Part shown: piece by piece, positions 1 to 49,038 of the stretch | How positions within the stretch are numbered: position 1 is the stretch's first letter | Layout: each line of letters opens with the position of its first letter | Origin: a virus | IMG/VR virus record: IMGVR_UViG_3300021089_000387 | Coordinates: 1-49,038 of that record | Reading direction: 5' to 3' (one strand) | DNA: 49,038 nucleotides | Position numbers and translations under genes: made by a program | Notes under the pieces: generated by a model | The model's database searches: none | Told to the model about the DNA's origin: nothing | What the model saw: the letters and a program-made list of their open reading frames with translations, nothing else

Positions 1-270
1 ATTAGAGTCCCTTCGCCGGTAATTAGCCAAATGAAAAAGGGTTTATCATACTCTAAAGGAATTAATAGAGTCACTCAAAAGATAGTTGAGAATAACGTAA
101 TTTCTAAAAACCAACTATTAGAATTAAAACAATTTTTTGACAGTAAAAAAGAAACAATCACTTTAAATGAAACGTTTAAAGGAAAACCACAAAAAGATAT
201 GGAGTATGTTAATTGGTTATTAAATGGTGGAGATGTAGGGTATAAATGGGTTATATCAAAAACTACTTAG
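1..270 (+). CDS. C-terminal part of a phage protein (5' end outside window)
   Basis: The frame is open from base 1 and ends with TAG at 268-270, so this is probably the tail of a longer gene rather than a 79-residue protein starting at the ATG at 31. The end carries a WLLNGGDVGYKW segment, preceded by a stretch resembling 'P..V...MKKGL' and an F-x-R/K helix. This resembles a small C-terminal module seen at the end of various phage structural or prohead proteins (W-x-L-x-GG-D-x-G-x-x-W). The full protein cannot be named from this piece. Its stop overlaps the stop of the convergent gene at 267-464. Confidence 0.6.
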   Translation: MRVPSPVISQMKKGLSYSKGINRVTQKIVENNVISKNQLLELKQFFDSKKETITLNETFKGKPQKDMEYVNWLLNGGDVGYKWVISKTT

Positions 271-464
271 TCCCATTCACTGGCAACGTTTCTAATATTA
301 TCTTTTTTAATTCTAATAGTATAACTCTTATCCCCATAGGCCTTAGGTACCATTAGGTAGAAATAATCTAAAGCCCTTTCTAAACAAGAAGACTCGGTTT
401 CTATAATGAGTTTTTCTTCCCCATTAACAATTTTAACAAAATGATAAGTTGTATTTCGATACAT
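267..464 (-). CDS. Small hypothetical protein, 65 aa
   Basis: I do not recognise this protein. It is 65 residues, mixed charge, with no membrane segment and no cysteine pair. The alternating hydrophobic pattern at the N-terminus (YHFVKIVNGEEKLIIET) suggests a small beta-rich fold. It is the last gene of the minus-strand block and converges on the gene at 1-270 with overlapping stops. A TATATTTG element lies 20 nt upstream of the ATG, unlike the structural genes, so it may be transcribed by host-type sigma. Confidence 0.55.
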   Translation of the reverse strand: MYRNTTYHFVKIVNGEEKLIIETESSCLERALDYFYLMVPKAYGDKSYTIRIKKDNIRNVASEWD

Positions 465-483
465 TATTTTTTTTTATATATAA

Positions 484-491
484 CAAATATA
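484..491 (-). promoter_or_regulatory. Possible Bacteroidota-type -7 element (TATATTTG)
   Basis: Read on the minus strand, TATATTTG fits the TAnnTTTG -7 consensus of Bacteroidota primary sigma promoters. A TTG triplet lies about 20 nt further upstream (plus-strand 512-514), close to the usual -33 spacing. It would drive the gene at 267-464. A short AT-rich match can arise by chance. Confidence 0.3.
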
Positions 492-495
492 CAAA

Positions 496-753
496 TTATT
501 TTTTACCCGAACAATATTTACCTGAACATCTTTTTTTACCGTCTAAACCAGGCATCTTACCTTTACACACTTGGACGGCGTAACCGTTAGCGTAAGCTGA
601 TGGGTAAACATCATATTTAGCTTTCGCCGCGTTTTTACCTCTTGCACATAAAGTAGTGCTCTTCTTTTTTTTCTTTTTAGATTTTTTCTTTTCACTAATT
701 ACTCTAGTGATTATTTCTATCAGTTCGTTTTCAGTGATTGTTACCTTTTTCAT
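496..753 (-). CDS. Small Lys-rich protein with N-terminal helix tag, 85 aa
   Basis: Three parts are visible: an N-terminal amphipathic helix (TITENELIEIITRVISE, residues 5-21), a lysine-rich linker of about ten residues, and a compact C-terminal domain with KNAAKAKYDVYPSAYANGYA and CKGK...CSGKYC. The domain pattern (K-x-D-V-Y-P-S-A-Y-A-N) recurs in small basic proteins of large phages with no known function. The strong positive charge suggests DNA contact, perhaps inside the capsid. The ATG overlaps the stop of the upstream gene (750-2213) by 4 nt, so it is co-translated with a virion protein. The helix resembles the one in the 47-residue protein at 44948. Confidence 0.7.
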   Translation of the reverse strand: MKKVTITENELIEIITRVISEKKKSKKKKKKSTTLCARGKNAAKAKYDVYPSAYANGYAVQVCKGKMPGLDGKKRCSGKYCSGKK

Positions 754-2213
754 TTTCTATTAACTATTTGAAATTTTAATTCTCTTTTATAGGTATTAAT
801 CTCTCTATCCGTCAATACTTTTATATCGATGAAATATTCGTTAGGTATTTTGTCTTCAGTATTAAAAATAAAATAGTGACTATCTGGTGTTCTATTTAAC
901 TGTGTCCAATCTTGAACTTGAACTTCAGTTTTACCTTCTCTAACATATACCCTATAATAGGCGTTAACTTTATTAAGTACTTCATTCGTAGTATACGCTT
1001 TTTTAATTATGACGTTAACTTTACGTACATCTGGTCCTAATATCTTTTCATCTTGTTTAATTCCGAAAAAATCAAAACCATATAATGAAGGGTCATTCGT
1101 TGTTGAACCAATTTGATATAACTCCGATAAGTCATTAACTACAAATTCATTAGTTTGATTAGAAATATTAACTCCATTAATCTTTAAATTTTTCCAAGTA
1201 TCGTACATCATACATGGTATACTTGATGATGTTAATGGTGGTACTATAACTTCATATACCCCATTAGTTATTTGACAGGTTGGTAAATCTAAATATAATA
1301 TTGAACCATTCATATCTGTAATATCTACAGATGGTAATTCATCAAAATTTTGAGGATTACCGAATTGGTAACTGTATAGATATAATTTATTTTCTTTATT
1401 TTCATAAAAAATATTTCTATCATCCTCTATTAAATCATCATATGTAGTTTCTAAGTATGGTTCATAAAATGTTTGTGTATTCGTAGTAAAAAACCCTACC
1501 GAGTAGTTTTCAGTTAATCCTGTAATATTTTCAACTTGAGGATAAAAGGCGATTCCCCATCCTGTAACTCCAGTAGTCGCCCCCGTTAATATATCATTTA
1601 TCTCTTGAGTCATATCAAATTTAATATCTTCATTACCAAATTCAAAATGTTGAGTATCAATAATAGTTAAACCTGAGAAATTTAACCCTGTACTTGAATT
1701 GGTATTTAAATTATCGTATACCCCCGGTACTGACCAATTTGAAATAGTTTGAGATTCGTACCAATTAGTTGGTCTACTTGAGTAGGCTTTGTCTGTAGGT
1801 AATTCAGTAAAATCGTAATAATCGTATCCAACACCTTCATCCCACGATTGAATATCTCCTGTGGTTCCTGAAACTTTAGGTATTCTAAATAATACTAAAT
1901 CAAAAGAAGTTGCTCTTCTTCTTCCATTAGACCATGTATCATTTAATAATTCCAAATCAAATGATGAAGTATTAGTCATATTGAGAATATGTTTCATACT
2001 TTTTGAACAACCAGTAGAGATAATACCATGTTTGATTTGTTCAGTTATTCCTGATAATTCAATATCGAATAAAAAACGACTAAACCCTTTTGGAGTAATT
2101 ACATTATCTACCCCACCAAAGAATAGTTCGCATATAGGGTTTCTACCTGTATTTGCGTATGAATTTGAAACAATAGTTGTGTTTCTATTAAAATATGATT
2201 TATAAGTAGACAT
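750..2213 (-). CDS. Putative virion structural protein, 487 aa
   Basis: This 487-residue protein is rich in beta-type sequence, Asn, Thr and aromatics and lacks membrane segments or obvious enzyme motifs. That composition, its position above a gp5-like baseplate gene and an oriented TATTTATA element 13 nt upstream of the ATG point to a late virion protein, perhaps a baseplate or tail appendage. The N-terminal half has DxxxxW-rich stretches like carbohydrate-binding or jelly-roll domains. The C-terminal third (about 340-487) looks like an Ig-like or fibronectin-like domain. I cannot match it to a named T4 gene. Confidence 0.65.
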   Translation of the reverse strand: MSTYKSYFNRNTTIVSNSYANTGRNPICELFFGGVDNVITPKGFSRFLFDIELSGITEQIKHGIISTGCSKSMKHILNMTNTSSFDLELLNDTWSNGRRRATSFDLVLFRIPKVSGTTGDIQSWDEGVGYDYYDFTELPTDKAYSSRPTNWYESQTISNWSVPGVYDNLNTNSSTGLNFSGLTIIDTQHFEFGNEDIKFDMTQEINDILTGATTGVTGWGIAFYPQVENITGLTENYSVGFFTTNTQTFYEPYLETTYDDLIEDDRNIFYENKENKLYLYSYQFGNPQNFDELPSVDITDMNGSILYLDLPTCQITNGVYEVIVPPLTSSSIPCMMYDTWKNLKINGVNISNQTNEFVVNDLSELYQIGSTTNDPSLYGFDFFGIKQDEKILGPDVRKVNVIIKKAYTTNEVLNKVNAYYRVYVREGKTEVQVQDWTQLNRTPDSHYFIFNTEDKIPNEYFIDIKVLTDREINTYKRELKFQIVNRK

Positions 2214-2226
2214 AAACTCTTTTTAA

Positions 2227-2234
2227 TATAAATA
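2227..2234 (-). promoter_or_regulatory. Candidate late promoter (TATTTATA)
   Basis: On the minus strand this reads GTATTTATATTAAAAAGAG and ends 13 nt before the ATG at 2213. The flanking bases are almost identical to the element before the gene starting at 24502 (GTATTTATATTAAAAAAGA), which supports a real signal. Confidence 0.55.
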
Positions 2235-2235
2235 C

Positions 2236-3792
2236 TTAGTTTATACGAATATACTTATTTAGTATCTTTTGATTTGCGTCTCTAAGTTCTTTTTGTAACT
2301 TTTCCATGGTAACTCCGTTAGTTGATGTGCCATCAGGAACCATACCATGATACGGATGAACATGTCCAATAAGAAATTGTACCATTAAATTTAATAACTC
2401 AATTAATTCTTCTCCTCTAACAACTGAAGATGTTTTAGGTTCAATCTCATCTGAAAGGGTATATTCCTCAATACCGTATAAAGTGTCAGATAAATTTATT
2501 TTACCTGTATCATTTTTTGATGATTTATGTGAAAGTAAATAAACAAAGTCCCCACCCATTATAGATGCGGTATTATTTAATAATATTTCCTTTTCAGGTA
2601 TTATCTCATTTTTTTCAGGAGTAAAAGGGACATCCCCTCTTTTTGATTGGTCATATATTAACCCATAACCACCTACTAAGTCCGATTGTTTAACTTTAAC
2701 GCCAGACATTAAATTAGCTATAAATAATTTCTCATTTGTTTGTGATGTGTCAGAATTTAATTTATTATATAGACTTGGCTGAGGTCTAAAATAAATAGGG
2801 TATGTTGAATCACCACCACCTCTTAATCTAAAAGGACCTAAAGGTGTAACTGATGTTGTTATAGTCGATAAATCAGGTACCAATTTTTCTGCAACACCAT
2901 TAATTATTTTATTAATTAAACGTGTCAAATCATTAACGGATAGGGCTAAAAAATCAAACTTTTGGTATAGATTCTTAGTACCCTCTACATCTGTAGTTAA
3001 ATCAAAACTTTGACTACCATTTCTTTCGTTAGGGGTTAAAGTATAAATATAAATTCCTCCTGTATAGGCGTTTGAATTATTATCAGGATTTACAACGTTA
3101 TATTCTACTAAAATTCTAATTGGTTTATGTCTATACTTAAACTTATAAAGTTTTTCGGCTTCACCGTATACCGTCTTTTTATTAAATTTACTAAGTTGTA
3201 AGAATGACCTATTATCATTACCAACAGGGTAAACATTTGGGATAGGTTGACCATTATATTTACCAGCCCTTAATAATACGGTATTTTCTTTAACAACAAT
3301 ATCGGCACTTCCTCTACCATCAATAGATATGTCGTCTGGCTCAGAATAGACACCCTTATTAGATGATTCAAATACGATTCCTGTGTTTGGGTTACGTAGT
3401 TGTTTCTGTTGTTTATTTCTACTACCTAAATTACTGTTACTAACCGCCGAATTATAAGGTTCTTGTTTTACGTTCGTTAAAGAGGAAAAAACACCTGAAA
3501 TATAAAACTTATCTTTATTAGACTTATCGTCAGAGTTAGAGTAAATTAAATGAACAAATTCACCATTTTTAGGTGCAGTATTTATGAAGACAGGTAATAG
3601 AGGTCTAATAACAAATGGGTCTCTAGATGTCCATTTTTCTGTTACACCTACAGTATCGGCAACACTTTTTTCCCTATCTGCAGTGTTTTCAGTTTTTAGT
3701 ACGGCACGAATACGACCCAATCCCATAGGGTCAATATTATCAATACATTCACCTACATATATTATTCTATTATTATATGGTATATCAGCCAT
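2236..3792 (-). CDS. gp5-like baseplate central spike/hub protein (OB-fold), 518 aa
   Basis: The N-terminus (IIYVGECIDNIDPMGLGRIRAVL, residues about 10-32, key bases of the motif being V-x-x-I-x-D-P-x-x-L-G-R-I/V-R) is the hallmark of the OB-fold of T4 gp5 and VgrG-type spike proteins. A PLLPVFIN...PKNGEFVHLIY stretch follows, as in that fold, near residues 60-85. T4 gp5 also has a lysozyme domain and a beta-helix. I see no lysozyme motif here, and the rest looks structural. The C-terminus (GHVHPYHGMVPDGTS) matches a common ending of phage spike proteins. It sits in the baseplate cluster, directly downstream of the small gene at 3792-3989 with start and stop sharing one base. Confidence 0.75.
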   Translation of the reverse strand: MADIPYNNRIIYVGECIDNIDPMGLGRIRAVLKTENTADREKSVADTVGVTEKWTSRDPFVIRPLLPVFINTAPKNGEFVHLIYSNSDDKSNKDKFYISGVFSSLTNVKQEPYNSAVSNSNLGSRNKQQKQLRNPNTGIVFESSNKGVYSEPDDISIDGRGSADIVVKENTVLLRAGKYNGQPIPNVYPVGNDNRSFLQLSKFNKKTVYGEAEKLYKFKYRHKPIRILVEYNVVNPDNNSNAYTGGIYIYTLTPNERNGSQSFDLTTDVEGTKNLYQKFDFLALSVNDLTRLINKIINGVAEKLVPDLSTITTSVTPLGPFRLRGGGDSTYPIYFRPQPSLYNKLNSDTSQTNEKLFIANLMSGVKVKQSDLVGGYGLIYDQSKRGDVPFTPEKNEIIPEKEILLNNTASIMGGDFVYLLSHKSSKNDTGKINLSDTLYGIEEYTLSDEIEPKTSSVVRGEELIELLNLMVQFLIGHVHPYHGMVPDGTSTNGVTMEKLQKELRDANQKILNKYIRIN

Positions 3793-3989
3793 TACTTAGT
3801 TCTTTTTTTATACTCGTTTAAAATTTTATTATAAATTATTTCAGTACTATCTAAATGACGAGTTAATTTAATAATATTAGTTTTAGTTTCCTCAAAATCA
3901 TTTTGTACAAAATCCATCGCTTCGATTAAATCTTTATTGGAACTGTTTTTATACTCTAATAGTATTTTTGTTATTTTATTTTCATCCAT
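3792..3989 (-). CDS. Small helical protein, 65 aa
   Basis: I do not recognise this protein. It is 65 residues, highly charged and predicted helical (KITKILLEYKNSSNKDLIEAM...), possibly a coiled coil, with no membrane segment. It lies between the large hydrophobic virion gene (3991-5949) and the gp5-like gene, sharing a base with the latter. A small chaperone or accessory baseplate protein is plausible from position alone. Confidence 0.6.
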   Translation of the reverse strand: MDENKITKILLEYKNSSNKDLIEAMDFVQNDFEETKTNIIKLTRHLDSTEIIYNKILNEYKKRTK

Positions 3990-3990
3990 A

Positions 3991-5949
3991 TTAATACGAT
4001 TTTCCTGAAGCCTTTGATGGTGCGGTCGCTCCTGCTATCACAGGTGGCACCGCTAATGGTGGTATAAAGACTTCAACTTTACCATTAGCTAATTGCTCTT
4101 GGTAAGTACCTTTTATTTGTTGAAACATTGCTGGCATGGCAATATTTACTGCTCCACTTGGAAGGTCACCTGTCGGTATACCTATTGATTGAAGTCTTTC
4201 CGTCACTTCTGTCATTGCTCTTGTCGGAGAGAATCCACCTAATAATGAACTAGCCGCCAAAGCGAAAGAAGGTAACGATATACCTGTGGCTGCGGCGGCT
4301 AAATTCAATAATTTTAATATTTCATCAACTAAACTTTTACATTCTCGATAATCAATAAAACCCTGAACTAATTGAATTATTAAAAATATAACTCCGGCAA
4401 TCATAGCAGCTTGTTTATTTTTGGCTTCTTTAACTATTTCAACAAGTAATGTTTCTACCAATAATCTTAAGTTCTTTTTTAATAAAATGAATAATTCTTC
4501 AACAAATATCGCAGCAATTTTACTTAACATTTCTGTCATAAATTTACCAAACGTTTTAATAAATGACTCTAAATTACTTAGTGCCAATATATTCGCAAAA
4601 TTTGGATTAACTGACTTCATTACAATTTGTAACCCTAATAACATTTTTGGTCTTAAGATAGCGAACATCACGGCTTTTGGGATAATCTTTAAAAAATCAT
4701 TATTAATCGCGACATTTAAATTTAAATCAATACCCGATGGTATATTGAGTTTCCAATCTTGGTCTTTAGCCATATTGTTGACTAAACCCATTAAGTTATC
4801 TGCGTTTTGACCGGCATTACCAACATCGTCATTAATGAGTTGAGCCATTGAATCTAATAGTGACTCAGTATTGACGGGTAATTTGACATTATTACAGTCA
4901 GTGAACTCGGTAACTCCTTGAATCATATTATTAACTTCAATATTTTTTAAATCAAGTGGAGACATCTCAAAAAACGATGGGTCTATATTATCTAACTGCC
5001 CTAACTTAGCGGTACCCTGAACATCAATTTCTCTATTACTATCAAAACAAAGACCTAATATTCTTTGTAATATTTTTTCAAACTTAGTCTGTTCTTCTTT
5101 TTGATTAACAGAAATCCCACCCGAAATATCAATAATGTTAGTTAACATATTCATGATTTCTACCGATATCATATTAAAATTAACTATATCTATAGAACCG
5201 TAATAATCTCTTAAGAAATCACCTAAATTATCTCCATTTAATCTATTGGCTAATGTTACCTCGTAAAAATCACCAAAAATAGGTGTTCCAGTATTAGGGT
5301 CGGGGTATTGTGTAACATACTTTATATCAAAAATACCGGCTCCTGATGCACCAATGTAACTACTACCGTATTCGGCCGTAAATGGTACACCCTCATTCTG
5401 AAGTCTATTATAAAGTTCTTTATCCATTGAAAATGGTTGAGAACCGACATTTATGGAGTCTTTTTCATATCTAAATGTCCATGGCTTGGATGATGGGTCG
5501 TTTTTTAATAATTCCCTTAAATCGATATCGTTAACTGGTATGTAAAGTGGTTGAGTATTAAACTCCTGCTCTTCTGAACAACCCGCAACTTTCAATACCT
5601 CCTCAGCAACAATCTCACCCATTCTGGATTTAGTATTTTCACTAGCCATTAAAACTTGTTTTATTAGGAAGTCGATAGTGGAAGAACCTGTATTTTTACC
5701 ACTAGGCATAGTTTTTTTGAATAACTTAGTTAATTCATCAAATACGTTTTCAATTTCTTGTTGAGCTCTTTGTTTGATATCACCCATAGCGTTTAATTGC
5801 TTTAGGGCGTCACTTTTTGCGTTTTGAAAGTTACTATCTAAACCATCAGATATTTTTTGTAGTTTTTTTTGATTAACCGCAGTATTAATAGTGGATTTGT
5901 ATGCATCTACTTTAGAACTAGCCTGTTTAAACTTATCTTTTATCGACAT
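3991..5949 (-). CDS. Putative baseplate/virion protein with hydrophobic C-terminal segments, 652 aa
   Basis: The N-terminal 90 residues are helical and charged. The middle contains a segment with Y-R/K-x-D-x-x-x-x-G-x-x-P-F-S-M-D-K-E-L-Y near residues 150-180. Residues about 514-531 (AAMIAGVIFLIIQLVQGF) form a strong candidate transmembrane segment, and a second hydrophobic stretch lies near 549-573. The C-terminus is Pro/Ala rich. No enzyme motif is visible. Position beside the gp5-like gene and size suggest a tail or baseplate component, possibly one that contacts or enters the host membrane. I could not assign it to a T4 gene. Confidence 0.6.
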   Translation of the reverse strand: MSIKDKFKQASSKVDAYKSTINTAVNQKKLQKISDGLDSNFQNAKSDALKQLNAMGDIKQRAQQEIENVFDELTKLFKKTMPSGKNTGSSTIDFLIKQVLMASENTKSRMGEIVAEEVLKVAGCSEEQEFNTQPLYIPVNDIDLRELLKNDPSSKPWTFRYEKDSINVGSQPFSMDKELYNRLQNEGVPFTAEYGSSYIGASGAGIFDIKYVTQYPDPNTGTPIFGDFYEVTLANRLNGDNLGDFLRDYYGSIDIVNFNMISVEIMNMLTNIIDISGGISVNQKEEQTKFEKILQRILGLCFDSNREIDVQGTAKLGQLDNIDPSFFEMSPLDLKNIEVNNMIQGVTEFTDCNNVKLPVNTESLLDSMAQLINDDVGNAGQNADNLMGLVNNMAKDQDWKLNIPSGIDLNLNVAINNDFLKIIPKAVMFAILRPKMLLGLQIVMKSVNPNFANILALSNLESFIKTFGKFMTEMLSKIAAIFVEELFILLKKNLRLLVETLLVEIVKEAKNKQAAMIAGVIFLIIQLVQGFIDYRECKSLVDEILKLLNLAAAATGISLPSFALAASSLLGGFSPTRAMTEVTERLQSIGIPTGDLPSGAVNIAMPAMFQQIKGTYQEQLANGKVEVFIPPLAVPPVIAGATAPSKASGKSY

Positions 5950-5960
5950 AATGGTTATTT

Positions 5961-6335
5961 TTAATCAAGTTTATAACCGTCCTTCTTGTCACCACTGCTT
6001 AAATCTTGTTGTATTAAGGTTTGTAATGTGTCATCATCAATTTCAGATAAACTAAATTCCTCGCTTGAGGTATTATTAGTTTTTTCCCATATTGTTGACT
6101 GTAACTTAGAAAGTGATAGTTTCTTTTCTATAGTATCATTTACGATTTTTTGTTGTTCTTTGATAACAGGTCCAATAACGGTCATATCCTCAGGGTCCTT
6201 TAACATCGCCAACATTTTATTTTGTATTCTTATAGCGGTCGCTCTTTGTTCTACAAGTTCGTTGTAAATTTCTTGCATAAGTGAAAGAACTGAGTCTTTA
6301 CTTAATACTATTTCTTTTTTTTTAGGTCTTGCCAT
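5961..6335 (-). CDS. Small helical protein, 124 aa
   Basis: The N-terminus is basic (MARPKKKE) and most of the rest is helical and charged (residues about 15-95), with an acidic C-terminus (SEIDDDTL). No cysteine pairs or membrane segments are present. It heads the minus-strand baseplate run, with a TATTTATA element just upstream, so it is probably expressed late. A small structural or assembly protein is likely. A terminase small subunit was considered, but no helix-turn-helix is obvious. Confidence 0.55.
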   Translation of the reverse strand: MARPKKKEIVLSKDSVLSLMQEIYNELVEQRATAIRIQNKMLAMLKDPEDMTVIGPVIKEQQKIVNDTIEKKLSLSKLQSTIWEKTNNTSSEEFSLSEIDDDTLQTLIQQDLSSGDKKDGYKLD

Positions 6336-6340
6336 AATGT

Positions 6341-6348
6341 TATAAATA
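6341..6348 (-). promoter_or_regulatory. Candidate late promoter (TATTTATA)
   Basis: Minus-strand ATATTTATAACATT ends only 5 nt before the ATG at 6335, so a transcript would be nearly leaderless. The overlapping plus-strand element TATAAATATTTATA is a palindrome and also offers a T4-type TATAAATA on the minus strand (6347-6354). Which register is used is unclear. Confidence 0.45.
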
Positions 6349-6365
6349 TTTATAGAATAATTTTT

Positions 6366-7169
6366 TTATAGATTATGTAATTTATTTGTCAACTCATAAT
6401 ATAATTTCTTATACTTTCTCATTGATGTCCTTATTTCCTTAGTAGACATATTTGTCATATCACGTAGAGATAGTAGTATTATATTTTTATTAAATTTATT
6501 ATTATCCGTTCCTATAAAAATATTGTTATAATTCTCAAATAACTCCATCAAAGCGTATCCTAACTTTAATTCGTTATTATTTAAATCGGTATTTTCTATA
6601 TAATCATTAAGTTCTTTTATGAATCTTTTAATCACATCCGTTGCCTCTATCTTTTCATTTTCAAGATAGTAAATCATATCAGGCCTACTTTCTAATTTAG
6701 TAGTTATATCTTCATATGATATTTTCCTATTTTGTTCTTTTTGGTCTTTTATAATCATACCCATTAGGTAGTTTTTACATATCGTACCAAAATAAGAGTA
6801 TGCTTTTTTACCTTTTTCAGGTTTAAATTTTTCAACCTTTGTAATTAAAAAAGAGTGGGTGTCATGATTAATTTCACGAAATTCCATCCCCTTTCTATAA
6901 AGTTTATATCTTCTAATGATTGATTCAATCATTTTATCTAAAGGTGCTCTTAGATATTCATCATAGATTTTATTTTTTTCAGTAAAAGTAGAGGCAGTTA
7001 AAAATAATCTAACTGCCCTCTCTTCTCTTTCCGCGAAATAATTATTAGTTGTTGGTTTTCTACCTCTTTTTTTCTTTTCAATCACTTCAGGAGTTTCAGT
7101 ATTACCTGAAACAACCACTTTATTTGAATCGTTATTAGTTGTAGTAGCACTTTTTGGTTCTAAAAACAT
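6366..7169 (-). CDS. gp55-like late sigma factor, 267 aa
   Basis: Residues about 75-150 resemble sigma70 region 2 as in T4 gp55: a helix with L-D-K-M-I-E-S-I-I-R-R-Y-K-L-Y, then F-x-x-x-K-x-E-K-F-K-P-E-K-G-K-K-A-Y-S-Y-F-G-T-I-C-K-N-Y-L, where the aromatic run matches the promoter-melting part of region 2. Upstream lies an AT-hook-like KKRGRKP at 33-39. The protein is longer than T4 gp55 (185 aa). The known role of the family is to direct host RNA polymerase to late promoters with only a -10 octamer. Here the candidate octamer is TATTTATA. It shares one base with the glycosyltransferase gene at 7169-7975. Confidence 0.7.
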   Translation of the reverse strand: MFLEPKSATTTNNDSNKVVVSGNTETPEVIEKKKRGRKPTTNNYFAEREERAVRLFLTASTFTEKNKIYDEYLRAPLDKMIESIIRRYKLYRKGMEFREINHDTHSFLITKVEKFKPEKGKKAYSYFGTICKNYLMGMIIKDQKEQNRKISYEDITTKLESRPDMIYYLENEKIEATDVIKRFIKELNDYIENTDLNNNELKLGYALMELFENYNNIFIGTDNNKFNKNIILLSLRDMTNMSTKEIRTSMRKYKKLYYELTNKLHNL

Positions 7170-7975
7170 TAAACATCTATTGCTTGATAGTTTATGTCCC
7201 TATCTTCAATAAAAAAATGTTCTTTTTTCGCCGAGTCAATCCAAAACGCAACTTCGTCTTCAGATATTTTTTGCTCACCAAATTTGTAATTCCAAAAAAT
7301 TGAACCCTCTCTCATGTTCATGTGTTTGTAACCAATTCTAGGTATTGTCATTATTTCTACTGAATTATAACTTAACCTTAGTAGGAACTCATATACAAAA
7401 GTTAATTTCATGGATTTTTTAAATCCACCAAAGTCTTTAAAAACTGATTTTTTAAGTACGACTCCGCTTGTTTGAAAATTTTGATAGTTTAATAAAACTT
7501 CATTAGTTAAGTAACCAATCTCACTATTCATATTAGCTGCAAAGGTTGCCTCATTTGTGAATCCAGCAAAAACACCTTTTTCATCTACGTCTAATACTAA
7601 TGGTAAGAATCCTGATACTTTTGGATAAGCTTCTATATATCGTTTAACATTTTTAAACCATATTGACGCATATTCATCATCAAACTCTAATAAAGAAATC
7701 CATTCATTTTTAGCGTTTTCAACTCCTAAGTTTACTTGAGATGAGAAATCAACATCACCTGTATTTTCAACTAAGTTTACTGTTAGACCACTATAGTCAA
7801 AGTTTTGAACTACTTCTTTTAGTGACTCTTCATCACTATGTACAATAACTAACTCATCGATTGGTGTCGATTGTTTTATTATTGAAAGTATACAACTATT
7901 AAAGAACTCAACAAAGTTTTTCACTTTTGAAGAATTAATAGGTAGTATAACTGATACGTTTAATTTATTTTCCAT
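7169..7975 (-). CDS. Glycosyltransferase family 2-like protein, 268 aa
   Basis: A GT-A fold is indicated by the N-terminal VSVILPINSS, the S-I-x-x-Q-x-x-P-x-x-E-L-V-I-V pattern near residues 33-45 and an acidic EFDDEY near residue 98, in the place of the metal-binding DxD of GT2 enzymes. Later, GGF and a Y-E-F-L-L-R-L segment fit the acceptor-side pattern of the family. It would transfer a sugar from a nucleotide donor; donor and acceptor are unknown. It forms a tight pair with the GT-B-like gene at 7981-9045 and overlaps the sigma factor start by one base. Confidence 0.75.
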   Translation of the reverse strand: MENKLNVSVILPINSSKVKNFVEFFNSCILSIIKQSTPIDELVIVHSDEESLKEVVQNFDYSGLTVNLVENTGDVDFSSQVNLGVENAKNEWISLLEFDDEYASIWFKNVKRYIEAYPKVSGFLPLVLDVDEKGVFAGFTNEATFAANMNSEIGYLTNEVLLNYQNFQTSGVVLKKSVFKDFGGFKKSMKLTFVYEFLLRLSYNSVEIMTIPRIGYKHMNMREGSIFWNYKFGEQKISEDEVAFWIDSAKKEHFFIEDRDINYQAIDV

Positions 7976-7980
7976 AATTA

Positions 7981-9045
7981 TTAATTTTCTTCTTCTACTT
8001 TTAGTTTATCTAATTGTGTTTCGAATATAGTTTTTCTAGTCTCTAAGTAACCTGAAAATGTTCCAACTACATTTGATTCGAATTCTTCTCTATTTTTAAA
8101 TTTATCGGAGGTTTCAATACCCGCCTTATATAAATCATCATTAATATTATCCTCTAACCAATTTTGAGTGAACTCAGCTATTATATCAGTCATTTGATTT
8201 AATTCGTATGTCCAAACACCATTGTTTTCTGCCATCCAATCAGGTTTTAGATTTGGAACTTTACCGATTACTGGTGTTCGACTCGCCATTGATTCTATCG
8301 GGAATGTCCCTACTGATGATGTATCATCTACCCATACAGAAACAAAAGAATCTTTTAAGTATTCTGCGAACTGTTCTTGATTAAGACCTCTCATGTCTCT
8401 AAATGTAACCCATCTAAATTGTGGGTACTTTAAATAAAAAGTTTTTATTATTTTCATAGTGTCCCTTTGGTCACGAGTATGAATTGAAATGATTGGTTTT
8501 GATGGTACTTCTTTCGCTGAGAACTTTTCAGAAATAAAAGGTGGTATAATATCAAATGTGATATTCTTCATAACGCCCTTAACAAGTTCTGTTTGTTTTT
8601 CACTAGTAGTTATCGCCTTTAGGAAACCATATTGTGACCAAGTTGTACCAGGTTGTAAAGTCTCTAACATATGGTCATAAGCCTGACATGAGATGATTTT
8701 ACCACAAGGTAGATTAGCAAGTTGTTCTAATACGTGACCATATATTTCAGGTACAACAATAAAATCTTCAGGAGAAATCTTTAAATCTTCACCTTCAATA
8801 CTTTCATGAGGTAATTCCATATACTCTTCACCTAACCATTCAGAAACTCCCGTATATTCTTTTGTTTCATGAATGATTATTGGATTAAATCCATTATTTT
8901 TTAGGGTTAAGGCGATTTCATAAGTTTGTCTTACGGAAGCCTTAGCGTTCCCTTTAGTGTCTTGTGTTAAAAAATAAATCCTTACTGATTTATCCGTTAA
9001 TCGTTGAACCGATAGTTCAACTTTTTTTAATAATTCTGTATCCAT
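7981..9045 (-). CDS. GT-B type glycosyltransferase-like protein, 354 aa
   Basis: The sequence has a Rossmann-like N-terminal half (VRIYFLTQDTKG; A-S-V-R-Q-T-Y-E-I-A-L-T-L) and a C-terminal half with V-S-V-W-V-D-D-T-S-S-V-G-T-F-P-I-E-S-M-A-S-R-T-P-V-I-G-K, the E-x-M-A-x-x-x-P-V-I nucleotide-sugar binding pattern of group 1 glycosyltransferases. Substrate unknown. It is followed 5 nt later by a GT2-like gene and preceded by a small unknown gene, all on one minus-strand transcript with PhoH. Confidence 0.7.
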   Translation of the reverse strand: MDTELLKKVELSVQRLTDKSVRIYFLTQDTKGNAKASVRQTYEIALTLKNNGFNPIIIHETKEYTGVSEWLGEEYMELPHESIEGEDLKISPEDFIVVPEIYGHVLEQLANLPCGKIISCQAYDHMLETLQPGTTWSQYGFLKAITTSEKQTELVKGVMKNITFDIIPPFISEKFSAKEVPSKPIISIHTRDQRDTMKIIKTFYLKYPQFRWVTFRDMRGLNQEQFAEYLKDSFVSVWVDDTSSVGTFPIESMASRTPVIGKVPNLKPDWMAENNGVWTYELNQMTDIIAEFTQNWLEDNINDDLYKAGIETSDKFKNREEFESNVVGTFSGYLETRKTIFETQLDKLKVEEEN

Positions 9046-9048
9046 AAT

Positions 9049-9366
9049 TTATATATATTTTATTATTCCGTGTCTTAATAATGTATTAAAAGCAATTTTA
9101 AAGGGAATACTTAAAGACTTTGAAGTTCCCGCACGTATACCTAAGTTATCGTCTATTTCCTCTCTTTCAGTTAAAACGACCTCTAACATCATTTTTATTG
9201 TTTCAAATTTCACTACACTTATGTGTTGAGCAAATTTATCTTCAGAGATTTTTTCAGTTTCTTTTTCAGTGGTTAATTCTTTACCGTCTTCATTTTTAGG
9301 TATATTAACCTCTTTTTCTAAAGCAATAAAGTCAACATAATAGTTTTCTTCTAAAAATTGTAACAT
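9049..9366 (-). CDS. Conserved-looking small protein, 105 aa
   Basis: No function recognised. The protein is acidic, with a hydrophobic helix near its middle (FETIKMMLEVVLTE) and a C-terminus of the form L-S-I-P-F-K-I-A-F-N-T-L-L-R-H-G-I-I-K. Similar endings occur in small proteins of T4-like phages. It shares one base with the HAD-like gene upstream (TAATG), implying coupled translation. Confidence 0.6.
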   Translation of the reverse strand: MLQFLEENYYVDFIALEKEVNIPKNEDGKELTTEKETEKISEDKFAQHISVVKFETIKMMLEVVLTEREEIDDNLGIRAGTSKSLSIPFKIAFNTLLRHGIIKYI

Positions 9367-10016
9367 TATTTTAATTTTAATTGTTTATATAGTTCTTTAA
9401 ATTCTCCAATATCGTTGATGGTGTATTCTGAATTAATATCTTCATTATACGATGTTGTACATTTAATAACTGTTTTATTTTTCGGTTGGTTTATAATATG
9501 ATTTGGGTTGGAAGTAATTAGTATATCAACTTCATCCCACATACTATCTATTGTAATGTTAGAATAAAATTTTATTTTCTCAACCAAACAACCATACTTG
9601 GATAAAAAAAATAGTGTAGCTGGTTTTGACTTACCGATTTCATCAGATACTATTAGTACTTCATGGTCGTCTCTTAAAGTTTCGTATATTTCATTTAAAA
9701 TATTAAAAGTTGGTCCATCTATAGATGGTGAGTGACCAAAAATTTGCATAGCAAAATCGATATAAAAGAATTCAAATAAATCTTCTTTATCTTTAAATTT
9801 AAAATGATTGATTAAATCGTCTAAATTTTTTACAGGTAAATCTAATTCGTATTTAAAGTCATCGACAGATAATACTTTATCAAATTCTTCAGTCTCTTCA
9901 TTATAAACAGAATTATTTTCGTCCTCAAATTCATCAATATAATGTTTTTGATATAATTGTTCTGCCTTTGTGAAAGTGTCTCTAATTACACCATTTAAAT
10001 CAAATGCTACTCTCAT
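9366..10016 (-). CDS. HAD-family phosphatase-like protein (5'-nucleotidase type), 216 aa
   Basis: Motif I is AFDLNGVIRDT (residues 4-14), with the nucleophile Asp and a DxN variant. Motif II/III are suggested by VLIVSDEIGKSKPATLFFL, a Ser then Lys as in nucleotide-handling HAD proteins. DILITSNP resembles motif IV, though one acidic residue is replaced by Ser/Asn. The family hydrolyses phosphate esters, often deoxynucleotides. Placement next to PhoH and within the nucleotide genes fits phage nucleotide metabolism. The unusual motif IV leaves activity uncertain. Confidence 0.6.
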   Translation of the reverse strand: MRVAFDLNGVIRDTFTKAEQLYQKHYIDEFEDENNSVYNEETEEFDKVLSVDDFKYELDLPVKNLDDLINHFKFKDKEDLFEFFYIDFAMQIFGHSPSIDGPTFNILNEIYETLRDDHEVLIVSDEIGKSKPATLFFLSKYGCLVEKIKFYSNITIDSMWDEVDILITSNPNHIINQPKNKTVIKCTTSYNEDINSEYTINDIGEFKELYKQLKLK

Positions 10017-10720
10017 GTGTCGTATCTATCTAATAATTTACTAATCAAAGGATTTCTGATGATATCGTCTGTTTTAAAATCATATGTGCCAACTTTGTCT
10101 AAATTTTTAAATCTAATTGTCGCATCGTATAACCCCGATTGTGTTTTATCTTTATATCTATCCGTTTGGTCAATATCGCCTGATATGAAAAATTTACTAT
10201 TAAAACCTATTCTAGTTAATAGTAATTTCATCTGAGAAGGTGTTGAATTCTGAGCCTCTTCAAAGATTAATATTGAGTTATCAATATTCATACCTCTCAT
10301 ATAAGCTAAAGCGAAAACCTCTATAATATCATTTTCTTTTAATTTTTCTCTAGCCTCTTTACCTATAATTTTATTTAATAAGTAATACGATGGAAAAATA
10401 TATGGGTCTAGTTTTTCTTCTAAATTACCAGGTAATGCTCCTAATTTTTCCTCAGCTTCAACTGCCGGTCTAACAATGATTATTTTTTCATAAGAGTTAT
10501 TTTGGTCCATTAAAAGTTCTACCGCAGCTTTCATTGCGATATATGATTTACCCACCCCCGCAGGTCCTGTACATATTGTTATTTCACTCTCCTTTAATAT
10601 TTCGTGATATTCTTTTTGACTTTCTGATAAAAATTTTTGTTTAGGATTTTTATTAATTATTTTATTTATTAAATCTTTTCTTGGTAATTTTCGTGTACCC
10701 GATTCTCCTTTTCTTGCCAT
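10013..10720 (-). CDS. phoH: PhoH-like ATPase, 235 aa
   Basis: Walker A is GPAGVGKS at residues 52-59. Walker B is ILIFEEAQN, and the family-specific pieces VRPAVEAEEKLGALPGN, DPYIFP, AYMRG and SGDIDQTDR are all present, giving a full PhoH domain of usual phage length. The family has ATPase and proposed RNA helicase or nuclease-linked activity; its role in phages is not settled. It overlaps the downstream HAD gene by 4 nt. Confidence 0.93.
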   Translation of the reverse strand: MARKGESGTRKLPRKDLINKIINKNPKQKFLSESQKEYHEILKESEITICTGPAGVGKSYIAMKAAVELLMDQNNSYEKIIIVRPAVEAEEKLGALPGNLEEKLDPYIFPSYYLLNKIIGKEAREKLKENDIIEVFALAYMRGMNIDNSILIFEEAQNSTPSQMKLLLTRIGFNSKFFISGDIDQTDRYKDKTQSGLYDATIRFKNLDKVGTYDFKTDDIIRNPLISKLLDRYDT

Positions 10721-10738
10721 TATTTCAGTATTGTGTAT

Positions 10739-11821
10739 TTATTTCGTTTTTTCACGAGTGTTTGGTGGTTCACCAAATTCTCTACGATATATTGTATTCC
10801 CTTTATCGGGACTTTCGTATATATAAGTCTTATTGTTTACTTGCTCATTAATCCACTGATATGTTTTTTTCATTCCATTTATTAAAGGTTGGGAAACTTC
10901 CCACCCTATTTTATTTCTATAAAGTTTATTGTCAGAGTTTCTACCTCTTACACCTAAAGGACATTTGAACCCATATTTATCAATAAATTCTTGACCATAT
11001 ATATTACTAATTTTAACATCTTTTTCCGAGATATCAATAGCCATTTGGCCCAACTGATTTATTGTTACCATTTCTTCAGAACCAATATTAACGGGACCAA
11101 TAAAATCGGACTCCATTAATTTAAATATTGCGGTTATACATTCATCTATAAAAAGAAAAGAACGTGTTTGATTACCGTCTCCCCACACTTCTAATGTATT
11201 TTCAGTTTCTGCGACTTTACGACACATTGCTGCGGGAGCCTTTTCTTTACCTCCTGTCCACGTACCCATAGGTCCAAAAATATTATGAAAACGTGCAATT
11301 CTAACATCTAATTCATAATTTCTATTAAACGATAAAAATAGTCTTTCTGAAAATAACTTTTCCCACCCATATTCAGAATCGGGATTAGCTGGATAAGCTG
11401 AAGACTCTTCACAGTTTGGATTTTTAGGGTCTAATTGATTATGTTCAGGATACATACACGCCGAAGAAGAATAAAATACTTTACCAACTTTCTTTTTAGT
11501 ACATTCATGTACCACATTTAAATTAATTAATGCCGAATTATGCATTACATTCGCATCATTATCACCCGTAAAAATATAACCCGCACCACCCATATCTGCG
11601 GCTAATTGATAAACCTCATCAATACCATCCGTAATAACTTGTTCCACTATTTTAGGGTCTCTTAAATCTCCTTTGATAAAATTATCACATATCTCCGTAT
11701 GATTAAAGAACTCATGATTTTTTATGTCACATATGGTTACATTATTACCATTATCTTTTAATCTTTTTGAGAGGTGACCACCAATGAATCCTCCCCCACC
11801 TAAAACTACTACATTTTTCAT
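10739..11821 (-). CDS. GDP-mannose 3,5-epimerase-like NAD-dependent enzyme, 360 aa
   Basis: An extended SDR enzyme. The NAD motif GGGGFIGG is at residues 8-15. The catalytic set is SSSACMYP with Cys122, and Y151-x-x-x-K155. Further regions match plant GDP-mannose 3,5-epimerase closely: FHNIFGPMGTWTGGKEKAPA, WGDGNQTRSF and VRGRNSDN. That enzyme converts GDP-mannose to GDP-L-galactose (and GDP-gulose). Related NAD-epimerases cannot be excluded, but the GGKEKAPAA and RGRNSDN patterns are strong. It is unusual in a phage and lies beside a nucleotide-sugar dehydrogenase, both on the minus strand. Confidence 0.82.
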   Translation of the reverse strand: MKNVVVLGGGGFIGGHLSKRLKDNGNNVTICDIKNHEFFNHTEICDNFIKGDLRDPKIVEQVITDGIDEVYQLAADMGGAGYIFTGDNDANVMHNSALINLNVVHECTKKKVGKVFYSSSACMYPEHNQLDPKNPNCEESSAYPANPDSEYGWEKLFSERLFLSFNRNYELDVRIARFHNIFGPMGTWTGGKEKAPAAMCRKVAETENTLEVWGDGNQTRSFLFIDECITAIFKLMESDFIGPVNIGSEEMVTINQLGQMAIDISEKDVKISNIYGQEFIDKYGFKCPLGVRGRNSDNKLYRNKIGWEVSQPLINGMKKTYQWINEQVNNKTYIYESPDKGNTIYRREFGEPPNTREKTK

Positions 11822-11822
11822 A

Positions 11823-12638
11823 TTAACTTATTGCCCTACCTTTTAGTTTATTCCAATCTTGCTCAGGTCTAACTTCTAAATTAGTTTTCCAGGCGGCACC
11901 TAACACATTCATATTAACACCGACATCATTAGCCATGGAGATTAATGCGTTAATATCTTTAGGAAAACAGGTACCACCAAAACCTAATTTACCGTCAGGT
12001 CCTGGTACATGTAAGTGGGAGTCACCAATACGACCATCCGATGAAAACCCGTACATTGCATCATCCCAATTAACTCCAACTAAATTAGCTAATCTATGGT
12101 ACTCATTCATTAATGACACTTTAGTTGCAAAAAAAGTATTATTCATATACTTTATAAATTCGGCGGTTTTTGAATCAGTATGTATAAAGTGACGATTCAT
12201 AAACCTGTTTGAAAATAGTTTCTCAACCTTATTGGTAATTTTTCTATCTCCACCAAAAATTATTCTAGCTTGAGTTAACATATCTAATTTAGCAGTTCTC
12301 TCAGTTAAAAATTCAGGTGAAAATATTATACTTAAGTGAGGATATTTTTCTTGTAATTTTTCTGTGGTTCCGGGTAACACGGTCGATTTAATAATGTATA
12401 TTGGTCCCTCAACGGATTCTTCAAAAACTTTTTCTATAAAAGATAAATCTTGTCTTCCGTCAACACTCATAGGTGTTGGTACACATACAAATATAAAATC
12501 AGATTTATGGGTTTCTTCTTTAGTATGTGTCGACTTTAGAGGGTCGATATCATACACTCTTATTTCATTTGTTGGTGAAAATGCAAAAATTTGTGATTCT
12601 CCCACAAACCCATTTCCAACTATACCTACTATGCTCAT
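11823..12638 (-). CDS. Short nucleotide-sugar 6-dehydrogenase-like protein, 271 aa
   Basis: NAD-binding GNGFVG (8-13), VCVPTPM (51-57), STVLPGT (85-91), SPEFLTE (107-113) and the catalytic-Cys motif GFGGTCFPKD (Cys224) are intact, as in UDP-glucose and GDP-mannose dehydrogenases. The usual enzymes have about 400-450 residues with a C-terminal nucleotide-sugar binding domain. This one stops soon after the catalytic region, so that domain is missing or encoded elsewhere. The short form has a natural stop and no frame disruption. The substrate cannot be chosen from sequence; UDP-glucose is the usual case. It starts 103 bp from the divergent DegT gene. Confidence 0.8.
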   Translation of the reverse strand: MSIVGIVGNGFVGESQIFAFSPTNEIRVYDIDPLKSTHTKEETHKSDFIFVCVPTPMSVDGRQDLSFIEKVFEESVEGPIYIIKSTVLPGTTEKLQEKYPHLSIIFSPEFLTERTAKLDMLTQARIIFGGDRKITNKVEKLFSNRFMNRHFIHTDSKTAEFIKYMNNTFFATKVSLMNEYHRLANLVGVNWDDAMYGFSSDGRIGDSHLHVPGPDGKLGFGGTCFPKDINALISMANDVGVNMNVLGAAWKTNLEVRPEQDWNKLKGRAIS

Positions 12639-12699
12639 AATTATAATTTTATCCTAAATGTAGTAGACTATTTAAAAATCTAAATTGTTTGTTTATTTT

Positions 12700-12722
12700 T
12701 ATAAGTAAATTAATAACTTATA
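12700..12722. promoter_or_regulatory. Inverted repeat in the divergent intergenic region
   Basis: TATAAGT (12700-12706) and ACTTATA (12716-12722) form a 7-bp inverted repeat with a 9-nt spacer, 19 nt upstream of the aminotransferase ATG and between two divergent sugar operons. It could be an operator. In such AT-rich DNA it may be chance. Confidence 0.25.
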
Positions 12723-12741
12723 GTATATAAAACAACATAAT

Positions 12742-13923
12742 ATGAAAAAAATAGACTTATTCAAGGTATTCATGGCTCCAACAGCGGCTGAAGAGGTAAC
12801 TAAAGTAATCAATAGCGGATATATTGGTCAAGGACCTAAAGTAAATGAATTAGAAGAAATGATGAAAACTCATTTTAATCACGACTACGTATCAACGGTA
12901 AATGCAGGTACATCAGCACTTCATTTAGCTTTACATTTATTAAAAAAACCATCAACAAATCAGGTAGTTTATGAGGGTGTTATTGGTTACGATTCAAAAT
13001 GGCCAGGTTTAGAAGAAGGGGACGAGGTTTTAGCCACCCCATTAACTTGTACCGCATCTAATTGGCCTGTATTGGCAAATAATTTAAACATCAAATGGGT
13101 GGATATTGACCCTGAAACTTTAAATATGGATTTAGATGACTTAGCAAGAAAAATCACACCAAAAACTAAAGTTATTATGTTAGTTCATTGGGGAGGTTAT
13201 CCAAACGATTTAGATAAAATAAAAGAAATACAAGAAAGAGCACATCGTATGTATGGTTTTAAACCTGCGGTGATAGAGGATGGAGCACACTCTTTTGGTT
13301 CAACATATAAAGGAAAAAGTATTGGTACACATGGTAATTTAACCATGTTTTCATTACAGGCCATAAAACATATAACATCTATTGATGGTGGGTTACTACT
13401 TTCTCCACATAAGAAGTTAAACGATAGAGCTAGACTAATAAGGTGGTACGGTATTGACCGTGATGGTGATAGAAAAGATTTTAGATGTGAAGCGGATATT
13501 GAGGAATGGGGTTATAAATTCCATATGAATGATGTCTGTGCGACTGTAGGTATTGAAAATTTAAAACATGCTGACGAGATAATTGAAAAACATAAATCTA
13601 ACGCTAAATTTTACGATGAAAATCTTAAAGATGTCGAGGGACTTACATTATTAAAAAGAGAAGATGGATTTGATTCCTCTTTTTGGATTTATTCTGTACT
13701 TGTTAATGATAGGGATAGATTCTATAAACATATGGGTGACCATGGAATATCGGTTTCTCAGGTACACGAAAGAAATGATAAGCATACGTGTGTTAGAGAA
13801 TTTGTTTGTAGTTTACCTAATTTAGATAAAACTATTGGTAAGATGGTATCTATACCAGTTGGTTGGTGGGTAACCCCTGAAGACCGACAATATATCGTAG
13901 ATACAATTAAAAAAGGGTGGTAA
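12742..13923 (+). CDS. DegT/DnrJ/EryC1/StrS aminotransferase, 393 aa
   Basis: PLP-dependent sugar aminotransferase. SGYIGQGPKV (25-33) and NAGTSALHLAL (54-64) are N-terminal family motifs. VIEDGAHSFG carries the PLP-contacting Asp180. SLQAIKHITSIDGG holds the Schiff-base lysine (Lys209). Length matches the family. These enzymes place an amino group on a keto-sugar nucleotide. The keto-sugar maker is not identified here: the nearby epimerase and dehydrogenase are plausible partners. First gene of the plus-strand sugar operon, directly followed by the GNAT-sulfotransferase fusion (stop and ATG adjacent). Confidence 0.9.
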   Translation: MKKIDLFKVFMAPTAAEEVTKVINSGYIGQGPKVNELEEMMKTHFNHDYVSTVNAGTSALHLALHLLKKPSTNQVVYEGVIGYDSKWPGLEEGDEVLATPLTCTASNWPVLANNLNIKWVDIDPETLNMDLDDLARKITPKTKVIMLVHWGGYPNDLDKIKEIQERAHRMYGFKPAVIEDGAHSFGSTYKGKSIGTHGNLTMFSLQAIKHITSIDGGLLLSPHKKLNDRARLIRWYGIDRDGDRKDFRCEADIEEWGYKFHMNDVCATVGIENLKHADEIIEKHKSNAKFYDENLKDVEGLTLLKREDGFDSSFWIYSVLVNDRDRFYKHMGDHGISVSQVHERNDKHTCVREFVCSLPNLDKTIGKMVSIPVGWWVTPEDRQYIVDTIKKGW

Positions 13924-14955
13924 ATGATATTAAGAAAACTAACTGTAGATGATTTAAACTTTTTAATTGAAGTTAGGAATGATGAGTCAACTAGAAAATT
14001 TTTAGAAAATGATTCAGAATTTACAAGTGATGAATGTAAATCATGGTTTGAATCTTATAATCCTTTATGGTTTATAATTGAGGTTAATGAAGAACCTGTT
14101 GGTTATATTAGAACTAATGGTGATGAGGTTGGGTGTGATATACACCCTGATTTTCGTAAAAAAGGATATGCTAGACAAGCCTATAATTTATATTTAGAAA
14201 ATAAAAATTACGCAACTTTATGGGTTTTTGAAAACAATTTCGCCAAAAAATTATATGAGTCATTAGGTTTTGTAGAAACTGGTGAGGTTAAAATAGTTAG
14301 AGGTGAAAAGTACCTTCATATGAAATATATTAAAGAACCTGTTAGTAAGATTTTTATAGGTGGTTTTGGTGGTACTGGAAGTAGAGTAGTTGCCGAAATA
14401 TTTGAAGGTTTCGGATTTTACGTAGGTAGAGAAATTGGTGCGGATTCATTAGATTTTGGTAAAGGTAGTTTTGTGCAAGAATTTGACGCTTCATGGAGAA
14501 AAAAAGATTTTAAAAGAGTAATTAATTTTGTAAAAAAAAGATTAAAAAATCCTGATAAATTTGCGATTAAACATGGGCATTTTATGTTTATAAATGATGT
14601 ACTTAGAAAAGATTTTCCTAAATGTAAAACTGTATATATTATGAGACACCCAATTGATATGGCAGTGAAGAAAAAGTACATACCCCATAATAAGTATGGA
14701 AATATCGGTATTAACGATTTAGACGGTAAGATAAAGTATTATATAAATGAATCGATTAAGTCTTGTAAAGAGGCCGATTTGGTTATAAAATATGAAGACC
14801 TTTGTTTTGATTTAGAAAATCAATTAAAAATTATAAGAGATTTTATCGGTGATTTAAATTTAGACTTACCAAAAATTAACATTAAACCCTCTAAATCGAT
14901 AGGTCAACAAACTGAATTATATGATAAATATGACACATCAATGTTAGGGTATTAA
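13924..14955 (+). CDS. GNAT acetyltransferase fused to a sulfotransferase-like domain, 343 aa
   Basis: Residues 1-135 form a GNAT domain: the acetyl-CoA loop is HPDFRKKGYARQAYNL at 74-89, with a typical N-terminal LRKLTVDDLNFLIEVRND and C-terminal YESLGF. Residues about 141-343 resemble a PAPS-dependent sulfotransferase: IFIGGFGGTGSR (143-154) fits the 5'-phosphosulfate loop and YIMRHPIDMAV (238-248) fits the 3'-phosphate-binding R-x-P region. A glycan acetylated and sulfated by one protein is an inference. It could instead be a P-loop kinase-like domain. It follows the aminotransferase without gap. Confidence 0.75.
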   Translation: MILRKLTVDDLNFLIEVRNDESTRKFLENDSEFTSDECKSWFESYNPLWFIIEVNEEPVGYIRTNGDEVGCDIHPDFRKKGYARQAYNLYLENKNYATLWVFENNFAKKLYESLGFVETGEVKIVRGEKYLHMKYIKEPVSKIFIGGFGGTGSRVVAEIFEGFGFYVGREIGADSLDFGKGSFVQEFDASWRKKDFKRVINFVKKRLKNPDKFAIKHGHFMFINDVLRKDFPKCKTVYIMRHPIDMAVKKKYIPHNKYGNIGINDLDGKIKYYINESIKSCKEADLVIKYEDLCFDLENQLKIIRDFIGDLNLDLPKINIKPSKSIGQQTELYDKYDTSMLGY

Positions 14956-14967
14956 AAATAAGGGACT

Positions 14968-15645
14968 ATGAATATAAAAAATAACCCAATTGAGTATTAT
15001 ATAGAAAAAATAAATAGTAAGGATAATTTTTCATTTACTCGATGGGGAGACGGAGAATGGTTTTGTACTATTGGTAAAAACGGTCAAAATTGTGATGGTC
15101 ATAAATATTTTCCTGAAATGAGGGAATCTCTTAATAATGCATTAAATAACGATAAGGGTTATTATAAAGCAATATGGAATTTAGACCACGGACAGATAAA
15201 AAATATACTTAATATTTTACTACCATTTATAAAAAACAATAATATAAATATTGATTGGGTTAATGCGGGTATATGGGAAGACTCGGCTCTAAGTGGACAA
15301 TTAAAACCATTAGTTAAATCATTAGAAAGTAGAAACTTTGTTATTGTATCAAGTGATAAATTAAAGAAATTAGATATTAAATATACTGATTTTATTAGTG
15401 TACCATCTGTTAATTGTTTTTTAGATAAAGAAAGAATTAAAAGTGATATGATAAAAATGACGGAAAGATACGATGACGTAGTCTTCGGTTTATCATCTTC
15501 TATGGCGACTAATGTTATTGTAGATGAACTTTATGATGAGATTGGCGATAAGTGTACTATGATTGATTTTGGTTCAATATGGGACCCTTTTGTTGGTCAT
15601 ATAGGTAGGTCATACCATCGAGAATATAAAAATAATAAATTATAA
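14968..15645 (+). CDS. GT-D-type glycosyltransferase-like protein, 225 aa
   Basis: The motif FTRWGDGEW near residues 23-31 matches the R-x-G-D-G-E signature of the GT-D fold (DUF1792-type, as in streptococcal adhesin glycosylation). FVIVSSDKL, FGLSSSMATNVIVDEL and MIDFGSIWDPF fit the Rossmann-like core and its C-terminal part. Substrate unknown. It lies in a run of glycosyltransferase genes and follows the fusion protein by 12 nt. Confidence 0.68.
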   Translation: MNIKNNPIEYYIEKINSKDNFSFTRWGDGEWFCTIGKNGQNCDGHKYFPEMRESLNNALNNDKGYYKAIWNLDHGQIKNILNILLPFIKNNNINIDWVNAGIWEDSALSGQLKPLVKSLESRNFVIVSSDKLKKLDIKYTDFISVPSVNCFLDKERIKSDMIKMTERYDDVVFGLSSSMATNVIVDELYDEIGDKCTMIDFGSIWDPFVGHIGRSYHREYKNNKL

Positions 15646-15651
15646 AAAACT

Positions 15652-16335
15652 ATGGTAAATTATATAGTAAGCATATATTGTGGTAGAAGAAGAGCGGGAA
15701 TACACACTGATTTTAAAATGTTATTAAATAAACATATTGAATTTTTATCTAGTAATCCTGATGATATTGATGGTTTTACATTTGTAATTAACAAAACTAA
15801 TATTGAATATGACCAATATTGTATTGATACGATAAATAAATTTATAGAAAAAAGTAGTTTACAAGGAAATTTATTTACTAGGGAAAATGTAGGTGGTTCT
15901 TATGGTGCTTGGGAAAAAGGGATTATGGAAACATATGGTGAATATGATTATTCTTTTTTGATTGAAGATGATTATATACCTAATCTTAAAAATACGGTAA
16001 GTTATTTTTTACAAAAAATAAAAAATCATAGTTTTGTTGCATCATATTGGGATAATAATCACGCGTCGGTATCTAACGGGTTATTTAAAAATTCTTTAGT
16101 TTTACCTACATTAGAAAAACATAATAGACTTTTTGATTTAAATACCCCAAATAAATCGAGTGAATCTTTTACCGACTATCAGAGAAATTTTTTAAATTTT
16201 GTGGAAAGTAAGTTTACAGATATTACTGATATAGGGTATACTGAATTTCAAAGATGGAAGGATGTGGAATATGTTATTTTTACGAATGATAAACTTCCAT
16301 TATTAATAAAACCAATTAAACAATTTTATGATTAA
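15652..16335 (+). CDS. GT-A-type glycosyltransferase-like protein, 227 aa
   Basis: Residues about 78-105 read ENVGGSYGAWEKGI...YDYSFLIEDDYIP, a typical GT-A context in which the EDD replaces DxD. The N-terminus (YIVSIYCGRRRAGIH) is a beta-strand and loop consistent with nucleotide binding. The protein is shorter than most GT2 enzymes. Substrate unknown. It overlaps the following gene by 8 nt. Confidence 0.55.
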   Translation: MVNYIVSIYCGRRRAGIHTDFKMLLNKHIEFLSSNPDDIDGFTFVINKTNIEYDQYCIDTINKFIEKSSLQGNLFTRENVGGSYGAWEKGIMETYGEYDYSFLIEDDYIPNLKNTVSYFLQKIKNHSFVASYWDNNHASVSNGLFKNSLVLPTLEKHNRLFDLNTPNKSSESFTDYQRNFLNFVESKFTDITDIGYTEFQRWKDVEYVIFTNDKLPLLIKPIKQFYD

Positions 16336-17041
16336 CTGTAATCCATATGGTGGTATTTCTAATAGAATGAAATGTATCATATCATCCATAGTGGAGTATG
16401 GAGATATAAATCTTTTATGGAATGTACCTAAAAGTGGTGGTGGAGTTAGATGTGAATTTAATGATTTATATAAAAATATCTTTAATGGTAGTGCGATAAA
16501 TAGTGTATCTGACTGTAAATTTATTCACCATAAAATGAACACACATAATGAAGGAGGTAAAGATAACTTACCATCCGACCTTAAGAAAAGATATATTGAA
16601 GTGATTAAAACTTTAGAACCTATCGATTACATTACAAATAAAATTAAAGAAGAGAAAGATAGGTTGGGCGATTATAGTGCGGTTAGTGTTAGAACTTTTA
16701 GAAGTTTTCCTCACGAATATAACTCATGGGGTAGACATTTTAAAAAAGATAATCTTTTTAAGATAATGGATAAAGTTGAAGGTAAAATTTTATTAACCTG
16801 TGATGACACCGAGACAACAAATTTAATTAAACAAAGATATGATGTTTACACCACACCTAAAAGAACCAAGTTTGGGGATTTTACCACTGTGGAAGGTATG
16901 CAAGATATATTAATAGACCAATACTTAGGTAGTTTGTCTACGGACATTTACGGCACCAATATGAGTAGTTTTTCTGAAATGCAATGGTGGTTAGGGGAAT
17001 GTAAACCTAAATATTATGGGATGTTACTACATCAAAGATAA
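16328..17041 (+). CDS. Fucosyltransferase-like (NodZ/POFUT-type) protein, 237 aa
   Basis: The N-terminus GGISNRMKCIISSI (8-21) resembles the G-G-L-x-N-R-L start of the GT-B fucosyltransferase superfamily, and SVRTFRSFP (near residue 120) matches its V-x-V-R-T/H motif. The later LLTCDDTETTNLI fits a nucleotide-sugar region with Asp-Asp. GDP-fucose as donor is inferred from the fold only; a GDP-linked sugar would be consistent with the GDP-mannose epimerase nearby. It ends two bases before the convergent gene at 17043-17873. Confidence 0.5.
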   Translation: MINCNPYGGISNRMKCIISSIVEYGDINLLWNVPKSGGGVRCEFNDLYKNIFNGSAINSVSDCKFIHHKMNTHNEGGKDNLPSDLKKRYIEVIKTLEPIDYITNKIKEEKDRLGDYSAVSVRTFRSFPHEYNSWGRHFKKDNLFKIMDKVEGKILLTCDDTETTNLIKQRYDVYTTPKRTKFGDFTTVEGMQDILIDQYLGSLSTDIYGTNMSSFSEMQWWLGECKPKYYGMLLHQR

Positions 17042-17042
17042 A

Positions 17043-17873
17043 TTATAACCACTTATCTTTTGAGTTAATTAATAACTGATTATAATTATTAAATCCATAT
17101 ATTTTAGAGCCCGATAATTTTTCCATCCATGAACCAGTTTTCCAAACACCTCTTGAAGCGGATATACAACGAGGACAATTATAAATAAAAACATCACCAC
17201 CAAAGTATGAGGGAATAACCGCGTCACCAGCCGGAGTCAAGTGATGTTCTGAATTTGCTAATACCATAAATTGAACTTCATTATAAGTTTTATCTGTTTC
17301 ATGTAACAATGTTTCAATATTAATAACCGAAGGATGTCTTTTTAAAACTTCTTTATCACCAATATCTAAAGTTCCTTGTCCGGTATCTATTTGTAATTTG
17401 TAGTCATCAGATTTATCAGGCGGTCTTATATAAATTATTTGATAATCATTTTCAAAAGTGATAAACATTTTTTCTAATATTTCACTATTAAAGTAATTAT
17501 GAGGGTGACGACCCCATTCTTTAGTGTTTTTATTATGTATAGTTAAAATTGGTTTATCATACTTATACTTATCATTTTTATAGAACTCTTTGAGTGGTGG
17601 AGGTGTCCATTTATCATTAGTAAACTTAGGGCTATTTAAACCGTAGCACACATTTTTATGTTCTGTAGTTAAGTAATGATGTAAAAGTGGTGGGTCAAAA
17701 TGTTTATTAACCTCAGTATGGTTCGGAGAAAAATAAAACACGGGTCCACTACCAATTTTACTTGCAGTCGATTTTAGATTACCTTCTAAATATTGATGAT
17801 AAGCGACTGGTAGGTAGTACCATAAGATAAAACCAAATTCATCAAAAGCTTCGATATTAGGATTATTTTTCAT
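17043..17873 (-). CDS. Possible glycosyltransferase-like protein, 276 aa
   Basis: I cannot match this to a known family. It has a Rossmann-like C-terminal half (VQFMVLANSEHHLTPAGDAVIPSYFGG), resembling the acceptor or donor site of GT-B enzymes, and a YIRPPDKSD segment in the middle. Two cysteines lie in CPRC near residue 236. It is flanked by glycosyltransferases and shares one base with the small gene upstream, so it probably belongs to the same glycosylation set. Confidence 0.5.
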   Translation of the reverse strand: MKNNPNIEAFDEFGFILWYYLPVAYHQYLEGNLKSTASKIGSGPVFYFSPNHTEVNKHFDPPLLHHYLTTEHKNVCYGLNSPKFTNDKWTPPPLKEFYKNDKYKYDKPILTIHNKNTKEWGRHPHNYFNSEILEKMFITFENDYQIIYIRPPDKSDDYKLQIDTGQGTLDIGDKEVLKRHPSVINIETLLHETDKTYNEVQFMVLANSEHHLTPAGDAVIPSYFGGDVFIYNCPRCISASRGVWKTGSWMEKLSGSKIYGFNNYNQLLINSKDKWL

Positions 17874-18019
17874 TATATGTTTCGATATCTTCGTTTATCA
17901 CTCCACTGTACCTTTTTACTTCTACCTAACATAGATAATTTTGCCACTTTTTGATTGAACGAATTTCTAGTTTCATGTGTGTGAGGGTTACCGTTATTTT
18001 GTTGGTCAATACTACTCAT
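17873..18019 (-). CDS. Small basic protein, 48 aa
   Basis: A longer reading from 18178 lies mostly inside the glycosyltransferase gene, so I chose the ATG at 18019, which overlaps that gene's end by 8 nt, and whose stop shares a base with the next ATG. The 48-residue product is basic and Asn/Gln/Arg rich (ends SDKRRYRNI). No family recognised. The two-sided overlap is the main reason to consider it real. Confidence 0.45.
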   Translation of the reverse strand: MSSIDQQNNGNPHTHETRNSFNQKVAKLSMLGRSKKVQWSDKRRYRNI

Positions 18020-19412
18020 TACTGTTGTTTTTTCTTTTTTTATGTCTTTCCAAGACTGTTTTATGTAATTCCCCCATATTTTGTCGTGCAGATGTAGAGA
18101 CTGACCCCTTACCTTCACTTTCATGGTGGAAATAAATAAATAGTCCCTTAGGGATTCTTTTACCAATAAATCCGGCATCCATCATTTGTACCCATAAGTC
18201 ATAATCTACCCATCCTTTCATTTCTGTACTGTAACCCTCTATTGAATTATAAGCTTCACGGGAATACATAGAACTATTAACTATAAATGGACCCTGTAAA
18301 AGTCTTTCTTTTGACCACTCAGGTCTTTTTTCTAACCCCTGCATTTCACCAACATGAACAGTATCGCAATAAACAGGACTTATTTTAGGGTTTTTCTTTA
18401 TAATGTTAACACCTGTTTTAAGGTAACCAGGATAAATCATATCATCAGCATCTAAAGGTAAAATGTATTCACCTTTACCTTCTCTAACCGCCACGTTTCG
18501 AGTGTCAGAAACTCCAGTATTCTCTTTATGTATAATTCGTATACCTTCCTGACCTTCTAATGAATCTAATTTCATTAAACAGTACTCATCATCTGAACCA
18601 TCATTAACTAAAGTAATTTCGAAATTAGTATAATCTTGGTTATAAACGGATTGTAAAGTAGGATTTAACCTTTTAGCATAATTATAAATTGGCATCGCTA
18701 AAGTTACTAAGGGTTCACCTTTCTTTATTGGTTTTTTATTAAATTTAGTAGGTAAAAGTATAGGTAATTTATCCTCGTACATACTTAAGAATTTTAACCT
18801 ATTATTTTCCCATTCATTATTTGTCTGACCTATTGAAAGGTGGGTTATTCTCACATCATAAAATACTCCAATCTTAACTCCACTAATGTGATTTTTAAAA
18901 CTAAAACCTAAATCATAAAAATGAAATCCATTAAAAGATTCATCAAAAGTATGTTTTATTTTAGTTTTATCTAAAGCGATGAAAAGACCATCAACAATGA
19001 CGGTTTCATCTAATTTACTACCCTTTGATTCACTATATTGGTTAGTCCATTTTTTTTCACCTTGTTGGTGGTTAACTATACCTAACATCTCTTCGGTAAT
19101 TTCCCACCATCTTGCCGACTTAGGAAAAAATTTAGTACCTGCGACCCCTAAAATACCATATTCAGGATTTCTTTTAAAATGTTTAAGTACCTTATTTCCC
19201 CAATTCTTCTTTTCGAAGTAAAGGTCATCGTGACATAATACTACTATATCGTTACTTGCCTTTTCTAAAATTATATTATAAGCCTCACTTAATGAATGGG
19301 TACCTGGATTTTCAAAAGGTATGACCTCCATTTTATGAACACCGCAAGACTGTTCTATATATTCTTTAAACTTAGGGTCAATTTTTTTAGTACAATATCC
19401 AATTGTTATCAT
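18012..19412 (-). CDS. Two-domain glycosyltransferase (tandem GT-A domains), 466 aa
   Basis: The N-terminal domain (1-~230) has ITIGYCTKKID, the acidic VLCHDDLYF, GVAGTKFFP, VIVDGLFIALD and a region around FHFYDLGFSF, typical of a glycosyltransferase whose metal-binding motif is HDD. The C-terminal domain (~235-466) is a classical GT2: VTLAMPIYNYAKRL, SVYNQDYTNFEITLVNDGSDD, ARN-type VREGKGEYILPLDADDM (DxDD), and W-V-D-Y-D-L-W. Both seem catalytically complete, so one protein may add two sugars. It overlaps the small gene at its 3' end. Confidence 0.85.
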   Translation of the reverse strand: MITIGYCTKKIDPKFKEYIEQSCGVHKMEVIPFENPGTHSLSEAYNIILEKASNDIVVLCHDDLYFEKKNWGNKVLKHFKRNPEYGILGVAGTKFFPKSARWWEITEEMLGIVNHQQGEKKWTNQYSESKGSKLDETVIVDGLFIALDKTKIKHTFDESFNGFHFYDLGFSFKNHISGVKIGVFYDVRITHLSIGQTNNEWENNRLKFLSMYEDKLPILLPTKFNKKPIKKGEPLVTLAMPIYNYAKRLNPTLQSVYNQDYTNFEITLVNDGSDDEYCLMKLDSLEGQEGIRIIHKENTGVSDTRNVAVREGKGEYILPLDADDMIYPGYLKTGVNIIKKNPKISPVYCDTVHVGEMQGLEKRPEWSKERLLQGPFIVNSSMYSREAYNSIEGYSTEMKGWVDYDLWVQMMDAGFIGKRIPKGLFIYFHHESEGKGSVSTSARQNMGELHKTVLERHKKRKNNSNE

Positions 19413-19422
19413 AAAATTTTAT

Positions 19423-20022
19423 TTAATTTCCTGTAGAACCAAATCCGTTTGAGTTACGGTCTTTTTCTTTAATTTCTTTAACTCTATTTAACTTAACGTC
19501 TCGACCTTGAATTACGGGACATATTACCGCTTGTGCAATTTTATCTCCAAATTCGATTACTTGAGTTTCATTACTAAGATTAATTAATATAACTTTTATT
19601 TCCCCTGTGTATCCTTCGTCCACAGTACCTGGTGTGTTAAGGACGGTTAAACCTTTCTTAATAGCTAAACCACTTTTAGGTCTTACTTGTACCTCACTCC
19701 TTTGTGGTACATCAATGTATAAGCCTGTTGGGATTAAAGCTCTACCAAATGGTTCTAATGTCACTTTTTCATTAGCTCGTAAGTCGAACCCCGAATCACT
19801 ACCATAGTGATATTTAGGTTCAGGATTAACGGACTTAAAAGTATAGTCTATTTGTGTTGGTTCAAATCCTGTGTGAGTAAATGATTTTTCTAACTCATCA
19901 TAATCAACACCGAAAGACTCTAACATCGCTTTAGGGTCAGACATATCCACATCACTAAGTTGCTTTTGTATGTCTTTTAATTTAGACATATCATTTTTTA
20001 ATTCATTAAATTTTTTAAACAT
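19423..20022 (-). CDS. dut: dUTP diphosphatase with N-terminal extension, 199 aa
   Basis: All five trimeric dUTPase motifs are seen: SDSGFDLRA (75-83), RPKSGLA (114-120), LNTPGTVDEGYTGEI (128-142), GDKIAQAVI (159-167) and RNSNGFGSTG (189-198). Motif V has an extra Asn. About 65 residues precede the usual start and are helical and acidic, with no clear function. The enzyme hydrolyses dUTP to dUMP, supplying dTMP precursor and keeping uracil out of phage DNA. It lies 10 nt from the glycosyltransferase gene and 3 nt from the exonuclease gene. Confidence 0.95.
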   Translation of the reverse strand: MFKKFNELKNDMSKLKDIQKQLSDVDMSDPKAMLESFGVDYDELEKSFTHTGFEPTQIDYTFKSVNPEPKYHYGSDSGFDLRANEKVTLEPFGRALIPTGLYIDVPQRSEVQVRPKSGLAIKKGLTVLNTPGTVDEGYTGEIKVILINLSNETQVIEFGDKIAQAVICPVIQGRDVKLNRVKEIKEKDRNSNGFGSTGN

Positions 20023-20025
20023 ATC

Positions 20026-20727
20026 TTATTTTAAATTGTAAATTTTTCTAATTAATTCGACAAGTACATTTACATCCTTTTCACAGTATTCCGCTATTGG
20101 CGATAATCCATTTGCGTTCCAATATGTGTCGTGTACTAAATTACCACTTACTTCCCCCGTTTTAGGACTTTCAATACCCATTGACACACACATTAAATCT
20201 AACGATGATATCCCAAAATTGTTACCAAACTGCCAAATATCTTTAGTGTCAAGAGCCTTTACCTCCCACGGTTTAGTTTCGTATGAAGGTAATATTTTTG
20301 GTGGTAAAATATTATTAGTTAAAAATCTTTTACCTAAGGTTGGTATATCAAAAAATTTAATATTATGTCCACATAAGTGAAAATCTAATTTTTGAACTTT
20401 ATTTAATAAGTCTCTAACCTTAAGTAATAATTCTTTCTCGTCATCTTCGGCAAATGTTTGAGTATGTACCTCATCACTTGGAGTTATAAAAGAAAAAGAT
20501 GCTACTATAATTTTAGAGAACTCAGCAACTAATGCGGCCTTATTAATAAAAATCTCTTCAGGTGTTTTACCTTCTTGGTCAGGATATTTCCTAATAAACC
20601 AATCTAAGTAACTCTCAAATAATCTTGCTAATTCTGGTTTATTTTTCTTAAGTGTCGGTAAGTCTTTTTCAATACCTACAGTTTCTAAATCGAAAAATAA
20701 AAGTTTGTTTAATGGTAAATCTATCAT
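20026..20727 (-). CDS. DEDDy-type 3'-5' exonuclease (PolB-like), 233 aa
   Basis: FFDLET gives Exo I (Asp13, Glu15), HNIKFFDIP gives Exo II (Asp127) and YCEKD gives Exo III (Tyr214, Asp218). This is the stand-alone proofreading exonuclease of the family B polymerase type. It overlaps the downstream end of the glycosyltransferase at 20724-21932 by 4 nt. A role in DNA repair, recombination or host DNA use is possible. The phage polymerase at 31574 has its own exonuclease domain, so this one is additional. Confidence 0.85.
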   Translation of the reverse strand: MIDLPLNKLLFFDLETVGIEKDLPTLKKNKPELARLFESYLDWFIRKYPDQEGKTPEEIFINKAALVAEFSKIIVASFSFITPSDEVHTQTFAEDDEKELLLKVRDLLNKVQKLDFHLCGHNIKFFDIPTLGKRFLTNNILPPKILPSYETKPWEVKALDTKDIWQFGNNFGISSLDLMCVSMGIESPKTGEVSGNLVHDTYWNANGLSPIAEYCEKDVNVLVELIRKIYNLK

Positions 20728-21932
20728 TTTGTTATTGTTTTATATATTTCTGCTCTCGTTTTTGTTACTACATTTAAATCATAAGTGTCTTTTACTGTTT
20801 CATATAACCTTTCACCTAAATCTTCAGCCCATGTTGGGTTATTAACCAATTTCTTAATATATTTTGCCCAATCTGAATGATTTCTACCTTCATTTACTAA
20901 TAATGCATTACCATCAACAAATTCACCATATTTAAGTGCGTGTTTTAAATCGATGGTATAAGGTCCAATATTTGAGGCTATAATTGCCTTTTTATAAAAC
21001 CCCGCTTCAATTACTTTTAATTGAGATTTCATTCTATTAAAGATATGATTTTTAATCGGAGCTAAAGATACGTCAAATTTTGCGTAGTTTTTAGCGTACG
21101 AAGTGACGGGTTGTGTCCAAACTCTATGATAATATTTTTCATCGTTGTAAGGTTGTTGATTATACGTTAAAAGGTATTTTTTATATTCTTCAGGTACATC
21201 CTGATAGTTTTTTGTGAATATTTTTTCATACTCCGCCCATACCGTTTCTTCTGGTTTAATATCTCTTTGTTTTTGATTACCTGTTTTTTGGTCAATTTCA
21301 GTTACTGAGCCTCTTGTATCAAAACCACATAAATATAACTCATATTTTTCTTTTAAGTTACCTAATTTACTAAAACAATTATCTAATATTTTTAAATCGT
21401 GTAAATGTGAAGAACCACCTAACCACCCAAATCTTAATTTATCTGAGGGTTCTGTCTTATGTTTAAACTGAGGTTCATTAGGGTTAATCGCGTTTGGTAA
21501 AACAAAAACATTTTTATTAAACTTTTTTATTTCTTGAGCAAAAATCTCTGTAGTTGTTGTCACATATTGAGCAGCTTTTAAGTTTGCTCTAATTTTTAGA
21601 TTCAACTTATTATTTTGAATCATAGCATGTGCGGGATGTTCTTTAGTTGGTAACCAATAATCATCAATATCGGCAACTGTTACTATGCCCCATTTATGTA
21701 ATTTATCGATTAAGGCCGGTGTACTATCATAATCTTTAGTGATTGTTCTATGAAAATGAACCATATCATAACCTTTCCAAAAGTTATCATCATTAATTTT
21801 TGGGTCGTAATCTATATCTACATGAAAGTCATCAGGATTTTGATTTTGTAGAAAAATGTGAGGTTCAACTGAACGAAATTTACCGACACCTGTTCTATCG
21901 GATGGTAGGACTAATACTCTTATCTTTGACAT
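20724..21932 (-). CDS. Group 1 (GT-B) glycosyltransferase, 402 aa
   Basis: N-terminal VLVLPSDRTGVGKFRSVEPH is a phage-type GT-B start. DMVHFHRTI, VADIDDYW, FVLPNAI and FGWLGGSSHLHDL follow the GT4 layout, and FNRMKSQLKVIEAGFYKKAIIASNIGPY is the C-terminal donor-binding part with E-A-G-F. Length matches. Donor and acceptor unknown. It heads the minus-strand group with the exonuclease and dUTPase. Confidence 0.8.
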   Translation of the reverse strand: MSKIRVLVLPSDRTGVGKFRSVEPHIFLQNQNPDDFHVDIDYDPKINDDNFWKGYDMVHFHRTITKDYDSTPALIDKLHKWGIVTVADIDDYWLPTKEHPAHAMIQNNKLNLKIRANLKAAQYVTTTTEIFAQEIKKFNKNVFVLPNAINPNEPQFKHKTEPSDKLRFGWLGGSSHLHDLKILDNCFSKLGNLKEKYELYLCGFDTRGSVTEIDQKTGNQKQRDIKPEETVWAEYEKIFTKNYQDVPEEYKKYLLTYNQQPYNDEKYYHRVWTQPVTSYAKNYAKFDVSLAPIKNHIFNRMKSQLKVIEAGFYKKAIIASNIGPYTIDLKHALKYGEFVDGNALLVNEGRNHSDWAKYIKKLVNNPTWAEDLGERLYETVKDTYDLNVVTKTRAEIYKTITK

Positions 21933-21987
21933 ATAATTTAATTTTAATCAAAATATAGTAAAAGATTTTTAATAAGAAAAGGTATTG

Positions 21988-22599
21988 TTATTGTTTTACT
22001 TTTTTTACTTTAAGGACTTTTCCTTCAAACACATGTTTACCTACTCTAAGAGATAATGTTTCATTAACTTTTTGGTTTCCTTCAGTAACAATACCCGAAC
22101 TTTTTAATTCTTCTCTAACAACATCTCTAACTGTGTCACGAACTACATCTCTAATCATTTGTTTTAAATCCCCATTGTTTGGTATTGTTGAAGAATTAGA
22201 GATAACAGTATTACCTTCATTTTGTAAAGGACCTGTTTGAGGAGGTGTATTATTATTCATTAGTCGTGTGGCTCCTTGTATTAATTCGTCAGTTAATACT
22301 GGACCATTAGACTGTGGCTGAACTATAGGATTTTCTAACATTAATTTTTTTATTTCATCCGGTAATTTAGAATTTTTAATCGCATTTTCACTTACAGGTT
22401 CACCATTACTAATTGGTTGAGCCTGTTGAGGTACTTGTTGTTGAGGTACTTGTTGTTGTATCATATCTTGAGGCACATTATATGTCGCGTTTATATTTTC
22501 GGACATAGGTAGTGACCCTCCACCTTGATTCCTAGGTGTTCCATTGTGTTTATCCATTATTTTTTTAGAAACTGCTAATTTTTGCATTAAGTCACTCAT
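21988..22599 (-). CDS. Gln/Pro/Asn-rich virion-like protein, 203 aa
   Basis: The centre is low complexity (QQQVPQQQVPQQAQP and NNNTPPQTG). Residues about 145-165 contain a charged repeat (IRDVVRDTVRDVVREEL), probably a coiled coil, and the end is a small beta-rich part (SLRVGKHVFEGKVLKVKK). Function unknown. Its place in a run of head or accessory-type genes suggests a virion or scaffold-associated protein. Confidence 0.6.
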   Translation of the reverse strand: MSDLMQKLAVSKKIMDKHNGTPRNQGGGSLPMSENINATYNVPQDMIQQQVPQQQVPQQAQPISNGEPVSENAIKNSKLPDEIKKLMLENPIVQPQSNGPVLTDELIQGATRLMNNNTPPQTGPLQNEGNTVISNSSTIPNNGDLKQMIRDVVRDTVRDVVREELKSSGIVTEGNQKVNETLSLRVGKHVFEGKVLKVKKVKQ

Positions 22600-22610
22600 A
22601 TTATTTTATA

Positions 22611-22994
22611 TTAAAATTTTGCGTTTAAAATTACACTAGACATACTGTTATCACCGTTAGGGTTGTAGTTAGGTCTAGGTTCATTAAAGGTATCATTAGT
22701 TAACTTATAAGTAAATATTTTATCAACTCTGAATAACCTCCATCCGGGTAATGGTTTTTCACCTATAGTTGCGGTATGTGACGCACCTTCAGTATCCCAT
22801 GCTCTGAGTACCATATTATTACCACCCTTACTTCTACCCACACAAACAGGTTCTATTGTTCTATATCCCTTACCACCGGGTTCCTTACCATCGTAATTAA
22901 TAACTACAACTTTTCGGTCTCTAATTGATTTTTCAATATCACTAAGAGACGCAATTTCATTTATAAGACCTTTAACCGTGGTAAGTAATTTCAT
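22611..22994 (-). CDS. Stand-alone WYL-domain protein, 127 aa
   Basis: A short helical tag (MKLLTTVKGLINEIASLSD) is followed by a WYL-type beta barrel: RKVVVINYDGK, GYRTIEPVCVG, MVLRAW and RLFRVDKI are the strands that define this ligand-binding domain. WYL domains usually sit next to DNA-binding helix-turn-helix domains in bacterial regulators, and bind nucleotides or nucleic acids. No DNA-binding domain is attached here. It lies among virion-type genes, with its ATG sharing a base with the gene at 22994-23293. Confidence 0.72.
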   Translation of the reverse strand: MKLLTTVKGLINEIASLSDIEKSIRDRKVVVINYDGKEPGGKGYRTIEPVCVGRSKGGNNMVLRAWDTEGASHTATIGEKPLPGWRLFRVDKIFTYKLTNDTFNEPRPNYNPNGDNSMSSVILNAKF

Positions 22995-23293
22995 TACAAG
23001 TCGAAGTTAGGGTAGGGTTTATTAGGACTATATTTATCAATTTTTGTGTTTTCAACCCTTGCTTGTATATCTGTTGAAGTACCAGCAGTTTCGTTGTAGA
23101 CATCTAAAAATTGAGCAGTTCCTCTACCAATATTATCACCATCTGCCATCGCATCGGGATGTTGAGGTGAGTAAAGGTCACTTTTTGGTGAAAAATCATT
23201 CTTAGGGAATAACTTTGCTCTTTCCGCTTCAGCGTATTCAGATAATGAGTTAGCTGGTTGTGCGAAGTCTAATTTGTCATTTTGTGTTGCCAT
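22994..23293 (-). CDS. Small virion-type hypothetical protein, 99 aa
   Basis: I do not recognise it. It is polar, Pro/Asp rich and probably unstructured in the middle (SPKSDLYSPQHPDAMADG). It overlaps its neighbours on both sides by one base, so it is translated with the WYL protein and the gene at 23293-23757. A small capsid- or scaffold-associated protein is possible. Confidence 0.55.
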   Translation of the reverse strand: MATQNDKLDFAQPANSLSEYAEAERAKLFPKNDFSPKSDLYSPQHPDAMADGDNIGRGTAQFLDVYNETAGTSTDIQARVENTKIDKYSPNKPYPNFDL

Positions 23294-23757
23294 TATATTA
23301 ATGTTTTCATTATATCGTTTATTTGTTTTATTTGTTCAGTTACAGACGTGTCAAATTTGTTAATACCTTTCTCATGTTTTTGATTAGGACTAACAACTAT
23401 TCCATCTTTAGTATGATATTTTATATATTCATTTTCCATACCACCTTCTGATTTGGCCTTTTTACCGATATCTAATGTTTTTCTCCAATGGTCTAAAACA
23501 CTATCACACCATTTTTCCATTCTTTCACCACCATTTAAAATGTATGGTGAATCTTCTTTATTACCCTCATAACCTTCAAACCAATTTTTAATTCTTTTAA
23601 TTTGTTGGTAAGTGGCCACACCACTTTTTCTTAAGTCTTGGTTTCTATTAAACCCTTCGACATTACTATCGGCGTCAACAGAATCAAAACACTGAGATAG
23701 GTGATTACAAAGTGATTCAGGTACTTTAACTTTTCTGTTATATAATTCCTTATTCAT
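23293..23757 (-). CDS. Phage-conserved-looking helical protein, 154 aa
   Basis: The N-terminal half (VPESLCNHLSQCFDSV, then EGFNRNQDLRKSG..TYQQIKRIKNWFEGY) with a GNKEDSPYILNGG box is a pattern I associate with uncharacterised proteins of large phages. No catalytic motif is evident. The last 30 residues are amphipathic helix. Together with 23750-24502 it is the start of the minus-strand run. Confidence 0.6.
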   Translation of the reverse strand: MNKELYNRKVKVPESLCNHLSQCFDSVDADSNVEGFNRNQDLRKSGVATYQQIKRIKNWFEGYEGNKEDSPYILNGGERMEKWCDSVLDHWRKTLDIGKKAKSEGGMENEYIKYHTKDGIVVSPNQKHEKGINKFDTSVTEQIKQINDIMKTLI

Positions 23758-24502
23758 TTTTTAAAATTTTAACTAATTCGGATGTTGATATACCATCTAA
23801 TAATGCCAATTTTTTTAATGCCTTTATATTTCTAACTAATATTGGTGAAAGTTTACGGTCAATTTTTAAATCTTTATCTTCAGATTTACTAACTAACATA
23901 TCGTCAGCCATCTTAATTAAGTCTTCTTTACTTAAAACTTTTCCTTTTTCTGTAAGTCGACCTTTCATGACAAAATTTTTCTTATCTTTAAACTCTGAAC
24001 TATCATCTAATTTAGGGTCTTTACCCATTTCTTCAGACCTACCTTTAGCGTCGTCTTCATCAAAACCTAATTCATCCATAAAGAAATCTATAGTTTCATC
24101 GGCATCCATAAATTTGGTTTCGTCATAACCAAAAGCGTCTTCCATATCTTCTTCACTAACTTCTCGTTTTTCGATACTCTCACCATAATATGTTCTATAC
24201 CCTCTTGTTAACGGGTCTTGTGTAATACGAGCCATCGCAACAGTCTTATCCATAGTTGTATTACCATCCGCACTAACATTAGGGTCTAAAATCGGTATTT
24301 TAGAATTTAACATAGTACCGTCATAGTCAATTATCTCATCCATTTCTCCTTCAGGTTTTGAGGTCTGAGTAACATCTAAAAACTCTTTATGTGTTTTACA
24401 CGGCATAAATGTTTTTCTTTTATGTTTGTGAGAACCCTCACAACCCAATTCCTTTGAGGCTTTCTCAGCACCCTCCTTTGTTTTATAAAGATACGACTTC
24501 AT
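23750..24502 (-). CDS. Acidic phage protein with small Cys/His N-terminal box, 250 aa
   Basis: A longer reading from 24556 would fill the divergent promoter gap, so I use the Met at 24502, followed by KSYLYKTKEGAEKASKELGC. The N-terminal box GCEGSHKHKR..FMPCKTH (residues about 19-37) is a conserved phage motif of the form GC-x-G-x-H...P-C-x-x-H, possibly metal-binding. The remainder is very acidic (E/D-rich 95-180), like scaffold or prohead-core proteins. Function unknown. The candidate promoter lies 14 nt upstream of this start. Confidence 0.6.
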   Translation of the reverse strand: MKSYLYKTKEGAEKASKELGCEGSHKHKRKTFMPCKTHKEFLDVTQTSKPEGEMDEIIDYDGTMLNSKIPILDPNVSADGNTTMDKTVAMARITQDPLTRGYRTYYGESIEKREVSEEDMEDAFGYDETKFMDADETIDFFMDELGFDEDDAKGRSEEMGKDPKLDDSSEFKDKKNFVMKGRLTEKGKVLSKEDLIKMADDMLVSKSEDKDLKIDRKLSPILVRNIKALKKLALLDGISTSELVKILKNE

Positions 24503-24516
24503 AGATTCTTTTTTAA

Positions 24517-24524
24517 TATAAATA
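24517..24524 (-). promoter_or_regulatory. Candidate late promoter (TATTTATA), minus strand
   Basis: Minus-strand GTATTTATATTAAAAAAGA ends 14 nt before the ATG at 24502, and is nearly identical to the element at 2227-2234. It favours the 24502 start. Confidence 0.55.
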
Positions 24525-24536
24525 CTACGAACAAAG

Positions 24537-24544
24537 TATTTATC
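24537..24544 (+). promoter_or_regulatory. Candidate late promoter (TATTTATC), plus strand
   Basis: GTATTTATCTATAAAAACC lies 14 nt before the ATG at 24559, facing the plus-strand virion gene and divergent from the minus-strand element 12 nt away. The same extended sequence (TATTTATCTATAAA) is before the tail sheath gene. Confidence 0.5.
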
Positions 24545-24558
24545 TATAAAAACCATTC

Positions 24559-26670
24559 ATGGCAAGTCAGAATATTAATAATTATAATTTTAATCGATAC
24601 GATATCCGTTTAGATAGTAGTAGTTACTTTGACCTTACAATCGCTTCAGATGAAAGAGATTATGATGAGGAGGTAGTATTTTCTAAAAAACTTATTGCGG
24701 AAGACGATGGAGATAGGTTACCCGTGTATATTGATTTATCATCAAATATATCTAACCAAAAAATGAAATTGTTGTGGAATGTTAATTATACCGGAAATAC
24801 TTTAGTGTCTGAAAATTATTATAACCCTAAAAATGTTGATTTATTCTGTGAATCGGCGACTACTTTGTGTGATATAGGTTTGGTTGCAACCGATAACGGG
24901 TTATATGATAAAATGACAGGTGAAACCATAACATTTACAATGGGTATTAATGATTTTGAAAAATGGAACCCACATTACTATGACCGTAGAATGAAATTTC
25001 ATCCAGTAACTTCATATGCCGATTATCCAAACCATAGGTTTTCGGGTAATTCAAAAACAATTTATAATATAGTATCTAAAAATAATTTTGATTCGATAGG
25101 TTACTATAATGAGTTATACGGAGGATTTTATCAAGGTTTTTATAAATTATTTGGTTATGATTACGAAGTTTTTCCTGAAAGAGTAAATAAAGGATGGACT
25201 ATGGAGACTGTGATTAAACCAAGGCAAAGAGAAGAATTTAATATACAACCTTCTGAAGTTTATTTAAATGATGTCTACCCTGAAAATGCGGGTATGTTCT
25301 TTTATTTTGGTACGAGGGCTGAAAATAAATATTACCACCCTGCTTCAGGTAAAGTAGAATCTAAAAGAGGTAATCAAGGTTCAGACGGTTTAGGTTGTTA
25401 TAACTATAATTGCGGGTTTAATGTTGATACCTCAGGTAAAAGTAGTACAGAATGGACATATAAAAGAGTTACCACCGGATTAGATGATTGTATAAGAACA
25501 TGTGCTTGTGCCGACACAGGAGTAACCAATTCAGATTGTTTTAAAGTTTTTCCAACTACAGGTACCACAGTTAAACATAATACGGGACCTTGCGGAGCAT
25601 ATGATACTACAATAGTTAACCCACCGGTGGACCCAGGGGTTGATGCACTTTCAAATGCAATGTCAATAAGATTATCGGGGGACCCTAAAAACCCACACTT
25701 ATGTGTTAAATACATTAAATTAACAGGTGACTGTGTTACAACAGGTAGCTGTGGAACAACAGGATTAACATATTCTTCAGGTTATTGTATTAATGAGATT
25801 TGTTCAGTTAGGGGAATATATGATGATTGTGGGTACGACTCATTAGTTTGTTTAACTGCTAATACTGAAGAAAGATGGGTAATGTTTTCTGCCGTATTTG
25901 AGAGGTATCAAACATTAGAGGACTGTGATTTAATTAATTGGGGAGGTTTAGGTGATATAAGAGATGTGGTTTACCCGTCAGCAATAAATGGTGCCGCGTA
26001 CAATTTAATAATGCCACCACAAACACATATAGGTAGTAAAAAAGAGAAAAAGGAAAGTTTAATTGAATTAAATAGAAAATGGTTACGTAATAAAGACAGA
26101 AGAAGAGGGTTATTAAAATTATATGTTAATGGTTACCTATTTATGGTTATTGAGGATTTTGAAGAAATTATACCTCGTGAATTAAATACTCAAAAAGAAA
26201 AACAACTTGGAGTACCATTTAATGTAAGTTGGGGCGGAGGTACCCAAGGACTTAGAGAGAGTTTAATGTTTAGCGCATGTACCGCCACAGAAGGAAAGTA
26301 TATACAGGACCCAGAATCGATGCCAAACCAAACTTTATCGGGTACTTCATTATCTGGTTTAACCACTGATATCTTACTTGAACCTAATTTTGGGGGAACT
26401 TTTATGGGTGGGATATCTCAGTTTAGGATGTATACCGAACCATTATCAACTCCGCAAGTTCAACATAATTATAGAGAACTAAAAGGTAGATATAATTTAT
26501 ATGACTTTTGGTGTAGTAACTGTTTCCCTTGTTTATTGGGATGTTACTTTGATTTTGATGCGGAAGAGGCAGTATGTGATTTTGATTTTGTAACTGATGA
26601 AATAACTTGTGATTTCGGTTTTGATATATCCGAAACAGATTGTAACCCTAACTTTAACGTAATAACATAA
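24559..26670 (+). CDS. Large virion protein with LamG-like region and Cys-rich end, 703 aa
   Basis: Beta-rich, aromatic-rich sequence without membrane segments. Residues about 500-600 (LKLYVNGYLFMVIEDFEEIIPR; LGVPFNVSWGGGTQGLRE) resemble a LamG/concanavalin-type fold found in phage tail or adhesion proteins. The C-terminus repeats a CDFDF-type unit: CYFDFDAEEA, VCDFDFVTDE, ITCDFGFDIS, TDCNPNF. This suggests a Cys-rich stalk or metal-binding tip. Expression is late by promoter. It shares one base with the next gene. It is probably part of a tail fibre or baseplate adhesion complex. Confidence 0.7.
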   Translation: MASQNINNYNFNRYDIRLDSSSYFDLTIASDERDYDEEVVFSKKLIAEDDGDRLPVYIDLSSNISNQKMKLLWNVNYTGNTLVSENYYNPKNVDLFCESATTLCDIGLVATDNGLYDKMTGETITFTMGINDFEKWNPHYYDRRMKFHPVTSYADYPNHRFSGNSKTIYNIVSKNNFDSIGYYNELYGGFYQGFYKLFGYDYEVFPERVNKGWTMETVIKPRQREEFNIQPSEVYLNDVYPENAGMFFYFGTRAENKYYHPASGKVESKRGNQGSDGLGCYNYNCGFNVDTSGKSSTEWTYKRVTTGLDDCIRTCACADTGVTNSDCFKVFPTTGTTVKHNTGPCGAYDTTIVNPPVDPGVDALSNAMSIRLSGDPKNPHLCVKYIKLTGDCVTTGSCGTTGLTYSSGYCINEICSVRGIYDDCGYDSLVCLTANTEERWVMFSAVFERYQTLEDCDLINWGGLGDIRDVVYPSAINGAAYNLIMPPQTHIGSKKEKKESLIELNRKWLRNKDRRRGLLKLYVNGYLFMVIEDFEEIIPRELNTQKEKQLGVPFNVSWGGGTQGLRESLMFSACTATEGKYIQDPESMPNQTLSGTSLSGLTTDILLEPNFGGTFMGGISQFRMYTEPLSTPQVQHNYRELKGRYNLYDFWCSNCFPCLLGCYFDFDAEEAVCDFDFVTDEITCDFGFDISETDCNPNFNVIT

Positions 26671-28727
26671 TGGAATTTTTTATAAGAAAAAATAGTACGT
26701 TACCTATTATAAAGGTACAAATAGTAAAAGATGGTAGAGTTGACTTTAGAGAGTTTGATAACTTAACTAAAGACTCGACTATCACTTTTAGTATGTGGAA
26801 TGAAGAAACTAATGTTTATTACATTATGAATAAACCTGCCTCAGTTATGGTTAAACCATCAACGATAGACACTGAAGAAGTGGAGTACTATGTTTATTAC
26901 CAATTAACTTCTCACGAAACAAGACATATCGGTGGTTATATAGGTGAATTTAAAATATCAAATAGTCAGGGTGAAATAATTTTACCAAGAAGAAAAAAAT
27001 TATTTATAAATATAACAGATTCAATTAGCAAGCCTGAACTATGTTGTAAACCGTATGGTGGAGGTTCATCTGGAGGAGGCTCATCTGGAGGAGGAATACC
27101 CCCTACACCGTCTAATACACCGATACCCCCTACACCATCACCTTCAAGTATTACCCCTACCCCCACCCCCACAATATCTCAAACACCTAATTATTCGTTA
27201 AGTTGTGAGTTAAATTGTGAATTTACTAACTCAGGTGATACACCTATAGGTTTATTTACATTTAATTCTACAGGTGAAAACCTATCAGAATTTACTTACA
27301 ATTCAGAAACTCTAAAAAATATCTACGATAATAATTACGAGTCCTTTGAAATGGCAATTCCTAATTGGGATGGAACTATGGCGATAATGAGATTAGAAAA
27401 AACTGAGTATTCTAATCCTGAAATAACATTGTCAAGTCAGGGTGAAAATTCTATAATAGAGTCAGTTAGCCCAATACTTAGAACTTATCGAATTAAAGAC
27501 GGTAATAAGAGTATTGGTAGTTTAGGTATTAGTGAAACTACGGTTTATTGTTTATACGAAAAGAATAGTACTACAGTTTTATTAACTGAAACGACAGATA
27601 AACTTTATACTGCGTTTAAATCATTTATCGAAGGTCCTAATTTTAATTGTGGTAGTACTGTAAACCCTAAAGAAAGAGAAATTAATCAATTCAGAGAGTC
27701 GGTAATGTCACAGTCCTTAAGTGGGTCACAATATTATTGTGTCGATATGATATATGATTTACCGTTTAATTCATATAATAGAATACAGCAAAATGGTGGT
27801 AATTCACAACTTTATATTGAATCGATGAATTTATTCCTTAATGCCTTCTATGAACCAAGTTTTAATGGTGATTTCACTTTTAAAGTTAAAGGTATCGTAG
27901 AATGGACTACTCAAACCTCAGAACCATGGAATGTTGCGGGAAATCCTAATGAAGTACAATATCGAGATACTATTGGTACTTATTATAAAAATAACCATAA
28001 TACTTTATTACCGGGTATTGACTATAACTTCATTTATCAGATAAATCGAAGAAGTTTTAATAATACGGGGTTACAAGGGATATCTAATTTCTTAGGAATT
28101 TATTATCCTGATATTGATAATACAATTAATAATGTTGCAGTTGCATATAATGTTAACGTAGACTTACCTTATGTTATGTCGGGAGTTACAGGTAATTTAT
28201 TTGATAATTTTTTACATGCTCATGAAGTGGGTCATGCTGTTCTTGGATTCCACACATGGGACTATGGTACATGGACCATTCCTTTAGGTACATTCGATGG
28301 TACATATATTTCTGATTGCCCAAACTTTCCTTGTAACATACCAAATTCTGATTGTCATACTATTATGTCATATTGTGCTAATTTTGGAATTACTTTTATT
28401 AATCTTGAATTTAGACCTGAAAGAATTGCAGATGGATATAGTTACGCGTCCACGTATGGTCAACATATGATATGTCAAGATACTCCTGAAGAACCATATT
28501 GTGAGTTATCTATTGAGTCCAATATGTCTTCCCCTTCATTTACCTTTACTGTACAGTTTAGAGACTGTGTTGGTGGTCCATGGGAAATTTACGGTACCGG
28601 ATTAACATATAACGACTTTCCATTATATGTTTTAGTTAGTAACTTACCATCAGGTAGTAGTGAGTGTTATGAGTATAAAATAACATCTAATGAGATTAGT
28701 ATGGAATGTTACGGAAGTAATCAATAA
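26670..28727 (+). CDS. Virion protein with N-terminal attachment module and metzincin-like protease, 685 aa
   Basis: Residues 1-125 form a module homologous to the whole protein at 28761-29114 (shared FFIR-x-N-S, FSM-x-N-E, YY-x-YY, GEF-x-I). A Gly-Ser then Thr-Pro linker follows (about 130-170). The rest has a protease signature: H518-E519-V-G-H522-A-V-L-G-F-H528, with three His at the metzincin spacing, and a Met-turn-like CHTIMSYC with Met566. The Gly is one position later than usual. A zinc-dependent protease displayed on the virion could cut host surface proteins. Activity is predicted, not shown. It overlaps the previous gene by one base. Confidence 0.78.
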   Translation: MEFFIRKNSTLPIIKVQIVKDGRVDFREFDNLTKDSTITFSMWNEETNVYYIMNKPASVMVKPSTIDTEEVEYYVYYQLTSHETRHIGGYIGEFKISNSQGEIILPRRKKLFINITDSISKPELCCKPYGGGSSGGGSSGGGIPPTPSNTPIPPTPSPSSITPTPTPTISQTPNYSLSCELNCEFTNSGDTPIGLFTFNSTGENLSEFTYNSETLKNIYDNNYESFEMAIPNWDGTMAIMRLEKTEYSNPEITLSSQGENSIIESVSPILRTYRIKDGNKSIGSLGISETTVYCLYEKNSTTVLLTETTDKLYTAFKSFIEGPNFNCGSTVNPKEREINQFRESVMSQSLSGSQYYCVDMIYDLPFNSYNRIQQNGGNSQLYIESMNLFLNAFYEPSFNGDFTFKVKGIVEWTTQTSEPWNVAGNPNEVQYRDTIGTYYKNNHNTLLPGIDYNFIYQINRRSFNNTGLQGISNFLGIYYPDIDNTINNVAVAYNVNVDLPYVMSGVTGNLFDNFLHAHEVGHAVLGFHTWDYGTWTIPLGTFDGTYISDCPNFPCNIPNSDCHTIMSYCANFGITFINLEFRPERIADGYSYASTYGQHMICQDTPEEPYCELSIESNMSSPSFTFTVQFRDCVGGPWEIYGTGLTYNDFPLYVLVSNLPSGSSECYEYKITSNEISMECYGSNQ

Positions 28728-28746
28728 CCTAATTAAATATAAAAAC

Positions 28747-28754
28747 TATTTATT
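28747..28754 (+). promoter_or_regulatory. Candidate late promoter (TATTTATT)
   Basis: CTATTTATTGATAGT lies 6 nt before the ATG at 28761. It differs by one base from TATTTATA. The leader would be very short. Confidence 0.35.
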
Positions 28755-28760
28755 GATAGT

Positions 28761-29114
28761 ATGGAATTTTTTATAAGACAAAATAGTGAGTTACCAATAT
28801 TGAAAATGCAGGTCGTCAGAGATGGGCGAACAGACGCATATAAAATATTTGATACGGATTTAGATACCGCAACAATTAGATTTTCGATGAAAAATGAATC
28901 GAATGGTATTCCTAAAATTTTAATGGAAAATGCGTATATAACTGAAAAAATACAAAATAACCCCGATGCTCCTTATGAATATTATATTTATTATAAGTGG
29001 CGTAAAAAGGATACAAACACTAAAGGTAGGTTCATTGGTGAGTTCCATATACATAACTCAATGGGTAAGTTAATTGCTCCAATAAGAGAAAATTTGTATA
29101 TTAATATAATTTAA
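28761..29114 (+). CDS. Virion attachment module protein, 117 aa
   Basis: This single-domain protein is a paralogue of the N-terminal 125 residues of the metzincin protein just upstream: MEFFIRQNSELPI against MEFFIRKNSTLPI, and matching FSM, YYIYY and GEF positions. The domain resembles the N-terminal part of upper baseplate proteins (BppU-type), which anchors appendages. It may be a free anchor or the remnant of a larger fibre gene. The DNA at the two starts is also nearly identical. Confidence 0.7.
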   Translation: MEFFIRQNSELPILKMQVVRDGRTDAYKIFDTDLDTATIRFSMKNESNGIPKILMENAYITEKIQNNPDAPYEYYIYYKWRKKDTNTKGRFIGEFHIHNSMGKLIAPIRENLYINII

Positions 29115-29155
29115 AAAGGTAAATAAAAATATAATAAGATTACTAAAAGTGGATA

Positions 29156-29163
29156 TATTTATA
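29156..29163 (+). promoter_or_regulatory. Candidate late promoter (TATTTATA)
   Basis: ATATTTATAATAATATG lies 45 nt before the ATG at 29209. A second copy is closer to the gene. Confidence 0.4.
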
Positions 29164-29193
29164 ATAATATGACAAGAATAATAAAATCAACTA

Positions 29194-29201
29194 TATTTAT
29201 A
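29194..29201 (+). promoter_or_regulatory. Candidate late promoter (TATTTATA)
   Basis: ATATTTATAATTTAAG lies 7 nt before the ATG at 29209, directly in tandem with the copy at 29156-29163. The two copies may be alternative start sites. Confidence 0.45.
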
Positions 29202-29208
29202 ATTTAAG

Positions 29209-30984
29209 ATGGCGAATAGAACAGTAACATTAACAGGATTAACGGTCGGGACAAATATCTCGGTGATTAATATTTATCATACCTCAATAGATGCTGGAAA
29301 TCTAATTGCTACGGTAACTAGACAACAATTAATTGATGGGTATTCATTTGTTGATGTTGATACTCATAACGTATATATATGTGCAAGTGATTCTCCGTGT
29401 GATGTTATTGCAACAGTATCTTTTGTCACCCCAACACCCACTAGTACGCCAACTCAAACACCAACACCAACAGTAACGGCAGGACTTCCTCCCACGTCTA
29501 CCCCAACAAATACGCCAACTAATACTGTAACACCGACAAATACTCCAACTAATACTGTAACACCGACAAATACGCCAACTAATACTGTAACACCGACACC
29601 GACAGTAACAACAGGTCTTCCTCCCACGTCTACTCCAACTAATACCCCAACTAACACATCAACCCCGACACCAACACCAACGAATCCATGTTGTAATACG
29701 TGGTCCTTATATGGAGGTATGGAATGTGAATCTGGTACAACATTTACAGTAGTAGATTGTGAGGGTATAACTACACAAATCATACTCGACCGATACGATT
29801 CAAAAACAATTTGTGCTCTGAGTGTAATAAACAATAGTCCATCATGTGGTGGGTCAGCAAATACAAATGGAAATTGTATATGTGATATAGCTCCAAGCCC
29901 GACACCAACTAATACCTCAACCCCAACACCAACACCGACAACAGGTGGAGGTGGAGATGTCAGCCCAACACCAACTAGTACTTCAACACCAACTCCGACA
30001 CCAACTACAGGTGGGGGTGGAGATGTCAGCCCAACACCAACTAGTACTTCAACACCAACTCCGACACCAACTACAGATGATAAAAATGTGACTCCAACAC
30101 CAACTAATACTACGACTCCGACTCCAACACCAACAACAGGTGGAGGTGGAGATGTCAGCCCGACACCAACTAGTACTTCAACACCAACTCCGACACCAAC
30201 TGAGCCAGCAATACCTTTACAACCGTGTAATAGAGCCCCAAGTATACCTATAGGTACACAAGGTAAGTATCTTGTTGACTTTAGTGTTGGTACTGACACA
30301 GGTGCGGTTGTTATTTATTTCGGGCCTCGTTCAATTCCAGATGGTATTAGAGTACGTCATAACTTAGCAACCTACAATACATTGTTTAGTCCAAATCTTG
30401 CAGTAACAAACCCAGTCAAGTCAACAAGTCCAGGTACCGGAAACTTCACATATGTTGGAACAAGTTCACCAACCGAGGCACCTACAAGTATTACTGCGGG
30501 AGTATCATATGAATTAACCCAATATTATTTAGATGCTAACGAAGCTTGGGTAGTAAACGGTACTGCCAACGCAACATTCCAAAATGGGGATTATGTGGCG
30601 AACACAGGTACTGATGCTGGTGACCCAAGAACATGGAACCTTATGGTGATACCGAAAACAAATACTCTTGCATCTGACCTAAGACTAGAAAGTATTGGAT
30701 TTTATAGTAATACAGTATGGGATATGGATATTTCATGTCCTGCGGCGTTACCTTCATTTATAGGTGCATCAGGAGTAACACAATGTGCGGCGGTTAAAAC
30801 TGAAACGTATTACTTCGCTAAATTTAAAGACGAGACTAATACTACTCCAGCACAAAATAACCCAATATTTACAGACCCTAATGGTGAATTCCCGTTCGAT
30901 AACGGTCGTATAGCTGTTGATGGTAGTACTGATATACTTATTGTAACTAATGGAATGGTTACAAGCATAATACCATGTGACTAA
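29209..30984 (+). CDS. Thr-Pro-repeat virion fibre/adhesion protein, 591 aa
   Basis: Residues 1-70 form a beta-type head. Then comes a Thr/Pro repeat block (about 73-160), a Cys-containing insert (about 162-227, NPCC...CESG...CEG...CICD), a second repeat block (about 228-332), and a C-terminal beta-rich domain (333-591) of adhesin type. The repeats have a mucin-like composition and extended structure, a flexible stalk. The DNA under them is a minisatellite. Such stalks may vary in length by slippage. The C-terminal part (PSIPIGTQGKYLVDFS...) is the likely binding tip. No enzyme motif seen. Confidence 0.75.
   Translation: MANRTVTLTGLTVGTNISVINIYHTSIDAGNLIATVTRQQLIDGYSFVDVDTHNVYICASDSPCDVIATVSFVTPTPTSTPTQTPTPTVTAGLPPTSTPTNTPTNTVTPTNTPTNTVTPTNTPTNTVTPTPTVTTGLPPTSTPTNTPTNTSTPTPTPTNPCCNTWSLYGGMECESGTTFTVVDCEGITTQIILDRYDSKTICALSVINNSPSCGGSANTNGNCICDIAPSPTPTNTSTPTPTPTTGGGGDVSPTPTSTSTPTPTPTTGGGGDVSPTPTSTSTPTPTPTTDDKNVTPTPTNTTTPTPTPTTGGGGDVSPTPTSTSTPTPTPTEPAIPLQPCNRAPSIPIGTQGKYLVDFSVGTDTGAVVIYFGPRSIPDGIRVRHNLATYNTLFSPNLAVTNPVKSTSPGTGNFTYVGTSSPTEAPTSITAGVSYELTQYYLDANEAWVVNGTANATFQNGDYVANTGTDAGDPRTWNLMVIPKTNTLASDLRLESIGFYSNTVWDMDISCPAALPSFIGASGVTQCAAVKTETYYFAKFKDETNTTPAQNNPIFTDPNGEFPFDNGRIAVDGSTDILIVTNGMVTSIIPCD
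29506..29595 (+). repeat. Tandem 30-nt repeat, three copies
   Basis: Unit ACAAATACGCCAACTAATAC... occurs at 29506-29535, 29536-29565 and 29566-29595, differing by one or two bases. It encodes TNTPTNTVTP. Flanking sequence 'CTTCCTCCCACGTCTAC' also recurs at about 29487 and 29618, so a larger unit has been duplicated. Confidence 0.85.
29941..30201 (+). repeat. Tandem 66-nt repeat, four units
   Basis: Units at 29941-30006, 30007-30072, 30073-30135 (63 nt, diverged) and 30136-30201. Three are nearly identical in DNA. Each encodes a Gly4-Asp turn followed by SPTPTSTSTPTPTPT. Frame is kept in every unit. Confidence 0.9.
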
Positions 30985-31015
30985 AATGGTAAAATAAATT
31001 AACTTATTATAATCT

Positions 31016-31471
31016 ATGAGTAATAGTATAAGGAGGCAAAAAAATTTAGTAATCGAAAGATTAAATCGTAGATTATTAGGCGAATCAGAAATGGACTGTC
31101 CAAAAGCCACTCAAGATTTAGAATTAAATACGAAAAATCGAGACTCATCTATAAAGTCAGAACATATAAAATATGGACCATTAAATGTAGATGAACCTGG
31201 TGATTATTGGCAAGACTTATCGAAACATTGGGATACTACTGAAGAGGCAGCTAAAAAATCTTTATGTGGTAATTGTGTTGCATTTGACATATCAAAACGA
31301 ATGGATGAATGTATGCCTGGAGTTACATCAGATGATGATGGTCGTTTAGGTTACTGTTGGATGCACAACTTCAAATGTCACTCAGCTAGAACTTGTTATA
31401 CTTGGGCTAAAGGTGGTCCGATAGATGAAGATTCAGTATCTTACGAATGGCAAGAAAGAAACACAAAATAG
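31016..31471 (+). CDS. Cys-rich conserved phage protein, 151 aa
   Basis: The C-terminal half carries six cysteines in a fixed pattern: C84-G-N-C87-V-A-F, C99-M-P-G, G-Y-C114-W-M-H-N-F-K-C121, and C127-x-x-W. Together with IKYGPLNVDEPGDYWQD this looks like a family of uncharacterised proteins in large marine phages. The arrangement suggests a metal or iron-sulfur site of HiPIP type, but that is inference. The N-terminal 25 residues are basic. A later start at Met26 is possible. It lies between the Thr-Pro protein and the DNA polymerase promoter. Confidence 0.65.
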   Translation: MSNSIRRQKNLVIERLNRRLLGESEMDCPKATQDLELNTKNRDSSIKSEHIKYGPLNVDEPGDYWQDLSKHWDTTEEAAKKSLCGNCVAFDISKRMDECMPGVTSDDDGRLGYCWMHNFKCHSARTCYTWAKGGPIDEDSVSYEWQERNTK

Positions 31472-31472
31472 T

Positions 31473-31501
31473 TTGACAATTCTATAATCATTACCTATAA
31501 T
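31473..31501 (+). promoter_or_regulatory. Consensus sigma70-type promoter before DNA polymerase
   Basis: TTGACA (31473-31478) and TATAAT (31496-31501) are both perfect, with the optimal 17-nt spacer. The -10 runs into TATAATTTG, which also partly fits the Bacteroidota -7 TAnnTTTG. It lies just after the stop of the Cys-rich gene, 72 nt upstream of the polymerase ATG, so it would be read by host polymerase early in infection. Confidence 0.75.
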
Positions 31502-31523
31502 TTGTTTAAGTGTTAAAGAGTAA

Positions 31524-31542
31524 TCACATCAATACGATGTGA
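31524..31542 (+). promoter_or_regulatory. Hairpin in the leader of the DNA polymerase gene
   Basis: TCACATC (31524-31530), loop AATAC, GATGTGA (31536-31542): a perfect 7-bp stem with a 5-nt loop in the polymerase mRNA leader, 31 nt before the ATG. There is no T-tract, so it is not an intrinsic terminator. T4 gp43 represses its own mRNA by binding a leader hairpin. A similar role here is inference, and a DNA operator is an alternative. Confidence 0.45.
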
Positions 31543-31573
31543 GTAAAATGTCTCAAACGAAAAAACAAATAAT

Positions 31574-34405
31574 ATGGTATCACAAGAACAAATTGAAACG
31601 TTCCTCAATGGAGAGGACCCTGAAAAATATATTGTAGCGTTAGAATATGATTACGCGTCAGGAAAAATATTCAAAGTAATTCAAGACCCAATACAGGGTA
31701 AATCAATAAAATCAGACACATTTATTCCATTTGCATGGGTAGGTAACCTACAAGGACTCAACTTTTATGGCGGTTCTAAGGCAGCTCAAAAACAAGCTAT
31801 GTCTACACATGGAATAATTATTGAGACATTAGATACTCATAATGATACCCGAATGGAACAGGGTTTAAAGTATTTAGTTAAGACAACTAAATCATATAGT
31901 AATTTAGTAAACTTTTTTAAAGGTGGTGGATTAGACCCATGGGGTCGTGGTAATTCAGACTACATAATGATTCTAGCACCTGCCGAACAATATTTAATAC
32001 AAAAAAATAAAAGACTTTTTAAAGGTTTCGATGAATACGATGAGGTACATCGTTTTGTATTTGATATTGAGACTACAGGACTATCTCCTGAGGATAGTAA
32101 AATATTCCTTATAGGGATGAAAGATAATAAAGGTTTCGAAAAGGTTATCGCTTGTGAAAACGATGAAGAGGAACGTAAAGTTATTATTGAATTTTTTGAT
32201 ACAATCGCAAGTATAAAACCGACCTTGATTGGTGGTTATAACTCAGCCTTTTTCGATTTTCCTTTTATTCTTCGTAGAGCGGAAATATTAGGGTTAGATG
32301 TCAAAAAAATATCTAAAACATTAAATCCCAAACAAAAGTTAAGACAGAAGGAGGGTATGTTGAAGTTAGCGAATGAAATGGAACCATACACTCAAACAAT
32401 GATGTGGGGTTACAATATCATTGATATCGCACATGCAGTTAGAAGAACACAAGCAATTAACTCAGACATTAAAAGTTGGGGTCTTAAATACATAACTCAA
32501 TTTATTGGGGCGGAAAAAGAAAACCGTGTTTATGTTGAAGGAGATAAAATTGGTAAAATTTATTTTGACAACAAAGATTATTATTTCAACCCAAAGACAG
32601 GTGGTTACAAAGAAGTTGGTTCAATAGGTACTGAAAACCTAATGGAAAGATTTCCAGGACACTATGAAAAGGTAAATGGGAACTACATTATTGAAAGGTA
32701 TCTCTATGATGATATATGGGAGACTATGGTTGTAGACGAGGAGTTTAATCAAGCAAACTTCCTTCTATCTAAATTAGTACCTACCACATATGAGAGGCTA
32801 TCAACAATGGGTACCGCAACATTATGGAAAATGATTATGGCCGCTTGGTCATATAAACATAACTTAGCAATTCCTAAGAAAGGTGAAAAACGACCATTTA
32901 CAGGTGGATTGTCAAGATTGATGGCAGTAGGGTACTCTACAGACGTTTTAAAACTCGATTACTCATCACTATACCCATCGATACAGTTAGTTCATGATAT
33001 CTTCCCTAAATGTGATGTAACGGGAGCCATGAAGAGTATGTTAAAGTATTTTAGAGATACTCGTATCACTTATAAAAAATTGGCTTCAGATTTATACGTT
33101 TCAGACCCAGAACAATCTAAAAAGTATAATCGTAAACAATTACCAATTAAAATATTCATTAACGCATTTTTCGGGTCATTATCCGCTCCACACGTATTTC
33201 CGTGGGGTGATATGGATATGGGAGAACAAATTACCTGTACGGGTAGACAATATCTTAGACAAATGATAATGTGGTTTATGAAGAGAGGTTACAAACCATT
33301 AGTGATGGATACGGATGGTGTAAACTTTTCATCTCCACCTGAACGTGAAAAACACACATATATCGGTAAAGGATTAAACGGGTTGGTTGAAGAAGGTAAA
33401 GAGTATATTGGTACTGAGGCGGACGTAGCGGAGTATAATGATATTTTCATGAGAGGTGAAATGGGGTTAGATACTGACGGTGTATGGCCGTCTACTATAA
33501 ATGTTGCACGTAAAAACTACGCACTACTCACTGATACAGGTAAGGTTAAATTAACAGGTAATAGTATTAAATCTAAAAAGCTTCAAACGTATGTCGCAGA
33601 GTTTTTGGACCAAGGGTTACGTCTATTATTGGACGGTAAAGGTCATGAGTTTTTAGACTTTTATTATGAGTATGTAAATAAAATTTATAACTTGGAGATA
33701 CCGATTTCTAAAATCGCCAATAAATCTCGTGTTAAACAAAGTATAAGTGATTATAAATTACACGTAAAAAAACGAACCAAATCAGGGTCTTTAATGTCTC
33801 GACAGGCACATATGGAATTAGCTATAAAACATAACTTAAATGTGGGATTAGGTGATACTATCTATTATGTCAATAATGGTGAACGAAAATCTCACGGTGA
33901 TGTTCAAAAAAAGAATAAGTGGAATGCAACTGCGGCAGAAAAGAGAGAATATGCAATAAATAATGGTAAGCCAATGCCTCCAGATTCTACAGAAATCGTA
34001 TTGAATTGTTATTTAATTGATGATAAATATATTAGTGAAACACCTGACAAATTAGGTGAATACAATATTCCTCGTTATATGGCAGCATTTAATAAACGTA
34101 TTGAACCTTTGTTGGTAGTGTTTTCTCCTGAAATTCGTAGTGAAATATTAGTGGATAATCCAGATGATAGACCGTTTTTTACTAAATCACAAACTAAGTT
34201 GGTTAGAGGATTCCCCATGAAAGAAGGTAGTCAGGATAATTTAGATGAAGTATTAACATTATCTGACCCCGAAATTAGGTTTTGGGATGACGTTAACATA
34301 AACCCATATTACATGTATCTTGAGAATACAACTAAATTAGTGGATATGGAATACGTTAATAAAAATATGAATATTATGAATTCTTTAGACCATCAGAAGA
34401 CATAA
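31574..34405 (+). CDS. Family B DNA polymerase (T4 gp43-like), 943 aa
   Basis: Exonuclease motifs: FDIETTG (Asp164, Glu166) and GYNSAFFDFPF. Polymerase motif A is LKLDYSSLYPS with Asp462; motif B is K526-IFI-N530-AFFGS; motif C is VMDTDG with Asp579 and Asp581. Order and spacing match T4 gp43 (898 aa), and the length is close. Motif C has DTDG where many have DTDS. This is the replicative polymerase with proofreading. Its 3' end overlaps the convergent gene at 34374-34712 by 32 nt. It has its own early-type promoter and a hairpin in the leader. Confidence 0.97.
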   Translation: MVSQEQIETFLNGEDPEKYIVALEYDYASGKIFKVIQDPIQGKSIKSDTFIPFAWVGNLQGLNFYGGSKAAQKQAMSTHGIIIETLDTHNDTRMEQGLKYLVKTTKSYSNLVNFFKGGGLDPWGRGNSDYIMILAPAEQYLIQKNKRLFKGFDEYDEVHRFVFDIETTGLSPEDSKIFLIGMKDNKGFEKVIACENDEEERKVIIEFFDTIASIKPTLIGGYNSAFFDFPFILRRAEILGLDVKKISKTLNPKQKLRQKEGMLKLANEMEPYTQTMMWGYNIIDIAHAVRRTQAINSDIKSWGLKYITQFIGAEKENRVYVEGDKIGKIYFDNKDYYFNPKTGGYKEVGSIGTENLMERFPGHYEKVNGNYIIERYLYDDIWETMVVDEEFNQANFLLSKLVPTTYERLSTMGTATLWKMIMAAWSYKHNLAIPKKGEKRPFTGGLSRLMAVGYSTDVLKLDYSSLYPSIQLVHDIFPKCDVTGAMKSMLKYFRDTRITYKKLASDLYVSDPEQSKKYNRKQLPIKIFINAFFGSLSAPHVFPWGDMDMGEQITCTGRQYLRQMIMWFMKRGYKPLVMDTDGVNFSSPPEREKHTYIGKGLNGLVEEGKEYIGTEADVAEYNDIFMRGEMGLDTDGVWPSTINVARKNYALLTDTGKVKLTGNSIKSKKLQTYVAEFLDQGLRLLLDGKGHEFLDFYYEYVNKIYNLEIPISKIANKSRVKQSISDYKLHVKKRTKSGSLMSRQAHMELAIKHNLNVGLGDTIYYVNNGERKSHGDVQKKNKWNATAAEKREYAINNGKPMPPDSTEIVLNCYLIDDKYISETPDKLGEYNIPRYMAAFNKRIEPLLVVFSPEIRSEILVDNPDDRPFFTKSQTKLVRGFPMKEGSQDNLDEVLTLSDPEIRFWDDVNINPYYMYLENTTKLVDMEYVNKNMNIMNSLDHQKT

Positions 34406-34712
34406 CGTACCAGTAGTTATTTATATATCTTAGTTCAACAGAGGCAAACTTTTCGAGTCTAATTTCTTCATATTGTTCATCGATTAGTTTGTCTGTTTTT
34501 ACTATAGAGTCTGACATAGATTTTACGGTAATATGTTCTGTGGTGGTTTCATCTAATAAAATGACACATTCTGAATTACTATTTTTAACCACAATAGCGC
34601 TCTCACCATTTGTCTTATAAAAAGGCATATTAATTACCATAATAGTTTCAGAAAAAATAGTTTCTTTACCATTAATAATTTTTTTAATCGGTCGTGTTTT
34701 TATAATTCCCAT
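34374..34712 (-). CDS. Small virion-associated-type protein, 112 aa
   Basis: Beta-rich 112-residue protein. The pattern TEHITVKSMSDSIV..D.LIDEQYEEI...ASVELRYINNYWYVMSSDGL resembles small structural proteins at the end of head or fibre genes, often with trimeric beta folds. Function unknown. The stop lies inside the polymerase 3' end on the other strand. It starts 2 nt downstream of the neck-like gene's stop. Confidence 0.55.
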   Translation of the reverse strand: MGIIKTRPIKKIINGKETIFSETIMVINMPFYKTNGESAIVVKNSNSECVILLDETTTEHITVKSMSDSIVKTDKLIDEQYEEIRLEKFASVELRYINNYWYVMSSDGLKNS

Positions 34713-34714
34713 AG

Positions 34715-35827
34715 TTAAATTACGTACATTTGTCTCGGTAACGCTCTGTATTGTAATGATTTATTTAAATTTTCAGCTAAATTAGCTTCTCTTTCCATCA
34801 TCTTATAAGGTCTTAACCTTTCTAATCGATTCATTAATTCTTCCATTAATTTACTCTTTTCGTCTTTAGCTTCAGTGAGTAAAGAATCGTAATCCATTGT
34901 TACTTCAGAATCTGGAGTTTTTAAATTACCACTAAATTTACCTCTTACACGTCCTAAAGTTTCTTTAACATAAGCAACAAACCACTTTCTAACCCAAGCT
35001 TGTGCTGGATTATTTAGTTCTGCCCATAACATTTCATCAATTGGAATATCAGAAGGTAGTCTCACTACATCAGGGTTTTTAGCTAAACAATCTTCTCTAT
35101 CATTAGTTTCGTAATACCAATACCATACTCTATATTCGTTATTTTCTATTGTACCAAAATCAAATTTACCTCCAGGGACATTATAAAGATGTACGGCTTT
35201 TTTTCCTTCAGGTAACGCAGTTACTCTATACGTTAATTCACCACCAATAAGTCTTCGTTTTAAATTTATGTCTTGCATTCTAAGTAAAATGTCAAAAGCG
35301 GGTGTTATCATGTAATTACCTGTTTGTCCCATTTGTGAAAATCCGGCACCACCACCTAAACCTACACCACCCATACCTCCAAATCCACCCATAAATGGGT
35401 CGAAAAAGGCTGCGTCTAATTCTGCTCTTGAAAACCATAATAATTCATTTAATTCTCTACCTGCTGGTATTTCATAAATTTGTTGGTTTGTTTTTAAGTC
35501 GATATAATCTTTTTTGAGTACTGAGTCTCCACCGGCTTGAAGTCCAACTATTTTAGAATAAGAATAGGTGTATTGAGTTTCCCAGTCTAATGAACGAGTA
35601 GTGAATGCTCTTGTGACAGATTGTTCATCTAAGTTCATACCGTAAAGTGATGTCCATTGAGACTCTATTAACCAATCATTCACATATTGAGCGTAATCCT
35701 GAATAGATAACTCTAATAAAGAGTCCATCATTTCATCTTCTATTTCAATACTACGTATTGGTGCACCTAATAGGTGTTTTACACGGGTATAAAGTTTTGT
35801 TCTTTGTGGTTCAACTATTACTGACAT
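34715..35827 (-). CDS. Putative neck protein (gp13-like position), 370 aa
   Basis: The N-terminal helical region (IRSIEIEDEMMDSLLELSIQDYAQYVNDWLIESQW, summarised as an acidic helix pair ending in Y-x-x-Y-V-N-x-W) resembles the start of T4 gp13-type head-completion proteins. A Gly-rich loop (near residues 147-170: MGGFGGMGGVGLGGGAGF) follows, then a region with R-V-W-Y-W-Y-Y. The gene order with the tail terminator and sheath downstream supports a neck role. I cannot exclude another structural protein. A TATTTATT element precedes the ATG. Confidence 0.5.
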   Translation of the reverse strand: MSVIVEPQRTKLYTRVKHLLGAPIRSIEIEDEMMDSLLELSIQDYAQYVNDWLIESQWTSLYGMNLDEQSVTRAFTTRSLDWETQYTYSYSKIVGLQAGGDSVLKKDYIDLKTNQQIYEIPAGRELNELLWFSRAELDAAFFDPFMGGFGGMGGVGLGGGAGFSQMGQTGNYMITPAFDILLRMQDINLKRRLIGGELTYRVTALPEGKKAVHLYNVPGGKFDFGTIENNEYRVWYWYYETNDREDCLAKNPDVVRLPSDIPIDEMLWAELNNPAQAWVRKWFVAYVKETLGRVRGKFSGNLKTPDSEVTMDYDSLLTEAKDEKSKLMEELMNRLERLRPYKMMEREANLAENLNKSLQYRALPRQMYVI

Positions 35828-35841
35828 ATGTGTGTTTTCTT

Positions 35842-35849
35842 AATAAATA
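35842..35849 (-). promoter_or_regulatory. Candidate late promoter (TATTTATT)
   Basis: Minus-strand ATATTTATTAAGAAAACAC lies 14 nt before the ATG at 35827. One base from TATTTATA. Confidence 0.4.
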
Positions 35850-35868
35850 TTCAGAAAACTACATTTCT

Positions 35869-37431
35869 TTAATTAATATATTGTGATGACTCGTTAAAAA
35901 CGTATCTTCCGTTAACTATTTTAGTATTTTTATTCTCAAAAACTTCAGTTCCTAACTTATCACTATGAAAAACTAAATAATCCGTTTTATAGGGTTTAAC
36001 GTTTCCTGTACCGTAAACAATAACTTTACCGTCTTTTTTATTAATACGATTAAATGGTTTAATTTGTATTGTTTTAGTACCTTCAGGTAATGTGACGACT
36101 GCGTCTATACCTTTAATCATATCATCTACGTCACCTAGTTCCCCAACTTTTTTGACATCAGAAGTGTTAAATATTTTTTTTAAACTTACAACAGCGTCAA
36201 CCTCTCTTTTATCTCCAAACTTATTTGTTTTATCTAAACCAGACATTAGAGTTTTAAACGTTGGTGAATCTGCGTTAAAAATAGAGTACCTTAATTCTAT
36301 CAAATATTTGTTAAGTCTATCAACTTCAGTTAGTTGTTGTTTGTGATTTTTATCATTAAAATTAATTGCATCAATACCATATTTTCTTAAATATTTATTT
36401 GTGTCACTCACTAATGTACAAAAAGCTGTGTAGTTGGTATTTAACTTATTAATCACTGAGCGACCTTTTTGTTCATAATCATAAATCCCTGACATTTGAC
36501 CTTTAGAGTATTTGTTTTTTTCATACCAATATTCTGAAAATACTTCTTTTAGTATATCCATTATCGTATACATAAAACGTTTTTTTATCTCAGGATTAGT
36601 ATTAAATAATCTGCGGTACGTCTGTACTTGATTTCTATTACATCCTGCACTCGCACCTTCAGAAATAATACTTTTAACTATCTTCGTTTCAGTTAGTTTT
36701 TTTGATGTTTGATTTAAATATAATTCATTAACATAATCCCAATTGATTATTGTCCAAAAATTTCTAACATATTCATCTCTCTTATTACGGTATTTCAAGT
36801 AATAAGCATGTTCCCATGTATCTAAACACAATAATGGGTATCCACCATTTTTAACCACATTCATTAATGGGTTGTCTTGATTTGGGGTGGACATTATTTT
36901 TAATTTACCATTCTTAGTTAAGACTAACCAAGTCCATCCTGAACCAAAGTTTTTTATTGCCTCATTACTAAATATTTTTTTGAATTTAGGAAAATTACCA
37001 AAATCCTTAATTATTTTGTCATAAATTTCACCTTGAGCTCTTTGTTTTTTGGGTGACATTATTTTCCAAAAAAGTGCGTGGTTAAATGCTCCGCCCGCAT
37101 TGTCTCTAATTGTTTTATTGTATCGTGAAATACCTCTTATTAATTGTTCTAATTCAATGTTACCGTCAACTCTACTCGACAATGCATTATTTAATTTCTT
37201 AACGTATCCTTTATAATGTTTGTTATAGTGAGTATCCATAGTTTCTGAATCTATAAATCTCTCTAAGGCAGAATAAGAGTACGGTAATGTTTCTATACCA
37301 ATTTTTTTCATTTCTGTTAAAATTTGTTTGGGAGTGTGCGAGATATTAACGTTAACTTCTGTTAACTTTTCTCGGCTATTAATTTTATGTTCAATCGTTG
37401 AGATTTTATTTATTAATCTTTTGAACTTCAT
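35869..37431 (-). CDS. Mn-type superoxide dismutase fused to a nuclease-like domain, 520 aa
   Basis: Residues about 46-240 form a complete Fe/Mn SOD. The four metal ligands are present: His68 (THYNKHYKG), His118 (FNHALFW), Asp204 and His208 (LDTWEHAYYLKY). GSGWTWLV is intact. A Gly in the AGGAFNH position and Gln185 in STPNQDNPLM match MnSOD rather than FeSOD. An N-terminal tag of about 45 residues precedes it. After residue about 250 comes a long extra region; GIDAVVTLPE..TIQIKPF (Asp443, Gln456, Lys458) resembles the core of PD-(D/E)xK nucleases. The second domain is only a motif-level call. A TATTTATA element lies 12 nt upstream. Confidence 0.85.
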   Translation of the reverse strand: MKFKRLINKISTIEHKINSREKLTEVNVNISHTPKQILTEMKKIGIETLPYSYSALERFIDSETMDTHYNKHYKGYVKKLNNALSSRVDGNIELEQLIRGISRYNKTIRDNAGGAFNHALFWKIMSPKKQRAQGEIYDKIIKDFGNFPKFKKIFSNEAIKNFGSGWTWLVLTKNGKLKIMSTPNQDNPLMNVVKNGGYPLLCLDTWEHAYYLKYRNKRDEYVRNFWTIINWDYVNELYLNQTSKKLTETKIVKSIISEGASAGCNRNQVQTYRRLFNTNPEIKKRFMYTIMDILKEVFSEYWYEKNKYSKGQMSGIYDYEQKGRSVINKLNTNYTAFCTLVSDTNKYLRKYGIDAINFNDKNHKQQLTEVDRLNKYLIELRYSIFNADSPTFKTLMSGLDKTNKFGDKREVDAVVSLKKIFNTSDVKKVGELGDVDDMIKGIDAVVTLPEGTKTIQIKPFNRINKKDGKVIVYGTGNVKPYKTDYLVFHSDKLGTEVFENKNTKIVNGRYVFNESSQYIN

Positions 37432-37443
37432 TTATTTTTTTAT

Positions 37444-37451
37444 TATAAATA
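37444..37451 (-). promoter_or_regulatory. Candidate late promoter (TATTTATA)
   Basis: Minus-strand TTATTTATAATAAAAAAATAA, ending 12 nt before the ATG at 37431. It suggests the SOD fusion is expressed with virion genes. Confidence 0.5.
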
Positions 37452-37469
37452 ATGGTTAATTATAATTTT

Positions 37470-39233
37470 TTATCTTCTAACTGATATTTCATTAATAATT
37501 TGTTCCATTATGTCCCCTCTCTCCTCATTATCACCCATAACCGTTTCAAAAATATTTTTCTTATTAGATAAAATATCATATATGATACCTTCTATTGAGT
37601 TTTCAAAAATTGGGTAGAATACGGAAACATTAGATTTTTGTCCGTACCTATACGCTCTGTCTTCGGCTTGTGAATGGTCAGAAGGAACAAATGATAAATC
37701 ATTCATAACTACTGCCTCTGCTGCGGTAAGAGTTATACCAACACCTGCAGCTTTTAAGTTACCAACAAAAACTTTTATTTTATCATTTTCTTGAAATTGG
37801 TCTACAGAGTTTTGACGAGCAACTTTACTCATCTTACCGTCTAATTTAACTGCCTTTTTACCAAAGTGGTCCGCAATTCTATTTAGTGTGTCAGTAAAGT
37901 TGGTAAAGACAATTACTTTCTTTCCTTGTTCAATAATGTTTTCAACTAACTCACAAGTTTCTTTTATTTTATTTTCGGCAATTATTTGTCTGACTTTCAT
38001 TAACATAGAAAATTGTACGGTTAATGATTTTTTCTCCCTATCATCCTCCATCCAATCGTAGTATTCACCCATAAGTGCCATATACTCTTTAGATTTTAAA
38101 TTTAAATAAACGGGAGTGATAATCTTATCAGGTAAATCTAAAATATCCTGTTTTAATCTTCTAAGAACATGCGTTTTGGTTCTATCTCTTAACTCTAATA
38201 AGTTAGACGCCCCATTTACGTTCCACACTTTACGATTACCCACATTAAATTGATAACCTTCGCAGTACCTAATTACGTACGCCATCCAATTATAAGCCAC
38301 AGGTGATTCTACTAAATTTAATAAATTATAATAATTAATTGGTCTTGATGTCATTGGAGTACCCGTTAGTAACCATACCTTACCTATTGAATTTATTATG
38401 TCGTTAATTAATTTAGTTCTTTTTGCTTGAACATTTTGAATGTAATGTGCCTCATCGACAACAACTAAATCAAACCCTTCTTGCAATATTATTGATTCTT
38501 CTTTGTTTTTTATATCATGAAAATTCTTTAATATGTCATAGTTAATAATAACAAAATCGGCACTTTCCCATTTCTTACCTTCGACTATTGATATGCTTTT
38601 TTCGGTATAATTTTGAATTTCACGTTTCCAATTAATTTTTAAAGATGCTGGACAAACAATTAATACTCTTTCGGCTCCCGACTCTAAAGCAGCAATGACG
38701 GTTGAGGTAGTCTTACCTAACCCCATATCATCAGCTAAGATATATTTCTTATGACTCGCTAATTTTTCAATAGATTCTATTTGATGTTCTAACGGAGGTC
38801 TATGAGAGTATTTAGTATAATCTATTTGAACCTTTTCAATTTCCTGTGATTTTATTAGTGCAACACGAGGTAACCAAAATGAATGTAATTTTTCATTTTC
38901 AAATATTTTACCCCATATGTGAAAAGATTTATCTTTTTCGACCAAAAGTTTTTCAATGTAAACTTTTTCAGGTACTTTTGTAAGAAGTTTATCTTCCATC
39001 ATCTTCTTACCGAAGTAACTATCTAAGTCCACCCACTTTCTGGCTATTTTAGGGACTAACTCATGATAACTATTGATGTAGTCGGCTTGAGCCCTTGTTA
39101 ATTTAAAATGTTTTTGTTCTTTAAATTTTTTTTGAATAGATTGTATATAATTATTGAACCCATCGTATACTTCTAATGTACGTTGCGCCCTAACTTCAGG
39201 TATCTTAGATAATTTATCTTTATTACTTTCCAT
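37470..39233 (-). CDS. SNF2-family helicase-like ATPase, 587 aa
   Basis: Full SNF2/SF2 set: motif I LADDMGLGKT (166-175), motif II DEAH (260-263), LTGTPMTSRP (289-298), and late VVMNDLSFVPSDHSQAEDRAYRYGQK with the family-typical Q-A-x-D-R-x-x-R-x-G-Q. The N-terminal 120 residues are unlike the core and may bind DNA or partner proteins. SNF2 enzymes translocate on double-stranded DNA. In T4 similar jobs are done by UvsW and Dda, but this is SNF2 type. It lies downstream of the divergent promoter region at 39234-39279. Confidence 0.92.
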   Translation of the reverse strand: MESNKDKLSKIPEVRAQRTLEVYDGFNNYIQSIQKKFKEQKHFKLTRAQADYINSYHELVPKIARKWVDLDSYFGKKMMEDKLLTKVPEKVYIEKLLVEKDKSFHIWGKIFENEKLHSFWLPRVALIKSQEIEKVQIDYTKYSHRPPLEHQIESIEKLASHKKYILADDMGLGKTTSTVIAALESGAERVLIVCPASLKINWKREIQNYTEKSISIVEGKKWESADFVIINYDILKNFHDIKNKEESIILQEGFDLVVVDEAHYIQNVQAKRTKLINDIINSIGKVWLLTGTPMTSRPINYYNLLNLVESPVAYNWMAYVIRYCEGYQFNVGNRKVWNVNGASNLLELRDRTKTHVLRRLKQDILDLPDKIITPVYLNLKSKEYMALMGEYYDWMEDDREKKSLTVQFSMLMKVRQIIAENKIKETCELVENIIEQGKKVIVFTNFTDTLNRIADHFGKKAVKLDGKMSKVARQNSVDQFQENDKIKVFVGNLKAAGVGITLTAAEAVVMNDLSFVPSDHSQAEDRAYRYGQKSNVSVFYPIFENSIEGIIYDILSNKKNIFETVMGDNEERGDIMEQIINEISVRR

Positions 39234-39240
39234 AATCTAA

Positions 39241-39248
39241 TATTTATA
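39241..39248 (+). promoter_or_regulatory. Candidate late promoter (TATTTATA)
   Basis: ATATTTATAATATAAC lies 31 nt before the ATG at 39280. A second partial copy (TATTTATC at 39267-39274) is 5 nt before the ATG. On the minus strand the first copy also reads TATAAATA toward the SNF2 gene. Confidence 0.45.
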
Positions 39249-39279
39249 ATATAACTATAAACTAACTATTTATCAATAT

Positions 39280-39795
39280 ATGAGTAATAGAAAGATACCA
39301 ATAACGCGTTTAGAAAAGTTTTTCGGTTCCGAGGATTTTGGATTAGAACAAAATATGGGTCGTGAATGGCTTGAAGGTGATATGCATTTCACCGTTGTTC
39401 TATATAAGGTCGATAGACAAAAAACTAAAACCGATGATGTGTATGGAGAATCTTTAGAGGACGGAATACAGTTTTTACCTCCTGTTGAATTTAAAGGATA
39501 CGTAACTATCGAGACACCTGAAAATCAAAATTATTCTAATGCTAATTTATCACAATTAGAACCAGGTAACTTAAAGGTTGGTGTTTACCAAGACGCGTTA
39601 GACGAGTTAAATATTGACATCGATTATGGCGATTATTTAGGTTATTATGAAACTGAGGACCGAGTAAGGTATTACTCTGTTGTTAATGATGGTCGTGTTG
39701 TTAGCGACAATAAACATACTTATGGTGGGTATAAACCATTTTACCGAAGTATAATTGCGGCACCTGTTAATGACGGGGAATTTAGAGGAATATGA
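39280..39795 (+). CDS. Neck/tail-connector type structural protein (gp14-like position), 171 aa
   Basis: Pattern E-K-F-F-G-S-E-D-F...GREWLEGDMHFTVVLYKVDRQKTKTDDVYGE and Y-G-D-Y-L-G-Y resembles small structural proteins of contractile phages lying just upstream of the tail terminator. No enzyme motif. The T4 order 13-14-15-18-19 is roughly kept in this window, so a gp14-like neck role is plausible. It overlaps the next gene by 4 nt (ATGA). Confidence 0.5.
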   Translation: MSNRKIPITRLEKFFGSEDFGLEQNMGREWLEGDMHFTVVLYKVDRQKTKTDDVYGESLEDGIQFLPPVEFKGYVTIETPENQNYSNANLSQLEPGNLKVGVYQDALDELNIDIDYGDYLGYYETEDRVRYYSVVNDGRVVSDNKHTYGGYKPFYRSIIAAPVNDGEFRGI

Positions 39796-40352
39796 AAAAA
39801 TTACTAAAAGAAATAAATTTTATTAAAACCCGTATGTCACATATGTGTGAAGGTATTGAAGGTGAAAAAGTTGTGTGTGATGATTGTGGGTGGTCTTGGG
39901 ATTTAAGTGACGGTGGCCACGACCCGTATATCTGTCATAAATGTGGTAACGATAATCAAGAAGTTAATTATATAGGTAAAAAAGTTATGGTATACTATAA
40001 CTTACATAAACACACATTTTCAGTATCATATAAAAATAAAATTGTAATGTATGCCGATTATGTTAAATTAAAAGATGTTGAATTTAGAGTACGACAAGGA
40101 GGTAAAGAAAAAGTAAGAGATGAAATGAGAAAAAATGTACATGCCTTTGTGATTGGAACTTTAATGGATTTTTGTACGTTTCCGTGTGAAAACTTACCTG
40201 ATGAGCCAAATGAGAATGTGATAACGTATAATCCGTATAAGTATGACTCATTCGTTAGAAAAGATGGTGAGGAACCAATTTACAATGCTAACGAGGTTGA
40301 AATGATTAACTCTAAGAATAAAGTATTTTTTATAAGTGAAACTGTAAAATAA
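39792..40352 (+). CDS. Zinc-ribbon protein with phage-conserved C-terminal domain, 186 aa
   Basis: C29-x-x-C32 and C48-x-x-C51 form a zinc ribbon (VCDDCGWSW...YICHKCGND). The following domain (about 62-120) has VMVYYNLHKHTFSVSYKNK and DVEFRVRQGG...RKNVHAFVIGTL, a pattern found in several phage proteins without known function. The N-terminus is a short basic helix. It is translationally coupled to both neighbours in the neck/tail cluster (4 nt and 1 nt overlaps). Nucleic-acid or protein binding is inferred. Confidence 0.65.
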   Translation: MKKLLKEINFIKTRMSHMCEGIEGEKVVCDDCGWSWDLSDGGHDPYICHKCGNDNQEVNYIGKKVMVYYNLHKHTFSVSYKNKIVMYADYVKLKDVEFRVRQGGKEKVRDEMRKNVHAFVIGTLMDFCTFPCENLPDEPNENVITYNPYKYDSFVRKDGEEPIYNANEVEMINSKNKVFFISETVK

Positions 40353-41392
40353 TGGGACTACCTAAAAATGTAAAAAAATATTTACCTTTAACTCCTGATA
40401 AAATTTTACATCAGAGAAGAGAGGAACTACTTGAACAAATTCAAGAAGATGGTACCTATTTACCAAAATCCATTTTACATGCAGATTTAGATAGGGGTAT
40501 GTTAGATTTTGTTAGAGACGAATTAGGTATTTCAGTAAACGGGAAGAATATAAAAAATATAGATTTAATTATAACCACACAAAATTGGGCTCAGTTTACT
40601 GAGACTTGGAATTTTCAGGATTTAGATAAAAATATTAAACCCCCTTTTGTTGCCACGGTTAGAAACCCCGATGTTAAGTTTGGGACAAATCCATCATTAC
40701 AATATACAATACCAAATAGAAGACAATTCTATTACGCTAAAGTACCAACGTGGGACGGACAAAGAAAAGGAATGGACATATATAAAATACCTCAACCCGT
40801 TCCTGTAGATATTACTTACAATGTAAAAATATTCTGTAATAGAATGAGAGAGTTAAATGACTTTAATAAAAAGGTATTACAGAAATTTTCATCTAGACAA
40901 GCGTATACAGAAATAAAGGGTCACTATATACCAATGATATTAAACAGTTCATCTGACGAATCCGTTTTAGAACTTGAGAAAAGAAAATACTACGTACAAA
41001 ACTACGAATTCTTAATGATGGGATTCTTATTAGATGAAGAAGAGTTTGAGGTGTCTCCTGCAATATCTAGAACCGCAACTATATTTGAGGTTGATTTACT
41101 TAATACTGGTAAGAGAGTTGAGAAATTACCTTCGAATCCAAGTGATTTTGATTTAGACATTATTTTTGTTAGTGGTTTAGAATCTTTAACTGAAACTTAC
41201 AGATATGAAATTGATTTAACAATATTAGAAACGTCTAATGTAGATAGTTATTCCGTTTATATTAATGATAACTATATTGGTGATGATATCGCAACAATAA
41301 AGGTATCAACTAATGATGAGATTAAGATTGATGTAGTTAAAATAGATATAACCAAACAGTCAGTATTAAAATCTAAAGCTAGACTTCTATAA
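40352..41392 (+). CDS. Tail terminator/sheath stabiliser (gp15-like), 346 aa
   Basis: The middle region is typical of T4 gp15-type proteins: PVPVDITYNVKIFCNRMREL, then QKFSSRQAYTEIKGHYIPM and YYVQNYEFLMMGFLLDEEEFEV, which match the tail terminator fold. T4 gp15 is 272 aa; the extra C-terminal 80 residues (ESLTETYRYEIDL...) look like a small Ig-like or beta domain. It caps the tail tube and joins it to the head. It sits just upstream of the sheath gene, as expected. Confidence 0.68.
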   Translation: MGLPKNVKKYLPLTPDKILHQRREELLEQIQEDGTYLPKSILHADLDRGMLDFVRDELGISVNGKNIKNIDLIITTQNWAQFTETWNFQDLDKNIKPPFVATVRNPDVKFGTNPSLQYTIPNRRQFYYAKVPTWDGQRKGMDIYKIPQPVPVDITYNVKIFCNRMRELNDFNKKVLQKFSSRQAYTEIKGHYIPMILNSSSDESVLELEKRKYYVQNYEFLMMGFLLDEEEFEVSPAISRTATIFEVDLLNTGKRVEKLPSNPSDFDLDIIFVSGLESLTETYRYEIDLTILETSNVDSYSVYINDNYIGDDIATIKVSTNDEIKIDVVKIDITKQSVLKSKARLL

Positions 41393-41542
41393 TTACTCTC
41401 CGTAGATATCTCTAACTTCTTTACAATTATCCTCAATTAACTTTTCTAAGAATTTATAAATCTTTAAACCGTGTTTTTCGCAGTATAGTTTTAAAGTCTT
41501 ATGTGACTCAGGTGAAATTTTTATGTTTTTTATTTTACTCAT
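41393..41542 (-). CDS. Small ribbon-helix-helix-like protein, 49 aa
   Basis: A complete minus-strand frame from ATG at 41542 to TAA, 49 residues: SKIKNIKISPESHKTLKLYC, then a helix ending in EKLIEDNCKEV. The alternating strand (KIKNIKIS) followed by two helices fits an Arc/MetJ-type DNA-binding fold. It is the only minus-strand gene in the 39-49 kb plus-strand block and sits between the tail terminator and sheath genes, so it may regulate transcription there. A TATTTATA element lies about 50 nt upstream on its strand. Confidence 0.6.
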   Translation of the reverse strand: MSKIKNIKISPESHKTLKLYCEKHGLKIYKFLEKLIEDNCKEVRDIYGE

Positions 41543-41557
41543 CCATGTTTTTTTAAA

Positions 41558-41588
41558 AAGTAGAAAAAAGGTAGAATTTTTTCCTACT
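41558..41588. promoter_or_regulatory. Imperfect inverted repeat upstream of the sheath gene
   Basis: AGTAGAAAAAA and TTTTTTCCTACT flank a short centre (GGTAGAA region), an imperfect inverted repeat with one bulge. It could fold in RNA or serve as an operator for the small protein encoded beside it. Low complexity makes chance likely. Confidence 0.25.
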
Positions 41589-41591
41589 CTA

Positions 41592-41599
41592 TATAAATA
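41592..41599 (-). promoter_or_regulatory. Candidate late promoter (TATTTATA), minus strand
   Basis: Minus-strand ATATTTATATAGAGTAGG, 49 nt upstream of the ATG of the small minus-strand gene. Confidence 0.35.
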
Positions 41600-41636
41600 T
41601 ACTCTTTATGTAATAGTTTTTTCATCTTTTTGCTAA

Positions 41637-41644
41637 TATTTATC
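41637..41644 (+). promoter_or_regulatory. Candidate late promoter of the tail sheath (TATTTATC / TATAAATA)
   Basis: ATATTTATCTATAAATAAAAAC contains TATTTATC (41637-41644) and a T4-consensus TATAAATA one base later (41645-41652), 24-32 nt before the ATG at 41677. Either or both may be used by the late sigma factor. Confidence 0.6.
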
Positions 41645-41676
41645 TATAAATAAAAACTTAAGAAAAAAATTACACA

Positions 41677-44600
41677 ATGGCGACATCTAACAAAGTATTC
41701 GTATCTCCGGGTGTTTATACATCAGAAAGAGATTTAAGTTTTGTAGCACAAAGTGTAGGAGTAACAACTCTTGGGTTAGTAGGTGAAACAATTTCGGGAC
41801 CAGCATTCGAGCCGATTTTCATTACTAATTACGATGAGTTCCAATCCTATTTTGGTGGTACAAATCCAACTAAATTTGTAAATACTCAGATACCTAAGTA
41901 TGAGGCGGCTTATATAGCTAAGTCTTATCTACAACAATCAAATCAATTGTTTGTAACAAGGGTACTTGGATTATCAGGGTATGACGCAGGACCTTCATGG
42001 TCAATAACAACTATCGGTAACTTAGATAGTTCAGGAACGACCGCTACGGGACAAACTGGACCATTTACAGTGTCATTCTCCGGAGTTTCAGGAACATCTA
42101 CAAGTGTGGCTATCACCAATTATGGTGGTCTACCCGCTTCAATTCAAGGTGTGATAACAGATTCATATACAACATATACTGGCGGTGAATCAACTTTACA
42201 ATCAGATATGGAAGGTTATTTCTATTCTGAAATTGTAAACAACGCAAATTCGGGACAAACCTCCTATTTTTGGGGAGCAGTCGATTCGACCACATATGAT
42301 AATATTACAGGAGTAACTACTACACCTAATTACGTAAGTAACGTAAATGTTTTAGGTGTTGAAAATATACAGTTTGAATCAATAGAATTAACTGACTCAG
42401 TAAACGACCCATGGTATTACGCATTATTTACAGAATCTAATGGTGTTTATAATGGTACAGGTTTCGGCTTTGGTGTAACCACGTTAGTAAATACGGTTGG
42501 TCTCGAATATCAAGGGACCGCTCAAGTTTACGTAACTAATTATACAGGTACACCGTATAATGATTATCATGATGTGGTAGTAGCAACTTTACGTTCACGA
42601 GGTATCGATACATATACTTCTGATGATGGTCCTGTATATGAAGTATCAGGATTAACTGATGTTAACATGGATTGTACGGGTGTTTACTCGGAGGTTAATA
42701 CTAACCCTTTCTCTACATTTGGTCTTTCAGCAACAACTGCAAATGGAGATAATTTCTTTTTCCAAACATCATTTAACGTATCTAATTCCAATTACCTATC
42801 AAAGGTATTCGGAAAATCGAATTTTGCAAAACCAAAATCTGAAGTACCTTTATTCGTAGAAGAAGAATATTATAACTTATTAAATACTGGTTATAGATTA
42901 GGTCGTGTTCGTGGTTTAAATTGTACACTAACTGATTTACCAAGTGCGAGACAAGATTTAGGAACTAACACAAGTATTGGTTGGTATTTAGAACAATATC
43001 AAACACCTGAAACTCCATATTTTGTTTCAGAACTGAGAGGTAACCAAGTTTATGATATGTTTAAAGTTATAACAATATCTGACGGTAATGCTGCAAACAG
43101 AGAGGTAAAAGTTTCAATTATGAATATCTCATTTAATAATGGAACCTTTGATGTTGTAGTACGTGATTTCTTCGATACAGACGCAAATCCTGTAGTTTTA
43201 GAGAAATTCACTAACTGTACGATGGATATCAACCAAAATAGTTTTGTAGCTAAGAAAATTGGTACATCTAATGGTGAATTTGAATTAAGGTCAAGATTTA
43301 TAATGTTAGAAATGAATGAAGATGCACCTATGGATTCACTACCTTGTGGGTTTAGAGGATATCAAACTAGACAGTATTCAGGGGTTAAATCACCATTCTT
43401 AGAATATAAAACAAAATATGACACACCGGGTGAAGTTATTTGGAACCCACCATTTGGTGCGGCTTCAGGTACAGACAATGAAACAAGAAGTTCAGGTGAT
43501 AGAGTAAGAAGAACATACTTAGGTGTTTCTAACACCGCAGGTATAGATGCGGATTTCTTATCATATAAAGGAAAACAAAATCCTACTAATTTAGCGACCG
43601 CTACTGATTCACAACCATGGTCTTACCTAACTAAAGGTTACCATATGGATTCAGGAGCAACGGTTATTTTAATTTCATCTAACTATGTTACTTCAGGTGA
43701 AACCGCTTTTGAAGTTGGTGACGCTAGTTTTGACGGGGAACCTCAAAGTGAAAGTAACCCATATTATAGATTAAATGCACGTAAGTTCACTGTTGTACCA
43801 TCAGGAGGTTTTGACGGATGGGACATTTACAGGCAATATAGAACTAATGGTGACAGGTACCAATTAGGAGCTGCTGGATTTAGAGCAGGTGCTGCACCAT
43901 CAATAACTTATCCAACCGCAACAGGGTGGGGAGCATTTAAACAAATTGTAGGTCCAGATAAATTAACTTGGGCTAACACTGATTATTACGCTTACTTATG
44001 GGGTCAGTACACATTCAATAATCCTGAATCAGTTAACATTAACGTGTTTACTACACCTGGTATTGATTATGTTAACAACTCAAATTTAGTTGAGTCAGCA
44101 ATTGACATGATTGAACAGGACAGAGCGGATTCAGTTTATATTTGTACAACACCTGATTATAATATGTTTACACCTTCTTTAGGGAATTTCGATACGGACT
44201 TCATTTATCCTGAAGAGGCGGTAGATAATTTAGAGGATACAGGAATTGACTCTAACTACACTGCAACTTATTACCCATGGATTCTTACAAGAGATACGGT
44301 TAATAATACACAGATTTATCTTCCACCAACAGGTGAAGTTGTTAGAAACTTAGCATTAACAGACAACATCGCTTTCCCATGGTTCGCATCAGCGGGTTAC
44401 ACGAGAGGTTTAGTTAATTCTGTTAAAGCACGTAAAAAACTAACACAAGAAGATAGAGATACACTTTATCAAGGTAGATTAAACCCGATAGCAACCTTCT
44501 CTGATGTTGGTACAGTTATTTGGGGTAACAAAACTTTACAGATTAAAGAATCTGCACTTGATAGAATAAATGTTAGAAGATTATTACTACAAGCACGTAA

Positions 44601-44871
44601 GTTAATTTCGGCAGTAGCGGTAAGATTATTATTCGAACAAAACGATGAACAAGTTAGACAAGAGTTCTTAGACTCAGTTAATCCTATCTTAGATAGTATT
44701 AGAAGAGACAGAGGTTTGATTGACTTTAGAGTTACAGTTTCAAATACACCTGAAGATTTAGACTCTAATACGTTAACAGGTAAAATTTACTTGAAACCAA
44801 CAAGAGCACTTGAATTTATAGATATTGAATTCTTGATTACTCCTACAGGAGCATCTTTTGAAGATATTTAA
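41677..44871 (+). CDS. Contractile tail sheath protein (gp18-like), 1064 aa
   Basis: The N-terminus (FVSPGVYTSERDLS; G-x-x-G-L-V-G-E-T-x-x-G-P-A-F-E-P; YDEFQSYFGG) and the C-terminus (about 900-1064, with AFPWFASAGYTRGL, GRLNPIATF, RRLLLQARKLI and a final beta domain) are sheath signatures. T4 gp18 is 659 aa. The extra roughly 400 residues lie in the middle as added surface domains. Sheath contraction drives tube penetration. Followed by a hairpin at 44895-44916. Confidence 0.95.
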   Translation: MATSNKVFVSPGVYTSERDLSFVAQSVGVTTLGLVGETISGPAFEPIFITNYDEFQSYFGGTNPTKFVNTQIPKYEAAYIAKSYLQQSNQLFVTRVLGLSGYDAGPSWSITTIGNLDSSGTTATGQTGPFTVSFSGVSGTSTSVAITNYGGLPASIQGVITDSYTTYTGGESTLQSDMEGYFYSEIVNNANSGQTSYFWGAVDSTTYDNITGVTTTPNYVSNVNVLGVENIQFESIELTDSVNDPWYYALFTESNGVYNGTGFGFGVTTLVNTVGLEYQGTAQVYVTNYTGTPYNDYHDVVVATLRSRGIDTYTSDDGPVYEVSGLTDVNMDCTGVYSEVNTNPFSTFGLSATTANGDNFFFQTSFNVSNSNYLSKVFGKSNFAKPKSEVPLFVEEEYYNLLNTGYRLGRVRGLNCTLTDLPSARQDLGTNTSIGWYLEQYQTPETPYFVSELRGNQVYDMFKVITISDGNAANREVKVSIMNISFNNGTFDVVVRDFFDTDANPVVLEKFTNCTMDINQNSFVAKKIGTSNGEFELRSRFIMLEMNEDAPMDSLPCGFRGYQTRQYSGVKSPFLEYKTKYDTPGEVIWNPPFGAASGTDNETRSSGDRVRRTYLGVSNTAGIDADFLSYKGKQNPTNLATATDSQPWSYLTKGYHMDSGATVILISSNYVTSGETAFEVGDASFDGEPQSESNPYYRLNARKFTVVPSGGFDGWDIYRQYRTNGDRYQLGAAGFRAGAAPSITYPTATGWGAFKQIVGPDKLTWANTDYYAYLWGQYTFNNPESVNINVFTTPGIDYVNNSNLVESAIDMIEQDRADSVYICTTPDYNMFTPSLGNFDTDFIYPEEAVDNLEDTGIDSNYTATYYPWILTRDTVNNTQIYLPPTGEVVRNLALTDNIAFPWFASAGYTRGLVNSVKARKKLTQEDRDTLYQGRLNPIATFSDVGTVIWGNKTLQIKESALDRINVRRLLLQARKLISAVAVRLLFEQNDEQVRQEFLDSVNPILDSIRRDRGLIDFRVTVSNTPEDLDSNTLTGKIYLKPTRALEFIDIEFLITPTGASFEDI

Positions 44872-44881
44872 TAACTAACTA

Positions 44882-44889
44882 TATTTATA
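44882..44889 (+). promoter_or_regulatory. Candidate late promoter (TATTTATA)
   Basis: ATATTTATATTAAGG lies after the sheath stop and 58 nt before the 47-residue gene at 44948, overlapping the start of the hairpin region. Confidence 0.4.
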
Positions 44890-44894
44890 TTAAG

Positions 44895-44916
44895 GAGGAG
44901 GGTTAATTCCCTCCTC
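44895..44916 (+). terminator. Hairpin after the tail sheath gene
   Basis: GAGGAGGG (44895-44902), loop TTAATT, CCCTCCTC (44909-44916): 8 G/C-rich base pairs right after the sheath stop. The following T-run is short (TCTTAG), so it may be a weak terminator or an RNA-stabilising structure that sets sheath level. Confidence 0.6.
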
Positions 44917-44947
44917 TTAGCCAATTAAACGTTTAAACAAAAATAAA

Positions 44948-45091
44948 ATGGAATTCAAGAAAAAAACACTTAACGAGTCGTTAAACGTAAAGTCTGACGG
45001 AAAAAAGTCTTTTTCTAAAAAACCTCAGAATATTGTTATATCTGAGTCACAATTAGAGAGACTAATGGTAAAAATTAATAAGAAAAACTAA
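44948..45091 (+). CDS. Small basic tag-like protein, 47 aa
   Basis: A 47-residue frame from ATG at 44948 to TAA: MEFKKKTLNESLNV...FSKKPQ, ending NIVISESQLERLMVKINKKN. The ISESQLERLM helix resembles the ITENELIEII helix of the Lys-rich protein at 496-753. High Lys content suggests nucleic-acid binding. It starts 8 nt before the HAD gene's ATG region and is in the same orientation. It may be a leader or an internal-capsid type protein. Confidence 0.55.
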   Translation: MEFKKKTLNESLNVKSDGKKSFSKKPQNIVISESQLERLMVKINKKN

Positions 45092-45099
45092 GTAGAAAG

Positions 45100-45951
45100 A
45101 TGAGTTTAAAGAAGGTTATTAGAGAATTTTATCACGAAAAAAAATTACAAGAAGGGTTTGACCCTGAAGGTAATCCCGATTTAAAGTATTATGCTTTTGA
45201 TTGGGATGATAATATTGCGACTATGCCGACACAAATCATACTTTTGTCCGATGAGGACGAGGAGGTGGGAATGTCAACAGAAGACTTCGCCGACTATCGA
45301 GGTATGATTGGTAAAGAACCTTTTGAATATAAGGGTAAAATGATTGTAGGGTATGCCGATGACCCTTACAGAAATTTCGGAGTTAAGGGTGATAACGCCT
45401 TTATAGTGGACTCCCTATTAGCAAAACCAGGTCCATCGTGGAATGATTTTGTTGAAGCGATAAACGGGGGGTCAATTTTTTCAATAATCACTGCAAGAGG
45501 TCACACACCATCGGTATTACGTGAAGCGATTTATAATATGATTGTGACTAACCATAACGGTATTAGCAAGGAGTCTTTAATTGACAATCTTAAAAAGTAT
45601 CGTAATATGTCGGGTGACGAGGAAAAGGATTCGTCCGTAATGATTAATGATTATTTGGATTTAAATAAATACCATCCTGTAACATATGGTGAAGGTAACG
45701 CTGCTGACCCTGAAGAGGGTAAAATTAAAGCTTTAAGGAGTTTTATCGCGTATGTGAAAGAAATGAGTGAAAGAATTGGTAAAAAAGCCTTTCTTAAAAA
45801 TGATATAAAAAATAATTTCATACCTATGATTGGGTTTTCTGACGATGACCCAGGCAATGTAGAAAAGATTAAAGCATTTTTAGATAAAGAATATAAAGAT
45901 AAACCAGTTAAAATGTATTTAACTAAAGGAGGAGATAAAAAAGAAGTATAA
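45100..45951 (+). CDS. HAD-superfamily phosphatase-like protein, 283 aa
   Basis: YAFDWDDNIATMP contains motif I (Asp34, Asp36). SIITARGH fits motif II with Thr. IGFSDDDPGNVEKI, near residue 248, fits motif IV with the double Asp. An N-terminal helix of about 20 residues precedes. The fold is that of small phosphatases acting on nucleotides or polynucleotide ends. Its place between sheath and tube genes is odd for metabolism. A virion-linked role is possible. Confidence 0.78.
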   Translation: MSLKKVIREFYHEKKLQEGFDPEGNPDLKYYAFDWDDNIATMPTQIILLSDEDEEVGMSTEDFADYRGMIGKEPFEYKGKMIVGYADDPYRNFGVKGDNAFIVDSLLAKPGPSWNDFVEAINGGSIFSIITARGHTPSVLREAIYNMIVTNHNGISKESLIDNLKKYRNMSGDEEKDSSVMINDYLDLNKYHPVTYGEGNAADPEEGKIKALRSFIAYVKEMSERIGKKAFLKNDIKNNFIPMIGFSDDDPGNVEKIKAFLDKEYKDKPVKMYLTKGGDKKEV

Positions 45952-46027
45952 TTATTATTATATTTTATTTGCTCTAGTAGATTACTGAAAAAAAAATAAA
46001 AGTAAATAGAAAAACTTTTAAACTGGA

Positions 46028-46035
46028 TATTTATA
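46028..46035 (+). promoter_or_regulatory. Candidate late promoter of the tail tube (TATTTATA)
   Basis: ATATTTATAATTAAATAAAC lies 36 nt before the ATG at 46072, in the 120-bp gap after the HAD gene. No other clear element is seen in this gap. Confidence 0.55.
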
Positions 46036-46071
46036 ATTAAATAAACTAAAGAAATATAAAACCAAAATACA

Positions 46072-46560
46072 ATGGCAGACTTATTAATGAAAATGCCCGT
46101 TCCCTATGAACCAAAAAGGAAGAACCGATTTATACTATCGTTTCCATCTTCATTGGGTATTAATTCTTGGTATGTTGAGTCTACATCAAGACCTAACATC
46201 CAAATCGGGTCAACAGAGATTCCTTTTTTAAACACCTCTACATACGTAGCAGGTAGATTCGTGTGGAACACGATAAACGTTACATTCCGTGACCCAATTG
46301 GACCATCAGCGTCACAAGCGTTAATGGAGTGGGTTAGATTACATTCAGAGTCCGTAACAGGACGTATGGGATATGCTGCAGGTTATAAGAAAGACTTAGA
46401 CCTAGAGATGTTAGACCCAACAGGTGTGGCGGTTGAAAAATGGATTCTACAAGGAACATTTTTAACTGATGTTAATTTCGATAGTTTAGGATATAGTGAT
46501 GATGCGTTAGCTACTATTACAGCTACATTACGTCCTGATAGATGTATTTTGGTATACTAA
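46072..46560 (+). CDS. Tail tube protein (gp19-like), 162 aa
   Basis: T4 gp19 (163 aa) matches in length and layout: N-terminal PVPYEPKRKNRFILSFPSS, SWYVESTSRPNI, the beta-rich FVWNTINVTFRDPIGPSAS, ALMEWVRLHSES and the C-terminal GTFLTDVNF..LGYSDDALATITATLRPDRC. It forms the hexameric inner tube. Terminated by a clear intrinsic terminator just downstream. Confidence 0.95.
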   Translation: MADLLMKMPVPYEPKRKNRFILSFPSSLGINSWYVESTSRPNIQIGSTEIPFLNTSTYVAGRFVWNTINVTFRDPIGPSASQALMEWVRLHSESVTGRMGYAAGYKKDLDLEMLDPTGVAVEKWILQGTFLTDVNFDSLGYSDDALATITATLRPDRCILVY

Positions 46561-46602
46561 TATAAAACAAGTATTGATAATAAACCAATCAATTGTATAT
46601 TT

Positions 46603-46638
46603 AAAACCATAGAGGTCATTGAACTTCTATGGTTTTTT
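46603..46638 (+). terminator. Intrinsic terminator after the tail tube gene
   Basis: AAAACCATAGA (46603-46613) pairs with TCTATGGTTTT (46626-46636), an 11-bp stem with a 12-nt loop, followed by further T residues. Position 43 nt after the tube stop and 18 nt before the next ATG fits a transcription terminator that separates the tube gene. Confidence 0.85.
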
Positions 46639-46654
46639 ATTTAAATAAACTATT

Positions 46655-47404
46655 ATGGACCAAGGAAAACAATACGGACAAGCAAATATGAATTTACCAC
46701 ACGATGTGGTACCATTACCATCGCAAGGTATTTTTTACACTAATAAGAAAAAATCACTTAAAGTCGGTTATTTAACCGCTCAGGATGAAAACTTATTATT
46801 ATCTAATTCAGGAAGTAAAAACTTAGTGATGACATTACTAAAAAATAAAATTTACGAACCTGATTTTAATGTTAACGAATTATTAGATGGGGACGCCGAG
46901 GCTGTATTAATATTTTTAAGAAATACTGCGTTTGGTTCTGACTATAACTTTGTATTAAAAGACCCAAAAACAGGTAAGGATTTTAATTTTAAGGTGGCTT
47001 TAGATGAATTAAACATTGAAAAAACTAAGATAAAACCTAATGAAAAGGGCTTATTTGAATTTAATTTACCAAAAACAGGTGTCAATGTTGTATGTCGACT
47101 TTTAAATATTCAAGATACTAATGAGTTATCTGAATTACCTGATTTATACCCTGACGGAGTAACGGTACCTCTTGTTACTAAACGGTTAGAAAAGTTAATC
47201 ATTTCCATAGATGGGGATGAAAATAGAGAAAAAATATCAACATTTATAAGTACGCTACCTATTATGGATTCAAAATTTATTAGAAACACAATGAAAGATT
47301 GTGAACCTAAGTTGGACCTTAATAGAACTACTACAGCCCCGTCAGGAGAAAAAGTGACTATGCGTATCACTTTTGGGGCAGAGTTTTTTCGTCCTTTCTT
47401 CTAA
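46655..47404 (+). CDS. Tail assembly/baseplate hub chaperone-like protein (gp26-type), 249 aa
   Basis: The N-terminus LPHDVVPLPSQGIFYTNKKKSLKVGYLTAQDENLL is the L-P-S-x-G-x-x-Y...L-T-A-x-D-E pattern of T4 gp26-like and tail assembly proteins. The middle AEAVLIFLRNTAFGSDY is also typical. It ends with MRITFGAEFFRPFF. It lies between tube and tape measure genes, where tail assembly chaperones are expected. The downstream frame 47358-47579 overlaps its 3' end, which could allow a frameshift product. Confidence 0.72.
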   Translation: MDQGKQYGQANMNLPHDVVPLPSQGIFYTNKKKSLKVGYLTAQDENLLLSNSGSKNLVMTLLKNKIYEPDFNVNELLDGDAEAVLIFLRNTAFGSDYNFVLKDPKTGKDFNFKVALDELNIEKTKIKPNEKGLFEFNLPKTGVNVVCRLLNIQDTNELSELPDLYPDGVTVPLVTKRLEKLIISIDGDENREKISTFISTLPIMDSKFIRNTMKDCEPKLDLNRTTTAPSGEKVTMRITFGAEFFRPFF

Positions 47405-47417
47405 CTATAGGAAAATT

Positions 47418-47579
47418 ATGCTCGATGAGTTCTATTATCTAAGTAAACATGTTAATATGTCTTACTCAGACCTACAATTAATGCCCACCTTTGAGAGAAA
47501 GTTTTTTATTGATAAACTTTCTTCTGAATTCCAAGAAAAAAACGAACAGATAGAAAAACAACGACAGAAATCTAGATAA
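47418..47579 (+). CDS. Small tail assembly protein, 53 aa
   Basis: I choose the ATG at 47418, with AGGAAA just upstream as a weak ribosome binding site, over the TTG at 47373 inside the previous gene. The product is helical: MLDEFYYLSKHVNMSYSDLQLMPTFERKFFIDKL, ending in a charged coiled coil. The S-Y-S-D-L-x-x-M-P pattern is common in small tail assembly proteins of T4-like phages (gp51/gp26 region). The frame is open from 47358, so a fused product is possible. Confidence 0.65.
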   Translation: MLDEFYYLSKHVNMSYSDLQLMPTFERKFFIDKLSSEFQEKNEQIEKQRQKSR

Positions 47580-47583
47580 CTAA

Positions 47584-47591
47584 TATTTATA
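47584..47591 (+). promoter_or_regulatory. Candidate late promoter of the tape measure (TATTTATA)
   Basis: ATATTTATAGTAAACAAT lies 16 nt before the ATG at 47608, right after the stop of the small gene. Confidence 0.5.
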
Positions 47592-47607
47592 GTAAACAAT
47601 TATATCT

Positions 47608-49038
47608 ATGTACCAATCTGATGATATGGAAAAAGTAACGGGTAATATTGCTACTAATATTAAAATAGCTGATATTTCCCTTAAAGCTTTTGCTACAAGT
47701 CTTAAAAATAGTTTAACCGAAATCCAATCGGTGATTAACTCCGTGGCGGGTTACAATACTCTAGCGGCAAATACTGCTAGGGAGGTCATGGGTTCGACAA
47801 GGGTAGTTGGAAACGCCATACAAAAAGCATCTGCTGCCGCCGCAGAAAATACTTTATTAGTTGGAAAAGGTGTTGAAGATAATATTAAATTATATGGGGC
47901 TCTAAATGAGTCCATGATGAGATTAACATTTTTCTCTGACAAACAAATTGAGGCATTTCAAATCTTAGGTTTTACCGCTAATATGTCTGCCGCGGAATTA
48001 GCTACTATGGCGACTTCATTTGATACATTAGGTTATACAACCGACAAAACATTGGAAACAATGGAAGGTATGACAAAACAGGCTCGGTCATATGGTTTAA
48101 ATGTCTCAGAATTTATGGGTGGTGTTAACAAGAATTTAAAGTTAATGACATCATATAATTTTAAAGATGGTGTGAAAGGTCTTTCTAATATGGTCGCACA
48201 AGCTCAATCTTTAAGAATTGATATGAGTACAACTGTTAGTTTAGCTGATAAATTAATGTCCCCTGAAGCCGCGATTGAAACCGCCGCAGGTTTCCAAATG
48301 TTAGGTGGTGCCATTGGTAAACTAGGTGACCCATTTCAGTTACTTCACATGGCTCAAACGGATATGGAAGGTCTACAAGATAGTGTTGTTGGTATGGCCG
48401 CAGCATCAGTGAGTTTTAACGAAGAAACGGGTGAATTTGATATCCCTGTTACTGAGATGTATCGACTTAGAGAGGCCGCGGATTTAGCTGGAATGGGTTA
48501 CCAAGAGATGACCGAATTAGCTATGAAGGCAGCTCAAAAAAATAAGAAATTAGATATATTAGGTAATCTTAGTGGTGTAAGTGATGAACAAAAAGAGTTA
48601 ATTTCTAATCTTGGTAAGATTAATAAAGACGGTAATATTGATATTACTATGCCTGATGGGACACTTAGACAAATTGGTCAAGGTTTCAATGATATGACAG
48701 CTAATGATTACACGGCATTAGAAAAAGTTGTAGCTAAAGATGCGATGAATGAACTAGATGTTGCTAAAAAATCGATGGGATATCTCAATGAAATAGCCGC
48801 GGCTCAATCAGTTCTAACGAATATGACTAGACTACAATTAGCACAAGGTGACGGTTTTACAGATATCGCGGAAGGTTTAGTAACGTCTAGTACCAATGTA
48901 ATTGACTCTCTTAAAGGTGAGAACGATAAAGGTGAAAGAGGTAAAGGAAGAAGGGCACAAGAATTTTTTCAAATACCTGATAAAGTTGTCGAAGCGTTTT
49001 CTTTGGGATTAAGTCAATTAAAAGTAAGTCCAGACCAG
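47608..49038 (+). CDS. Tail tape measure protein, N-terminal part (runs off window)
   Basis: A long frame opens at ATG 47608 and has no stop to the end of the window (477 codons). It begins MYQSDDMEKVTGNIATNIKIADISLKAF. The sequence is helical, Ala/Met/Gly rich, with repeated short hydrophobic turns (e.g. MLGGAIGKLGDPFQLLHMAQ, AELATMATSFDTLGYTTD), as in tape measure proteins. Position after the tail assembly genes fits. It sets tail length and may help DNA passage. The C-terminus and any lytic domain lie outside the window. Confidence 0.8.
   Translation, partial: MYQSDDMEKVTGNIATNIKIADISLKAFATSLKNSLTEIQSVINSVAGYNTLAANTAREVMGSTRVVGNAIQKASAAAAENTLLVGKGVEDNIKLYGALNESMMRLTFFSDKQIEAFQILGFTANMSAAELATMATSFDTLGYTTDKTLETMEGMTKQARSYGLNVSEFMGGVNKNLKLMTSYNFKDGVKGLSNMVAQAQSLRIDMSTTVSLADKLMSPEAAIETAAGFQMLGGAIGKLGDPFQLLHMAQTDMEGLQDSVVGMAAASVSFNEETGEFDIPVTEMYRLREAADLAGMGYQEMTELAMKAAQKNKKLDILGNLSGVSDEQKELISNLGKINKDGNIDITMPDGTLRQIGQGFNDMTANDYTALEKVVAKDAMNELDVAKKSMGYLNEIAAAQSVLTNMTRLQLAQGDGFTDIAEGLVTSSTNVIDSLKGENDKGERGKGRRAQEFFQIPDKVVEAFSLGLSQLKVSPDQ

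What the first reader, a model, noticed from the sequence alone, without database searches (positions are those of the whole stretch)
35869..37431. Mn-type superoxide dismutase fused to a nuclease-like domain in a phage
A complete SOD domain with all four metal ligands (His68, His118, Asp204, His208) and MnSOD-type Gly and Gln185 is encoded in one gene with about 270 extra residues. That part contains a D...QxK pattern (Asp443, Gln456, Lys458) like PD-(D/E)xK nucleases. An N-terminal tag of about 45 residues precedes the SOD and a late-type promoter precedes the gene, so it may be carried in the virion. A dismutase with an attached nuclease suggests oxidative stress handling at entry or a toxin/defence role.
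Basis: partly seen in the sequence, partly recalled or inferred. Interest (0 to 1): 0.82.

Follow-up and report, generated by a model that had tools for sequence, protein, structure and literature searches.

The report
Phage capsid-cargo polyprotein with superoxide dismutase
A T4-type water phage makes one long protein that joins a complete antioxidant enzyme (Mn-type superoxide dismutase) to a DNA-cutting domain; conserved cutting signals for the phage's own capsid protease lie between the parts, so the enzymes are probably packed into the virus head, cut apart there and injected into the host.

Summary
In detail: the 520-aa ORF is at 35869-37431, on the minus strand. It encodes an intact Fe/Mn-SOD domain (Pfam 6e-39) followed by a C-terminal PD-(D/E)xK domain; the top 19 PDB fold hits are all PD-(D/E)xK nucleases. 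Glu410, Asp437, Asp443, Gln456 and Lys458 are invariant in 22 relatives. The full fusion is conserved in over 30 viral contigs.

The larger finding is the linkers. They carry the T4 prohead-protease motif (I/L)-x-E at 43 of 43 N-terminal and 35 of 35 C-terminal boundaries, with I/L (rarely V) and E kept and x varying. The motif is 4-15 times rarer inside the domains. Related contigs carry a T4-type S77 prohead protease and a gp23-type capsid gene. A late-type upstream motif precedes 41 of 43 genes. At the same locus other phages keep the SOD but swap partners. In one 296-kb phage the C-terminal partner also exists as adjacent separate genes whose N-terminal tag aligns with the linker. The linker is therefore a former N-terminal tag.

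Best reading: a modular cargo polyprotein, targeted to the prohead, cut by the S77 protease and injected. Cleavage, packaging and enzyme activity are inferred, not shown.

The parts
35869..37431 (-). SOD-nuclease polyprotein ORF, 520 aa
   Evidence: full-length relatives
37444..37451 (-). TATTTATA upstream motif (late-type promoter-like element), 12 bases between it and the ATG
   Evidence: sequence; motif in 39 ORFs vs 1.8 expected; 41 of 43 relatives have TATTTAT within 60 bases, background 1.9%
37312..37431 (-). N-terminal tag, residues 1-40 (MKFKRLINKIS...ILTE), capsid-targeting-like
   Evidence: conserved residues 1-16, variable 19-34, then conserved (I/L)xE
37357..37365 (-). (I/L)xE site, residues 23-25 (LTE)
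   Evidence: position and sequence turn over, but an (I/L)xE is nearly always kept
37312..37320 (-). (I/L)xE site, residues 38-40 (LTE), just before the SOD domain
   Evidence: E40 in 21 of 22 type-A relatives
36712..37296 (-). Fe/Mn superoxide dismutase domain, residues 46-240
   Evidence: Pfam, PDB, invariant ligands
36658..36711 (-). Inter-domain linker, residues 241-258, read as an internal copy of a tag
36688..36696 (-). (I/L)xE site, residues 246-248 (LTE)
   Evidence: E248 invariant in 22; -2 is I/L/V; x = T/N/K/D/L/S
36658..36666 (-). (I/L)xE site, residues 256-258 (ISE), start of the C-terminal part
   Evidence: E258 invariant in 22; -2 is I/L; x = S/T/V/N/M/I; the free-standing homologue in LR756501 starts here
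36232..36657 (-). Helical subdomain, residues 259-400
   Evidence: AlphaFold2 model of the C-terminal part
35872..36219 (-). PD-(D/E)xK nuclease-like domain, residues 405-520 (E410, D437, D443, Q456, K458)
   Evidence: model; Foldseek; invariance
37470..39233 (-). UvsW-like helicase, conserved upstream neighbour
   Evidence: PHROG 62, 2.9e-108; synteny
34715..35827 (-). Neck / head-tail adaptor protein, conserved downstream neighbour
   Evidence: PHROG 211, 7e-11; synteny

Best explanation
The gene encodes a late-expressed virion-cargo polyprotein of a T4-type phage. The N-terminal tag and the linker act as capsid-targeting and processing signals. The protein enters the prohead core, the phage's S77 (gp21-type) prohead protease cuts after the (I/L)-x-E sites in the tag and linker, and this releases a free Mn-type SOD and a free PD-(D/E)xK nuclease inside the head. 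Both are then injected with the DNA. SOD removes superoxide at the start of infection or protects the packaged contents, and the nuclease acts on host or rival DNA or on DNA junctions. The locus evolves by swapping tagged modules around the SOD. Shown by sequence: domains, conserved sites, protease and capsid genes, promoter motif, module swapping. Inferred: packaging, cleavage, injection, enzyme activities and substrates.
For: (1) T4 gp21 cuts after L/I-X-E, and short N-terminal propeptides act as capsid-targeting sequences on ejected internal proteins (PMC9026906). (2) S77 protease and gp23-type capsid genes occur in relatives, including the 199-kb contig collinear with the window, and S77 in all four contigs of 270 kb or more tested. 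(3) The capsid protein here has LINE|AS near residue 60, where T4 loses 65 residues. (4) (I/L)xE in 43/43 N-linkers and 35/35 C-linkers; density 0.088 and 0.052 per residue vs 0.006 in SOD and 0.013 in C-domains; observed vs shuffled linkers 115 vs 53 (z 10.9) and 65 vs 19 (z 11.8), controls [IL]xK and [IL]x[D/N] not enriched. (5) In the family alignment only three conserved E columns have I/L (with one or two V) at -2 and variable x: E248 and E258 in the linker, and E369. (6) In L201 the C-terminal module of the fusion is 74% identical to an adjacent free-standing gene (E 5e-68), the alignment running from residue 7 of that gene and so through most of its tag. (7) N-terminal (I/L)xE is enriched genome-wide (164 vs 121+-10), better kept between orthologues than interior copies (79/88 vs 257/388, p 4e-6), and associated with the late motif in three genomes (OR 2.7-4.1). 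(8) Late motif before 41/43 SOD-locus genes. (9) Near-identical tags on unrelated bodies.
Against: No proteomics, no cleavage data, no cultured member. (I/L)xE is short and degenerate. Linkers of related proteins are not independent observations, and [IL]xxE is also enriched (z 7.2 and 6.5), probably because of LL/II doublets. The HExxH-SOD forms have no obvious N-terminal tag, so targeting there would have to rely on the internal tag. One more conserved (I/L)xE, E369, lies in a confidently predicted helix and is presumably not cut. A direct alignment of the SOD linker to this genome's own N-terminal tags is only modestly better than to interior segments.
Confidence: 0.75

Rival explanations
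1. Uncut bifunctional enzyme acting in the infected cell (auxiliary gene): SOD relieves oxidative stress during replication and the fused nuclease acts on DNA, with no packaging.
For: Both catalytic centres look intact. A viral Fe/Mn SOD has been read as a stress-relief auxiliary gene (PMC12542629). Unfused SODs occur in other jumbo phages such as PA5oct and Vibrio 2.275.O.
Against: Does not explain invariant E248 and E258 with variable x in an otherwise variable linker, partner swapping at tagged boundaries, the late motif, or the tag match in L201.
Confidence: 0.15
2. Virion protein of the neck or tail, or a DNA-end processing factor: the nuclease trims or resolves packaged DNA and the SOD fold is mainly structural. 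Sites may still be cut.
For: Next to the neck gene in every locus read; the nearest folds are junction resolvases and a homing endonuclease.
Against: All SOD catalytic residues are invariant, including the second-shell Tyr76 and Gln185. The SOD is kept while the nuclease is replaced or absent in 363-aa forms, so a fixed DNA-end role for the whole protein is unlikely.
Confidence: 0.07
3. Toxin or defence module against rival phages or host.
For: An injected nuclease could act on host or rival DNA (inference only).
Against: No PADLOC match; conserved position among structural and replication genes; no immunity-gene partner recognised.
Confidence: 0.03

Closest known systems
T4 internal head proteins (IPI, IPII, IPIII) and Alt with capsid-targeting sequences, cut by gp21
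   Same: Short N-terminal tag ending in (I/L)xE; S77 protease in the same phages; late-type motif; T4 cargo is ejected into the host (PMC9026906).
   Different: Here the cargo is an Mn-type SOD plus a PD-(D/E)xK nuclease in one chain with an internal tag. T4 cargo proteins are single units, and neither domain is described among them.
Phage polyvalent proteins (Iyer et al. 2017, PMC5512222)
   Same: Several enzymatic domains in one polypeptide, probably packaged and injected, with swappable domains; likened by those authors to polyproteins.
   Different: They propose release by an embedded metallopeptidase. Here the release sites fit the prohead protease and the window protein has no peptidase domain. 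SOD is not mentioned in that paper.
Chlorovirus PBCV-1 Cu/Zn SOD (a245r)
   Same: Late gene, SOD packaged in the virion, associated with a lower superoxide burst after infection (PMC7019647).
   Different: Unrelated SOD family (Cu/Zn), eukaryotic virus; a prohead-protease tag is not described.
A0A6J5L953 'superoxide dismutase [uncultured Caudovirales phage]', 501 aa, and A0A8D9CCA0, 1113 aa
   Same: C-terminal domain matches at 33% (E 2e-21) and 22% (E 2e-15) in BFVD; the first is apparently the same fusion.
   Different: Database entries only; the fusion, linker sites and packaging are not noted in the entry names.
Hjc resolvases and I-Ssp6803I (PD-(D/E)xK)
   Same: Fold match, and the E...D...QxK residues sit on the matching core elements.
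   Different: Sequence identity 9-16%, different accessory helical domain, substrate unknown.

Membership tests
Fe/Mn superoxide dismutase | Both Pfam domains above cut-off and four metal ligands | tested here: met
   H68, H118, D204, H208 invariant in 22
Fe/Mn superoxide dismutase | Mn-type second shell (Gly in the N-terminal domain, Gln in the C-terminal domain), dimer-bridge Glu-His, gate Tyr | tested here: met
   G113-G114, Q185, E207, Y76, Y211 invariant; assignment of roles from general SOD knowledge
Fe/Mn superoxide dismutase | Dismutase activity and bound metal | not testable with these tools
   needs purified protein
PD-(D/E)xK nuclease superfamily | Fold match | tested here: met
   Foldseek PDB hits 1-19 all PD-(D/E)xK, best 2ost E 1.4e-3, prob 1.00; model pLDDT 76 overall. 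No hit below E 0.001 in PDB, so moderate strength
PD-(D/E)xK nuclease superfamily | Conserved E...D...(D/E/Q)xK | tested here: met
   E410, D443, Q456, K458 invariant in 22 relatives; also in the 27% homologue
PD-(D/E)xK nuclease superfamily | Sequence profile hit | tested here: not met
   no Pfam, PHROG or PADLOC hit for the domain; profiles are often missed in this diverse superfamily, so membership rests on fold and residues
T4-type capsid-targeted internal protein | N-terminal propeptide ending in (L/I)xE | tested here: met
T4-type capsid-targeted internal protein | Phage has an S77 prohead protease and gp23-type capsid | tested here: met
   in relatives, the window fragment does not reach these genes
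T4-type capsid-targeted internal protein | Late expression | tested here: inconclusive
   late-type motif conserved; no transcript data
T4-type capsid-targeted internal protein | Presence in the head and cleavage | not testable with these tools
   needs proteomics or a protease assay
Phage polyvalent protein | Several enzymatic domains in one chain, variable partners | tested here: met
Phage polyvalent protein | Embedded metallopeptidase for release | tested here: not met
   absent in the window protein; an HExxH domain occurs in 20 of 43 relatives

The most novel reading that the evidence does not exclude
T4-type phages run a general scheme in which tagged enzymes are fused into cargo polyproteins that the prohead protease splits inside the capsid; at this locus SOD is the fixed core and nuclease, metallopeptidase or other modules are exchanged around it. 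SOD would then be a phage entry effector that handles a superoxide burst.
Probability: 0.6. Interest if true: 0.86.

Novelty: new variant of a known kind. Interest (0 to 1): 0.77.

Why it matters
If true, capsid maturation protease sites serve as polyprotein cleavage sites in phages, so one gene can load several enzymes into a head. That gives a simple sequence rule ((I/L)xE in tags and linkers) for predicting injected effectors in T4-type phages without homology. It would also be the first predicted injected SOD of a bacterial virus that I know of, which makes it testable whether infection triggers a superoxide burst that phages must counter at entry.

Tried and rejected
Bacterial relatives of the C-terminal domain: genome-contig scan found none. 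Defence annotation: no PADLOC hit. PHROG match for the protein: none significant. Close relatives of the free-standing 735-kb-phage homologue: none. Full-length AlphaFold2 model: poor (pLDDT 57, shallow alignment), used only to motivate the C-terminal model. Direct alignment of the SOD linker to N-terminal tags of the same genome: only weakly discriminating, so the argument rests on the L201 paralogues and on site conservation. Relation of the other C-terminal partners to the nuclease: one (C2) has a weak E/D/QxKP match (hhalign prob 42%, E 2.6e-4), two others none. Many of the roughly 40%-identical SOD hits in the phage collection look like host or prophage sequence (bacterial names, short unannotated records), so they were not used as phage relatives.

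Full report
What is there. The ORF at 35869-37431 (minus strand, 520 aa) is real. Residues 46-240 are a complete Fe/Mn-SOD (Pfam E 6e-39 and 4e-21; PDB SODs at 6e-57). All metal ligands, the Mn-type glycine/glutamine pair and the dimer-bridge Glu-His are invariant in 22 non-redundant full-length relatives. An AlphaFold2 model of residues 256-520 (pLDDT 76) gives nineteen PD-(D/E)xK nucleases as its top nineteen PDB neighbours, led by I-Ssp6803I and Hjc. The best E-value is only 1.4e-3 and no sequence profile matches, so the fold is well supported but the substrate is open. A 27%-identical free-standing version in a 735-kb phage starts just where the predicted linker cut lies.

Where it sits. 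The window is a fragment of a T4-type phage: UvsW-like helicase, neck adaptor, tail sheath and baseplate hub by PHROG; the DNA polymerase and tail tube are read from their sequences. A collinear 198,834-bp contig has a T4-type prohead protease (S77, E 1e-24) and a gp23-type capsid protein (E 4e-63). The nearest cultured capsid proteins are from Flavobacterium phage immuto and Microcystis phage Mel-JY01 (about 42%); the host is unknown.

The linkers. T4 gp21 cuts after L/I-X-E, and short N-terminal propeptides (capsid-targeting sequences) bring internal proteins into the prohead (PMC9026906). In this family, scanning every conserved Glu column of 18 proteins for I/L (or V) at -2 with a varying middle residue returns three positions: E248 and E258, both in the linker between SOD and nuclease, and E369 in a predicted helix. 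In 22 proteins x is T/N/K/D/L/S at the first linker site and S/T/V/N/M/I at the second, while E never changes. That is the pattern expected of a protease site.

Other architectures. A SOD-profile scan found more than 500 viral SOD relatives; the best 80 were kept, and together with four earlier relatives they gave 43 non-redundant, complete proteins. In all eight of these loci read gene by gene they share the same position (helicase, SOD protein, neck, with polymerase beyond) but not the same partners: tag-SOD-nuclease (22), HExxH domain in front of SOD alone (about 363 aa), or HExxH-SOD plus one of four other C-terminal domains (all 20 long N-domains keep HExxH). Every N-linker (43/43) and every C-linker (35/35) holds at least one (I/L)xE; the density is 4-15 times that inside the domains and well above shuffled linkers, with [IL]xK and [IL]x[D/N] controls flat. 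Forms that end with the SOD end without such a linker. In the 296-kb contig of L201, the C-terminal module of a 507-aa HExxH-SOD fusion is also present as adjacent free-standing genes starting MKIIITESQYK...; the fusion aligns with one of them at 74% identity from residue 7, running through most of the tag. So a linker there is a former N-terminal tag, and the polyprotein grew by joining tagged genes.

The tags are genome-wide. In the 199-kb relative, (I/L)xE is enriched in the first 41 residues (164 against 121+-10; [IL][STNK]E[SGQA] 26 against 7; control motifs not). Such sites are kept between orthologues more than interior ones (79/88 against 257/388, p 4e-6; in the more distant G012 pair the difference is small, 31/44 against 161/240). 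ORFs with an early site are more often preceded by the TATTTATA motif in three genomes (odds ratios 2.7-4.1). That motif precedes scaffold, protease, sheath, tube, neck and the SOD gene and is missing before the DNA polymerase, helicase, dUTPase, ThyA and DHFR genes, though also before the capsid gene itself, which follows the scaffold gene (names outside the window were partly assigned by eye from sequence). It is present before 41 of 43 SOD-locus genes against 1.9% by chance. Three proteins with unrelated bodies share nearly the same tag, and a 792-aa DHH / peptidoglycan-binding / GH19 protein carries two (I/L)xE sites between its domains, so the SOD protein may not be the only cargo polyprotein.

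Mechanism. The best account is late synthesis, entry into the prohead through the tag, cutting at the (I/L)xE sites by the S77 protease, and injection of free SOD and nuclease. PBCV-1, an algal virus, packages an unrelated SOD and shows a lower superoxide burst (PMC7019647), which makes the SOD role plausible. Phage polyvalent proteins are the nearest concept (PMC5512222), but they are thought to be freed by their own peptidase domain. Everything from packaging onward is inference here.

Limits. No cultured member, no proteomics; the motif is short; relatives are not independent; the HExxH forms lack an N-terminal tag; and a fusion of this kind is already in a database, named only 'superoxide dismutase'.

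Noticed in passing
Relative of the window, G009 contig 152570-154948 (L047:12570-14948, minus): 792-aa protein joining a DHH-type domain, a peptidoglycan-binding domain and a GH19 domain, with KINE|SKGLNE|Q between them: probably a second tagged polyprotein.
   Followed up: partly
G009 contig 193307-194383, residue 144: Protein with an internal copy of the tag (LTEDEMIELIQRIVKEQ) as well as N-terminal (I/L)xE sites.
   Followed up: no
window 39792-40352 and 45100-45951: A zinc-ribbon protein (MKKLLKE|IN...) and a protein with a DWDD motif resembling HAD phosphatases (MSLKKVIRE|FYHEKKLQE|G...) with tag-like N-termini; candidate further cargo.
   Followed up: no
L201:2551-6468: Array of five paralogous tagged small genes around the HExxH-SOD fusion; the fusion's C-terminal module belongs to the same family: a gene-fusion event caught in place.
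   Followed up: yes
L018, L019, L020 (also L151, L152): The SOD protein is out of frame near residue 46 in these assemblies, upstream of an intact SOD-nuclease frame; real or assembly error not decided.
   Followed up: partly
window 10739-19412: Cluster of nucleotide-sugar epimerase, UDP-glucose dehydrogenase, aminotransferase, acetyltransferase and glycosyltransferase genes.
   Followed up: no
window 41677-44871: Tail sheath protein of 1064 aa; only the C-terminal 290 residues match sheath families.
   Followed up: no
L131:7588-8888 (Flavobacterium phage immuto): Two neighbouring proteins share a near-identical 26-residue tag with two (I/L)xE sites, in a cultured phage where proteomics is feasible.
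   Followed up: partly
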